A stretch of 47,115 bases of DNA, from NCBI GenBank assembly GCA_002702705.1, contig PABH01000019.1, forward strand, positions 119,192 through 166,306, read 5' to 3'. Within the stretch, counting starts at the first letter, position 1; every line of letters begins with the position of its first letter. The notes under the pieces were generated by a model. It had not been told where the DNA came from, searched no databases, and was given only the letters and a program-made list of their open reading frames with translations. The translations under genes were made by a program, and so were the position numbers. The stretch is from Anaerolineaceae bacterium. Its GTDB lineage: Bacteria; Chloroflexota; Anaerolineae; Anaerolineales; Anaerolineaceae. Shown here piece after piece: positions 1 through 47,115 of the stretch.

Positions 1-216
1 TCACCAAAGGTTCAAAATTTGATTGAACCTCTTAGTGAACGAGAACTTGAAGTATTAAAACTGATATGTTTGGGAAAATCGAACCAAGAAATTGCTGATG
101 AACTTTTTATTGCACTTGATACTGTTAAACGACATACGAATAATCTCTATGGTAAATTGGGTGTTAGGCGTCGTGCCCAGGCGATGAATGAAGCCCAAAG
201 GCTGGGTTTGGTTTAA
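1..216 (+). CDS. LuxR-family transcriptional regulator, C-terminal end (partial)
   Basis: The frame is open from the first base, so this is the 3' end of a gene that begins outside the window. The visible 71 residues form a LuxR/GerE helix-turn-helix: the SERELEVLKLICLGKSNQEI stretch, then IADELFIALDTVKRHTNNLY and KLGVRRRAQAMNEAQ. The acidic start of helix 1, the NQEIA turn and the TVKRH recognition helix are all typical. The ending (AQRLGLV) resembles the large MalT/LAL-type ATP-dependent regulators, but the sensor domains are not visible, so the class cannot be fixed. A strong hairpin terminator follows at once, so the gene is not co-transcribed with the exporter genes downstream. Confidence 0.9.
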   Translation, partial: SPKVQNLIEPLSERELEVLKLICLGKSNQEIADELFIALDTVKRHTNNLYGKLGVRRRAQAMNEAQRLGLV

Positions 217-235
217 GAGTAACTCCTTAAATACT

Positions 236-267
236 ACTGCCTAACACAAAAGTGTTAGGCAGTTTTC
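236..267 (+). terminator. Rho-independent terminator after the LuxR-type gene
   Basis: A perfect 12-bp stem (ACTGCCTAACAC at 236-247 and GTGTTAGGCAGT at 252-263) closes an AAAA loop and runs into a T-rich tail. It lies about 20 bases after the stop codon. Confidence 0.9.
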
Positions 268-292
268 ATTTAAAGAATTCCACTATGGTGGG

Positions 293-321
293 TTCAAAGG
301 CCCAGTTATGAAATTTATAAT
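293..321 (+). promoter_or_regulatory. Candidate sigma-70-type promoter, possibly giving a leaderless transcript
   Basis: TTCAAA at 293-298 (4 of 6 to the -35 consensus) is separated by 17 bases from a perfect TATAAT at 316-321. The predicted transcription start is about 7 bases after the -10 box. That is the ATG at 328, which has no clear Shine-Dalgarno sequence. Confidence 0.5.
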
Positions 322-327
322 GAGATT

Positions 328-558
328 ATGAAAACACAAGAAAAAGCAACGTTATATAAAATTAAACTTAAAGGTTATCTTGGCGACGATGTCGAATCTT
401 TATTCAATAATTTTAAAGCAGAATACACTCCTGATGGCGACACTGTTTTAACCGGGCCTGTTATCGATCAGGCAGAATTACATGGGATCCTGATGCGAAT
501 CCGAGACTTAGGATTGGTTTTAGTCTTGGTTCAACAAATTAATGGTGAAGATGACTGA
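328..558 (+). CDS. Small conserved hypothetical protein upstream of an ABC exporter
   Basis: A 76-residue soluble protein with no signal peptide or membrane segment. Its second half (LTGPVIDQAELHGILMRIRDLGLVLVLV) matches, from memory, a recurrent group of small unnamed proteins in Chloroflexota and Actinobacteria with a TGPVxDQAALHGLLxRIRDLGL signature. No biochemical function is known to me. It ends 39 bases before the FtsX-type permease gene and follows its own terminator-bounded promoter, so it is probably the first gene of a three-gene operon with the permease and ATPase. The start is chosen because TATAAT sits 7 bases upstream and no ribosome binding site is seen, which fits leaderless initiation. 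Confidence 0.75.
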   Translation: MKTQEKATLYKIKLKGYLGDDVESLFNNFKAEYTPDGDTVLTGPVIDQAELHGILMRIRDLGLVLVLVQQINGEDD

Positions 559-597
559 TAACATATCAAGAAATTATTTTAAAAATAGAGGTGAATT

Positions 598-2916
598 GTG
601 TACTACAGAACCATCCGTAATGACATTTTAAAAAACAAAGCGATATCGCTGACAACAATAATTTTTGTTGCTGCTGCAGCAATGCTTGTTTCACTCGCAG
701 CGATTTTGGTTGTCAATCTTACAGGTGCAATTGATACCCTGATGACACGGGCAAAAACACCGCATTTTATGCAGATGCATTCCGGTGAAATTGATATGCC
801 GAACCTCTCGGCTTTTGTTGCGGAAAATGAATATATTGATGAATTTCAGGTGCTTGAATTTTTAAATATTGATGGGGTGCAAATAGATTTTCAAGAAAAT
901 TCGCTTGCGGATAGTGTTCAAGATAATGGATTCTCTATCCAGAGTGAAAAGTTTGACTACCTCCTCGACCTGAATGGAAATATTATTACTGTGTCTGACG
1001 GTGAGCTTTATGTTCCTTTATGTTACATGCAGGATGGCACCACAAAAGTGGGTGATAAGGTGCGGGTTTCGGGAAAGAATTTTGTCGTCGCTGGATTTCT
1101 CCGTGATTCACAAATGAATTCTTTGCTGGCTTCATCCAAACGATTTTTAGTGAGTGAAAATGACTATAAAGAATTAAAAGAATTAGGAAGCGTAGAATAT
1201 TTGATTGAATTTCGACTAAAGGATTTATCTACTCTAAACGCGTTTGGAACAGCTTACACAACAGCCGGACTTGAAGCAAACGGACCAACAATTACATATC
1301 CACTGTTTAAGACAATTAATGCCTTATCAGATGGGATGATGATTGCAGTGATTCTTCTTGTAAGCATTCTGGTTGTTGCTATTGCTTTTTTGTGTATTCG
1401 TTTTACATTGCTCGCAAAAATTGAAGATGATTATCGCGAAATTGGCGTTATGAAAGCAATAGGATTACGCGTATCCGATATTAAGAAAATTTACTTATCC
1501 AAATATGCGGTTATTGCGGTGGGAGGCTGTGTCCTAGGTTTTTTACTCTCGTTTGTTTTCCGAGATAAACTTCTAGAAAATATTCGATTATTTATGGGTG
1601 AAAGCGAAAACAATTCGATTGCCTTTGTGTTCGGAATGATTAGCGTTTTATTTGTGTTTCTAACAATCATTTTTTATGTAAACAGTGTGTTAAATCGCTT
1701 TCGGAAAATATCCCCCGCGGAAGCGATTCGTTTTGGTGTATCTCAGGAAAAAAACACTGGTGGAAAGCGTTTTTACCTCAGCAATAATAGACTGTTAAAT
1801 ACTAATATTTTTCTTGGTATTAAAGATGTGCTTGGAAGGAAAAAACTGTACGCCACAACATTTGCAGTGCTTGTGATTTTAGTATTTATCATCATTGTTC
1901 CACAAAATTTATACAATACCATTTCATCCAAAGACTTCGTAAGCTATATGGGTATTGGACAATGTGATATGCGTATTGATATTCAGCAAACCGATAATAT
2001 TTCTGGTAAAACAGCTGAAATATCTCAGGTATTAACAAACGACAGCTTAATTTCGAAATTTGTCGTTCTAACTACCAAGACGTTCAAAGTAAACATGGAT
2101 GATGGTTCTGAGGAAAGTATAAAAATTGAATTAGGGGACCATTCGATATTTCCTGTAAAATATTCTGCGGGAAGAGCTCCAGTTACTAAAGATGAAATCG
2201 CGCTCTCAGGGATGAACGCTGAAGCCTTAGGTAAAAAGGTAGGCGATATCATTAAACTCATGATTGAAGGTAAAGAGCAAGCACTCACGGTCTGTGGAAT
2301 TTATTCGGATGTTACCAATGGTGGAAAAACCGCAAAAGCTGTTTTCACAGATGATTCAGCGGATACGATGTGGAGCATTATCAATTCTGAACTTGTGGAT
2401 AAATCACTTATTGAACCAACAACTAAGCAGTATGCGGATAGGTTTGATTTTGCAAAAGTATCTGGCATTGATGCGTATGTTATTCAGACATATGGTGCAA
2501 CGATAAGTTCTATTGGAAAAGCTTCCTATGCAGCAATTGCTGTTGCGTTGGTTATTGCCATTCTGATTACGGTGTTATTCATGAAACTGCTTGTTGCAAA
2601 AGATCGTTATTCGATTGCCGTGATGAAAGCTTTTGGATTTACAAGTTATGAAATTAAGTCGCAGTATGTATCACGTTCAGTATTTGTATTGCTTGTTGCC
2701 ATTATTTTAGGCACGATTTTAGCCAATACGCTTGGTGCAGTGGTTGCTGGTGCCGTTATCTCCTCCTTTGGCGCATCATCTTTTGAATTTGTGATCAATC
2801 CATTTTTATCGTACGTGATTTTTCCGCTCATGATGGTAATTACGGTACTGATTGCAACAATTATCGGCACATTGGACGTGGAAAGAATAAAAATTTCTGA
2901 AAATATTAAGGAGTAA
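598..2916 (+). CDS. FtsX/MacB-type ABC transporter permease
   Basis: A 772-residue membrane protein with two FtsX-type modules. A first membrane helix (about residues 15-40) is followed by an extracytoplasmic domain (about 45-240), a cluster of three helices (about 245-370, including the IGVMKAIGL coupling sequence), then a second copy: a helix near residue 420, an outside domain, and three C-terminal helices with IAVMKAFGFTSYEIKSQYVS as coupling region. This duplicated layout is usual for permeases of macrolide/lipoprotein/antimicrobial-peptide exporters of the MacB superfamily; the substrate cannot be read. The start is GTG, supported by AGAGGTGA just upstream. The ATPase partner follows 3 bases after the stop codon. 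Confidence 0.9.
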   Translation: MYYRTIRNDILKNKAISLTTIIFVAAAAMLVSLAAILVVNLTGAIDTLMTRAKTPHFMQMHSGEIDMPNLSAFVAENEYIDEFQVLEFLNIDGVQIDFQENSLADSVQDNGFSIQSEKFDYLLDLNGNIITVSDGELYVPLCYMQDGTTKVGDKVRVSGKNFVVAGFLRDSQMNSLLASSKRFLVSENDYKELKELGSVEYLIEFRLKDLSTLNAFGTAYTTAGLEANGPTITYPLFKTINALSDGMMIAVILLVSILVVAIAFLCIRFTLLAKIEDDYREIGVMKAIGLRVSDIKKIYLSKYAVIAVGGCVLGFLLSFVFRDKLLENIRLFMGESENNSIAFVFGMISVLFVFLTIIFYVNSVLNRFRKISPAEAIRFGVSQEKNTGGKRFYLSNNRLLNTNIFLGIKDVLGRKKLYATTFAVLVILVFIIIVPQNLYNTISSKDFVSYMGIGQCDMRIDIQQTDNISGKTAEISQVLTNDSLISKFVVLTTKTFKVNMDDGSEESIKIELGDHSIFPVKYSAGRAPVTKDEIALSGMNAEALGKKVGDIIKLMIEGKEQALTVCGIYSDVTNGGKTAKAVFTDDSADTMWSIINSELVDKSLIEPTTKQYADRFDFAKVSGIDAYVIQTYGATISSIGKASYAAIAVALVIAILITVLFMKLLVAKDRYSIAVMKAFGFTSYEIKSQYVSRSVFVLLVAIILGTILANTLGAVVAGAVISSFGASSFEFVINPFLSYVIFPLMMVITVLIATIIGTLDVERIKISENIKE

Positions 2917-2919
2917 GTA

Positions 2920-3684
2920 ATGAACAAGATTATTACCTGTGAAAATATTGTAAAATCCTTCGGCGAAGGTGATGAAAAACATAATGTGCTCGATGGTGTG
3001 TCTGTTGAAATTAATGAAGGTGAATTTGTTTCAGTTATGGGACCTTCCGGTTCAGGAAAATCGACTTTGATGTATACGCTAAGTGGTATGGATCATGTTG
3101 ATGCGGGAAGCGTTAATTTTGATGGTAAGGATTTATCCACCCTAAATGAAAATGAACTCGCAGACCTGCGCCGAATAAAAATGGGGTTTATATTTCAGCA
3201 GCCAACTTTGCTTAAAAACCTCAATCTTCTGGACAACATTATTTTGCCATTACTTAATAAAAACAGAGAAAAATCCCCAGAAATTAAAGAACGAGCGAGA
3301 ACCCTTATGAAACGTGCAGATATTACGGAGCTAGAAGAACGGAATATTTCACAAGCATCGGGAGGTCAGCTTCAACGGGTCGGCATTTGCCGTGCACTCA
3401 TGAATAATCCAAAAATTATTTTTGGTGATGAGCCAACTGGTGCATTAAATTCTAAATCATCCAACGAAATTATGAATCTGCTATTGGAGATTCACCGTTC
3501 TGGAACAACAATCATGTTGGTGACGCATGATATAAAAGTGGCTGCTAAAACAGAACGTGTATTGTTCATGATTGATGGCAAGATTGTCGGGGAGCATTTG
3601 GCTGGTGCTTATGATGAATCTCGGGATGATCTTAAAGCTCGTGAAGACCGACTGATCGAATTGTTAGCAGAAATGAAATTCTGA
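2920..3684 (+). CDS. ABC transporter ATP-binding protein (MacB/LolD type)
   Basis: A 254-residue ATPase. Walker A is GPSGSGKST at residues 41-49, the Q-loop lies in FIFQQ, the signature is ASGGQLQRV (Ala replaces the usual Leu of LSGGQ), Walker B is IIFGDEPTGALNS with catalytic Glu, and the switch His is in VTHD. The GALNSKSSNEI sequence after Walker B is typical of MacB/LolD-type ATPases that drive mechanotransmission rather than import. AAGGAG lies 6 bases before the ATG, within the end of the permease gene, so the two proteins are translated together and should form one complex. Confidence 0.93.
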   Translation: MNKIITCENIVKSFGEGDEKHNVLDGVSVEINEGEFVSVMGPSGSGKSTLMYTLSGMDHVDAGSVNFDGKDLSTLNENELADLRRIKMGFIFQQPTLLKNLNLLDNIILPLLNKNREKSPEIKERARTLMKRADITELEERNISQASGGQLQRVGICRALMNNPKIIFGDEPTGALNSKSSNEIMNLLLEIHRSGTTIMLVTHDIKVAAKTERVLFMIDGKIVGEHLAGAYDESRDDLKAREDRLIELLAEMKF

Positions 3685-3738
3685 GATCTGTAAGAACAAA
3701 AAAAAAAATTAAACGCTCACGTGAATAAATTTGTTAGA

Positions 3739-4419
3739 TTATACCTTCTCTATGTCCAGATGTAGTTTCCCGCTGTTCATGCGGTAGACCATATCCATCT
3801 TGGGTAAGATGCCGATGTCGTGAGTAGCAATAATAACGCAGTAACCATCCGCATGGGCGAGTTTAACCAGGATGTCGATGATGTTACGACTATTTTCGTC
3901 ATCCAGGTTGCCGGTTGGTTCATCTGCAAGAAGCAGCTTTGTATCCATAGAGAGGGCTCGAGCGATACCAACGCGCTGTTGTTCTCCACCGGAGAGCATA
4001 CTGGGAAAACGATCGAGAACTGACTCGGGAAGGGCGACACGAGTAACAAGCTCTTGTGCGCGGGTACGTGCTTTTTTCCCTCGGAATCCGCGTAACTCCA
4101 TAGGGTAGGTGATATTTTCTGAAACGGTCAACAGCGGGAAGAGACGAAAATTCTGATAGATCATGGCGGCACATTCACGACGATATTTCGCACGATCCAT
4201 GGTTGCGATTGACTTGCCGGAGAATAATACTTTTCCGCCGCTTGGGACATCCAACCCCGCCAGAAGCGATAGTAATGTGCTTTTTCCACTTCCGGATTTA
4301 CCTACCAGTGCATAAACTTTTCCCTCCTCAAAATCACAGTGGATATTTTTTAAAGCATCCACGTGCTGATAGGCATTGTGATAACGGTATGAAACATCCT
4401 GTAATTCGAGAATCTTCAT
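3739..4419 (-). CDS. ABC transporter ATP-binding protein (MacB/LolD type)
   Basis: A 226-residue ATPase with Walker [10 protein letters not shown] (residues 40-48), canonical signature [15 protein letters not shown], Walker [14 protein letters not shown] and switch His in ATHD. It belongs to the same superfamily as the plus-strand ATPase at 2920 but is a distinct paralogue, differing in signature and in the sequence after Walker B ([11 protein letters not shown]). Its ATG lies 10 bases after the stop of the 1025-residue permease upstream, and the AAGGAG ribosome site overlaps that junction. Permease and ATPase therefore form one operon on the minus strand, converging on the first exporter. 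Confidence 0.93.
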
Positions 4420-4429
4420 TTTAAACTCC

Positions 4430-7400
4430 TTAATCCCGATCTCCTAATATCGTCAGGACATTTGCGTTGTTCATGATCCGGATGGAGATGGTACAGCCGA
4501 TAAAATAACAAATCAAAAAGCCTGCTATAAGTATCCGGTGGGGTATGGTAACTGCATCGAAAAGAATATACCAAATCATTAATCCAAATGCTGTTCCAAA
4601 AAAAATAAGAATGCCTTGTTCAAAGAAAAAGCTGAAAAACGAATTTGCTCGTGTGCTGCCCAAACCGCGCATGGTTGCAAATTCTTTTTTTCGACTGACC
4701 ACAATTAAATAGGAAACAACCAAAGCGATTGTGCCCACCAAAAAGTATAAAAAGGGATAGAGGGTATTGATATACAAAATTTGCTGTTTAACACTGGCGA
4801 CTGCAGCGTTGAACTCCGCATCTTTTAAGACAATAAATTGTCGTACAGAGCCAACCTTATGTACCTGTGAAAAACCGTAATCCGTTAGATAATTTTTGAA
4901 ATCGGATAACATTCGGGCGTCAGTGAGGTTAAAATTGGCACTCTGAAACGTGGTCGCTTGCAGCTGGTCTTTTTCCTCTTGAGAAAGGGTGAAGTCTGCC
5001 GTTTTTATTCCGGTTGGCGAGTTGGCTGCGGATTGTCCTTTACCCCAAATCAAACCTGTATCTGTAAAGAGAGAGAGTGGTACATAAATGGTATCTTCAG
5101 CCCCTTGTTTTTCGTAACTGCCAATCACCAGGAGATCATAATGAACAAATACCCGCTCATCGTAAGTGGGATCAAAGAATACGTCGTTTATGGCAAAACG
5201 CACCGTGTCTCCTAGGTTAATTTCATGTTTTTTCATTAACGAAGTAGGCAGGATACAGGTGAAACTATTTTCATTTTGATAAGGAACTTCCAGCACTGAT
5301 TCGTCATATCCATCCATAAAGTTGATATTTACTTGATTGCTGTAAAAAAACTCGGGTGCTGTATTAATGTTGTTGGTTGCGGTAAGATCTGCGCCTCGTT
5401 GGATGGTTTCTTGTAAAGACTCATAGACGAAATGGTTATCAGGTACAAACAAGGGGGTGAGATTTTGTTCTCTTCCATTAGCCCAGCGTTTAATTCCTAA
5501 AAAATAATAGGGTTCATCAATGGATATTGATAAGGAGTTTACCTGACCTGTATTGTATAGGTTGGTAATATCATAGGCACTTAACACTTGATTGCCAGTT
5601 TTTTTTCCATTAATATCCGTAAAATATCCTTGAATGGTTGAGTTGTTGTAAATCGTGTCAAGCTGTTCCTGATATCGGAGAACGGTTGAGCTTAATTGTC
5701 CAAAAAATATAACAATTGCCACTGCTAAAAGAGGAACGATAAAAGAACGTGCCCCGCCGCGAATAATTGATAAGATAGCGTACTTAAGACTTCCGCCATT
5801 AAGGCGGGATGTTTTCCCAATCTTTTTTGGTGATTTGGTTTTGGGTCGCGTAGGTTTAATCCTTAAAAAAGTGCGCAGAACAAAAACCAGACAAGCAGAT
5901 AATGCTAACAAAAATACTACACCACCTATTGACAAAAATAGGGGGAGCTTGAGTGCTGGAGAAAATTCCAATACGCGGGACGTTGTTAGATTCCCATTAC
6001 TGAACCGTGCATCGATCAGTGCGTAATGATCAGCAGCTTTAACCACCAGGGCCATAATTCTGTCATGTAATAAAAAAGCCGCAATTGCACCTGTCATGGT
6101 GCTAAAAAACGCAATGATACCAGCACTAAAAAGAAAATGTCCGATTACTCTTTTTTTACCAGCGCCGAGCATTTGCATGGTTTCACTGGTTTCTCGTTGA
6201 CGGTAGACGAATAGAAAACCGAACAGAATCAATACTGCCAACTCTAACAGTAAACAAACTAAGGTCACAATTTTCGCTACGATGAGAATGGTTTGGTAGG
6301 GAATAGCTACGGTGGAATACCCTTGATCGTAGATGGTGAGGTGAAAACGATCACTTAAAGTGGGTTCTACCCGATTATAAAATTCAGCAGCATCTTCATT
6401 TTGTACGATGGCTTGTCCCACCGTGTAACCGATAGGGAATTTTGATGCTGGTAAATCCTTAGTCTTGGGTACAAAGGCGTACCAACTCTTGTCATTGACT
6501 GTGTTGGTAATACCGACGATTTTAAATTTTGATTGAGATGTAAAACCATCAGATACCCAGTAACTGTTATAAATACCGGGATAATCTGAAACTGCCAGGG
6601 AAAGATCAATCGTATCACCGACGTAAACACCCAATCGGTTGGAAACCAGCTCCGATAAAATGATGACGGGGCTGCCATTATTATATTCCTCTTCGGTAAA
6701 GGCACGGCCATCTATTAAATATAACTCTTGTTGGTGAAATGGCAGTAGCGAAAACAAATCTTCTGTTCCGGAAACCAGCAGGCTGTTGTTAACGACACGA
6801 AGTGTATCTGCAACTTGAAGGAAAATGGAGTTTTCCGGGATCGTATAAAATTGACCGGTTTTTGCATCGGCGGTGATGTCAAGCATGTGCGGCACTTCGA
6901 TCCCTTGAGCGGAGCTTATGGCATTATCAAAATTTGCTCTGCGCAGGTGCAGCAGGGGTGAGGAACCATAAAAGACTTCACCAAAAACAAGGTAGTAACG
7001 GTCTGGTTCAAAGCTGCCAAAATCTTCATCAATAAGGATGATGGTATCATTTTCGCTTTTGAGTGAGTAAATGGTGTTCATTACAATGCCACTGTAAACC
7101 CGGTTCTTTTCACTGTAACCGACATTTCCTACCACCAGTACTGATAACATGCGTCCTGGCACATAATCATCCGTACGCCAGAAACCATCCACATAACCAA
7201 GAGAACGAGTTGGTGCATTCCAGAATAAGGTAGATTCGTCTTGTTGAATGAACGAAGGATCAAATGTGGAGAGTGCATTTGCCATTGCTTCGTCATAAAT
7301 CAAATCATCGGGGTGGCTTGTGCCCATATACTCGATCATGCCTATCGTTGTGTAATATTCATCACACTCGTTTAGAAATTGAGCAACCGATGCCCAAACA

Positions 7401-7507
7401 CTGACCCCCAAGGAAAGAGCCAACGTAAGTGTAAACAAAAGTAGGGTAAAAAGGGCAGTTTTTGCTTTAGAACGTAGAATGCTTAGAATGCTATAACGAA
7501 ATACCAT
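4430..7507 (-). CDS. Large FtsX-type ABC transporter permease
   Basis: A 1025-residue membrane protein. An N-terminal helix (about residues 15-38) is followed by a long extracytoplasmic domain (about 40-400). Next come three helices (about 405-550) with the ETMQMLGAGKKRVIGHFLFS coupling segment, a basic cytoplasmic linker (KPTRPKTKSPKKIGKT), and a second N-terminal-type helix with another outside domain. Three more helices close the protein (SRKKEFATMRGLGSTRANSF as coupling loop). It is longer than usual MacB-superfamily permeases because of the outside domains. It pairs with the ATPase at 3739-4419. The substrate is unknown; the large outside domains suggest a lipid-linked, peptide or envelope substrate, but that is inference. 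Confidence 0.88.
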   Translation of the reverse strand: MVFRYSILSILRSKAKTALFTLLLFTLTLALSLGVSVWASVAQFLNECDEYYTTIGMIEYMGTSHPDDLIYDEAMANALSTFDPSFIQQDESTLFWNAPTRSLGYVDGFWRTDDYVPGRMLSVLVVGNVGYSEKNRVYSGIVMNTIYSLKSENDTIILIDEDFGSFEPDRYYLVFGEVFYGSSPLLHLRRANFDNAISSAQGIEVPHMLDITADAKTGQFYTIPENSIFLQVADTLRVVNNSLLVSGTEDLFSLLPFHQQELYLIDGRAFTEEEYNNGSPVIILSELVSNRLGVYVGDTIDLSLAVSDYPGIYNSYWVSDGFTSQSKFKIVGITNTVNDKSWYAFVPKTKDLPASKFPIGYTVGQAIVQNEDAAEFYNRVEPTLSDRFHLTIYDQGYSTVAIPYQTILIVAKIVTLVCLLLELAVLILFGFLFVYRQRETSETMQMLGAGKKRVIGHFLFSAGIIAFFSTMTGAIAAFLLHDRIMALVVKAADHYALIDARFSNGNLTTSRVLEFSPALKLPLFLSIGGVVFLLALSACLVFVLRTFLRIKPTRPKTKSPKKIGKTSRLNGGSLKYAILSIIRGGARSFIVPLLAVAIVIFFGQLSSTVLRYQEQLDTIYNNSTIQGYFTDINGKKTGNQVLSAYDITNLYNTGQVNSLSISIDEPYYFLGIKRWANGREQNLTPLFVPDNHFVYESLQETIQRGADLTATNNINTAPEFFYSNQVNINFMDGYDESVLEVPYQNENSFTCILPTSLMKKHEINLGDTVRFAINDVFFDPTYDERVFVHYDLLVIGSYEKQGAEDTIYVPLSLFTDTGLIWGKGQSAANSPTGIKTADFTLSQEEKDQLQATTFQSANFNLTDARMLSDFKNYLTDYGFSQVHKVGSVRQFIVLKDAEFNAAVASVKQQILYINTLYPFLYFLVGTIALVVSYLIVVSRKKEFATMRGLGSTRANSFFSFFFEQGILIFFGTAFGLMIWYILFDAVTIPHRILIAGFLICYFIGCTISIRIMNNANVLTILGDRD

Positions 7508-7589
7508 TTTTTTATCCCATAAGGCGAGCAGATACCTTAGGGAATTTTATCACATACAAAAGTATTTTTTTTTAGACATACCGATCTAA

Positions 7590-8513
7590 TTAATCTACTG
7601 ATTCCATTTTTTTAATTTCATGCCCACCAAATTGATTACGCATGGAAGCCAATAATTTAAAAGCATAACTCTGTTCTTGTCGGCTGACAAGCCGCATCAG
7701 TAATGCCATGGTGATCACTGGAGCCGGAACATCCTGTGCTATCGATTCAAGTACAGTCCAACGACCTTCTCCTGAATCATTTACCCAGCCCTGCACAGAT
7801 TCTAACGTTTGATCTTCTGAAAGCGCATTCGCTGTTAAATCCAGTAACCAGGAACGGATTACGGTTCCATAACGCCAGATTTCTGAAATTTGGTGTAGAT
7901 CAAGTTGCAATTCTTTTTTCGCATTTAAGATTTCGAATCCTTCCGCATAAGCTTGCATCATACCGTACTCAATGCCATTATGTACCATTTTCACAAAATG
8001 ACCTGCCCCATGAGGACCGACATGTCCCCAGCCTTTATCCTTTCCGGGAGCAAGGGTTTCAAAAATCGGTTTCAAATGTTCAACAATTTCACTTTCCCCA
8101 CCGATCATTAAACTATAACCTTCTTTTAAACCCCAAACACCTCCGCTGACCCCAACATCCAAAAAATGGAATCCATTTTCAGTAACGGTTTTAGCATGAC
8201 GCAGCGTGTCTTTATAATTTGAATTCGCACCGTCGATGATAATGTCTCCCTTATCAAAAACATCAATAAATGCTGAAATAAACTTATCAGTTGGGCCACC
8301 AGCAGGGACCATACTTAACGCTGTACGGGGTGTATTTAACTTCTTGGCAAACGATTCGAATGTGGTGGCTGCTTCGATATTGTTTTCCGAATTTGCCAAA
8401 TCAAGAGCTTTTTCTGTTGTGCGGTTATAAACGATTACTTGATGTCCGCCGTGTGCCAAGCGCTGCGCCATTCTTTTACCCATTTTTCCTAAACCAGCGA
8501 TTCCTATCTGCAT
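7590..8513 (-). CDS. gnd: 6-phosphogluconate dehydrogenase, decarboxylating (short form)
   Basis: The enzyme oxidises 6-phosphogluconate to ribulose 5-phosphate and CO2 in the oxidative pentose phosphate pathway. The protein has 307 residues, the length of the short GndA/YqeC-like class rather than the 470-residue class. Seen: the dinucleotide motif GLGKMG (residues 7-12), the substrate segment DVGVSGGVWGLKEG (from about 119), and the catalytic Lys/Asn region KMVHNGIEYGMMQ with Lys175 and Asn179. The frame opens five codons earlier at 8528, but the start at 8513 is preferred because AAAGGA precedes it and the glycine motif then has normal N-terminal spacing. It lies 89 bases downstream of transaldolase on the same strand, so the two are probably co-transcribed. 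Confidence 0.95.
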   Translation of the reverse strand: MQIGIAGLGKMGKRMAQRLAHGGHQVIVYNRTTEKALDLANSENNIEAATTFESFAKKLNTPRTALSMVPAGGPTDKFISAFIDVFDKGDIIIDGANSNYKDTLRHAKTVTENGFHFLDVGVSGGVWGLKEGYSLMIGGESEIVEHLKPIFETLAPGKDKGWGHVGPHGAGHFVKMVHNGIEYGMMQAYAEGFEILNAKKELQLDLHQISEIWRYGTVIRSWLLDLTANALSEDQTLESVQGWVNDSGEGRWTVLESIAQDVPAPVITMALLMRLVSRQEQSYAFKLLASMRNQFGGHEIKKMESVD

Positions 8514-8602
8514 ATAATATCCTTTCATGTGTAAACAAATTTTTCTATTTCCGCAAAAAAATGAACCAGTTCAAAACAAAAACTACGCCCAAAATTCAGA
8601 GG

Positions 8603-9712
8603 TCAGGCATTTAAAAATGATGCTTGTTTTTCAGTTATGGTTTTAATGAGCTTATCGTAAGGTGCTTTGAATTTATCAATACCCTCAACTAATAATTGTC
8701 TGGTAATATCATCCAGTTGAATTCCCACAGCTTCCAATTGTTTCAATTGGAGACGGGCCTCTTCAACATCTTTCTCTAGTGTGTTATCGACTGTACCATG
8801 ATCTAAAAACGCATCCAATGTATCGGGGGGTAATGTATTTACTGTTTCTGGTCCGATCAGTTGATCGACATATAGTGTGTCTGGATAAGATGGGTTTTTT
8901 GTACTTGTACTACCATATAAAACACGCTGTGGGCGGGCATGTTTTTTTGTGAGTTGCGCCCATTGTTCACCAGAAAAATTGTTATTAAAATGTTGATAAG
9001 CGATTTTAGCGTTAGCAATTCCAATCTTTCCTTTTAGCGCTTGTGCTTCTTCAATATCAATTTCGTCTAATAAGGGATCAACTTTTGAATCGATTCGACT
9101 AACAAAAAAGGAGGCTACTGAGGCGATTGAGTCTAAGCCATTAGATTGTTTTGCTCGGGCTTCTAAACCGGATCGATAAGCTGAAGCAACCAGGTCATAC
9201 TGTGAAATTGAAAACATCAATGTCACGTTAATGTTAAATCCTTCTTCTGTTAATGTCTGAATTGCCAGTAGACCTTCCGCTGTGGCTGGAACTTTAATCA
9301 TTATATTCGGCATGTTGATTGCTTTGGTTAACCGCCGAGCTTCGTCTATGGTCGCTTTTGTTTCATGCGCCAGATACGGGTTTACTTCCATGCTGATATA
9401 CCCATCTTTACCATCCGTTTTTTCGTAAACTGGTGTTAAGATTTTAGCGGCTGTTTGGATGTCTTTTATAGCTAACCTTTCATAAATTTCCTGTGCCGAT
9501 TTGCCCTCTAAAGCCAATTGCCGGATATCATCATCATAAAAATTGCTGTTTGAAATTGCTTTTTGAAAAATGGCTGGATTGGATGTCAAACCTCGTAAAC
9601 CCATTTTTACATATCGGTCTAAACCGCCGGATTCAAGAAAACCTCGTTCTATATAATCCAACCACACTGATTGTCCAATTTTAGCAAGTTGTTGTAATTT
9701 GTTGATTTGCAT
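8603..9712 (-). CDS. tal: Transaldolase
   Basis: Transfers a dihydroxyacetone unit between sugar phosphates in the non-oxidative pentose phosphate pathway. At 369 residues it is the long transaldolase type found in actinobacteria, cyanobacteria and Chloroflexota. Seen: GLRGLTSNPAIFQKA (TSNPAIF at residues 43-49), YISMEVNPYLAHET, and the Schiff-base lysine Lys140 in IMIKVPATAEGL. Later motifs include NVTLMFSISQY, the SFFVSRIDSKVD segment and RVLYGSTSTKNP. AAGGAG lies 10 bases before the ATG. It sits between the interrupted DUF2892-type gene and gnd on the same strand, which links it to the oxidative branch of the pathway. Confidence 0.96.
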   Translation of the reverse strand: MQINKLQQLAKIGQSVWLDYIERGFLESGGLDRYVKMGLRGLTSNPAIFQKAISNSNFYDDDIRQLALEGKSAQEIYERLAIKDIQTAAKILTPVYEKTDGKDGYISMEVNPYLAHETKATIDEARRLTKAINMPNIMIKVPATAEGLLAIQTLTEEGFNINVTLMFSISQYDLVASAYRSGLEARAKQSNGLDSIASVASFFVSRIDSKVDPLLDEIDIEEAQALKGKIGIANAKIAYQHFNNNFSGEQWAQLTKKHARPQRVLYGSTSTKNPSYPDTLYVDQLIGPETVNTLPPDTLDAFLDHGTVDNTLEKDVEEARLQLKQLEAVGIQLDDITRQLLVEGIDKFKAPYDKLIKTITEKQASFLNA

Positions 9713-9729
9713 AGGTTTTTTCTCCTTGG

Positions 9730-9960
9730 TTATGAATAGTGTTGACGCAGCTTACGGCCATTAAAAGGAAGTTTAAATAATGGCGCAAAAACACAAAAGT
9801 CAAAAATGCCAGCAGCGAATGGAATTAAGCCAATAAAAATCAATAACTATTTCCATATACTCGTTACCGCGAAGATCCCGATCAGGATGATCCCGACACC
9901 TGCAATAATTCGCACCCATCGCCCTGCTGTACTTCCTAAAAATTTAAAAATGTTATTCAT
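9730..9960 (-). pseudogene. DUF2892/YgaP-like small membrane protein interrupted by in-frame TAG
   Basis: Read from the ATG at 9960, the frame gives 37 residues (MNNIFKFLGSTAGRWVRIIA... to TSIWK), a TAG at 9849-9847, then 38 more codons in the same frame (starting LLIFIGLIPFAAGIFDFC, ending KLRQHYS) to a TAA at 9730. The two halves together have the pattern of DUF2892 proteins: a short amphipathic start with GR...R, one membrane helix with GxGxxLIG, a break, a second helix with GLIPxxAGxFxFC, and a short tail. The ATG overlaps the end of the upstream beta-propeller gene by 8 bases, which suggests translational coupling. TAG ends other genes in the window normally, so general recoding is unlikely. 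It may be a recent nonsense mutation, a sequencing error or a readthrough site. Confidence 0.65.
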
Positions 9961-10936
9961 CTTTACCCTCCATCCAAGTAATGTCTTGCACGTTTTCAAA
10001 TGTATCTAAAAACATTTTCCACCTGAAGTTATCCAAATTGGTTGAAATTACGGCACCATTGGAAAGAACAGCGAAAAGCTCGTTGTTAATTTGTAAAAAT
10101 TTTTCTACCATCGTATTGGACCAGGTTTCAGGTAAGTTCCGCATAATCGGGTGCCAAGATGCACCTCCGGTAATGCTTTCTTTTATACTTCCGTTTCGGT
10201 CTGGACCATCTGCAGACCCGACGATAATATGTGAAGGTTGAGCGGAATCAATCCAAATATCGCGGCAGTAATCTGGATGAATCTTTGACCAACTGGCACC
10301 TTCTGCTGTGGAGTAATATAATCCATTACCGGTAGCAGCGAAGATTTGGTCATACGTAGATGTATGCAATCTCACAGAGTGGACGTCGTGATGTATCCAT
10401 GGGTCTGCTGAATTGATTTGGATGTCTTCTTCCCGTTGATCCAACAATTCCCACGACCTTCCAAAATCATAAGAACGTAAAAGCCCACCTTGTTCTACAG
10501 CAGCATAGACACGATTCTTTTGTATGGCAAAACCACGCACACATCCTGCCTCAGGCGAATAAGGTAAATTCCATTCGTATTTTTCGCGATAGTTAATCAC
10601 TTCGGGACAGCTTTGCCAACTCTCCCCCCCATCACGGGATGTGAATATTGCTGCTGGTTCCGTACCAGCTAGTATTAAATCCGGGTTATGAGGGTTTATT
10701 TTTAATGCTCTAATATGAAGAACATCCAACCCTCGGTTACTCTCCTGCCAGGTCTTTCCTCGATCATAAGATCGAAAAATGCCACTTTTGCTGCCAGCCA
10801 GGATTTTATCTTCCAGACTGCTTACAGCAGTAAAGTGCGTATTATGTTGAATACTTTGGGTTATTTCCCATTCCCCATTAATTTCCCGCATGATTTTTAA
10901 CCCAAACGAGGTCGCAATTACCAGTTGTGATTCCAT
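9953..10936 (-). CDS. BNR/Asp-box beta-propeller protein, sialidase-like fold
   Basis: A 327-residue protein with no signal peptide. Five Asp-box type repeats can be seen: SYDRGKTW, SRDGGESW, SYDFGRSW, STAEGASW and SITGGASW, each followed by a beta-strand pattern. This is the fold of sialidase/Ycf48/VPS10-type propellers, but no sialidase catalytic arginine triad could be identified. It is better called a propeller of unknown function, often labelled a glycosyl hydrolase in annotation. The start at 10936 is chosen over the longer frame (10999) because GGAGG lies 8 bases before it. It heads the apparent operon with the DUF2892-type gene, transaldolase and gnd. Confidence 0.85.
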   Translation of the reverse strand: MESQLVIATSFGLKIMREINGEWEITQSIQHNTHFTAVSSLEDKILAGSKSGIFRSYDRGKTWQESNRGLDVLHIRALKINPHNPDLILAGTEPAAIFTSRDGGESWQSCPEVINYREKYEWNLPYSPEAGCVRGFAIQKNRVYAAVEQGGLLRSYDFGRSWELLDQREEDIQINSADPWIHHDVHSVRLHTSTYDQIFAATGNGLYYSTAEGASWSKIHPDYCRDIWIDSAQPSHIIVGSADGPDRNGSIKESITGGASWHPIMRNLPETWSNTMVEKFLQINNELFAVLSNGAVISTNLDNFRWKMFLDTFENVQDITWMEGKDE

Positions 10937-11280
10937 TTTTTGCCTCCATTTCGTAATAAGAACTTGGAAACCAAAAATAAAAAAACATCTTCGATACACT
11001 CTTCATTTATTGAGCGAATGAAAGCAAATATTTTTTGGTTTCCATCCCTAGAATTCGTACCAATTTAACCTATATATACGATACCATGCCAGGCCCAAAG
11101 AGTTTATATACAGGGATACACTAAGCGGATATAAAACCAGGTATATTTTTGATTCTATCGGTAGATAGATGTAAGCAGAATAGTTTGCTAGTATTCTCAA
11201 AGCATGGTTATTAATTTCCCCCGAATTTTAGATCTTCTTTTGTCTTTGGAATTTTTTTCAAAAAGATTAACAACTAACAG
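10937..11280. other. Intergenic stretch with one inverted repeat
   Basis: No convincing gene. It must contain the promoter of the beta-propeller/tal/gnd operon and the end of the tocopherol-cyclase-like transcript. The only structure seen is a 13-bp perfect inverted repeat (TGGAAACCAAAAA at 10965-10977, complement at 11032-11044). Inside its loop is a short TTCATT/AATGAA hairpin around 11002-11022. Confidence 0.6.
10965..11044. repeat. 13-bp perfect inverted repeat, arms 54 bases apart
   Basis: Arms at 10965-10977 (TGGAAACCAAAAA) and 11032-11044 (TTTTTGGTTTCCA). It lies just upstream of the beta-propeller gene start. It could form a long stem-loop in the leader of that operon or act as a paired protein-binding site. 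Part of the match is A/T run, which lowers its weight. Confidence 0.4.
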
Positions 11281-12288
11281 TCATTTGATTGCCATATTAA
11301 TCAGTTTATCCATTTTCCCAACAACTTCCAGGCCAGCGTAATCGCCGGTCCCTTCAAATTCAACATTATTGATCTTTCTATTAATCAATCGAACGTGGAT
11401 GTTGGCACTGAGTGTTTCTGGAATACGTCTACCCATGCCTTGTGGGGTAGGGGCGAGTAATAAACCGCCTTGTGCTTGTCTGGCTTGAATCTCCAAAATG
11501 TGAGTACGGTTTTGCATTGTCCAAACAACATACTTATCATTCACTGATAAATTGTTAATGCGGCTGTTTGCATAGGTTGCAAAGCGGTGTAATTTTCCGT
11601 TTTGCCAGAATCCAACGATAAAACCGGCAAATGCACTTCCCATCCAGGGAATAATTGCAACCGATGCGGTTAAGGAGGCGCGTGTATGAACAAAATGATT
11701 GGACTGCATCCATATCCAGGATTGCGGAAATGCTTTCCCCCAATCCTTTTCGATGTAACCCCTGCCGCCAGAAAAATCAACCTCGTGTTGATTGACCTGA
11801 ATTTTCCCGCTGACCGCATGGTCAAATCCCAAGACACCATGATAACACTCCATGTTTGGAACCCAGGCATACCAGCCCATTACGCCTGGGGATGTCCAAT
11901 GAACCGGCCATCCAATCGGATTGTCAAATTTTAAATTTCCCTGAACTATTTGTTGGTGATTGTTGATATTTAATTCAATTTGCTTTAGAGAGAATGAGTT
12001 GTCTCCAATCCGAATTTCAAAATGATCATCAGCTGACCAAAATTGTTCAATCGGATAACGATGATATTCCACACTGCTGCTTGCTCCATCCAACACCTGA
12101 ACAAATGCGTGGCTGTTTTCATTCGATTTGCCTAAAAATACGCCGGGAATAAATGAATATCGATGTTTGCCGCTTGAATCTACGACCTTAAAATACCACC
12201 CTTCAAAAAATGGTTGTGAAACAAATCTCCCATGGTAGTTTTCCGGATGTAGGGTGGTCCTTATAAAATTCGTTAGACGCTTTAACAT
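11281..12288 (-). CDS. Tocopherol-cyclase-like (lipocalin-type) protein
   Basis: A 335-residue soluble protein. FFEGWYFKVV (residues 27-36), GVMGWYAWVPNMECYHGVL in the middle and GGRGYIEKDWGKAFPQSWIW (about 173-192) are the hallmarks of the tocopherol cyclase family (PF14249), which folds as two lipocalin-like beta-barrels. In plants and cyanobacteria the family cyclises prenylated quinols. Homologues occur widely in non-photosynthetic bacteria, where the substrate is unknown. No prenyltransferase or methyltransferase partner is visible nearby, so a role with a prenyl quinone is only possible, not shown. It is followed by a 344-base gap and is probably transcribed alone. Confidence 0.88.
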   Translation of the reverse strand: MLKRLTNFIRTTLHPENYHGRFVSQPFFEGWYFKVVDSSGKHRYSFIPGVFLGKSNENSHAFVQVLDGASSSVEYHRYPIEQFWSADDHFEIRIGDNSFSLKQIELNINNHQQIVQGNLKFDNPIGWPVHWTSPGVMGWYAWVPNMECYHGVLGFDHAVSGKIQVNQHEVDFSGGRGYIEKDWGKAFPQSWIWMQSNHFVHTRASLTASVAIIPWMGSAFAGFIVGFWQNGKLHRFATYANSRINNLSVNDKYVVWTMQNRTHILEIQARQAQGGLLLAPTPQGMGRRIPETLSANIHVRLINRKINNVEFEGTGDYAGLEVVGKMDKLINMAIK

Positions 12289-12464
12289 GAAGTAAGTCTA
12301 ATTGGTTCAATTATCGAGGTCAAAATTTTGTAGAAAATTCTTGCGTCCTAAAAAAAAGTTGTGATTCGGATACTCAAAATATTAATAATAAGATGAGGTA
12401 TGGAAATAAGTAGTTATGATAGAATATTAATTCAACTATTTAGTGGAAATGTTGGATAAAAAAA

Positions 12465-13433
12465 TTGGATAAATTGATTCTTAACCGACTCAGTATTTTA
12501 ACAATATGGATCTTTGGACTAATTATTTTTTCAGGTTGCAGACATTCACTTTCCAGTGATGAACTTAGAAATCAATCTACTACCACAAATGCGCAAAATT
12601 TGATCGAAAAGAAACCTTTGGTTGATGACACACCTATTATCAATTCATCGGAGTCCAATCAAGCTTCTTCTGAACAAGTTTTAAAAACTGAACCGATTTC
12701 TGCCATACCAGAACAAGCTGCTCCAACAGAAACGAAAAATTTACCAACCCCAACACAAAGTTCCATTATTTGGTCAGCTGGCCATGAAACAGGGGATCTT
12801 TCAGAATGGGAATCTCATGGTGGGTTTGTCCGTCAAGGAAGTTCTGGAATGTTTCGTTTGGTTAGCCCACATGCCCATAGTGGGCAGTATTCAGTGGCAT
12901 TATCCATAGATACTTTGGCCCCAACCGAAACAGGTGCTCATGCGGCTTACTTGTTCTTTTGGGAACAACTTCCAGGTGATACGTATTATTATTCAGCTTG
13001 GTATTATATTCCCTCTGAAATTAAACTTGATAGCTGGTGGAATATTTGGCAATGGAAATCGACAAATGGCGGCAATTCAGATTATAGCAAGCCAATGTTT
13101 TCACTTGGTGTGGAAACTAGGGATGATAAAGATTTTTTGACTTTAAACTATCGCCCAGATACACCTGAAAAAATTGTTTTCAAACAGTCCATGATGATAG
13201 TAAAAGATCAATGGTTTCAAATTGAAGCCAAGTACGTTAAATCGGAAACAGAAGGGCAAGTTATTATTTGGCAAGATGGGGTAAAAATTTTTGAAGAAGA
13301 AGGCTTGCCAACTGTATTGGGTGATCAAACCGTGTATTGGTCTGTAAACCATTACGCTGAAAGTATATCTCCACATCCTGCTATTATTTATATAGACGAT
13401 GCTATAATTAGCACATCAAGAATCGAACCATAG
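12465..13433 (+). CDS. Lipoprotein with polysaccharide-lyase/lectin-like jelly-roll domain
   Basis: A 322-residue exported lipoprotein. A hydrophobic signal ends in the lipobox IFSGC with the lipidated Cys at residue 25. A Ser/Thr/Gln/Pro-rich linker (about 27-100) carries a beta-rich domain with the pattern of heparin-lyase-I-like or alginate-lyase-like concanavalin folds: HETGDLSEWE, HSGQYSVALSI, YYYSAWYYIPSE, WNIWQWKS, DQWFQIEAKYV, IIWQDGVKIFEE and IYIDDAIIS. Whether it cuts or only binds polysaccharide cannot be told. The start is uncertain: TTG at 12465 or 12474 is used, as the nearby ATG at 12449 is in another frame and stops. It opens the polysaccharide locus and probably acts on or anchors the product. 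Confidence 0.8.
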   Translation: MDKLILNRLSILTIWIFGLIIFSGCRHSLSSDELRNQSTTTNAQNLIEKKPLVDDTPIINSSESNQASSEQVLKTEPISAIPEQAAPTETKNLPTPTQSSIIWSAGHETGDLSEWESHGGFVRQGSSGMFRLVSPHAHSGQYSVALSIDTLAPTETGAHAAYLFFWEQLPGDTYYYSAWYYIPSEIKLDSWWNIWQWKSTNGGNSDYSKPMFSLGVETRDDKDFLTLNYRPDTPEKIVFKQSMMIVKDQWFQIEAKYVKSETEGQVIIWQDGVKIFEEEGLPTVLGDQTVYWSVNHYAESISPHPAIIYIDDAIISTSRIEP

Positions 13434-13466
13434 TAATTTTTTAATAAATTTTCCTCGGTATATCCC

Positions 13467-14198
13467 ATGAAACATCAAAATTTTCCAAACTTAAGCCCAG
13501 GCTGGCTGAAGGATTATTCTTTTTTAAATTCAATCTTTGATCTCTCAGAATCCAATGAGGGCTTTGAAGAAGCTTTAGCGTTTAACAAATCGATTGATAA
13601 AAAAATATTTGATTACTTAATAACCATTCCGGGTATTATTTTTTGTATTCCATTATTTTTAATTATTGGTCTTTTGATAAAACTAGAATCTAAGGGTCCA
13701 GTCTTATTTAAACAAAAAAGGGTGGGTAAAGATGGGAAAGTATTTTTAATGTACAAATTCCGTTCAATGTATGTGAATACAGACCAATCAGTACATGAAA
13801 ACCATATTTTAGCCTATAAAAAAGGATTGTTAAATCCCCAAGAGGGATATAAATTAAAAAATGATCCCAGGATTACGAAAGTTGGAAAATTTTTACGAGA
13901 TTCTAGTTTGGACGAGCTGCCTCAGTTAATTAATATATTACGAGGTGAGATGAGCCTTGTTGGACCAAGACCAGTTCCCATTTATGAAGCAGATTTATAT
14001 GATTTATGGCAAAGTGAACGGGTTTCGACATTACCGGGTATTACTGGTATGTGGCAAGTATGTGGTAGAAGTGCCGTTTCGTTTGAAGAACAAATTCGTC
14101 TTGATATTCACTATGTTCGTAACCAATCCATTGGGTTAAATATAAAAATATTGCTTATTACTTTCTTGGCTGTTTTTAACAAAAGAGGCGCTGGATAA
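13467..14198 (+). CDS. Undecaprenyl-phosphate sugar phosphotransferase (bacterial sugar transferase)
   Basis: This enzyme family starts glycan assembly by moving a sugar-1-phosphate to undecaprenyl phosphate at the inner face of the membrane. The 243-residue protein has the small monotopic form. After a 45-residue lead it has the membrane hairpin (about 51-72), then KLESKGPVLFKQKRVGKDGK, MYKFRSM, DPRITKVGKFLRDSSLDELPQ, INILRGEMSLVGPRPVP and the GITGMWQVCGRS ending, all diagnostic of the family (PF02397). No N-terminal multi-helix or CoA-binding-like region is present, so it is the minimal catalytic type. The sugar is not predictable. Close spacing to the flippase gene supports one operon. Confidence 0.95.
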   Translation: MKHQNFPNLSPGWLKDYSFLNSIFDLSESNEGFEEALAFNKSIDKKIFDYLITIPGIIFCIPLFLIIGLLIKLESKGPVLFKQKRVGKDGKVFLMYKFRSMYVNTDQSVHENHILAYKKGLLNPQEGYKLKNDPRITKVGKFLRDSSLDELPQLINILRGEMSLVGPRPVPIYEADLYDLWQSERVSTLPGITGMWQVCGRSAVSFEEQIRLDIHYVRNQSIGLNIKILLITFLAVFNKRGAG

Positions 14199-14215
14199 CC
14201 AGCAGGTTCAAGTTT

Positions 14216-15703
14216 ATGGATAAACCAACAGTGTTTTCTAAAATTCTTTCAGGTACTTTTTTTACGGGAAGTGGGAGAATATTTATTGTTGTATTAGGTT
14301 TAGTTGGTTTTATGGTTTCAGCCAGATGGTTAACACCTGAAGAATTGGGTGCATTTACTCTCCTTCAGGTTGCTGCTGTATTTGTAGCAAACTTTAGTGA
14401 TTTTGGAATTAACACATCCATTACAAAGTTTTTGGCCGACAATACCGATAAAAATGAACAGCATCGATTTATATTTACCGCATTTATTTTTCGTTCCATT
14501 GTGTTAATCTTGGCAAGTTTAATATCACTTTTAGCACATAAAATTTTATTTTCAATGTTTGGGTCTTCTGTTTATATTGATTTGTTACCTTTTTTACCGA
14601 TTTTAGTTTTTCTTGAAGGATTCATAAAATTTTATGTTTCGGTTTTTGAAGGATTATTTCAATTTAAATGGGTAGGTTTATCTGATGCGTTAACCAGCAT
14701 TTGCAGTTTTGGTTTAATTATGATCCTTGTAGTTTGGCAAGGGGCTGGACTCAATGGAAGAATTTATGCAAGAATTTTTGCTTTGTCCATACCGTTAATT
14801 TTGATGTTTTTTTTGTATCCAATTTACCGGCCATCAAAAATCGATTATGGCTTTTTAAAAAGGATTATTAAATTTGGATTTCCGCTTTACATTAATCAAA
14901 TTCTTAGTTTTATTTTTTTGAGGGCAGACACATTTATCATTGGTGCCTTGTTGGGACCAGCGGAAATTGCATTATATGAAATTGCTCGAAAAATACCAGA
15001 AAGTATGGAAATGATATACGACGCATTTCGTAAGGTGTATTTTCCAATGGTTTCTCAATTATTTTCAACAGGTGATCGAGACCAGGGTGCGGGGTTATTA
15101 AATACATCAACACGATTAATTACGTTTTTGGGTGGTTTAATGACTTTGTTCGTTTTTTTGTTTGGCAAAGAAATAATTTTTTTATTGTTTTCTAGCAAAT
15201 ATACTGATAGCTCATTGATTTTTTCGATATTGATGGTGGCTCTAGTATTTTTGATGGTTGATTATACTCTTGGATATACTCTGGTTGCAGTTGGTGAATC
15301 AAATAAGCCACCTTTGATTAATATCGTGAGAACTGGTGTTAATTTTATTGGTTATTTTACGTTAATAAAATCTTTGGGTGCGTTGGGCGCTGCTCTAGCT
15401 GGAATATTTGGAACAATTGTTGCGAATCCAATTAATGTTTTCTTTTTGCGTAGGCGAAAAATTCCGGTTGGAATGCGTTTTTATATCAAACCTATCCTGA
15501 TTATGGGATTTGTGATTTTTGTAAATATGATTTTTTCTTGGGAATCAGTTTTTCTACGTGGCAGTATGTTGTTGTTATATCTGGGGCTTAGTTATTTGTT
15601 TTCTGTTTTTACAAAACATGATATTGCTTTAATTGCTCAGATTGGAAAGCAACTTAAAGAAGCATTCACACAAAGGTTTCTTCCAAGGCCTAAAGAAGTG
15701 TAG
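14216..15703 (+). CDS. Wzx-type polysaccharide flippase (MOP superfamily)
   Basis: A 495-residue integral membrane protein with about 14 predicted helices. The start (FSKILSGTFFTGSGRIFIVV...WLTPEELGAFTLLQ) and the mid segment (FPLYINQILSFIFLRADTFI, followed by GALLGPAEIALYEIARKI) are characteristic of polysaccharide-biosynthesis flippases of the MATE-like MOP superfamily. It should move the lipid-linked repeat unit made by the neighbouring glycosyltransferases across the membrane. The ATG at 14216 lies 17 bases after the phosphotransferase stop, and the gene ends 10 bases before the next glycosyltransferase start. Confidence 0.93.
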   Translation: MDKPTVFSKILSGTFFTGSGRIFIVVLGLVGFMVSARWLTPEELGAFTLLQVAAVFVANFSDFGINTSITKFLADNTDKNEQHRFIFTAFIFRSIVLILASLISLLAHKILFSMFGSSVYIDLLPFLPILVFLEGFIKFYVSVFEGLFQFKWVGLSDALTSICSFGLIMILVVWQGAGLNGRIYARIFALSIPLILMFFLYPIYRPSKIDYGFLKRIIKFGFPLYINQILSFIFLRADTFIIGALLGPAEIALYEIARKIPESMEMIYDAFRKVYFPMVSQLFSTGDRDQGAGLLNTSTRLITFLGGLMTLFVFLFGKEIIFLLFSSKYTDSSLIFSILMVALVFLMVDYTLGYTLVAVGESNKPPLINIVRTGVNFIGYFTLIKSLGALGAALAGIFGTIVANPINVFFLRRRKIPVGMRFYIKPILIMGFVIFVNMIFSWESVFLRGSMLLLYLGLSYLFSVFTKHDIALIAQIGKQLKEAFTQRFLPRPKEV

Positions 15704-15713
15704 GAAAAACTTT

Positions 15714-16910
15714 ATGAAAATATTATTCATAACAAAATGGCTCCCTTATCCTCCTGAAACAGGTAATCCAATCCGTAATTATAATATTATTCGTCGCTTA
15801 GCAAAAAAACATGAGATATGGGTGGTTAGTTTTGTTGATGATGATACAAAACCTGAGGACGTAAAAATTTTCAAAGAATATTGTTACAAGCTTATCACTA
15901 TACCATATCAGGAGCATTCAGCATTGTTTGCTCCGCTTCGAGCTATAAAATTGTTATTATCAGGTACACCGCCGGATTTAAGATTAAATGAATCAAATCT
16001 TATGCAGCAAACTATTCAACAAATAACAAAAGAACAAGAATTTGACATTGTTCAAATAGAAGATTCATTTATGGCTTTTTACCATGAAGCTGTATATCCA
16101 CATAAAAAGACTCGAACCGTCTTATCGCTGCATGATATCGGTTTTCATAAATATAATCAAATTTACAAATTAGAACCAAAGCTCGCACGGCGATTCAGGC
16201 TTTGGCTCCATAGCAGAATGTTAAGATTATGGGAGCCAAACTATTCACAACGCTTTTCGAGTTGTATCACAATGTCCGAACTTGATAAACAACGTTTGAT
16301 CGAGAAGAACCCTTTGTTAACTGTTGAATCCATCCCAAATGGTATTGATGTACAAACTAATCAGCCTTTATCAAAAAGCCTATCTTCCACGCAGAATTTA
16401 TTGTTTATAGGCAACATGGATTATCGACCTAATCAAGATGCCATGTACTATTTTTGTAAAGAAATATTTCCGGAAATTAAAAAACGAAATGGTTTAATTA
16501 ATCTCTGGATTGTTGGAAAAAATACATCCGCTGATATCTTTGCTTTAGCAACCGATTCGATTTTTGTAACTGGCAGGGTAGATGATGTGCACCCATTTTA
16601 TGAAAAAACCCATATCAGTGTAATTCCTTTAAGGGCTGGAGGTGGAACAAGGTTAAAAATCTTGGAAAGTATGGCTTTGGGCCGCCCTGTAATTTCAACA
16701 ACTGTTGGTTGTGAAGGATTACAGGTAGTGGATGGAGAGCATTTGTTTATTGCTGATAACCCGGAAGTATTTGTCCAAAGGATCCAACAGTTATTCGATG
16801 ATCCAAAGCTTTATTCAAGAATTGTAACCAATGCAAGGGATTTCGTTGAAACTCGTTATAGTTGGAATGGGATTGTTAACAATTTAGAAAAATATTATGA
16901 AAAATTATGA
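15714..16910 (+). CDS. Glycosyltransferase family 4-type protein
   Basis: A 398-residue two-domain GT-B enzyme. The N-terminal half begins MKILFITKWLPYPPETGNPI with the glycine-containing acceptor loop. The C-terminal donor domain has LLFIGNMDYRPNQDAMYYF, NLWIVGKN, VTGRVDDVHPFYEKTHISVI and the nucleotide-sugar motif GGGTRLKILESMALGRPVIS. The start at 15714 is chosen over the longer frame (15633), which overlaps the flippase gene by 71 bases and lacks similarity. The sequence resembles the Stp1 group linked to exopolysaccharide loci, but donor and acceptor are unknown. Confidence 0.92.
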   Translation: MKILFITKWLPYPPETGNPIRNYNIIRRLAKKHEIWVVSFVDDDTKPEDVKIFKEYCYKLITIPYQEHSALFAPLRAIKLLLSGTPPDLRLNESNLMQQTIQQITKEQEFDIVQIEDSFMAFYHEAVYPHKKTRTVLSLHDIGFHKYNQIYKLEPKLARRFRLWLHSRMLRLWEPNYSQRFSSCITMSELDKQRLIEKNPLLTVESIPNGIDVQTNQPLSKSLSSTQNLLFIGNMDYRPNQDAMYYFCKEIFPEIKKRNGLINLWIVGKNTSADIFALATDSIFVTGRVDDVHPFYEKTHISVIPLRAGGGTRLKILESMALGRPVISTTVGCEGLQVVDGEHLFIADNPEVFVQRIQQLFDDPKLYSRIVTNARDFVETRYSWNGIVNNLEKYYEKL

Positions 16911-16933
16911 AATTAGGAAGAAATAAGTAGGGA

Positions 16934-18139
16934 ATGCAAAATTTTAATCAGGTCGTAACTTCAAAAAATCATTTATTATGGATTAGTGATGCTCGAGTAG
17001 GTGAGGATATTCGATGTATTGTTCAGTTAAGTATGTCGAAGGAATTAATGAAATCTGGTTGGAAAGTCACATTGGTTTCTCCAGGAAAAAAAGGGTGGCA
17101 GGAAATTAGTGGAGTAAAGGTATATGGGATTCCACTAGTTGAAATATATCTGGTAAGAAGATTACTTTATCAGATTCAGGTTATTATGTTTTTAATTAGA
17201 CATCTTAGAACGATCGATATTGTATATTTTAACGAGTTATCAGCATTAGGATTAATGCTTTTACGAGCAGTTTTAAGAGCATTAAAAGTTAAAAAACCAC
17301 TATTTATTATGGATACCCGTACTTTGTTAATGCAAAGAGAAGACAAGATGAATTGGAAAAACCATGTAAGAGAGTTTTTCTTTATGAAAATGAATGCCTT
17401 AACAAATCGCTTTGGTGACGGCAGGACAACCATCACAGAACCAATGGTTCGCTCTTTACAAATCCCTCCTGAAAAGTTATTAAGTATTTGGCCTTCTGGC
17501 GTGGATATCGATTTGTTTACGAAAGCCGTTACTCAAAGGGTTTGGCCTAAAGACTCCGAACCCATTCATTTAATTTATATAGGTTGTATGCATTATGAAC
17601 GAAATTTAATGAATCTTTGCAAAGCAATTATGGAAGCAAACAAAATTTCCCATCGTTTTCAATTAACGTTATTGGGAGAAGGAAATGAATATGAGGAATT
17701 ACTGGCTTTTTCTGCTTTAACGAATGGAATGGTGTGTGTTATGCCATCGGTACCGCACGATCAAGTGGCGGAATGGTTAGGGAAAAACCATGTTGGGGTG
17801 TTACCATTTCCGGATGAAGAACGGTTTCGAGTCAGTAGTCCAATAAAATTATTTGAATATTTAGCTGCTGGAATGGTGGTTTTGGCAACAAAAATTGAAT
17901 GTCACACGAATGTGATCCAAGAAAACGATATGGTTGTTTGGTGTGAGACTGCGGATGTTGATGGATTAACAGCAGGCCTTGAAGACTTATGGAAATTAAG
18001 AAGTAAATTTTCTGAGATGGGCAAAAAAAACCGTGACCATTCAAAAAAATTAACCTGGCAAGCATCAGCTAAAAAGTTGTCTATAGGGTTAGAAAAGGCA
18101 CTTACTATAATTCAACTTGAGAGAAAAGGCGGAATATAG
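16934..18139 (+). CDS. Glycosyltransferase family 4-type protein
   Basis: A 401-residue GT-B enzyme. The donor domain shows IHLIYIGCMHYERNLMNLC, LTLLGEGNEYEELL, VPHDQVAEWLGKNHVGVLPF and SSPIKLFEYLAAGMVVLATK, where the Glu of KLFEYLAAG is the usual nucleotide-sugar contact. The N-terminal half is less conserved (WISDARVGEDIRCIVQLSMS). The stop codon directly abuts the ATG of the deacetylase gene, so they are translated as a unit. Confidence 0.9.
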   Translation: MQNFNQVVTSKNHLLWISDARVGEDIRCIVQLSMSKELMKSGWKVTLVSPGKKGWQEISGVKVYGIPLVEIYLVRRLLYQIQVIMFLIRHLRTIDIVYFNELSALGLMLLRAVLRALKVKKPLFIMDTRTLLMQREDKMNWKNHVREFFFMKMNALTNRFGDGRTTITEPMVRSLQIPPEKLLSIWPSGVDIDLFTKAVTQRVWPKDSEPIHLIYIGCMHYERNLMNLCKAIMEANKISHRFQLTLLGEGNEYEELLAFSALTNGMVCVMPSVPHDQVAEWLGKNHVGVLPFPDEERFRVSSPIKLFEYLAAGMVVLATKIECHTNVIQENDMVVWCETADVDGLTAGLEDLWKLRSKFSEMGKKNRDHSKKLTWQASAKKLSIGLEKALTIIQLERKGGI

Positions 18140-19123
18140 ATGAATGATACGGGACATTTCATTCTCTCTTTTGATACGGAGTTAGGTACAGGATATTTTG
18201 ATAGAGATATTCAACGGAGAAGGGCCACCTTTTCTTTGGATGGTTCAAGAGAGCGCGAAGCTATTCGCCGACTTCTCGACTTATGCGTTAAATATCAAAT
18301 TAAAGCAACATGGGCAGTTGTTGGCCATTTATTTTACGATCAATGTGAAAACTGTGATATATGTCCTATATTGGATTGGCAAAATAAATATTCAACTTTT
18401 GATGAGGTTTATCAAACCAATCATCCATTATGGTATGGAGCTGATGTCATTGATCTGCTCATTAAGTTTAAGGATACGCAAGAGATTGGGTTTCATGGTT
18501 ATGTTCATACGATTTTTAACGAAAACCAAATGAGTGAATCAGAGGCAAGCATTGAAATTAAGGAATGGTTAAGAGTAGCTAATCGGAAAGGCATTCAACC
18601 CTCCTCAATTGTTTTCCCACGAGATCGTGCTGGATACCATGAGTTATTCCAAAAAGCAGGCTTTCTCTGTTTTCGGTCTGATCCTTTTGAATCGATATGG
18701 ATCAGAAATAAGTATTTTGGAAGATATCTGAAAGTTATTGATTATTTAATTGGTTTATCAAAAATATATGTTTATGAACCAAAATATAAAAACGTACGAG
18801 GATTAATCGAGTTGTCGGCTTCTCAACATTTGTTCAATTTTAATCGTGGATTGGAGCTTAAACTTGACCAACTTAATTTGCCTCATTGGCGCAATCAAAG
18901 AATTTTCAAGGGAATTCACCGAATAGCAAAAGAGAAAAAAGTAATGCATCTTTGGGCTCACCCTTGGGAATTTCGTACAGATCAGGATTTTATAAAGATA
19001 GAAAAAATACTGCAACTTGTAAATGAGTATCAAAATAAAGGACAAATTATTTCATCCGGCATGACAGATTTTGCAACAAATTTATCACTTAACCACGAAA
19101 AAAAAGTTCATAATCATGTTTAA
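18140..19123 (+). CDS. Polysaccharide deacetylase (NodB-type)
   Basis: A 327-residue cytoplasmic-looking protein with a NodB fold. The first metal motif is SFDTELGTG (Asp12) and the second is H119-GYV-H123, giving the Asp-His-His metal site. An N-terminal segment KATWAVVGHLFYDQC follows the family pattern, and HLWAHPWEF near residues 271-279 fits the last His motif. Such enzymes remove N-acetyl groups from amino sugars. As no export signal is present, it would act on a lipid-linked or nucleotide-linked intermediate inside the cell, before flipping. This is inferred from location and the absence of a signal peptide. Confidence 0.88.
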   Translation: MNDTGHFILSFDTELGTGYFDRDIQRRRATFSLDGSREREAIRRLLDLCVKYQIKATWAVVGHLFYDQCENCDICPILDWQNKYSTFDEVYQTNHPLWYGADVIDLLIKFKDTQEIGFHGYVHTIFNENQMSESEASIEIKEWLRVANRKGIQPSSIVFPRDRAGYHELFQKAGFLCFRSDPFESIWIRNKYFGRYLKVIDYLIGLSKIYVYEPKYKNVRGLIELSASQHLFNFNRGLELKLDQLNLPHWRNQRIFKGIHRIAKEKKVMHLWAHPWEFRTDQDFIKIEKILQLVNEYQNKGQIISSGMTDFATNLSLNHEKKVHNHV

Positions 19124-20075
19124 ACAAAATCCTGCCCCCCCACGTATCCTAGCGATTACGAATATGTACCCTTCAGCGGAAGATCCTGGTGATTCTCCGT
19201 GTGTAAAAGATCAGATTGAAGAACTGCAAAAATTGGGATTGCTTGTTGATGTAAAAATTATTGACCGAAAAAGAAAACTGAATTATTTATTGGCAGCCTG
19301 GGATGTTTTTAAAGAATCCTTTGGTTTTCAAAAATATGATTTAATTCATGGTTTTTATGGCCATTGTGGATTAATTGCTTGTTGTCAATTTCGTTTACCG
19401 GTTGTAGTAACTTTTCGCGGCTCAGATATATTGACTTTTAAGGATGGTATTTTGGGTCAAATCGCTGCGAGATTTGCTAGAAAAATTATTGTGATGTCTG
19501 ACGAAATGAAAAAAAAATCTTTTCGAAGTGATGCGGTTATTTTACCATTTGGAGTGAACTTGGATGTGTTTTTTCCGACGGATTATATTGAGGCAAGGTC
19601 ATCATTAAACTTATCATCTGATTTCCGTTATATCTTGTTTCCTTATGATCCTAAGAGGAGTGTAAAACGGTTCGATTTGATACAAGATATTGTAAACAAT
19701 GTGAATAATCAAGGTTACCCAACAAAATTACTTGTTGTAAGTGACCAACCACCACATAAAGTTGCGGAGTATATGAATGCTTGTGATGTCTTGGTTTTGG
19801 TGTCGGATCATGAGGGCTCTCCAATGGCGGTGAGAGAGGCAATGGCCTGTAACCTACCAATTGTTTCAGTTGATGTTGGTGATGTAAAGGCCTTACTTGA
19901 AGGTGTCGATAATTGTTATCTTACTTCGCAAGATGTTAATGAAGTTACTATGAAAATTATTCAGAGTTTTATAAAAGGAACCCGCACAAATGGCTGGAAT
20001 AAAATTCGCCCTTATTCTAATCAAGCAGTTTCCCAATCCGTTGTTGAATTATATAAGTCTATTTGTAAATTTTAA
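19116..20075 (+). CDS. Glycosyltransferase family 4-type protein
   Basis: A 319-residue GT-B enzyme. Its donor domain contains YILFPYDPKRSVKRFDLIQD, TKLLVVSDQPPHKVAEYMNA, then CDVLVLVSDHEGSPMAVREA and MACNLPIVSVDVGDV; the E-G-S-P-x-x-x-x-E-A pattern is the family signature. The start at 19116 overlaps the deacetylase stop by 8 bases (ATGTTTAA), a coupling arrangement. The longer frame from 19071 has no family similarity in its extra residues. Confidence 0.92.
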   Translation: MFKQNPAPPRILAITNMYPSAEDPGDSPCVKDQIEELQKLGLLVDVKIIDRKRKLNYLLAAWDVFKESFGFQKYDLIHGFYGHCGLIACCQFRLPVVVTFRGSDILTFKDGILGQIAARFARKIIVMSDEMKKKSFRSDAVILPFGVNLDVFFPTDYIEARSSLNLSSDFRYILFPYDPKRSVKRFDLIQDIVNNVNNQGYPTKLLVVSDQPPHKVAEYMNACDVLVLVSDHEGSPMAVREAMACNLPIVSVDVGDVKALLEGVDNCYLTSQDVNEVTMKIIQSFIKGTRTNGWNKIRPYSNQAVSQSVVELYKSICKF

Positions 20076-20098
20076 GTTAAATATCAATTAGGACCAAA

Positions 20099-21277
20099 AT
20101 GGATACTAAACAAAGAATCGGTATGATTGTGCATCAAGACTATTATGTTGATGGCAGAGTAAGAAATTATGTAAGTCACTTGAGTCAAATTAAACAAGGT
20201 GTTGATATTTTATGTGTTCGCCGTCGGAGTGATCAAGCTCCGGTTGATGATGACTTAAACGTTCGAGTTGTAACAATTCCGATCAGTCGTTATCAGAAAC
20301 GAATGAATTATGCCGGGGAATATTTTTTAGCTTTTTGGTTGTATTTTTTTCGGATAACTGTGTTATTTTTTCAAAACAAGTACCGTGTTATTCATGTGCA
20401 CAATATGCCGGATTTTTTAATTTTCGCTGCACTGATTCCAAAATTATTTGGGACGCGTTTAATATTGGATATACACGATCCTATGCCGGAGTTTTACCAA
20501 TCAAAATTTGGTGCAAAAGAAAATAGCTTTATCGTGAAATTTATAAAAATTCAAGAAAAATTATCGATTAAGTTCGCAAATGCTGTGATCACGGCGAACG
20601 AGAATTTTAAAGAACAGTTAATCCAACGTGGTGTTCCACCCAGCAAAATTATTGTGTTACCCAATGTGCCTAATCCAAAATTATTCCAACCTAAAAAGAA
20701 ATTGGATCAGAGTGATTCGGAAAAAATTATTTTAATATATCCAGGAACGATTGCTCCCCGATATGGGTTACATGTTGTAATCCAAGCGATTGCTATATTA
20801 AAGGAAGAGGTGCCAAACTTAACCCTGCAAATTGTCGGTTCATCGAATGAATATTTAACAGAATTAGAGTGTTTGTCAGAATCCTTAGGTGTGCGAAGAA
20901 TGATTGATTTTCACCCAGCTGTACCTATTGATCAAATACCAGCATTAATGCAACAGGCAACGATTGGAATTTACCCGGCTATTCCCGATTCGCATATGGA
21001 GATTGCTACTCCAACAAAGGTGCAGGAGTTTGTAGCGGTTGGTTTACCCGTAATTGCGTCTCGTATTAAAGTGTTAACACAACAATTTAGCGATAATGCA
21101 ATACTCTATTTTCCACCAGGAGACGCCGAGCTGTTTGCGAAACAAATTAAATTGTTAATTAATAATCCATCTCTGGCGGAAAATATGGTTGTAACTGCCA
21201 GGTCGGAATGGAAAAAATTTCGAGATTGGGATTGCGAAGAAAAAAAATACCTAAAATTATTATCATCATTAAAATAA
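20099..21277 (+). CDS. Glycosyltransferase family 4-type protein
   Basis: A 392-residue GT-B enzyme. The acceptor domain has IHVHNMPDFLIFAALIPKLF and LILDIHDPMPEFY, as in FkbM-independent group-1 transferases that bind at the membrane. The donor domain has LIYPGTIAPRYGLHVVIQAI, LQIVGSSNEYLTELE and TPTKVQEFVAVGLPVIAS, with the Glu of KVQEF as the conserved contact. An AGGA element precedes the ATG. It is the fourth glycosyltransferase in the run, so the repeat unit probably has at least four or five sugars counting the primer. Confidence 0.92.
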   Translation: MDTKQRIGMIVHQDYYVDGRVRNYVSHLSQIKQGVDILCVRRRSDQAPVDDDLNVRVVTIPISRYQKRMNYAGEYFLAFWLYFFRITVLFFQNKYRVIHVHNMPDFLIFAALIPKLFGTRLILDIHDPMPEFYQSKFGAKENSFIVKFIKIQEKLSIKFANAVITANENFKEQLIQRGVPPSKIIVLPNVPNPKLFQPKKKLDQSDSEKIILIYPGTIAPRYGLHVVIQAIAILKEEVPNLTLQIVGSSNEYLTELECLSESLGVRRMIDFHPAVPIDQIPALMQQATIGIYPAIPDSHMEIATPTKVQEFVAVGLPVIASRIKVLTQQFSDNAILYFPPGDAELFAKQIKLLINNPSLAENMVVTARSEWKKFRDWDCEEKKYLKLLSSLK

Positions 21278-21302
21278 AAAAAATTGGTTGATGGGAGTGG
21301 AA

Positions 21303-21896
21303 ATGGAAAAGGGTTTTATTCATCAAACGGCAATTGTTGAAAGTGACCAAATTGGCGAAAACACGAATGTTTGGGCATATGCACATATTATGAAGGATGT
21401 GCAAATTGGGAAAAACTGTAATATTGGTGACCATTGTTTTATAGAAAACGGAGTGGTCGTCGGTAATTATGTCACAATTAAAAATGGAAATATGATTTTT
21501 GAGGGCGTAATAATTGAAGATGGGGCATTTATCGGTCCGCATGTGTTTTTCACTAATGATTTATTTCCGCGCTCCCCACGATTACCTGAAGCTAAATCTC
21601 GATATAACGACCGGAAATGGTTGCATAAAACAATTATAAAGTATGGCGCTTCTTTAGGCGCAGGTTCTGTAATTATTGCGGGAAATACAATTGGAAAATT
21701 TGCAATGGTTGGGGCAGGAGCTGTGGTGACAAAAGATATTCCGGATTATGCTCTTGTGATCGGAAATCCAGCAAGACAAATCGGATGGGTATGTCAATGT
21801 GGAGAAAAACTAAAAAGACAGGAAGCGTTGATGATTTGCCAGACTTGTTTTAAAACATATCAAAATAATGGAACAGATTTGTCTTTTTTAAAATAA
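21303..21896 (+). CDS. Left-handed beta-helix N-acetyltransferase, WbpD/WlbB-like
   Basis: A 197-residue acyltransferase built of hexapeptide repeats (VESDQIGENTNVWAYAHI, IGKNCNIGDHCFIENGVVVG and on to VGAGAVVTKDIPDYALVIGN). The order NDLFPRSPRL, then KYGASLGAGSVI, and the ending GNPARQIGWVCQCGEKL match the UDP-2-acetamido-3-amino-glucuronate acetyltransferase group (WbpD/WlbB). The C-terminal tail holds CxC and CxxC pairs that could bind zinc. The start at 21303 is supported by GGGAG 9 bases upstream; 21288 and 21291 are alternatives. The matching dehydrogenase and aminotransferase lie at 25853 and 26908. Confidence 0.9.
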   Translation: MEKGFIHQTAIVESDQIGENTNVWAYAHIMKDVQIGKNCNIGDHCFIENGVVVGNYVTIKNGNMIFEGVIIEDGAFIGPHVFFTNDLFPRSPRLPEAKSRYNDRKWLHKTIIKYGASLGAGSVIIAGNTIGKFAMVGAGAVVTKDIPDYALVIGNPARQIGWVCQCGEKLKRQEALMICQTCFKTYQNNGTDLSFLK

Positions 21897-21897
21897 A

Positions 21898-21933
21898 TAG
21901 ATCAGGTTCGTTAAATTTAACGAACCTGATCTA
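21898..21933. terminator. 36-base perfect palindrome, bidirectional terminator between convergent genes
   Basis: The 18 bases from 21898 (TAGATCAGGTTCGTTAAA) are followed at once by their exact reverse complement. The stem is flanked by A/T-rich sequence on both sides. It begins 2 bases after the acetyltransferase stop and ends 21 bases before the stop of the BcsB-like gene on the other strand, so it can terminate both transcripts. Confidence 0.8.
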
Positions 21934-21953
21934 AAAGCTTCATCTAAATGGAT

Positions 21954-24320
21954 TTATCTTCGCCGTCCGCCGCGTGTTGTTTTTGTTATGGTAAAAATGG
22001 CAAGACTAATGCCAATTAATATAATACCTGTGAGACTGTAATTGCGAATAGTTTTTAGATTTTCATTCCATGTGTCAGATTCAGTGGGTGTATATTGATC
22101 AATAACAGTAGATATCATTTCATCCACTTCTTCTACCTGGATTTCTTCAAGAGGGGTAGGGGTCTCGGACATATTTGTTATGATCATATCCAATGTATCC
22201 CGAATAGGCATTTGGGATTGGAATCCCAGAACTTTATCTTCATAAATATAAAAAAGATCACCGTTCATAACATATTGGTTGTCCGGAACAGTAATAGCAT
22301 TCAATGCCCACTGTAAACCCTCTGGTGAAGTTCCAGATACAATGGTAACACCATAATTGCTTTCATCGACATTGGGTAGAACTTCAATTAATCCAATACT
22401 AATATCATTTGGAATTCGGTAAGGGATATTCCCAATGCTTTCGACTAATTTGTCGTCTTGATCAGAGAATTTTTGAGGTAATTGATCATTATAGGAACGA
22501 ACTTGTGGGTTTGTTGATGGTTGCCCAATAATTAGTTCATTGGTTGTCAAAGATTCTTGAGGCAAATCGGGGGAAGTTGTAACCTGAAACTGCATATCCA
22601 GCGGAGAAAGCTTGCCGATAAGTGCGACGAGTTTCGTCAAATTAGTTACAGTCTCTATTGATGGGTTTTCCGGAAGTGAAATCAGCAGATTTGGTTGGTA
22701 TGCCAGGTAGTATAAGGGGTGTGATAATGGACCCAAATCTTCCATATCTGTAATTATGTTATGCGGTAAGTAAAGAAAACTTGAATCACGGATTGCTAAC
22801 CAATGAGCATTTGGACGGTATTCTGCACATTCAATTGGCGCCGTCACAATTGAATTAAGAACAAATACATTCATTGCACCAAATTTTAAATTCTCTTTTT
22901 TGATTGGAATGATAAATTGTTGATCACCAACTGCATTTTTTTCAATCGGGATGCTGCCTAACATTTTATTGTTTAAGGCAACAGAGATGGATGAATTAGT
23001 TGGGCTTAAGTTTACAGAATGCGCGTAGTTAATGACGAGTGCGGAATCTGGTCCAATTTCCCAGTTTCGGGGCACAAAAAATGGAATGAAACTTTGATGT
23101 TCTCCAATCCCGTAAAAAGTTTTTTCCCTAATGGAGAGGTCTGAAAATAGTATCTCTGCTAAATTATTTTCCGCAGTTTGGTGAAGGGGGCTTACATCCT
23201 CTTTTTCAATATGAAAATTACTTACCATGGCAGGAGTTGGATTGATTAATGAAGAATAGGCTCGTTCAATACCAAGATCAGAGTTACCAGTGACAGTCAT
23301 CAGATAAAATTGAGGGTTATATGGAGAAGGAACAAGTTGTAAAAGTCCTTCGTTTTCTTTTAATGTTTGTTCTTGATATTGAATCTCCGAAGTAGGTGAT
23401 AATGTTGTTGGGAAGATAGATTGCTCATAAATTGTGGCAAGAAAACTATTTCGGCTGGGTGAACCCACAAGGATGATACTGGATTTACTTAACAGATCGG
23501 TAGTAACTTGAGATGCTTTTATAACAGACCAATTAATATTGCTAAAACTTTTGTTTGTAATATCTTCTGATATATTCACAACAGCATTTAAATCAGTATC
23601 GTTAAATTCATCTGGAATTACAAATAACACAGTTTCTTGTATAAATGAATTATGTAACAATATTTTTGAATATTCATTTAAGGAAAAACGAATTGGCTCT
23701 GTATTAACAAAATTAAGAATAAAACTAGATGAATCATAGATCGTAAATACGCCTTGATATTCACAAAAATCATCCCAGTTGGCTTCATATTCAAATCGGA
23801 TATCAAATTCATTATTGGGATTATTCGTTTGTGGGGATAAAAGCACACTAGAAGGTATATCAATTCGAATGGTGTGTTCTTTTCCATTTAATGGGACGAA
23901 AGTATTCACAAAAGTATCATTAATGTATACTTCTACTCTTGGAAATTGATGTAGGGAAGGATCGGTTAATCCTGCTTCAACGTTCGGATCAATAAGATCG
24001 TAGTGAAGGTCTATATAACTATATCCACCTCCTGCAATCAACCACCGATCCGGAAAATCTACATATATGTCGGCAGAGGATGGATAGTGCAAGTCAATGA
24101 TCTGCGGTAACCCAATTTCTCGGAAAGAAATATTTGCCGAGTTCTGATAAGAATTAATTTCTGGGATAACGGTCGGCTCAGGAATCACATCCATTGTCTC
24201 TGGAACAGGTGTGGTTTGGGCTGAAAATGAAGCATATCCGACCTCATAAGGGATTAGTACCAATATGAAGATCAAAAAAAAGACGGAAATTAAAAGAATT
24301 TTCTTTAATTTAAGAGTCAT
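21954..24320 (-). CDS. BcsB-like (cellulose synthase subunit B family) protein
   Basis: A 788-residue exported, membrane-anchored protein. An N-terminal signal (about 6-30) is followed by a Pro/Thr-rich linker and two repeats, each a jelly-roll carbohydrate-binding domain followed by a flavodoxin-like domain, as in BcsB. Domain 1 includes YPSSADIYVDFPDRWLIAGG and PRVEVYINDTFVNTFVPL; domain 2 includes FVPRNWEIGPDSALVINYAH and IPIEKNAVGDQQF. A single C-terminal membrane helix (TGIILIGISLAIFTI) ends in a basic tail. BcsB guides the glucan emerging from BcsA through the periplasm. No BcsA-type synthase is in this window, so the partner is elsewhere or is another glycan machine. AGGTG precedes the ATG. 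Confidence 0.82.
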   Translation of the reverse strand: MTLKLKKILLISVFFLIFILVLIPYEVGYASFSAQTTPVPETMDVIPEPTVIPEINSYQNSANISFREIGLPQIIDLHYPSSADIYVDFPDRWLIAGGGYSYIDLHYDLIDPNVEAGLTDPSLHQFPRVEVYINDTFVNTFVPLNGKEHTIRIDIPSSVLLSPQTNNPNNEFDIRFEYEANWDDFCEYQGVFTIYDSSSFILNFVNTEPIRFSLNEYSKILLHNSFIQETVLFVIPDEFNDTDLNAVVNISEDITNKSFSNINWSVIKASQVTTDLLSKSSIILVGSPSRNSFLATIYEQSIFPTTLSPTSEIQYQEQTLKENEGLLQLVPSPYNPQFYLMTVTGNSDLGIERAYSSLINPTPAMVSNFHIEKEDVSPLHQTAENNLAEILFSDLSIREKTFYGIGEHQSFIPFFVPRNWEIGPDSALVINYAHSVNLSPTNSSISVALNNKMLGSIPIEKNAVGDQQFIIPIKKENLKFGAMNVFVLNSIVTAPIECAEYRPNAHWLAIRDSSFLYLPHNIITDMEDLGPLSHPLYYLAYQPNLLISLPENPSIETVTNLTKLVALIGKLSPLDMQFQVTTSPDLPQESLTTNELIIGQPSTNPQVRSYNDQLPQKFSDQDDKLVESIGNIPYRIPNDISIGLIEVLPNVDESNYGVTIVSGTSPEGLQWALNAITVPDNQYVMNGDLFYIYEDKVLGFQSQMPIRDTLDMIITNMSETPTPLEEIQVEEVDEMISTVIDQYTPTESDTWNENLKTIRNYSLTGIILIGISLAIFTITKTTRGGRRR

Positions 24321-24567
24321 ATCACACCTGTTGTTTATTTTTTGTTTTTTATCAGTTGGGAAAAAATTATTGAGAATTTCATTAAGTTATATCACAAATG
24401 TTGTTAAAAAAAAATCGGATAAGATAATGAGATTTTTCAATTTCATGAAAACGAATAAAAGATAAAAACGATCAAAATATATTACAGAATTGAAAGTTTT
24501 CACATTGTTTCTCCCTTATATGATAAACTTATTGGTAATAAAATAGTTTTGGGTTGGTTAGATTGCG

Positions 24568-25440
24568 ATGAAACGAATTGTTGATTATTTTTTGGGTTTT
24601 ATCCTATTTGAATATATTTATTTTCATGTAAATCAATTATTGATTCGTTATTCACCTAAGTTTTCATTTCACCCTGTTCTTGAACTTATTCTTTTGATTA
24701 TCTTAATTTCAACAGTATTTTTATCGCTCAGAAAGCCGATTAAATTAGAAAAGTTAATATTTCGGTGGTTATTATTCTATTTTATATTTATTGGGATATT
24801 TTCCATCTGGTCTTCTGAACCTTCTTTATTGGAATGGGGACGTTTATTTGATATTGTTATTCTGATATTTGTCATTATCGTTGCATATAAATTTTCACAA
24901 GAATTGGTAAATTATGATAACCAAATTCAAAACTTAGATCAGGATCGTTTATCACCGAATACTATAATTCCGTTAGAAAAATCAGAAGCTTTCGTACAGG
25001 CAGAGTTCATTCGAGCAAAACGGTATAACTATCCCATCACGTTAATTGCCTTACGTCCATTAAATGAATTATCTAAAACTTCAGGCTCTCACATACATTT
25101 TTTCAATCGCAGTTCCTATCATCCAGAAAATATAAATAAACGAATCGGAAAATTTTTATCAAATAAGACCAGAACCTCTGACCAGGTGATTTTTTCTAAA
25201 GAGGAAAATGTCTTTTTATTGATTTGTCCGGAATTAACACCTGAAACCGCCCAAGATTTTGTTGATCGCTTAAAATTTAGGGTTTTAAATGAAGCTAAAT
25301 CTTTTGTAGATCTAAACTATGTGTGTTTTCCTAAAGAAGGCATAATGTTTGATGCATTATATAAAAAATTATTGAGGGGAATATCTGAAAATAGAGCAAT
25401 TGGGGTCGAGGAATATTCAACCGTTGTTCATGGAAAATAA
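24568..25440 (+). CDS. Membrane protein with degenerate GGDEF-like domain
   Basis: A 290-residue protein. Four hydrophobic segments (about residues 7-27, 37-54, 66-82 and 92-108) precede a cytoplasmic domain. Residues about 138-275 follow the diguanylate cyclase plan: AFVQAEFIRAKRYNYPITLI matches the first helix and strand, and TSDQVIFSKEENVFLLICPE, followed by LTPETAQDFVDRLK, matches the active-site hairpin. The GGDEF loop itself reads SKEEN (210-214), so catalysis is not expected. It might bind nucleotide or act as a structural signalling module. It is divergent from the BcsB-like gene, with 247 bases between them, which suggests a shared regulatory or functional link. Confidence 0.7.
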   Translation: MKRIVDYFLGFILFEYIYFHVNQLLIRYSPKFSFHPVLELILLIILISTVFLSLRKPIKLEKLIFRWLLFYFIFIGIFSIWSSEPSLLEWGRLFDIVILIFVIIVAYKFSQELVNYDNQIQNLDQDRLSPNTIIPLEKSEAFVQAEFIRAKRYNYPITLIALRPLNELSKTSGSHIHFFNRSSYHPENINKRIGKFLSNKTRTSDQVIFSKEENVFLLICPELTPETAQDFVDRLKFRVLNEAKSFVDLNYVCFPKEGIMFDALYKKLLRGISENRAIGVEEYSTVVHGK

Positions 25441-25852
25441 AAATTAAATTATCAATCGATCTTTGAGATTGGATTTACTTCGTTATTATCTGTGTTGAAG
25501 GTGGGGTTTTCATAAAATATTTTTTCATTGTTGTTGATTATTAAATTCCTCATTTTGCTGAGTGAAAATATTTTTATTTTTTACAGTACTCGTATATAAT
25601 CAAATTAATACTTGAACAATTTACCCATAAAGCATAATAATTCTGTCGAAAGAACTTTTTTGTTTAATTTAATCTTTTTACCTGGAATTTTTTAGTTTAT
25701 AGCTAGCTTTTTGAGTATTGTTCAAGATTAAGTTTCTTTTGCACGTCTTAAACTTTCTCTAATTTTCATACAATTCATTTTTCCCCTCTCATTTCCGTTA
25801 TTTTGTTTTTAATCAATTCTTTCTGTTTATAAATGGAGGTTAAGTTTTTATA
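25441..25852. other. AT-rich intergenic stretch upstream of the Gfo/Idh/MocA gene
   Basis: 412 bases without a credible gene. It holds a 10-bp inverted repeat (CTTGAACAAT at 25611-25620, complement at 25717-25726). The ribosome site GGAGG near 25834 precedes the next gene. No -35/-10 pair stands out from the AT background. Confidence 0.6.
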
Positions 25853-26896
25853 ATGGATCAAATTTCAGATTCGTTAAAGAAGAATATTGCTGTTATTGGT
25901 TGTGGCTATTGGGGAGTTAATTACATTCGTTTATTTTCCCAATTAGCCCAAGTAAATTTGGTCGCTATTTGCGACACCCAAACGGACCGCCTAAATTCTG
26001 TAGGTGAAAAATTTCCGTTATTACGAAAATATAACGAGGTTCAGCGGTTGTTAAAAGAAGAATCTTTGGATGCGGTAATTATAGCTACCAATCCCGAAAC
26101 TCATTTTGATGTCACAAAAGAAGTGATTAATGCAGGAGTTCATGTTTTGGTTGAAAAACCGATGACATTAATTTCGGCAGAATCAAAAGAGTTAATTGAT
26201 TTAGCCAAACAAAAAAATTTAATATTAATGGTCGGCCATACATTCATGTTTAATGCCGGTATTAAAAAAGTAAAGGATATCCTTAAATCGAATGAAGTTG
26301 GCGATGTTTATTATCTTTACGCGACCAGAACCAATATGGGTCCTATTCGAACAGATGTGAATTCTCTTTGGGATTTGGCTCCTCATGATATTTCGATTTT
26401 TAGTTATTTATTGGGAGAAAACCCAATCGAAGTAAATGCAATCGGCAAAGTAATTTTGAACCATGAACGTGAAGATGTTGGTTTTATTACATTAAAATAT
26501 CCCAGTGGTGTAATTGGTAACATTCACGTTAGTTGGATTGATCCATACAAAGTGAGACAGGTTGTTGTCGTTGGTAGCCAGATGCGAATTATGTTTGATG
26601 ATATGAGTAATTTAGAGCCTGTCCGAATTTTTCATAAAGGTGTCGAAGTATCACACCATGAACAAATAGGATTTGGAGAATTCAAACTACTCATACGAGA
26701 TGGTGATATTGTTGTTCCTAAATTGAATCCTAGCGAACCTTTAAAAAATCAGGCTTTGCATTTTTTGCAATGTATTGATGAAAATAAAGAGCCTATCAGT
26801 GATGGGATGAATGGTTTTTATGTGGTGAGGATCATGGAGGCTATTCAAGAATCTATTCATAAAAATGGTTTGTCTGTTCAAATTAATTACGAGTAA
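25853..26896 (+). CDS. Gfo/Idh/MocA-family sugar dehydrogenase, WbpB/WlbA-like
   Basis: A 347-residue NAD-dependent oxidoreductase. The Rossmann start is NIAVIGCGYWGVNYIRLF, the EKP motif is in HVLVEKPMTLIS, and LWDLAPHDISIFSYLLG carries the conserved Asp/His of the active site. In the WbpB/WlbA subgroup this enzyme makes the 3-keto group on UDP-N-acetylglucosaminuronate that the next enzyme aminates. The assignment to that subgroup rests on its neighbours: the aminotransferase follows 11 bases later and a WbpD-like acetyltransferase is in the same locus. Another nucleotide-sugar substrate is possible. Confidence 0.9.
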   Translation: MDQISDSLKKNIAVIGCGYWGVNYIRLFSQLAQVNLVAICDTQTDRLNSVGEKFPLLRKYNEVQRLLKEESLDAVIIATNPETHFDVTKEVINAGVHVLVEKPMTLISAESKELIDLAKQKNLILMVGHTFMFNAGIKKVKDILKSNEVGDVYYLYATRTNMGPIRTDVNSLWDLAPHDISIFSYLLGENPIEVNAIGKVILNHEREDVGFITLKYPSGVIGNIHVSWIDPYKVRQVVVVGSQMRIMFDDMSNLEPVRIFHKGVEVSHHEQIGFGEFKLLIRDGDIVVPKLNPSEPLKNQALHFLQCIDENKEPISDGMNGFYVVRIMEAIQESIHKNGLSVQINYE

Positions 26897-26907
26897 ACGA
26901 GGAAGAA

Positions 26908-28033
26908 ATGTTAAATAAAACAAAAACAATGAACGTTCCGTTCGTAGATTTGGTTGCTCAAAAACAGCAGATCGCTGTCCAGGTCCAGGAAGCCATAAAT
27001 CATGTTATTGATACTTCAACATTTATTATGGGTCCTGATTTGAGCAAGTTTGAAGAGGCATTCGCTGAATTTTGTGGTTCGGAATATGCGATTGGTGTAG
27101 ACTCTGGAACCTCTGCTTTAGAAATGATTTTACGTGCATATGAAATTGGTCCAGGCGATGAAGTGATTACTGCAGCGAATACTTTTATTGCTACTGTGTT
27201 ACCAATTTCTTATGTTGGTGCTACGCCAATATTAATTGACATGGATTCTGAAACATATAATATTGATGTTACAAAAATTGAACAAAAGATAACAAAAAAA
27301 AACAAAAGCGATCATACCAGTTCATTTATATGGACAACCAGTCGATATGGATAAAATACTGGATATCGCTAACCGACATGATTTAATCGTTATTGAAGAT
27401 GCATGCCAGGCACATGGTGCGACATACAAAGAAAAAAGGGTTGGATCAATTGGTAATGCCGCTGCCTTCAGTTTTTACCCGGCTAAAAATTTGGGAGCTT
27501 ATGGTGATGGGGGAATGGTCGTAACAAATGATTTTCAAATTTATAAAAGAATCCAAAAGCTTCGGGATTATGGGCAGGAGAAGAAATATCATCATGTTGA
27601 AATTGGATATAACCGACGGTTAGATACGCTACAAGCCGCAATTTTAAATGTTAAACTGCCTTTATTAGATCGCTGGAATGAGGCTCGCAGAGTTAATGCC
27701 GCACTTTATGGAAAATTATTAAATCATCCAAAAATTGGTTTACCGCAGGTGATTAATGATGTGGAACCAGTTTGGCACTTGTTTGTTGTTCAAGTAGATC
27801 AACGTGAAAAACTAAGGAATTATCTAAGTGAAGTAGGTATTTCTACCGGTATTCATTATCCGATACCAATTCATTTACAACCAGCTTATCAACATCTTGG
27901 ATATCAAAAAGGAAGTTTCCCCATTACAGAACAAGCTGCTGAAAGAATTATTTCCTTACCAATGTATGCAGAGTTATCTGCTGATATGGTTAGTTATGTA
28001 GTGGAAAAAACAATAGGTTTTTTGTCCGAATGA
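26908..28033 (+). pseudogene. DegT/DnrJ/EryC1-type sugar aminotransferase, frameshifted at an A9 run
   Basis: A PLP-dependent sugar aminotransferase in two frames. The first frame (26908-27354) covers FVDLVAQKQQI, the DSGTSALEMILRAYEIGPGD segment and ITAANTFIATVLPISYVGAT, then becomes nonsense after IEQKITKK. The second (open to 28033) continues as [32 protein letters not shown] and [15 protein letters not shown] with the PLP lysine. Removing one A from the nine-A run at 27294-27302 joins them into a normal protein of about 374 residues. GAGGAAG precedes the first ATG. It may be a true lesion, a homopolymer error, or a site where RNA polymerase slippage restores the frame. In the inferred pathway it is the WbpE/WlbC step. 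Confidence 0.88.
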
Positions 28034-28062
28034 AGTGAACAATATAAGGCTGGGAGGTAGTT

Positions 28063-29403
28063 ATGGAACTGATTGACTATTTAAATATTCTCCAACGTAG
28101 GAAGTGGGTTGTAATTTCAACCGTGTTTTTTGCATTATTGGTTGTTTTGGTTTCAGTTATCACAACACCGCCAAAATATACAGCGGTCACGACTGTAAGA
28201 ATTTTAACCTCTAAAGCCGGGGGCACGGATTATATTGAATACGATATTCCTTATACAGAACGATTGATGGGAACATATATAGAAATTGCTAGTAGTACCC
28301 CAGCAATGGAAGAATTAGCTGCTTCGGTTTACCGTTTGCCAAAAATTAGCGTCCGAATGATTCCCAACACAGAGTTGCTTGAGATTTCTGCTGAAGACGA
28401 AGACCCAGGACTTGTACAATATGCAGCAAATAAACTAGCAGAAATTTTGATTAGACAAAGCCGAGAAGTAGAAATAGGAAGAGCCAATCCAGTTAATATT
28501 TATGTTGTGGAACCTGCTGAAATTCCTTCCACACCATCCAGTCCAAGCCCATATTTAATTGTAGGGTTGGGTTTGGTTGTAGGAATAATAGGCGGTTTGG
28601 GATTAGCTTTTCTGTTTGATAATTTGGATACCCGTTTATATAACAAAAGACAAATCGAATCCATAACCGGACTAAAAGTAATTGGTGATATACCTGAAGA
28701 TTTAAACCGAAAAGATGGAGTATCACCCTTGTATGAAAAAGCTGGAATTCATGCAGAAGCATATCGTCGTTTGCGAACAAATATTTTTTCTTCGCAAAAA
28801 CAAAATAAGATTAAAAGTTTACTAGTAACCAGTTCGGTTGTGAAAGATGGGCGTTCTGAAATCGCTGCTAACTTGGCATTAAGTTTATCCTTAAATAACC
28901 GTCTTGTGCTTTTAATTGATGCGGATTTGCGTTCACCCTCACAGCATAAAATTTTTGGTCTGGATAATGAATTTGGTTTGAGTTATATTGATTCTGATAT
29001 AGACAAAGTTCATATCCAAAAAACGAAATATAAAAATCTTGAAATAATTACTGCAGGGAAATTACCAGTTAATCCAGTGGATCTTCTAGATGGTCCTAAG
29101 ATGATTGAATTTGTTAAATCCCTTGAGCAAAAATATGATGTTGTAATTTTTGATGCTCCTTCTTGTATTACGGTAACGGATCCAGCTGTATTAGCAGGAA
29201 TTGTTGATTCAGTCTTATTGGTTGTTCGTCACGGCTGGGTTAGACGGGAAGCATTACAAACTACGATTCAATATTTAAATAACGTAAAGGCAAATTTTGT
29301 TGGAGTTGTTGCGAATCGAACACAATTAGGAGTTAATTCACGTTTTTTTTCACAAGAAAATACGAAGATAAGATCGGATTTACCAATTATCAACAATGAG
29401 TAA
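28063..29403 (+). CDS. Wzz/tyrosine-autokinase-like chain-length protein with altered Walker A
   Basis: A 446-residue fusion. Residues 1-190 are a Wzz-type co-polymerase: membrane helix about 15-35, outside domain, helix about 164-188 with Pro-rich lead PSTPSSPSP. Residues about 225-446 are a CpsD/BY-kinase ATPase: AEAYRRLRTNI, Walker A' LLIDADLRSP (283-292) and Walker B VVIFDAPS. The Walker A position reads SSVVKDGRSEIAANLA, so the expected GKS/T is GRSE (263-266), and no tyrosine cluster is present at the C-terminus (last Tyr at 404). Kinase activity is therefore doubtful. It probably controls chain length with the polymerase that follows, whose ATG overlaps its stop codon. Confidence 0.9.
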   Translation: MELIDYLNILQRRKWVVISTVFFALLVVLVSVITTPPKYTAVTTVRILTSKAGGTDYIEYDIPYTERLMGTYIEIASSTPAMEELAASVYRLPKISVRMIPNTELLEISAEDEDPGLVQYAANKLAEILIRQSREVEIGRANPVNIYVVEPAEIPSTPSSPSPYLIVGLGLVVGIIGGLGLAFLFDNLDTRLYNKRQIESITGLKVIGDIPEDLNRKDGVSPLYEKAGIHAEAYRRLRTNIFSSQKQNKIKSLLVTSSVVKDGRSEIAANLALSLSLNNRLVLLIDADLRSPSQHKIFGLDNEFGLSYIDSDIDKVHIQKTKYKNLEIITAGKLPVNPVDLLDGPKMIEFVKSLEQKYDVVIFDAPSCITVTDPAVLAGIVDSVLLVVRHGWVRREALQTTIQYLNNVKANFVGVVANRTQLGVNSRFFSQENTKIRSDLPIINNE

Positions 29404-30878
29404 TGGAAAAACAAATGTTTCGAATTCCTGGACATCAGCAACGAACGTTTGACACGCCGATACAAGTAATTCTAGCTTCCATAGCTGGTTTACTGCTTGG
29501 TTTGATCGCGGTTACCTTTAAATCCAGTTGGATATTAATTGGTTTTTTAGCTATTTTGATGGTGATCCTAACGGTACGCAGGCCTGAACTTTCGGTTTTG
29601 ACAATCCTTTTGTTTCTATCAACAGTCATACCTGATGCAAGAATACCCATTATTAATGTCGGTCCCGGCCGTTTATATATCACTGAACTGATTTTTTTAT
29701 TATTGTTCGTGATTTTTGTAGTGCGTTGGTTAACAATTCCTACAGTTAAGGTTCAACATACACCATTAGACCTTCCGCTTTTATTATTTGTCTTTTGCGC
29801 AGTTATCACGACAATATGGTCTGTCCTGCATAACAATGTTCTTTTGCAACATGCTATACCTGAACTACGAGTGATTTTCTACTACCTGCTGTTTTTCATT
29901 GTGACAAATTTAATCACGGAAAAGAAAAATATCAAACTGTTATTACAAGGAATTAATTGGTTTGCAACCATCGTTGCTCTTGGCATGATTGTTCAATATA
30001 TGTTAGGTAGTTCAATTCCTATCTTGGAAGGCCGGGTTGAATTCTTAAGTGATCAATCAGGAATTACAAGAATTACTGATACACCGGGTGAAGCACTAAT
30101 TACATTGGTTGTTATCATCAACCTTATCCGATTGTTAAATGGAAAACTCGATAAAATCAATTATTTTGATATTATTCAGTTATTATTAATTAGCACTGCT
30201 TTAATTATGACTTTTAACCGCACCCATTGGGTAATGGTTATTATTTCTGGTTTGATTGCGGTTATTTTTATCAATTGGCATAATCGTAAAAGGATTTTAT
30301 ATTGGGGAATTGTTTTGTTTTTTCTGATTATGGCTGTGGTAAGTTTTGCTGTAATTAATCCGCAGACTTCGATTGGAAAATTGCTCAATAGTACGTTTAA
30401 CCGTGGATTAACAATCCTTCAACTCGATTCTTACCAAGAAAATGATCAGAGTACACTTCGCTGGCGGGATTTTGAGTATAAATATGGGTTTCCACAAATT
30501 GCAAAACACCCTTTGTTTGGGATGGGCCTAGGAGCCGAATATAGACCACGTTTATATGAAATTGATCATGCGAATTTTAATGGGCAGCTTTTTACACATA
30601 ACGCTCATTTATGGTTGGCAATAAAAACTGGATTGATCAGTTACAGCTTTTTTATGATTTTTATCATTGTTTTTATTTGGCGTGGGATTCATTTTTGGCG
30701 TAAGGTGGAAGACATAGACTTACGAAATACTCTACTAGGAATTACGATTGCCATGTTTGCCACACTGATTGGAGCGAATATTCATCCTTTTTATATGACT
30801 TTATTTTGGACGCCGCTCATCGGTGTTTTAATTGGTGTTGGTGAAAATATTATCCGTTTGGAACAAAAGTCTGTATAG
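29403..30878 (+). CDS. O-antigen ligase/Wzy-type polymerase
   Basis: A 491-residue protein with about 11 membrane helices. The large outside loop and the conserved segments of the Wzy_C family are visible: FNRTHWVMVIISGLIAVIFI, the FEYKYGFPQIAKHPLFGMGL region, and HNAHLWLAIKTGLISYSFFM with the HN-x-L motif before a helix. Such proteins polymerise or ligate lipid-linked glycans at the outer face of the membrane. Its ATG overlaps the preceding stop as TAATG, which couples it to the chain-length protein. It closes the polysaccharide locus; a probable terminator follows at 30918. Confidence 0.9.
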   Translation: MEKQMFRIPGHQQRTFDTPIQVILASIAGLLLGLIAVTFKSSWILIGFLAILMVILTVRRPELSVLTILLFLSTVIPDARIPIINVGPGRLYITELIFLLLFVIFVVRWLTIPTVKVQHTPLDLPLLLFVFCAVITTIWSVLHNNVLLQHAIPELRVIFYYLLFFIVTNLITEKKNIKLLLQGINWFATIVALGMIVQYMLGSSIPILEGRVEFLSDQSGITRITDTPGEALITLVVIINLIRLLNGKLDKINYFDIIQLLLISTALIMTFNRTHWVMVIISGLIAVIFINWHNRKRILYWGIVLFFLIMAVVSFAVINPQTSIGKLLNSTFNRGLTILQLDSYQENDQSTLRWRDFEYKYGFPQIAKHPLFGMGLGAEYRPRLYEIDHANFNGQLFTHNAHLWLAIKTGLISYSFFMIFIIVFIWRGIHFWRKVEDIDLRNTLLGITIAMFATLIGANIHPFYMTLFWTPLIGVLIGVGENIIRLEQKSV

Positions 30879-30917
30879 ATACGCGTCTTTTTTGTAACTT
30901 AAAACTTTCCACATCTC

Positions 30918-30943
30918 AAAACAAGGTTGAAAGCCCTGTTTTT
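30918..30943 (+). terminator. Probable terminator after the polymerase gene
   Basis: AAAACAAGG, a seven-base loop and CCCTGTTTT pair with one mismatch and run into a T tract. It lies 40 bases after the stop codon. Confidence 0.5.
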
Positions 30944-31147
30944 ATTATTCACACTCGTACAAAATTGAGCTACCGGTATCAAAACATTGACACTTTTTTG
31001 TCTAACTACTTTGCGAATAGCACTGATAGCTCTAGTCAATTATGTTGTATATAAATATGAATTGTTATAAAATTGTTGTAATAGGTTTGTTAGTTGTAAT
31101 AAAGATAGTTTTGGGTGAGGCGTAATCAATTTAGTGGGTGGGTCGGT

Positions 31148-31162
31148 CAGATCGATGATCTG
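31148..31162. promoter_or_regulatory. Short palindrome upstream of the collar cassette
   Basis: CAGATC-GAT-GATCTG is a perfect inverted repeat with a three-base centre, 32 bases before the ATG of the first cassette gene. It could be an operator or a leader hairpin. There is no second copy to support it. Confidence 0.3.
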
Positions 31163-31194
31163 TAGATTTGTTTATTAATTAATAAGGGTTTATT

Positions 31195-32253
31195 ATGTCT
31201 GAAAAATTATTTTTCAATCGGCGAGGGTTTTTAAAGCGGTCATTGGGTACTTTAGGTGGTGCGTTTTTGGTTGGCTGGATGCCGGTTGTGGAATCAGATT
31301 TAAAATCAGCTGTACTGCTTATCCCGAAGAATGCACTTTCGGAGGAGTCTCTTCAAATGCTTCTGAAAGGTTTAAAAACCGGATTGGAATCCTCACATCA
31401 TAGTCCGGTCCAGTTAAATGTTGTTGTGGATCAATTTTCTGTATCAGGCTTGAAGAAGTCAGTTAAGGAGATTTGTTTACAACCGAATAATCATGTCATT
31501 TTGGGATATTTTTCCCATCAACAAGTAGCCTGGATCAAACCTGTGGTGGAGGAATTTGGTAAACATCTGATTGTGATCAGTCTTGGAGAAAACAAAGTTG
31601 ATCACAGACAACAAAGCCCTTATATACATTATGTAGATTTAGGATTAAGCCGGGCGGCTTATTATTTGGGGCAGTGGAGTGCTGCGATGTTTGGAAAAAA
31701 CTGTACCATGGTTACCGAACCTCACTTAAGCGGGTATGATTATTTTTACGGCTTTCGGTCAGGATTCGAACAAATGGGTGGTGTAATAAAGGATCTCCAC
31801 TTTGTTTCCGAAACCGGTGATTTGCGAGACTATAACGAAAACCTTGGCAAAACCTCAGATTTTATTTTTACGAATCTATCTCAAGACTGTCAGGCGCTAT
31901 TTTCAAGTAGGATTAACAAACCACAAGTCAGTGTAATTGCGGGTTTATGGGGTGCCAAACAGGTGTATTCCATTAATTCTTGGGGGAATTCACATCCTTT
32001 ATCGATCTTGGGAGAAGAAACAGCCCAATTGGTCTTACAGCAGATTGAATCAAAAAACAAGTTGGGTTTTGGGCAAGTCATGTTAAGTGAACATTGTGTC
32101 TATGAAAGACCAAGTTGTAAAGTTTATCGCCGATCATCTGTGACGGAATATCAAACCTTGATGACAGAAATCTGTTTACCCTATGTAGACCAGATGGCTT
32201 TGAGTGATTTGGATCTGGTGCGCTCACAGATCAGTACACCATTGTATCTTTAG
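31195..32253 (+). CDS. Tat-exported periplasmic-binding-protein-like protein
   Basis: A 352-residue protein whose start NRRGFLKRSLGTLGGAFLVG (Arg9-Arg10) is a twin-arginine signal. The rest follows the type 1 periplasmic-binding fold used by branched-chain amino acid ABC receptors: SAVLLIPKNALSEESLQMLL as first strand and helix, NHVILGYFSHQQVAWIKPVV, LGQWSAAMFGKNCTMVTEPH, and DYFYGFRSGFEQMGGVIKDL. The last region is divergent and no ABC permease is nearby, so it is unlikely to serve import. It starts a tight run of collar-protein genes (12 bases to the next ATG) and probably works with them at the cell surface. AAGGG lies 6 bases before the ATG. Confidence 0.8.
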   Translation: MSEKLFFNRRGFLKRSLGTLGGAFLVGWMPVVESDLKSAVLLIPKNALSEESLQMLLKGLKTGLESSHHSPVQLNVVVDQFSVSGLKKSVKEICLQPNNHVILGYFSHQQVAWIKPVVEEFGKHLIVISLGENKVDHRQQSPYIHYVDLGLSRAAYYLGQWSAAMFGKNCTMVTEPHLSGYDYFYGFRSGFEQMGGVIKDLHFVSETGDLRDYNENLGKTSDFIFTNLSQDCQALFSSRINKPQVSVIAGLWGAKQVYSINSWGNSHPLSILGEETAQLVLQQIESKNKLGFGQVMLSEHCVYERPSCKVYRRSSVTEYQTLMTEICLPYVDQMALSDLDLVRSQISTPLYL

Positions 32254-32265
32254 CCGGAGAAAATT

Positions 32266-32766
32266 ATGGCAGAACCCTTCTTAAGTGAAATTCGAATGAT
32301 GTCTTTTAATTTTGCCCCGAAAGGATGGGCGTTGTGTAACGGGCAGCTGCTGCCGATTAACCAAAATCAAGGATTATTCTCTCTTTTAGGCACCACCTTT
32401 GGAGGGGATGGGCGAGTCAACTTCGCATTACCGGATCTGCGATCCCGGGCTCCTATTCACGTAGGTTGGGGACACACCTTAGGCGAAAGAGCCGGATTGC
32501 AGTCCCATACCCTGTCATTAGCGGAATTGCCCCAGCACAACCATCAATTGGTTGCAAAAAACAATCAGGCAGATCAAAATGATCCACAAAATCGTTATTT
32601 CGCCAAATCCGCAGCGACACCTTATGGCAGTTTAGGTTCTCCAAAGTACTTGGGTGTAGGGTCTGTAACGAATAGTGGTGGCAGTCAAGCACATACGAAT
32701 ATGCAGCCTTTTCTGACCATAAATTTTTGTATTGCGTTACAGGGAATATTTCCTTCCCCGAATTAA
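32266..32766 (+). CDS. Tail-collar domain protein 1 (MdpB-like)
   Basis: A 166-residue protein of the microcystin-dependent-protein/phage-tail-collar family. Its collar domain occupies the first 60 residues: FAPKGWALCNGQLLPINQNQ, GLFSLLGTTFGGDGRVNF and ALPDLRSRAPIHVG. The C-terminal half ends in GGSQAHTNMQPFLTINFCIALQGIFPSP, the usual ending of the group. No signal peptide is present. It is the first of three paralogues spaced 9 bases apart, each with its own AGGAGAAAA-type ribosome site. Such proteins occur as free-standing triplets in many bacteria without phage structural genes. Their job is unknown; a receptor-binding or surface-fibre role is inferred from phage collars. Confidence 0.92.
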   Translation: MAEPFLSEIRMMSFNFAPKGWALCNGQLLPINQNQGLFSLLGTTFGGDGRVNFALPDLRSRAPIHVGWGHTLGERAGLQSHTLSLAELPQHNHQLVAKNNQADQNDPQNRYFAKSAATPYGSLGSPKYLGVGSVTNSGGSQAHTNMQPFLTINFCIALQGIFPSPN

Positions 32767-32775
32767 GGAGAAAAA

Positions 32776-33279
32776 ATGGCTCAACCTTATGTTGGAGAAA
32801 TTCGCATGTTTGCCGGAAACTTTGCCCCAGCAGGCTGGATGTTATGTGAAGGACAACTTTTGCCGATTTCGGAAAATGAAACTTTATTTCAATTGATTGG
32901 AACCACTTACGGTGGTGACGGTCAGACCACATTTGCACTGCCGGATTTGCGGGGGAGGATTCCCATTCATGTGGGAAATGGTTTTAATCTTGCAGAAAGC
33001 GGCGGTGTAGAAGAAGTAATATTAACCTCGAGTCAAATTCCTTCTCACACGCACAATTTAATAGCCGAATCCAGTGGGCTCCAATATACACATCCAAATA
33101 ACAGCGTTTTGGGGCAATCAGCAAAGGAAATGTATCGCGATACTTTGGATAATAATGTGGTAATGGCTAATAATTCCATATCTTCAAATGGAGGTTCCCA
33201 GCCGCACACCAATATGATGCCTTCTTTGTGTGTTAATTTTATCATTTCATTGTTTGGGATTTTCCCGAGCCCGACTTAG
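32776..33279 (+). CDS. Tail-collar domain protein 2 (MdpB-like)
   Basis: A 167-residue paralogue of its neighbours. Collar region FAPAGWMLCEGQLLPISENE, TLFQLIGTTYGGDGQTTFAL and PDLRGRIPIHVGNGF; mid region QIPSHTHNLIAES; ending GGSQPHTNMMPSLCVNFIIS, then LFGIFPSP. The middle third (about residues 95-135) differs most between the three copies and is where binding specificity would be expected. AAGGAGAAAA precedes the ATG and overlaps the end of gene 1, so the three are made from one message. Confidence 0.92.
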   Translation: MAQPYVGEIRMFAGNFAPAGWMLCEGQLLPISENETLFQLIGTTYGGDGQTTFALPDLRGRIPIHVGNGFNLAESGGVEEVILTSSQIPSHTHNLIAESSGLQYTHPNNSVLGQSAKEMYRDTLDNNVVMANNSISSNGGSQPHTNMMPSLCVNFIISLFGIFPSPT

Positions 33280-33288
33280 GAGAAAAAA

Positions 33289-33804
33289 ATGGCAGATCCA
33301 TTTATTGCAGAAATTCGAATCTTTCCTTTTAATTTTGCGCCTAAAGGATGGGCATGGTGTGATGGACAGTTGATGCCCTTATCACAAAATACGGCTTTGT
33401 TTTCTTTATTGGGCACAACCTATGGTGGAAATGGGAAATCCAATTTTGCCCTGCCCAATTTATCTGGACGAGCTCCCATGCAGCCGGGGCAGGGACCGGG
33501 ACTTTCGCTGAGAGATTTAGGCGAAACCAGCGGGAGTGAAACCGTGACACTCCTAGAATCAGAAATTCCGGCTCATAACCATGCCATCAATGTATCTCAA
33601 CGCGCCGGCGTTGACCGCGCCCCGGAAAATAATTTTTTAGGTATGCCTGACTTTCCACTATATGTAGATGGTGGTGAAACAGTATCCATGGACGGTAACG
33701 CAATATCTACAGTGGGTAGTGATCAACCGCACAATAATATGCAGCCCTATTTAACCCTGTACTTTTGTATTGCGTTACAAGGTATTTTTCCTCCTCGAAC
33801 CTAA
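33289..33804 (+). CDS. Tail-collar domain protein 3 (MdpB-like)
   Basis: A 171-residue paralogue. Collar region FAPKGWAWCDGQLMPLSQNT, ALFSLLGTTYGGNGKSNFAL and PNLSGRAPMQPGQGPGLS; EIPAHNHAINVSQRAGVDRA follows, and the ending is DQPHNNMQPYLTLYFCIALQ, then GIFPP. It has a small insertion (GPGLSLRDLGETSGSETV) relative to gene 2. Keeping three diverged copies in order, rather than near-identical duplicates, suggests a heteromeric structure; that is inference. Its stop codon abuts the GTG/ATG cluster of the acetyltransferase gene. Confidence 0.92.
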   Translation: MADPFIAEIRIFPFNFAPKGWAWCDGQLMPLSQNTALFSLLGTTYGGNGKSNFALPNLSGRAPMQPGQGPGLSLRDLGETSGSETVTLLESEIPAHNHAINVSQRAGVDRAPENNFLGMPDFPLYVDGGETVSMDGNAISTVGSDQPHNNMQPYLTLYFCIALQGIFPPRT

Positions 33805-33807
33805 GTG

Positions 33808-34305
33808 ATGATGATCCATCTTCAAAATTTTCCTAAAATTCGATTCCGAAACGAAACTCCTACAGATGAGTCCTTTTTATATCATCTCTATAGTTCAACC
33901 CGCGCTTTAGAGCTTTCTCAGGTGGATTGGAATGATGTTCAAAAAGAAACATTTTTAACCATGCAGTTCCAGGCTCAAAGAAAACATTATAGGGAATATT
34001 ATGCTGATGCTGAGTTTCTGATTATTGAAGAAGCGGGTCAGCCAGTAGGCCGGCTTTATTTACAAGATCGTGGCCAGGAAATTCGGATTGTGGATATCGC
34101 CTTAGTTCCTTCAGTACGGGGCAAGGGGATTGGAACATCAATTTTAAAACACCTGCAAGAAGCAGCCCAAAATAAACAGCAGTATTTAGGAATTCATGTG
34201 GAACGGTTTAACCCGGCACTCCATCTTTACCGGCGACTTGGGTTTAGAGAAGTTGAAGATAAAGGAGTTTATTTTTTTATGGAGTGGCGGGGAGAAAAGG
34301 AATAA
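33808..34305 (+). CDS. GNAT-family N-acetyltransferase
   Basis: A 165-residue acetyltransferase. The N-terminal IRFRNETPTDESFLYHLYSS is the typical GNAT opening, and the CoA-binding motif A is IVDIALVPSVRGKGIGTSIL (R-G-K-G-I-G), followed by IHVERFNPALHLYRRLGFRE. The substrate is unknown. The start is ambiguous between GTG 33805, ATG 33808 and ATG 33811, with no ribosome site, so translation probably depends on the collar-3 stop codon just before. Its place inside the cassette suggests it acetylates a cassette protein or its glycan; I have no direct evidence for the target. Confidence 0.85.
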   Translation: MMIHLQNFPKIRFRNETPTDESFLYHLYSSTRALELSQVDWNDVQKETFLTMQFQAQRKHYREYYADAEFLIIEEAGQPVGRLYLQDRGQEIRIVDIALVPSVRGKGIGTSILKHLQEAAQNKQQYLGIHVERFNPALHLYRRLGFREVEDKGVYFFMEWRGEKE

Positions 34306-34312
34306 AACCATT

Positions 34313-34609
34313 ATGTTGGAAATCTTAACCGCAGATCATTTTTTGCAGTACGTTGGAGATACTTTTATCCTTACAACACACTCAGACCATCAAATAAGTT
34401 TGACCTTGCGTGAAGTTAACAAATATAAAAGTCAATCTACAGTTTTAAAACGGCAGCCATTTAATTTATTATTTTCAGGTCCAGTGCAACCCATTTTGCC
34501 CCAAGCCACGTATCCATTTAACCATTCCGTTTTGGGGATGATGGAAATTTTTATTGTGCCGGTGGGTAAAGATCAAGAATCAATTTTTTATGAAGCCATA
34601 TTTTCTTAA
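34313..34609 (+). CDS. DUF6916-like small protein of the collar cassette
   Basis: A 98-residue soluble protein (MLEILTADHFLQYVGDTFIL; ending HSVLGMMEIFIVPVGKDQES and IFYEAIFS). Alternating hydrophobic strands and the pattern PFNLLFSGP, then LPQATYPFNHSVLGMMEIFI resemble the small protein family that I recall as DUF6916, found beside collar proteins in other bacteria. No function is known. The ATG at 34313 is preferred to the frame's earlier opening at 34196, which overlaps the acetyltransferase gene by over 100 bases. It lies 7 bases after that gene and 18 bases before the giant gene. Confidence 0.75.
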   Translation: MLEILTADHFLQYVGDTFILTTHSDHQISLTLREVNKYKSQSTVLKRQPFNLLFSGPVQPILPQATYPFNHSVLGMMEIFIVPVGKDQESIFYEAIFS

Positions 34610-34627
34610 AATAGAAGCGGGTCAATT

Positions 34628-37600
34628 ATGAATATATTTAACAATATTGGAAATTTAATCCTTAATCTTTTTGTGATGGTTAGTTTTATCAGCCAATCCA
34701 TGACTGGATTATTAATTCATCCAAGTATAAAGACTAGTTCAGTTAACCTATCCGTAAGTAAATCAGCCGCCTTGGTGAATGATTTTAATGATGATGGCAA
34801 ATTGAATTATGGGGAAACCCTGGAATATACATTGACCCTGATCAACCCGGGAGAAAATAACGCCTTGGATGTTTCACTTTTGGACGTTCTGGATCCAAAT
34901 TTGGTTTGGGATGGTGAGTTTTCTTCCACACCGCTAAGTTTTGGACAGGATGTTCAAACCAATGAAGATCTACCCCTAACGGTTTTTTTGACAGCATATG
35001 ATGTGGATGGTGATTCATTAACGTTTCGGATTGAAAATAATCCCATCCATGGCAGTTTAGGATCGATCACCAATACCGGTACACAAACCGCATCGGTTCA
35101 ATATATTCCATCTACTGACTATGTTGGGTTAGACCAGTTTGAATTTCAAGTGATTGATGAAAACAATCACATCAGTAATACAGCGGTTATTGAAATAACC
35201 GTGACCTCTGTCAATGACAAGCCCATTGCGGATAATCAAAGTCTATCCACCGATGAAGATACGACTTTTCCGGTAACCTTAACCGGCAGTGACCCCGAAA
35301 GTGCCGCGATTACCTTTGTCGTCATCAGCGGTCCACAACACGGCACGTTAAGTGGTATTGCTCCTAGCTTAACCTATACACCCATACTGAATTATTTTGG
35401 CAGTGACAGTTTTACCTTCCGAACGAACGATGGTGATCTGGATAGTGAACTGGCAACCATCACCATTAACGTGAATGCAGTGAATGACAAGCCTACTGCG
35501 GAAAATCAAAACGTTTACACCGATGAGGATACGACCTTACCGGTAACCTTAACCGGCAGCGATCCGGAAAGTGCCGCGATTACCTTTGCTGTCATCAGCG
35601 ATCCGCAGCATGGCACATTAAGCGGGACAGTTCCTGACCTGACCTATACCCCCGTTTCAAATTATAACGGTAGTGACAGTTTTACCTTCCGTACCCATGA
35701 TGGGGAACTGGATAGTGAACTGGCAACCATCACCATCAGTATAAATCCAGTCAATGACAAACCCATTGCGGATAACCAAAGTCTATCCACCAATGAAGAT
35801 ACACCCTTATCGATAACCTTAACCGGTAGTGACCCGGAAAGTGCGGTTATCACCTATGCTGTTATCGAAAATCCGCAACACGGCACATTAAGCGGGACAG
35901 CTCCTGACCTGACCTATACCCCGGTTTCAAATTATAACGGCAGTGACAGTTTTACCTTCCGTACCCATGATGGGGAACTGGATAGTGAACTGGCAACCAT
36001 CACTATTACCGTAAGTGCAGTCAACGACAAACCCAATGCGGATAACCAAAGCCTATCCACCGATGAAGATACACCCTTGTCGATAACTTTAACCGGCAGT
36101 GACCCAGAAAATACGGTTATCACCTATGCTGTTATAGACAACCCGCAGCACGGCACATTAAGCGGGACAGCTCCTGACCTGACCTACACCCCGGTTTCAA
36201 ATTATAACGGAAGTGACAGTTTTACCTTTCGCACCCATGATGGTGGCCTGGATAGTGAACTGGCAACCATCACCATCATCGTAAATGCCGTGAACGATAA
36301 ACCAATTGCGGATAACCAGAGTCTATCTACCAATGAGGATATTCCACTTGAAATCACGTTAACCGGTTCGGATATCGAAAACGATTTATTGTCGTTTATT
36401 GTGCAAAATAACCCTGAACATGGAATATTAACTGGTACTGCCCCTAACTTAACCTATACACCCACATTGAATTATTATGGAGAAGATAGTTTTACCTTCA
36501 TTGTAAATGATGGAGACCTGAATAGTGAGGTGGCAACCATCACTATTACCGTGAACGCGATTAACGATGCGCCAGTAGCAGCGGCAGACGCTTATACCGG
36601 GATTGGGAACACACCCTTATATGTTGGAGTGCCATTAAATGGTGCTGTTGGGGTATATGTAGATGGATCGATCTTAGCTAACGACTCTGATTCGGTAGAA
36701 AACACAAACATTGTTTATCAAAGTATTAACACCAGTACCAGCAATGGTACCGTTTCCATGAATGCGGACGGGACCTTTATTTATACGCCGGCAGTTGGAT
36801 ATTCAGGAGAGGATCAATTTACATATACAATTTGTGATGAAGGCTTTCCCCTTCCAGCCGTATGTTCGGAGGGCACCGTAACCATCACGGTGGGCACAGT
36901 TGTTTGGTATGTTGATAAAGAAGCTGATCCGAATGGTGATGGTTCGTTAGCAACACCTTTTCAGAATTTGACCGCTTTAAATAATACAACTATGGATGTA
37001 GATGATACGGGTGATGTAATTTATCTTTATTTTAACGCTGCCGCCTATCAAGGCGGTCTGCAGTTGGAAACAAATCAGCAGTTAATTGGAGCAGGGGCTG
37101 CCTTGGTAGTTGATGGGCTCGCCTTGATTGCCAAAGGTAGTACACCCACCATCAGCAATCTTAGCGGGAATGGTGTGAATTTAGCGAATGGCAATGCCAT
37201 TCAAGGTATAAAATTTGATGCAATCAGTCTAAATGCTTTATATGGAAATAACATTTCGGGTGTTGTTACGCTGAGTGACCTTGTTTTGGAAGATGCTGGT
37301 GCTTATGTATTTGATTTTATTTCTGGAACACCACAAATTACGGTTAATCAAACAATCAATAATTCAACAGGCGGTGTGTTAAGGGTAAATGGGGTGGGTA
37401 GTGGCTCATCATTTATCTTTAATCAGACTATCCAGGCGGCTGGCGGTATTGAATGTACCAATTCAAACAATACAACCATCAATTTTCCGGTTTCTGTTAG
37501 CTTGGGGAGTGCTTCCGTGCCTGTTACAACCACTTCGGCTGTTAATTTAAATTCTTGTCAGGGAACGATTAATTTTTCATCAATTAATTTGCACACCAAT

Positions 37601-40270
37601 AGTAAAACGGCAGTGAATATCCAAAATTCGAGTACTGTAACCCTTACTTCACCGGTACTCCAAGCGACCAACGCGGTTGGATATGGGGTGCGTTTTTCTG
37701 ACAGCACTGTTACGGCAACCTTTAATTCGGTCTCCATTCGCGGAACAACCACAACAGTCATGGAAACTTTGGGGGGTTACGATATCCCGGTCAATGACGG
37801 AAATGGGGATGGGGTTTTCTTAAAAAATAATACCGGCTCGCTGACAATCAATGGTGGCATAATTGAAAACAATACGGATGACGGGATCGATATAAGAAAT
37901 AGTCAAGGGTTGGTTTTAAACAACCTGACCATTCAAAATAATGGATTAAACGGGCGAGTCAAAACCGCTGGGTTAAAAATGATCAATTTATCCGGCACAA
38001 CCAATCAAGTAACGAACAGCACTTTTAATAATTTTGATCAGATTAGCGCCAGTGCGATTCGTATTATCAATAACCAGGGTTCTGCTGATTTTTTGGTAAA
38101 GAACTGTGATTTTACGAATGCTCCGACCGCAGGCAGCGGTATTCAGGCTGCTGCTGTGCAGAATGGACAGCTGGATTTGACGGTGAATGACACATCAAGT
38201 TTTAGTAATCTATACGGCGCAGCCCTAATCATGACTGTAAGTGGTACCCAACACAACAGTCTGACCATTGAAAATTCAACGTTTCAGAATGCTGCTTTAA
38301 ATGGAAATAATGGCATTTTAGCCCACGCATATGATGATACTATTTTGGACCTAACAATCCAAAATAACCAAATATCCAATGTGGCTAAGGGTTCTTATAT
38401 ATCTGCAATTGAAGTATATGGGCGTGATGCTTCTGTGATGAATGCGTCCATTTCAGGAAATATGGTTAATTCCATCCCGTACCATGCTCTAACCGCATCC
38501 TATTCTCAAACATCACTTGCATCTGCCAGCTTATTATCATTATCTGGAAATACCTGGGGTTCGGCAGGATCTGCGGTAGGAATCAGTAGCGACGAAAGTG
38601 CTCTTGAAATCGTATTTGAGAACAATGCCCGAGCGGAGTTCAGACAAAACCTGGACACAGTTTATATGACTGGAAATGTTTCTCCTTATTTTGCTGAGGA
38701 ATTGGTTATAAGGGATACAGCCAATGTGGTGGTTAAAATGGATAACAATTCCATCAGTCAAGTTAATCCAATGGGTTACGCTGCCTGGGGACTGGAATCA
38801 CGAGGATCCAGTCAAGTCTGTGTTGATTTTAATTATTTATCCAACCCTGGTTTAAATATTTTCTCTCAATCGGCAAGCGGAGTGGATTATGATTTATATA
38901 ACGATTCTTTGGGCTCAACCTTAAATGTTGTTGGATTAAGTACTATATCTAATTTTAATACAGGTATTTTAAATACACTCGGAACTATATTGGACACCGG
39001 ATTTTGTCCTTCACTAGGCGCGAGTTATAACCCTGTTGGGAAAGTAGCCGCATTACTTATGCCGGAAAAAGAAAATCAGGTTACCACAAACCGGCTTGAT
39101 TTGGCGATCGGAACCATTCCGTCAGGAGCAACCCTGGAGATTACCTTTAAGGTGCAGTTGGCAAATAACATTGCTTATGATCTTGAACAGGTAGAAAATC
39201 AGGCGGTTGTCAGCGGATCGAACTTTGAGGATGTATATAGTGATGATCCTAGTGTGGCTGGGAGTTCGGATAGTACTATTTTCCCGATTGATCTGCCACA
39301 GGTGGTTGATCTGGCTATAAATCAAACGATTAGCAGTGATTCTGATCCAGCGGTAGGTGATTCAATTGTTTGGACTGTTATCGTAATAAATAATGGACCT
39401 GCATTGTTGCCATTGGGGTATATGACAGCTGCTTTTTCCAATGGTCTGCAGTTTGATCATTTACCGGATGGATGTGTGTTGGATGGCTTACAGATAAATT
39501 GTTCCTTAACGAATTTAGCCCCTCAGGCAGTGAAGGAGTTTGTCTTTGAAAGCGAATTACTGCCGGGTGTTCAGGCTATAAATACTTTTACAAGCCGTGT
39601 CTTTACGGAGAATATTTTTGATCCAAATTTGGTAAACAACGAGGTGGCAAGTATACTCCATGTGAATGCTTGGGTGGATATTCCGGTAGACACATCTATC
39701 CAAGAGCTGCCGGTCACAACCCCAAATACAGGATCTTCCTTCTTCGGTGAATTTGGAAATGATGCAGTGACCCTCAACTTCGCTGATTTACCGAGTCATA
39801 ACCAGGTGGCCGTGTCATTCGATTTGCACATCTTCCGCACCTGGGATGGGACTGGAGAAGATTATGATCCGCCATTTGATTTGGTGAATTTTGATGAAAA
39901 ATTTACCAGCTTTGGTCCGGATTTTTGGCGGCTATCCGTTAATGATGAGCTTCGTTTGTTAGAAACCACATTTTCAAATTGGCCAACTAAATCTCAATCG
40001 TATCCAAATTGGTTTGGTGCTGGGATTCATCCTCCAAAAACCGGTGCCGATGCGGTTAATACCTTGGGGTATGATCCCCGGCGAGGTGGTGACAGTACCT
40101 ATCATTTGTCATATTTGATCCTGCACAATGAGGATGATATCAGTTTTACCTTGTCTGCGGAGGGTCTGGAAAGTCTGACCAATGAATCATGGGGCTTTAG
40201 CAATTTTCAATTAAGGGTAACCAATCTGGAAGGTGGAACGGTCTTTTATTTACCACTGATCCAAAAATAA
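34628..40270 (+). CDS. Giant secreted protein: cadherin-like repeats, parallel beta-helix, DUF11-type domains
   Basis: 1880 residues. A hydrophobic N-terminus (about 8-32) should direct export. Residues about 38-110 look like the first half of a DUF11/SdrD-type domain (GETLEYTLTLINPGENN). Then come one diverged and five near-identical cadherin-like repeats of 90 residues (about 110-645, each starting NDKP), and a further VCBS-type domain (NDAP start). From about 758 (VWYVDKEADPNGDGSLATPF) there is a long right-handed beta-helix with NNT/NNQI turns. Residues about 1470-1555 (GTIPSGATLEITFKVQLANN) match the second half of a DUF11 domain, a full DUF11 domain follows, and a beta-rich C-terminal domain ends in FYLPLIQK. 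It is the probable adhesin or surface fibre of the cassette. Confidence 0.92.
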   Translation: MNIFNNIGNLILNLFVMVSFISQSMTGLLIHPSIKTSSVNLSVSKSAALVNDFNDDGKLNYGETLEYTLTLINPGENNALDVSLLDVLDPNLVWDGEFSSTPLSFGQDVQTNEDLPLTVFLTAYDVDGDSLTFRIENNPIHGSLGSITNTGTQTASVQYIPSTDYVGLDQFEFQVIDENNHISNTAVIEITVTSVNDKPIADNQSLSTDEDTTFPVTLTGSDPESAAITFVVISGPQHGTLSGIAPSLTYTPILNYFGSDSFTFRTNDGDLDSELATITINVNAVNDKPTAENQNVYTDEDTTLPVTLTGSDPESAAITFAVISDPQHGTLSGTVPDLTYTPVSNYNGSDSFTFRTHDGELDSELATITISINPVNDKPIADNQSLSTNEDTPLSITLTGSDPESAVITYAVIENPQHGTLSGTAPDLTYTPVSNYNGSDSFTFRTHDGELDSELATITITVSAVNDKPNADNQSLSTDEDTPLSITLTGSDPENTVITYAVIDNPQHGTLSGTAPDLTYTPVSNYNGSDSFTFRTHDGGLDSELATITIIVNAVNDKPIADNQSLSTNEDIPLEITLTGSDIENDLLSFIVQNNPEHGILTGTAPNLTYTPTLNYYGEDSFTFIVNDGDLNSEVATITITVNAINDAPVAAADAYTGIGNTPLYVGVPLNGAVGVYVDGSILANDSDSVENTNIVYQSINTSTSNGTVSMNADGTFIYTPAVGYSGEDQFTYTICDEGFPLPAVCSEGTVTITVGTVVWYVDKEADPNGDGSLATPFQNLTALNNTTMDVDDTGDVIYLYFNAAAYQGGLQLETNQQLIGAGAALVVDGLALIAKGSTPTISNLSGNGVNLANGNAIQGIKFDAISLNALYGNNISGVVTLSDLVLEDAGAYVFDFISGTPQITVNQTINNSTGGVLRVNGVGSGSSFIFNQTIQAAGGIECTNSNNTTINFPVSVSLGSASVPVTTTSAVNLNSCQGTINFSSINLHTNSKTAVNIQNSSTVTLTSPVLQATNAVGYGVRFSDSTVTATFNSVSIRGTTTTVMETLGGYDIPVNDGNGDGVFLKNNTGSLTINGGIIENNTDDGIDIRNSQGLVLNNLTIQNNGLNGRVKTAGLKMINLSGTTNQVTNSTFNNFDQISASAIRIINNQGSADFLVKNCDFTNAPTAGSGIQAAAVQNGQLDLTVNDTSSFSNLYGAALIMTVSGTQHNSLTIENSTFQNAALNGNNGILAHAYDDTILDLTIQNNQISNVAKGSYISAIEVYGRDASVMNASISGNMVNSIPYHALTASYSQTSLASASLLSLSGNTWGSAGSAVGISSDESALEIVFENNARAEFRQNLDTVYMTGNVSPYFAEELVIRDTANVVVKMDNNSISQVNPMGYAAWGLESRGSSQVCVDFNYLSNPGLNIFSQSASGVDYDLYNDSLGSTLNVVGLSTISNFNTGILNTLGTILDTGFCPSLGASYNPVGKVAALLMPEKENQVTTNRLDLAIGTIPSGATLEITFKVQLANNIAYDLEQVENQAVVSGSNFEDVYSDDPSVAGSSDSTIFPIDLPQVVDLAINQTISSDSDPAVGDSIVWTVIVINNGPALLPLGYMTAAFSNGLQFDHLPDGCVLDGLQINCSLTNLAPQAVKEFVFESELLPGVQAINTFTSRVFTENIFDPNLVNNEVASILHVNAWVDIPVDTSIQELPVTTPNTGSSFFGEFGNDAVTLNFADLPSHNQVAVSFDLHIFRTWDGTGEDYDPPFDLVNFDEKFTSFGPDFWRLSVNDELRLLETTFSNWPTKSQSYPNWFGAGIHPPKTGADAVNTLGYDPRRGGDSTYHLSYLILHNEDDISFTLSAEGLESLTNESWGFSNFQLRVTNLEGGTVFYLPLIQK
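35213..36562 (+). repeat. Five tandem 270-bp repeats coding cadherin-like domains
   Basis: Units start at 35213, 35483, 35753, 36023 and 36293, each exactly 270 bp and each starting with codons for NDKP. Units 2 to 4 are nearly identical over the last 150 bp (from the codons for GTVPDLTYTP or GTAPDLTYTP onward), while units 1 and 5 are more diverged. This points to recent duplication or conversion in the centre. Copy number could differ between strains, or be miscounted in assembly. Confidence 0.92.
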
Positions 40271-40274
40271 TAAA

Positions 40275-40330
40275 TTGAGGAAACAAAATCAGGATACCAA
40301 ATGGTTCCTGATTTTTTATTAAAACCTCAA
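40275..40330 (+). terminator. Terminator after the giant gene
   Basis: AAAATCAGGA and TCCTGATTTT pair (core 40285-40318), with an inner ACC/GGT step, an AAAT loop and a run of T. An outer TTGAGG/CCTCAA pair (40275-40280, 40325-40330) extends the stem. It lies 15 bases after the stop codon. Confidence 0.8.
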
Positions 40331-40337
40331 AATGAAA

Positions 40338-40359
40338 ACCCTGTTGCTTGTAGCGGGGT
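40338..40359 (-). terminator. Weak terminator for the minus-strand antiporter gene
   Basis: On the minus strand ACCCCGCT, a short loop and AGCAACAGGGT form an imperfect stem followed by TTTTCATTTT. It lies just after the antiporter stop codon. Confidence 0.35.
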
Positions 40360-40362
40360 AGT

Positions 40363-42303
40363 TCATTTGGGTCTACTTCTATGGGGGAAGCTTAGATAAT
40401 GCACGAACAATAAAGATGCGTGTGTTATCTGAGTCAGACGTTCAGGGATAGAACCCAAACTACGTTTGAAACGTTTTGAAGTTCCCATTTCGGTGACAAT
40501 GAGTAGAGACCGCGAAGATACGTGGTTGCTTATGGCACGTACTAAGTCACCCTCGATAATTTTTACATTGTACGAGAGGTCAAGACCACGATGTTTCAGA
40601 CCTTCAGATAAGGTATCAATATTAGTTTTTTTTACAAGCACGAGGAGGGGAACGTTAATTGCATGAGTTATTGTTAAAGCCAGGTCGAGCGTGTGGGTTA
40701 TTAAGTCGCTTGAAAGAATTTCTTGTGGAATTGCGAGGGTTACCTGTTCTATGGCATAGATCGAAGTGGTGATACGGCCAACCAATACGGGAATTTTCGC
40801 ATTCCAAACGACTTCGTCGAGTACGGTCCCGAAAATGTTTTGTCTTACGGTTGCCTGACCGCGCCAACCTAAAATGATTGATGTGGCTTCTTCTTCGATT
40901 GATGCGCGTAAAATTCCCCTTGCAAAGGATGAATTGACTCGACGAACGAGTTCCACCTGTACATCGGGATTGGCAATTAATTTTGGTACCCTGTCGAGCA
41001 TTTGACGTTGGTGTTCCAAACCAATCAATTGCCCGCGGACTTCCTGGGCCACATTAAGAGCTAATAAAGTACCCTGGTTATTATGGGCAAGGAGGCTGGC
41101 AAGAGCGATCAGATTTTCCTGGGTTTCTGGATTGGCAACCGAAATTAATACTCGTTTGAAAAGGTTGCTGGTCTCTTTTTCATCTTCAGCAGGCTTAAGA
41201 CCACTTCCAAAGTGCTGTACAATCAGTGGGGAAGTGATTGAAGTTAAGAGAATCATCATGATGGCTGCGTTGAAAAGATTTTCATCAAATAATCCAACTT
41301 CTAAACCAAGGAGCAAGGTTGGAATAGTGACTGCAGCCTGAGCTTGTGAAAGCCCCCAAATTGTCATGGTTTCAGCTTGCGAGTATTTAAATAATCGGCC
41401 GGTAATCCAGGCACCAAGGAATTTGGAAGTGTAGGCGATCGCGGTTACACCGAGACCAATAAGAATGGTTTTACTATTCGTGAAAAAAGCTCCAGGATCG
41501 GTAATCATGCCGCTATGGACAAGGAATATAGGGATGAATAGTGCTTCGCCAACAAAAAGAACCCGACTGGTAATGGCTGAGTGATGAGGAAGGGATGAGT
41601 TGATTGCCAGACCTGCCAAAAACGCACCGACAACTGCGTGCACTCCGATTAATTCAGCCAGCACGGCAGATATGAATAAGATTAGGATAACGAACTGGAA
41701 TTCGATAGCTTGTCCATGAAAGCGGCGAAAGAAAATTTTCCCCAGCCGTGGTAGCCCCAATAGAATCATTGTGGCATAAATACCAAGGCCTGCGAACAAT
41801 CCAACGAAATAAATTGGTGAAAGAGCACCATTTTGTAGACTGAGTACAACTGCCAGTATGACAAAAGCGGCTATGTCGGTAATAACCGTTGCACCTACAG
41901 TAACAGAGATAGCTTCGTTTTTAATAATTCCCAGGCGACTAAGGATGGGAAAAGCGATTAGCGTGTGTGAGGAGAAGGCTGATCCGAGCAGTATTGCTCC
42001 GAGCCAATTCATGCCGAGCCAAAGTCCGAATGTCATGCCCATGAATTGGGGAATCAAAAAGGTAAACACACCAAAAACGAGTGCACGGGTGCGCACTCGT
42101 TTAAATAAATGAATATCAACCTCAAGACCAGCATTAAACATCAGGTATAACAAACCGATGGTAGAAAGCAGCTCGATCTGGGCATCATTTTTCAACCAGC
42201 CTAAGCCGTGTGGACCTACCAGGATTCCGCCAATGATTAGACCGACTATACCAGGCAGGTGAATCGATTCTGAAATCAGCGGAGTGATGACCAAAACCGC
42301 CAT
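40363..42303 (-). CDS. CPA2-type cation/proton antiporter with C-terminal universal-stress domains
   Basis: A protein of at least 646 residues. About 12 helices (to residue 390) match the KefB/NhaS-like CPA2 fold: PGIVGLIIGGILVGPHGLGW, LLYLMFNAGLEVD (conserved Gly-Leu-Glu), the AFSSHTLIAFPILSRLGIIK region and VGAFLAGLAINS. The cytoplasmic part (about 398-640) is two universal-stress-protein-like domains (RVLISVANPETQENLIALAS; second near VTLAIPQEILSSDL). It should exchange Na+ or K+ for protons. The start is doubtful: a strong GGAGG lies 42 bases upstream of the ATG at 42303, the frame stays open to it (TDSVAIFLII precedes), but no standard start codon is at the right spacing. The true start may be a rare codon near 42336-42345. 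Confidence 0.92.
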   Translation of the reverse strand: MAVLVITPLISESIHLPGIVGLIIGGILVGPHGLGWLKNDAQIELLSTIGLLYLMFNAGLEVDIHLFKRVRTRALVFGVFTFLIPQFMGMTFGLWLGMNWLGAILLGSAFSSHTLIAFPILSRLGIIKNEAISVTVGATVITDIAAFVILAVVLSLQNGALSPIYFVGLFAGLGIYATMILLGLPRLGKIFFRRFHGQAIEFQFVILILFISAVLAELIGVHAVVGAFLAGLAINSSLPHHSAITSRVLFVGEALFIPIFLVHSGMITDPGAFFTNSKTILIGLGVTAIAYTSKFLGAWITGRLFKYSQAETMTIWGLSQAQAAVTIPTLLLGLEVGLFDENLFNAAIMMILLTSITSPLIVQHFGSGLKPAEDEKETSNLFKRVLISVANPETQENLIALASLLAHNNQGTLLALNVAQEVRGQLIGLEHQRQMLDRVPKLIANPDVQVELVRRVNSSFARGILRASIEEEATSIILGWRGQATVRQNIFGTVLDEVVWNAKIPVLVGRITTSIYAIEQVTLAIPQEILSSDLITHTLDLALTITHAINVPLLVLVKKTNIDTLSEGLKHRGLDLSYNVKIIEGDLVRAISNHVSSRSLLIVTEMGTSKRFKRSLGSIPERLTQITHASLLFVHYLSFPHRSRPK

Positions 42304-42753
42304 AATAATCAGGAAAATTGCGACTGAATCAGTTATAAGTTTAATCCTCCGTTTTGAATTCTTTCACCCGAATTCCCAATCAAAAAATAATAATTATCAT
42401 TGATGTCTGACGAGAGAACCATTTATGAGGAATTAAATATATTGTATCATGTGTCATTATTATCATGCGGATATTAATTGAATCTTTAAGTGGGCCTAAT
42501 TTTATTAAGTTCATTCCAATCCAATGGTTTTGACTAGGAATAAACTATGCTTAGTCAGCATTTTTCAGATTGAACATCGGTTATTGGAATAGATATTACT
42601 GACCGATTGTGATTTCCAAATGTCTTTATGTCGTTATTACTGATTTTCTTCAAACTGTCCGGTGGTCCATAATCCTTTTGACTATTAAATTGGAATTTAT
42701 TCAAAACTACAAATGTAAAAAATTTAGGCTTTGTATAGTACAATATTAAAACT
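42304..42753. other. Intergenic stretch between divergent antiporter and SDR genes
   Basis: 450 bases with no credible gene. It contains the antiporter ribosome site (GGAGG on the minus strand, 42346-42350), a Fur-box-like AT-rich stretch at 42385-42399, a TGACTA...TAGTCA inverted repeat around 42529-42556, and a -10-like TACAAT at 42739-42744 just before the SDR gene. Confidence 0.6.
42739..42744 (+). promoter_or_regulatory. Candidate -10 box for a near-leaderless SDR transcript
   Basis: TACAAT ends 9 bases before the ATG at 42754, so transcription would start 2 to 3 bases before or at the start codon. No Shine-Dalgarno sequence precedes that ATG. The -35 match (TGTAAA at 42714-42719, 19-base spacing) is weak. 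Confidence 0.35.
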
Positions 42754-43758
42754 ATGAACATACTACTCATTGGTGGAACAGTTTTTTTAGGACGGCATCT
42801 TGTTGATGCGGCGTTGGCAAACGGACATTCTGTAACACTTTTTAACCGCGGGAAAACGAATGCTGATCTTTATCCCGAGGTAAAAAAGCTACGAGGAGAT
42901 CGCACGATAGTTAATGATCTGAAAATCTTGCAGGATCACCAATGGGATGCAGTCATCGATACCTGTGGATATTATCCCCATCTTGTGAAGCTTTCTGCAA
43001 ATGCCTTGGCTGATTTTGTTGAGCGTTATGTTTTTATCTCTAGTATCTCAGTTTACGGAGAGCCACCAACGGATCCAAATATTGATGAAAATACATCTGT
43101 AGCGCAATTCACGAGTGAAAATTTAGAAGATTATAAAGAAGAATCCTATGGCAATCGTAAAGCTCTGTGTGAACAAATCGTTGAGGCTGAATTACCTGAC
43201 CGGACTCTTAATATTCGCCCAGGTTTGATTGTTGGACCCTATGATCCTTCCGATCGATTTACCTATTGGCCAGCTCGTCTGCAGCGTGGTGGTACTGTTT
43301 TGGCACCCGGCAGCCCTGATGCCCCAATACAAATCATCGATGTGCGCGATCTGGCTGAATGGACCATTCGTTTGATCGAAAACCAGCAGACAGGCATTTT
43401 TAATGCTACCGGATCGAAAGCGCCGCTCAGCATGCACCAGGTTCTAGAAGATTGCAAACACGTCGCTGGTAACCAGGCTGATTTTGTCTGGGTGGATGAT
43501 GGATTCCTACTGGCTCATCAGGTAACACCTTTCACGGATTTGCCATTGTGGTTACCGAGTTTTGCACATGCTATGCAGCAGGTCAATATTAACAAAGCAC
43601 TCAAGGCTGGACTTACTTTCAGACCACTTGCTGAAACCATTCGTGATACTTTAGCCTGGGACAATACACGGCCTTCGAATATGCAACGAATAAATGGTAT
43701 TACTCCTGCACGAGAATCCGAATTGCTTAAATTGTGGAATAAAAACGAAGATAGATAA
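42754..43758 (+). CDS. NAD-dependent epimerase/dehydratase-type extended SDR
   Basis: A 334-residue extended short-chain dehydrogenase. The nucleotide motif is IGGTVFLGRHLV (residues 6-17, GGTxFxG form), AVIDTCGYYPHLV follows the second Rossmann region, FISSISVYG holds the catalytic Ser, and Tyr132-xxx-Lys136 in ESYGNRKALCE completes the triad. The N-terminal GGTxFLGR form and the PIQIIDVRDLAEW segment are typical of the CSP41/reductase-like branch often annotated as NAD-dependent epimerase. The substrate is unknown. It stands alone, converging with the cytochrome gene 18 bases downstream. Confidence 0.9.
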   Translation: MNILLIGGTVFLGRHLVDAALANGHSVTLFNRGKTNADLYPEVKKLRGDRTIVNDLKILQDHQWDAVIDTCGYYPHLVKLSANALADFVERYVFISSISVYGEPPTDPNIDENTSVAQFTSENLEDYKEESYGNRKALCEQIVEAELPDRTLNIRPGLIVGPYDPSDRFTYWPARLQRGGTVLAPGSPDAPIQIIDVRDLAEWTIRLIENQQTGIFNATGSKAPLSMHQVLEDCKHVAGNQADFVWVDDGFLLAHQVTPFTDLPLWLPSFAHAMQQVNINKALKAGLTFRPLAETIRDTLAWDNTRPSNMQRINGITPARESELLKLWNKNEDR

Positions 43759-43776
43759 GCATTAAAATAGGTTCAT

Positions 43777-44370
43777 CTAATAAGTGATTTCGCGTTCTGT
43801 TGTTTCGTCTTCAATCATTCGCTGGCCGCCGTTAGAGTGACAACTGGAGCAAAAATCGATTTGTTCTTCATGTGACATATGGCAAGCACGGCATTCTAAC
43901 TCACCATTATGATTATTGTGCGGGTTTCTAAAAAGATAATCGGTGGCTCTGCCCATAAATTCATAACTGATATGGCAATCCAGGCACATTTGATCATCAT
44001 ATTGTACCTTTAACAATTCTCCATTTGGGGAAACGCTATAATTTCCCAGCAAAAAATTGACTCCACTGGATATTTCAGCACCTACTGAGTAATCGTGACA
44101 CTCTTTGCATTCTACACCAGCCTGAAAGTGTACATTATCCAAATGGTTGCTGGTCAAATAGGAATTTACATTCTCGTCCATAAGGTGACAGCTACCACAA
44201 AATTCCGGACTGGTATTTGATAAATGTAACAAATATCCACCAGACGCACTGGCTGCAACAACTAGAAAAATCAGGATAATCCCAACCCCGAAACTTATTT
44301 TTACTTTCTTAAACAAGTTTTGTTTTAGCTTACCATTATTCTTTTTCGGTTCATTGTCTTGATTCTTCAT
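43777..44370 (-). CDS. Five-haem NapC/NrfH-like membrane cytochrome c
   Basis: A 197-residue membrane-anchored cytochrome. A basic N-terminus and one helix (about 27-49) are followed by five CxxCH haem sites: CGSCH (58-62), CKECH (88-92), CLDCH (129-133), CRACH (160-164) and CSSCH (174-178). CGSCHLMDENVNSYLTSNH has the CxxCHxM pattern of NapC/NrfH quinol dehydrogenases, which take electrons from the quinol pool and hand them to an outside reductase. NrfH has four haems, so the fifth site is an addition. The gene is divergent from the exported flavoenzyme gene at 44621 and is its probable electron donor. Confidence 0.92.
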   Translation of the reverse strand: MKNQDNEPKKNNGKLKQNLFKKVKISFGVGIILIFLVVAASASGGYLLHLSNTSPEFCGSCHLMDENVNSYLTSNHLDNVHFQAGVECKECHDYSVGAEISSGVNFLLGNYSVSPNGELLKVQYDDQMCLDCHISYEFMGRATDYLFRNPHNNHNGELECRACHMSHEEQIDFCSSCHSNGGQRMIEDETTEREITY

Positions 44371-44620
44371 TATAAAATCTCCTAGTTAATCAATTTGACG
44401 AAATTTTCGTTTAAGGAAACGTTAAAAATAAAATTTTATGTTTTGTGCCCGGTAAACTCGGATCTGTCTGTATAAATATAAATTATTTCTTTGTTATCTT
44501 GATTCCCCGTTAATCAAATATTCTTCCCAATTAATCAAATCGTAAAAATAAATCATTTTCGAGTGCTACTATAGGAATGCTGTTAGCCTATTATTGAATT
44601 ATTTTTTCTAAGGAGGAAAA
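44371..44620. promoter_or_regulatory. Divergent promoter region with repeated TTAATCAA motif
   Basis: A 250-base region between cytochrome and flavoenzyme genes. TTAATCAA occurs three times (44386-44393, 44510-44517, 44531-44538), the last two 21 bases apart. The middle copy forms a palindrome TTGATT-CCCCGTT-AATCAA at 44499-44517. A TGCTACTAT extended -10-like element ends at 44572, and AAGGAGG precedes the ATG at 44621. A shared operator controlling both genes is likely but unproven. Confidence 0.45.
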
Positions 44621-46888
44621 ATGTCGCAAGAAAAGAACTCAATTTCGAGAAGAGATTTTCTTAAAGGGACAACCATCGGAGCAGCTGGGATCGCTGCAAC
44701 AACACTCTTGGGTGGCTGTGCACCGAAGGTAGTGGGTGTTGAAAATTCTGGGGATGCTGGGTCTGAAGTTGTTAATTCTACTGTCGTTAAAAACCCGGTC
44801 GCTGGTGGTGAATTGATACCCCAGGCTTATCTCAATCCACAGGATTATGATTATCGGCAAAATACCACTGATTTCAAAACACTGTTTTCGCCTCTGACAA
44901 TTGGTTCTCTTACTCTCAATCATCGTATCGTCAAGTCCGCTGCAGGGTCAGCCACGTTCCTCTCCGGGTTAACCGATGAATTGTTCCAATATTATGTACA
45001 ATTCGCTAAAGGAGGCGTTGAGCTTATCTGGGTTGAAGGAGGTATTACTCAGTTCACCGCACTTGCAGACGGAAGCGAAATACCAGCCGAAACTTTTGAA
45101 TTTGGTAAAAGACTTGTTGAAGAGTGTGGAAAATACAACGCAAAGCTTGGGTTTCAGTGGGCTGAAATGGCACGGACTCCAGTTGGCGATATGACAGTTG
45201 AAGATATTGCTGCTGCTCAAACTCGAAGTGTGGCGATGGCGAAAGCGCTTCAACAAATGGGCTTTGTTGCATTGGAGATTAACGCAGCTGGTTTTAACCT
45301 TGGAGAACATTTCCTCTCTCGGTTCCATAACACACGTACAGATGAATATGGTACAGGCAGTCTGGAAAATCGTGCACGTTTCGTAACCGAAAGTTTAGAA
45401 CAGATCAAAGCAGCCTGTGGTGATGATTTTATCGTGCAAGTTCTGATTGACTGCATTGAAGAAAATGACAATCTTGACAACAGTGCTACTCTTTTTTGGC
45501 TGGATAATACAGTTACAGCCAAACAAAATATGGTTACGTCTATTGAAGAGGGGATTGGATTATCCAAATTGATTGAGGCTGCCGGTTGTGATTCAATGCA
45601 TCTTCGCTTAGGGCCTTTGGGTTATCATCCAGCCCAATTTGGGAGTGACCTTTATTTTATTTTGAACGGAGTTGAGGGTACAACCGGTTTCGGTACCCAA
45701 TATGATTTTTCAAAACATTGGCAAGGGCAGTTGATCGGCAACCACAGTGGTGCAGGTATGCTGATTGACATTGTCGGGCGTTACAAAGAAGCGCTCAATA
45801 TACCTTGTGGTACCGTCACTTACATGGATCCTGCGCATGCCCCAGATTACTTTGAGAAGGCGCTCGCCGATGGCAAAGTTGATTTCTACCTTATGAATCG
45901 TCCGCTTACCGTTGACACCGAATATATCCATAAACTGGAAGAAGGGCGTATCGACGAAATAGCCCCCTGTACACGCTGTCTGCATTGCCATATTGGAGGA
46001 AATCCTAGCAATCGCGAATTTGGATATTGTCGAGTCAACGCATTAACCCATCGCGTTATGACCGAAAATGGACCTGCAACCTACGAGCTTGAACCGGCGA
46101 AAGTTACGAAGAAAGTTTTGGTTGTCGGTGGGGGACCCGCAGGTATGGAAGCCGCTCGTATTGCAGCCGCTCGTGGTCATCAGGTCACACTTTATGAAAA
46201 GAGTGACGAACTCGGCGGAGATCTTAATTTTGCCAGCATGATTAAAGGACCGCATGAAAACCTCGAGGATCTTAAGGCTTATCTAACCAAACAACTGGAG
46301 GTACAAGGAGTGACAGTTGTTTTGAAAAAGAATGTTGATGCCAGTCTGATCAACAGTGAATCCCCAGATGTAGTAATCCTTGCCGTTGGTTCTTTGCCGG
46401 GCGACATTGGTGCAAATGGTGGCAATGTACCTGTCATCGATTTTGTCAACTTCATGGGTGAAGAAACTGGTAACAACGTTGTGGTATTTGGCTCCAATGC
46501 CCAGGCATTCGATTGTGCTTTGTGGCTTACGGTCCACAAGAAAAAGGTTACCATTGTCACACCCAACCCCAATGAGGAACTAGATAAACAGCAGTCACAG
46601 CATGCTCAACGTATGATGACTTCGACGCTCTATTCCCTTGGTGTAAAAGCATATCCAAGTTCAAAGATCAAGGAAATTGGTGACGGTCAAATCACGATTA
46701 AATCAGACGGTGGGTGGGATACAGTCATCCCTGCCGACTCGATCATCAATGCTGCAGACTTACTACCAAATAAGTCACTACTTGAAAGTATCTCGGTTAA
46801 AGAGTCTTATGCAATTGGTGATTGCGATCAGCCTTATAATATTGCTTTGGCTATCCGTGCTGGCAACAATATTGGGCGTCAAATCTAG
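44621..46888 (+). CDS. Tat-exported lipoprotein flavoenzyme, old yellow enzyme/enoate-reductase type
   Basis: 755 residues. The signal has Arg10-Arg11 (SRRDFLKG) and the lipobox LLGGC (Cys33), so it is a Tat lipoprotein. Residues about 85-440 are an OYE-like TIM barrel (LFSPLTIGSLTLNHRIVKSA; FLSRFHNTRTDEYG, GSLENRARF). Then comes a cysteine cluster (450, 453, 456, 470) for an iron-sulfur centre, an FAD domain (VLVVGGGPAGMEAARIAAAR, about 498-517) and a second dinucleotide region, as in 2,4-dienoyl-CoA reductase and BaiCD/FldZ. Two departures: the usual EIHAAHG reads EINAAGF, and the NAD(P)H-binding GxGxxG reads GSNAQAF. Electrons may thus come from the neighbouring cytochrome rather than NADH. 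The substrate is unknown, perhaps an alkene or enoate. Confidence 0.9.
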   Translation: MSQEKNSISRRDFLKGTTIGAAGIAATTLLGGCAPKVVGVENSGDAGSEVVNSTVVKNPVAGGELIPQAYLNPQDYDYRQNTTDFKTLFSPLTIGSLTLNHRIVKSAAGSATFLSGLTDELFQYYVQFAKGGVELIWVEGGITQFTALADGSEIPAETFEFGKRLVEECGKYNAKLGFQWAEMARTPVGDMTVEDIAAAQTRSVAMAKALQQMGFVALEINAAGFNLGEHFLSRFHNTRTDEYGTGSLENRARFVTESLEQIKAACGDDFIVQVLIDCIEENDNLDNSATLFWLDNTVTAKQNMVTSIEEGIGLSKLIEAAGCDSMHLRLGPLGYHPAQFGSDLYFILNGVEGTTGFGTQYDFSKHWQGQLIGNHSGAGMLIDIVGRYKEALNIPCGTVTYMDPAHAPDYFEKALADGKVDFYLMNRPLTVDTEYIHKLEEGRIDEIAPCTRCLHCHIGGNPSNREFGYCRVNALTHRVMTENGPATYELEPAKVTKKVLVVGGGPAGMEAARIAAARGHQVTLYEKSDELGGDLNFASMIKGPHENLEDLKAYLTKQLEVQGVTVVLKKNVDASLINSESPDVVILAVGSLPGDIGANGGNVPVIDFVNFMGEETGNNVVVFGSNAQAFDCALWLTVHKKKVTIVTPNPNEELDKQQSQHAQRMMTSTLYSLGVKAYPSSKIKEIGDGQITIKSDGGWDTVIPADSIINAADLLPNKSLLESISVKESYAIGDCDQPYNIALAIRAGNNIGRQI

Positions 46889-46983
46889 GATTTAGGAAAA
46901 TGTGCCATTCGAGATATTTGCAACATTTTTGTTGTCGATCTCAATTGTCACTAACCAGATCCAATAAAAAGGCTTAGAAGTTA

Positions 46984-47025
46984 AAAACCGCTTGGTAATT
47001 CTATTTTTTAGCCAGGCGGTTTTCA
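46984..47025 (+). terminator. Terminator after the flavoenzyme gene
   Basis: AAAACCGCTTGG (46984-46995) pairs with CCAGGCGGTTTT (47012-47023) through one G-U wobble, with a 16-base loop and ending in T residues. It lies about 95 bases after the stop codon. Confidence 0.75.
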
Positions 47026-47069
47026 TAAGACTTTAGTCAGTTGAGCGAGCGAAGCGAGAGAAACAAAAA

Positions 47070-47090
47070 TCCACCCGCTAAGCGGGTGGA
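47070..47090. repeat. GC-rich perfect hairpin at the right edge
   Basis: TCCACCCGCT, one A, then AGCGGGTGGA is a perfect inverted repeat, much richer in GC than its surroundings. It follows a GCGAGCGAAGCGAG stretch (47045-47058). It could be a REP-like intergenic element or a leader structure for the next gene. No second copy exists in this window. Confidence 0.45.
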
Positions 47091-47107
47091 AGACAAAAGG
47101 TTAGACC

Positions 47108-47115
47108 ATGAAAAG
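47108..47115 (+). CDS. Possible start of the next gene (cut by window end)
   Basis: An ATG at 47108 is preceded by AAAAGG at spacing of 7 bases. Only two and a half codons are visible, so this is a suggestion based on the ribosome site alone. Confidence 0.25.

Follow-up and report, generated by a model that had tools for sequence, protein, structure and literature searches.

We slightly favor a reading of the 755-aa flavoenzyme encoded in the window (here, the whole 47,115-nt stretch of DNA that was analyzed) as a menaquinol-fed extracytoplasmic reductase, a Cgr1/Cgr2-like variant built on another scaffold, with the adjacent five-haem cytochrome as its likeliest electron carrier in this organism. 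The protein would be an FMN/[4Fe-4S]/FAD reductase of OYE/FadH fold that is exported through the Tat pathway and tethered by a lipid to the outer side of the cytoplasmic membrane. NAD(P)H would probably not serve as its donor, and single electrons would come from a membrane carrier instead. Here, that carrier would most likely be the divergently encoded cytochrome, oxidizing menaquinol, and electrons may then pass from the haems to FAD or the [4Fe-4S] cluster, on to FMN, and finally to an organic acceptor.

Coordinates, motifs and Pfam scores confirm the original prediction of a cytochrome with five CxxCH sites divergent from an OYE/FadH-type flavoenzyme carrying both a Tat signal and a lipobox (Table 1). 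Both ORFs were recovered at exactly the predicted positions, with a start-to-start gap of 250 bp, and each is preceded by a Shine-Dalgarno-like sequence. A promoter scan at the locus gave 7 matches versus 7.7 expected, which is not above chance. In a check for recent horizontal gain, the GC content of the gene examined was 0.451, compared to a mean of 0.390 (s.d. 0.042) for genes of the window and 0.42 for the genome (27 stretches), a difference that does not establish such gain. The window shows the only arrangement found here in which the enzyme and a putative quinol-oxidizing cytochrome are encoded next to each other.

Table 1. Features of the cytochrome–reductase locus (positions in the window)
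Feature	Position	Strand	Remark
NapC/NrfH/Cgr1-like penta-haem cytochrome c of 197 aa with a single N-terminal membrane helix	43777..44370	-	
Haem motif 5, CSSCH	43837..43851	-	invariant, 18 aligned sequences
Haem motif 4, CRACH	43879..43893	-	invariant, 18 aligned sequences
Haem motif 3, CLDCH	43972..43986	-	invariant, 18 aligned sequences
Haem motif 2, CKECH	44095..44109	-	invariant, 18 aligned sequences
Haem motif 1, CGSCH	44185..44199	-	invariant, 18 aligned sequences
Predicted membrane anchor of cytochrome, residues 25-43, mean hydropathy 2.42	44242..44298	-	
Region between the divergent genes, containing the two ribosome-binding sites	44371..44620	.	
Flavoenzyme of OYE/FadH architecture, 755 aa, Tat-exported lipoprotein with an FMN barrel, a 4Fe-4S linker and an FAD domain	44621..46888	+	
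Tat motif SRRDFLKG, residues 9-16	44645..44668	+	
Lipobox LGGC, residues 30-33	44708..44719	+	
FMN-binding TIM barrel, residues about 83-442	44867..45946	+	
Asn226, column of FadH/NCR Tyr	45296..45298	+	
4Fe-4S ligands C450, C453, C456, C470 (CX2CX2CX13C)	45968..46030	+	
FAD-binding GGGPAG	46127..46144	+	canonical FAD motif
His545 in KGxHxN motif downstream of FAD motif	46253..46255	+	His in 89/89
Second Rossmann motif, GSNAQAFD instead of GxGxxG	46490..46513	+	

The CxxCH motifs of the cytochrome lie at residues 58, 88, 129, 160 and 174, and its single hydrophobic segment begins at residue 25. An N-terminal anchor joined to a multihaem domain is the layout of NapC/NrfH-type membrane cytochromes, and the protein scores above the Pfam gathering score for that family (PF03264, 39.5 bits, cut-off 24.1), with 52.9 bits against PF14537 (cut-off 25). 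Its top NCBIfam model is Cgr1 (NF051471), at 54.4 bits against the equivalog cut-off of 340. A structure model was poor (pLDDT 57). Because all five haem motifs are invariant (the 18 aligned sequences include the window's own) and the Tat motif recurs throughout the reductase family, the observation goes beyond chance. The genome holds three PF01578 cytochrome-c assembly genes. It also encodes a MenA that passes its cut-off, which makes menaquinol oxidation by the cytochrome possible. The cytochrome is likely a menaquinol dehydrogenase and an electron donor.

The model for a cytochrome-fed exported flavin reductase is Cgr1/Cgr2, the cardiac glycoside reductase of Eggerthella lenta, which according to the relevant parts of PMC5953540 likewise pairs a Tat-exported Fe-S flavoenzyme with a membrane-anchored multihaem NapC/NrfH-like cytochrome. 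Cgr2 has the FAD_binding_2 (fumarate reductase) fold, whereas the window enzyme has the OYE/FadH fold with FMN. Homologues of the cytochrome within the taxonomic family usually neighbor flavoproteins of the Cgr2 type: 11 of 16 other loci directly adjoin a Tat FAD_binding_2 (fumarate-reductase-like) flavoprotein, in one further locus a single gene intervenes, and in genome G064 two genes separate the cytochrome from an FAD_binding_2 flavoprotein. This prevailing neighborhood fits the earlier proposal that a cytochrome of quinol-dehydrogenase type is a plausible partner. Two genomes count against pairing with the OYE enzyme: the cytochrome of G009 adjoins an FAD_binding_2 reductase although that genome carries a Tat-OYE on a different contig, and in G486 a second such cytochrome likewise adjoins a reductase of this type. 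The window's genome encodes a single cytochrome of this kind, and its one full-length FAD_binding_2 protein is SdhA, which lacks a Tat signal; therefore no competing Cgr2-like partner was found in it. The OYE protein occupies the slot held elsewhere by the Tat FAD_binding_2 flavoprotein.

We then asked whether the gene pair is conserved. It is not: no such cytochrome was seen beside the reductase in 27 loci, and a NapC/NrfH/Cgr1-type cytochrome was found in the fetched flanks of 0/88 reductase copies other than the window's, flanks that reach 2.5 kb or more to either side in 67 cases and fall short of that in 21. This search used an HMM built from 41 cytochromes to catch Cgr1-type genes with unusual haem motifs. 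A conserved cytochrome–OYE pair is thus rejected, and as regards adjacency the original prediction fails on its own terms, having stated that it would be refuted if the cytochrome were regularly missing beside close homologues. Among these reductases, the Cgr1/Cgr2-type arrangement of a Tat-exported flavoprotein adjoining a multihaem donor cytochrome occurs in this genome only. Co-occurrence at the genome level, which the original prediction had also raised, holds in Coriobacteria and Anaerolineae, with unlinked matches to the Cgr1 model in 12/13 and 2/3 genomes, but not in Bacillota (1/10); matches were counted at E up to 1e-3, and the model's own cut-off is passed in 5/26 reductase-bearing genomes. 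The cytochrome itself is present in 3/4 OYE genomes versus 12/147 overall (Fisher P = 0.0016, or 0.015 without the window's own genome; both values come from few genomes and are uncorrected for kinship). In one genome (G445, 76% complete) the reductase is present and the cytochrome was not detected. The core genome of E. lenta holds a Cgr1 homologue of 91.75% identity, as given in part of PMC5953540, and linkage of a donor is therefore not required. The pairing is local; in other genomes the donor and the reductase would be encoded apart.

The lack of linkage lends itself to another explanation, which we consider unlikely but worth serious attention: the enzyme is an extracytoplasmic, NAD(P)H-independent reductase, its adjacency to this cytochrome is accidental, and some other cytochrome, flavoprotein or iron-sulfur protein feeds it. 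Consistent with this, another carrier would be needed in the 9/10 Bacillota genomes that have the enzyme and no Cgr1-model match, and three of the 88 loci (L161, L171 and L174, all Eggerthellaceae) contain other multihaem genes some kilobases away. Against it stand the lone cytochrome and missing Tat FAD_binding_2 partner in the present genome, as well as the habitual proximity of homologous cytochromes to Tat flavoproteins. Moreover, accidental adjacency of two given genes would have a probability of ∼3 in 10,000, a rough figure for a 5.9-Mb genome with a gene roughly every kb.

The reductase has the PF00724 barrel (80.2 bits, cut-off 27) and PF07992 domain (64 bits, cut-off 26.1) of the OYE/FadH group. 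It also passes the cut-off for PF00890 (27.4 bits versus 20.4), though the match covers just a Rossmann segment of 41 residues (499–539), and over its full length it does not have the FAD_binding_2 fold. An AlphaFold2 model (pLDDT 86.6) aligned with TMADH, NCR, FadH and histamine dehydrogenase at Z scores of 33–34 over about 600 residues; for E. coli FadH (1ps9), Z was 33.7 and the rmsd 2.6 over 594 residues. Compared with the cytosolic relatives, the barrel is shortened in the loop that follows residue 180 and extended over residues 275–395. FadH, BaiCD and BilR share the enzyme's domain architecture and cofactor set, but these Fe-S flavoenzymes use NAD(P)H and have the cluster motif CX2CX3CX11-13C, which the window protein lacks; the section of PMC11574389 devoted to them mentions no exported members. 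2-Naphthoyl-CoA reductase (NCR, 6qkg) is like the window enzyme in its three-domain fold, absence of an NADPH site and, as proposed for the window enzyme, one-electron donor, and it accepts dithionite or Ti(III) and not NAD(P)H (relevant parts of PMC6502838). N540 of NCR stands where the dinucleotide motif has its second Gly, in the same column as the Asn of the window's family. NCR differs in its CoA thioester substrate, retained Tyr and CX2CX3C spacing, and the portion of PMC6502838 drawn on here does not mention export.

Trimethylamine and histamine dehydrogenases (2tmd, 6de6) share the fold, NAD independence and, in 6de6, the CX2CX2C spacing, as opposed to the CX2CX3C of FadH and NCR; and the top Z score (34.4, tied with reductases) was to TMADH. 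The window protein could accordingly be an extracytoplasmic dehydrogenase of this kind, oxidizing its substrate at FMN and passing electrons through the 4Fe-4S cluster and the cytochrome to the quinone pool, a possibility we regard as improbable. The Cys in the FMN segment of these dehydrogenases is the covalent FMN link, and that of 6de6 aligns with the conserved Gly109 of the reductase. The FAD motif is canonical here, whereas the dehydrogenases, which work in the oxidative direction, bind ADP in place of FAD (part of PMC6502838). NapC/NrfH-type cytochromes, for their part, supply reductases with electrons drawn from the quinone pool (part of PMC5953540), and Eggerthellaceae paralogues of the family often adjoin TM-LuxR regulators, which are tied to reductive enzymes (part of PMC9734109). 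Clustering of neighbors at 87 homologue loci yielded TM-LuxR genes at 35, LysR at 9 and FAD_binding_2 at 7, with no other common partner; one representative of each cluster was scanned, and ten other neighbors had nothing in common except one FAD_binding_2 gene.

To return to the menaquinol-fed reductase, we compared 89 copies, the window's and 88 others. The family occurs in Chloroflexota, Clostridia and Coriobacteriia, with up to six copies per genome in Eggerthellaceae; a class-wide sample searched at E 1e-60 gave 1/396, the window's own genome, and no further copy. All four Fe-S Cys are present in 89/89. Haem binding by the reductase itself, suggested by CLHCH within the Fe-S motif, was rejected, as the His is kept in only 67/89 and the Cys are cluster ligands. 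Export from the cytoplasm and a donor other than NAD(P)H, both proposed originally, are supported at the sequence level, by a simple Tat pattern in 83/89 copies and by the absence of GxGxxG (the NAD(P)H motif) from 89/89, with Asn as third residue in 76. The Tyr of FadH-type ene reductases is catalytic. In its column we found N (70), H (10), D (5), Q (3) and T (1), so the enoate substrate originally suggested is unsupported. A third alternative, that the N-terminus misleads and the protein is a plain cytosolic enoate reductase using NADH, would be allowed by the fold and Pfam domains shared with FadH/BaiCD but is very hard to credit given these residue losses and a Tat motif kept across three phyla.

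As the exported relatives look unable to use NADH, the enzyme probably serves the respiration of an organic compound. Literature searches, confined to open-licence papers, yielded no publication on an OYE/FadH respiratory reductase exported through Tat. Gut and sediment anaerobes are known to reduce organic compounds, in respiration or in processes linked to it, with fumarate-reductase-like and molybdenum enzymes. It seems to us an even call whether exported OYE/FadH-fold enzymes, drawing single electrons from the respiratory chain rather than using NAD(P)H, constitute their own class of extracytoplasmic respiratory reductases alongside those flavoenzymes and molybdoenzymes. If so, they would add a third scaffold, one that is based on FMN, differs in active-site residues and has dozens of Eggerthellaceae paralogues. 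It would offer a large, unexplored reservoir of enzymes for reducing drugs, polyphenols, steroids or similar compounds, for which the side-by-side pair in the window supplies a concrete donor candidate.

Reanalysis of the window confirmed exactly the positions and the description of the divergent cytochrome and reductase genes. The cytochrome (197 aa) carries five CxxCH motifs and one membrane segment, and it exceeds the Pfam cut-offs for PF03264 and PF14537. Its top NCBIfam model is Cgr1, the multihaem cytochrome of the Eggerthella lenta cardiac glycoside reductase pair Cgr1/Cgr2, although the score is 54 bits where 340 are required. The reductase (755 aa) has a Tat motif (SRRDFLKG) and a lipobox (LGGC) at its N-terminus; a linker with four cysteines connects its OYE barrel (PF00724) to a PF07992 domain. 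The contig (C21, 166306 bases, of which the window is 119192-166306) ends 227 bases 3' of the reductase gene, which limits the view of downstream neighbours.

Features of the window, and one gene from a homologous locus
Feature	Position	Strand	Remarks
Genes resembling an envelope polysaccharide cluster	12465-30878		Genes scanned: sugar transferase, Wzx-like, glycosyltransferase, Wzz/AAA and O-antigen-ligase-like proteins
BcsB-domain protein	21954-24320	opposite to rest of cluster	Within 12465-30878
352-aa gene	31195-32253		No match in Pfam scan; adjoins tandem genes
Three related tandem genes, 166-171 aa	32266-33804		One cluster; first with phage tail collar domain PF07484
GNAT acetyltransferase	33805-34305		Adjoins tandem genes
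Surface-type protein, 1880 aa	34628-40270		Big_9/cadherin-like repeats and DUF11 domain
Five-haem cytochrome	43777-44370	-
Tat lipoprotein reductase	44621-46888	+
894-aa protein, locus L216 (genome G009)	3518-6202	-	Fer4_20, Pyr_redox_2 and further 4Fe-4S domains

Homologues of the reductase were found at 27 loci in species genomes of the Anaerolineae, Clostridia (Tissierellia, Oscillospiraceae and others) and Coriobacteria, with identities of 41-83%. By eye, the Tat motif is present in all those with a complete N-terminus. Four from Oscillospiraceae and related MAGs (Bacillota; L017, L024, L026, L027) keep the Tat motif and, again by eye, lack the lipobox; neither the Cgr1 nor the PF03264 model matched in their genomes. 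Within the taxonomic family of the window, the reductase matched at E 1e-60 in 6 of 147 genomes. Four of these, including the source genome, hold a copy at least 76% identical (one, G486, has an additional copy at 50% identity), and the other two encode distant Tat homologues (34-35% overall identity). In a class-wide sample of 396 genomes, the only copy at this E-value was that of the source genome. In the family of Rubneribacter, at least one copy occurs in 38 of 138 genomes, and one Gordonibacter genome has six.

For comparison of residues, we aligned 89 copies, the window's and 88 others. Ten of the initial 27 loci were left out, nine as same-genome duplicates of refetched loci and the tenth, L022, being outside all counts of 87, 88 and 89 below (its reductase has a Tat motif, and its 8-kb flanks contain no cytochrome match). 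The partial copy L031 was also omitted, and the distant L212 and L213 were included. Cysteines 450, 453, 456 and 470 are kept in 89/89 copies, as is His545, C-terminal to the FAD motif. In all, 83 copies show the Tat pattern; of the remaining six, two are truncated by a contig start, one has ARRNFMK instead, and the ORFs of three are called well upstream. In the second Rossmann fold, the dinucleotide motif of the window protein is GSNAQAFD, and GxGxxG occurs in none of the 89, whose third position holds Asn (76 copies), Ser (6), Gly (5), Gln (1) or Glu (1). The solved structure of E. coli FadH, by contrast, retains the motif (GCGGIG). That of 2-naphthoyl-CoA reductase (NCR) reads GGNEIS, its Asn falling in the column of the window's; counted along the structure alignment, this residue is N540, described as part of a postulated donor site. 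NCR is reported to be reduced by dithionite or Ti(III) rather than NAD(P)H, and to have no counterpart of the FadH NADPH site (PMC6502838). These sequence data provide good support for export of the reductase and for its loss of NAD(P)H use.

An AlphaFold2 model of the reductase is mostly good from residue 62 onward (mean pLDDT 86.6), and is about equally close to trimethylamine dehydrogenase, NCR, FadH and histamine dehydrogenase (Z 33 to 34 over ~600 residues). Compared with the cytosolic relatives considered, the loop after residue 180, which varies within the family, is shorter, and the stretch 275-395 is longer. In the column of the FadH/NCR Tyr, none of the 89 copies has Tyr (Asn 70, His 10, Asp 5, Gln 3, Thr 1). 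This altered active site speaks against taking enoates for granted as substrates; the reductive direction, like any substrate, is inferred.

The cytochrome matched in 17 of the 147 family genomes at E 1e-3, and strongly (E below 1e-40) in 12. We fetched 16 family homologues (L096-L111) besides the window's own locus (L112) and one from genome G064 (L113); a weak match in G013 (L115), where no multihaem ORF was found, is outside the counts. A Tat flavoprotein directly adjoins the cytochrome in 11 of the 16 (L097, L099, L102-L108, L110, L111), and is separated from it by one gene in L098 and by two in L113. No flavoprotein adjoins it in L096, L100 and L101, where it is flanked by tat and ccm genes, and L109 runs into a contig end. 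All 10 neighbouring flavoproteins scanned (nine of the family's 12 and that of L113) contain FAD_binding_2, the fold of Cgr2, and those of L108, L110 and L111 share 63-78% identity with one of the proteins scanned. One genome of the window's genus (G005) has five such cytochromes, four directly adjoining such a flavoprotein and the fifth being L098. Thus, most cytochromes of this kind have an exported flavoprotein as neighbour, which for the window's is an OYE-type enzyme. In five loci (L096, L099-L102), the homologue lies between tat and ccm genes, clustering export and haem-attachment functions with the likely donor; TatC, CcmE and CcmF were confirmed in one example each, and TatA-like genes were assigned by eye, without a Pfam match. 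In a tree of 18 cytochromes, the nearest to the window's by path, at a node without support, is a G486 cytochrome with no adjoining flavoprotein (60% identity); the Tat-OYE enzyme of G486 lies on a different contig.

The source genome encodes a single cytochrome of this kind. Of its 22 FAD_binding_2 matches, only SdhA is full length (854 bits, cut-off 727), and it lacks a Tat signal; the others span at most 53 profile positions. This search, which covered FAD_binding_2 proteins, gave no Cgr2-like partner. MenA is present (365 bits, cut-off 264), as are three PF01578 cytochrome-c assembly genes over the Pfam cut-off, one of them CcmF/NrfE-like (below NCBIfam cut-offs) and adjoining, by eye, a CcmE-like gene.

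Other genomes speak against a fixed pairing. A NapC/NrfH/Cgr1-type cytochrome is absent from the fetched flanks of all 88 other enzyme copies; in 67 of these, the flanks extend at least 2.5 kb on both sides. In three Eggerthellaceae loci (L161, L171, L174), other multihaem genes lie 1.8 to ~4 kb from the enzyme; that of L171 matches the cytochrome profile weakly, as does a gene of L201 that lacks haem motifs. The 894-aa protein of L216, separated from the Tat-OYE enzyme by one gene, is a possible other electron-transfer protein. Genome-wide, the Cgr1 model matched at E 1e-3 in 15 of 26 enzyme-bearing genomes (5 over the model cut-off), namely 12/13 Coriobacteria, 2/3 Anaerolineae and 1/10 Bacillota, as grouped by record titles. 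PF03264 matched in 6 of the 26, over cut-off in 4, including G086 (Bacillota), whose NrfH-like gene adjoins another multihaem gene. The missing linkage and these counts indicate that the enzyme family does not rely on this type of cytochrome in all its hosts; a caveat is that many of the genomes, being MAGs, could be incomplete. The E. lenta core genome is reported to encode a homologue 91.75% identical to Cgr1, for which a general role, for example in electron transfer, is suggested (PMC5953540); unlinked donors would fit this.

Among the 147 family genomes, 4 have the enzyme (at least 50% identity), 12 have a strong cytochrome match and 3 have both (Fisher P = 0.0016; 0.015 with the source genome excluded). 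As the genomes are few and kinship was ignored, this association lends the partnership weak support.

Of 87 loci, 35 have a TM-LuxR cluster gene no more than two genes away from the enzyme (one representative was scanned and has the LuxR domain). Such regulators are described near Cgr2, Ber and many other flavin- or molybdenum-dependent E. lenta enzymes, and activation by them is reported to be substrate-dependent for three catechol dehydroxylases (PMC9734109).

Collectively, two findings speak for the partnership, namely that cytochromes of this family mostly neighbour exported flavoproteins and that no Cgr2-like partner turned up in the source genome; missing linkage elsewhere weakens it. 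Our best reading of the enzyme is a reductase that works outside the cytoplasm, independently of NAD(P)H, and is fed by menaquinol, with electrons passing here through the five-haem cytochrome. It shares the OYE/FadH fold and departs from that family in three marks (cluster spacing, NAD(P)H motif and Tyr); it is not Cgr2, although the pair may work in the same way as Cgr1/Cgr2.
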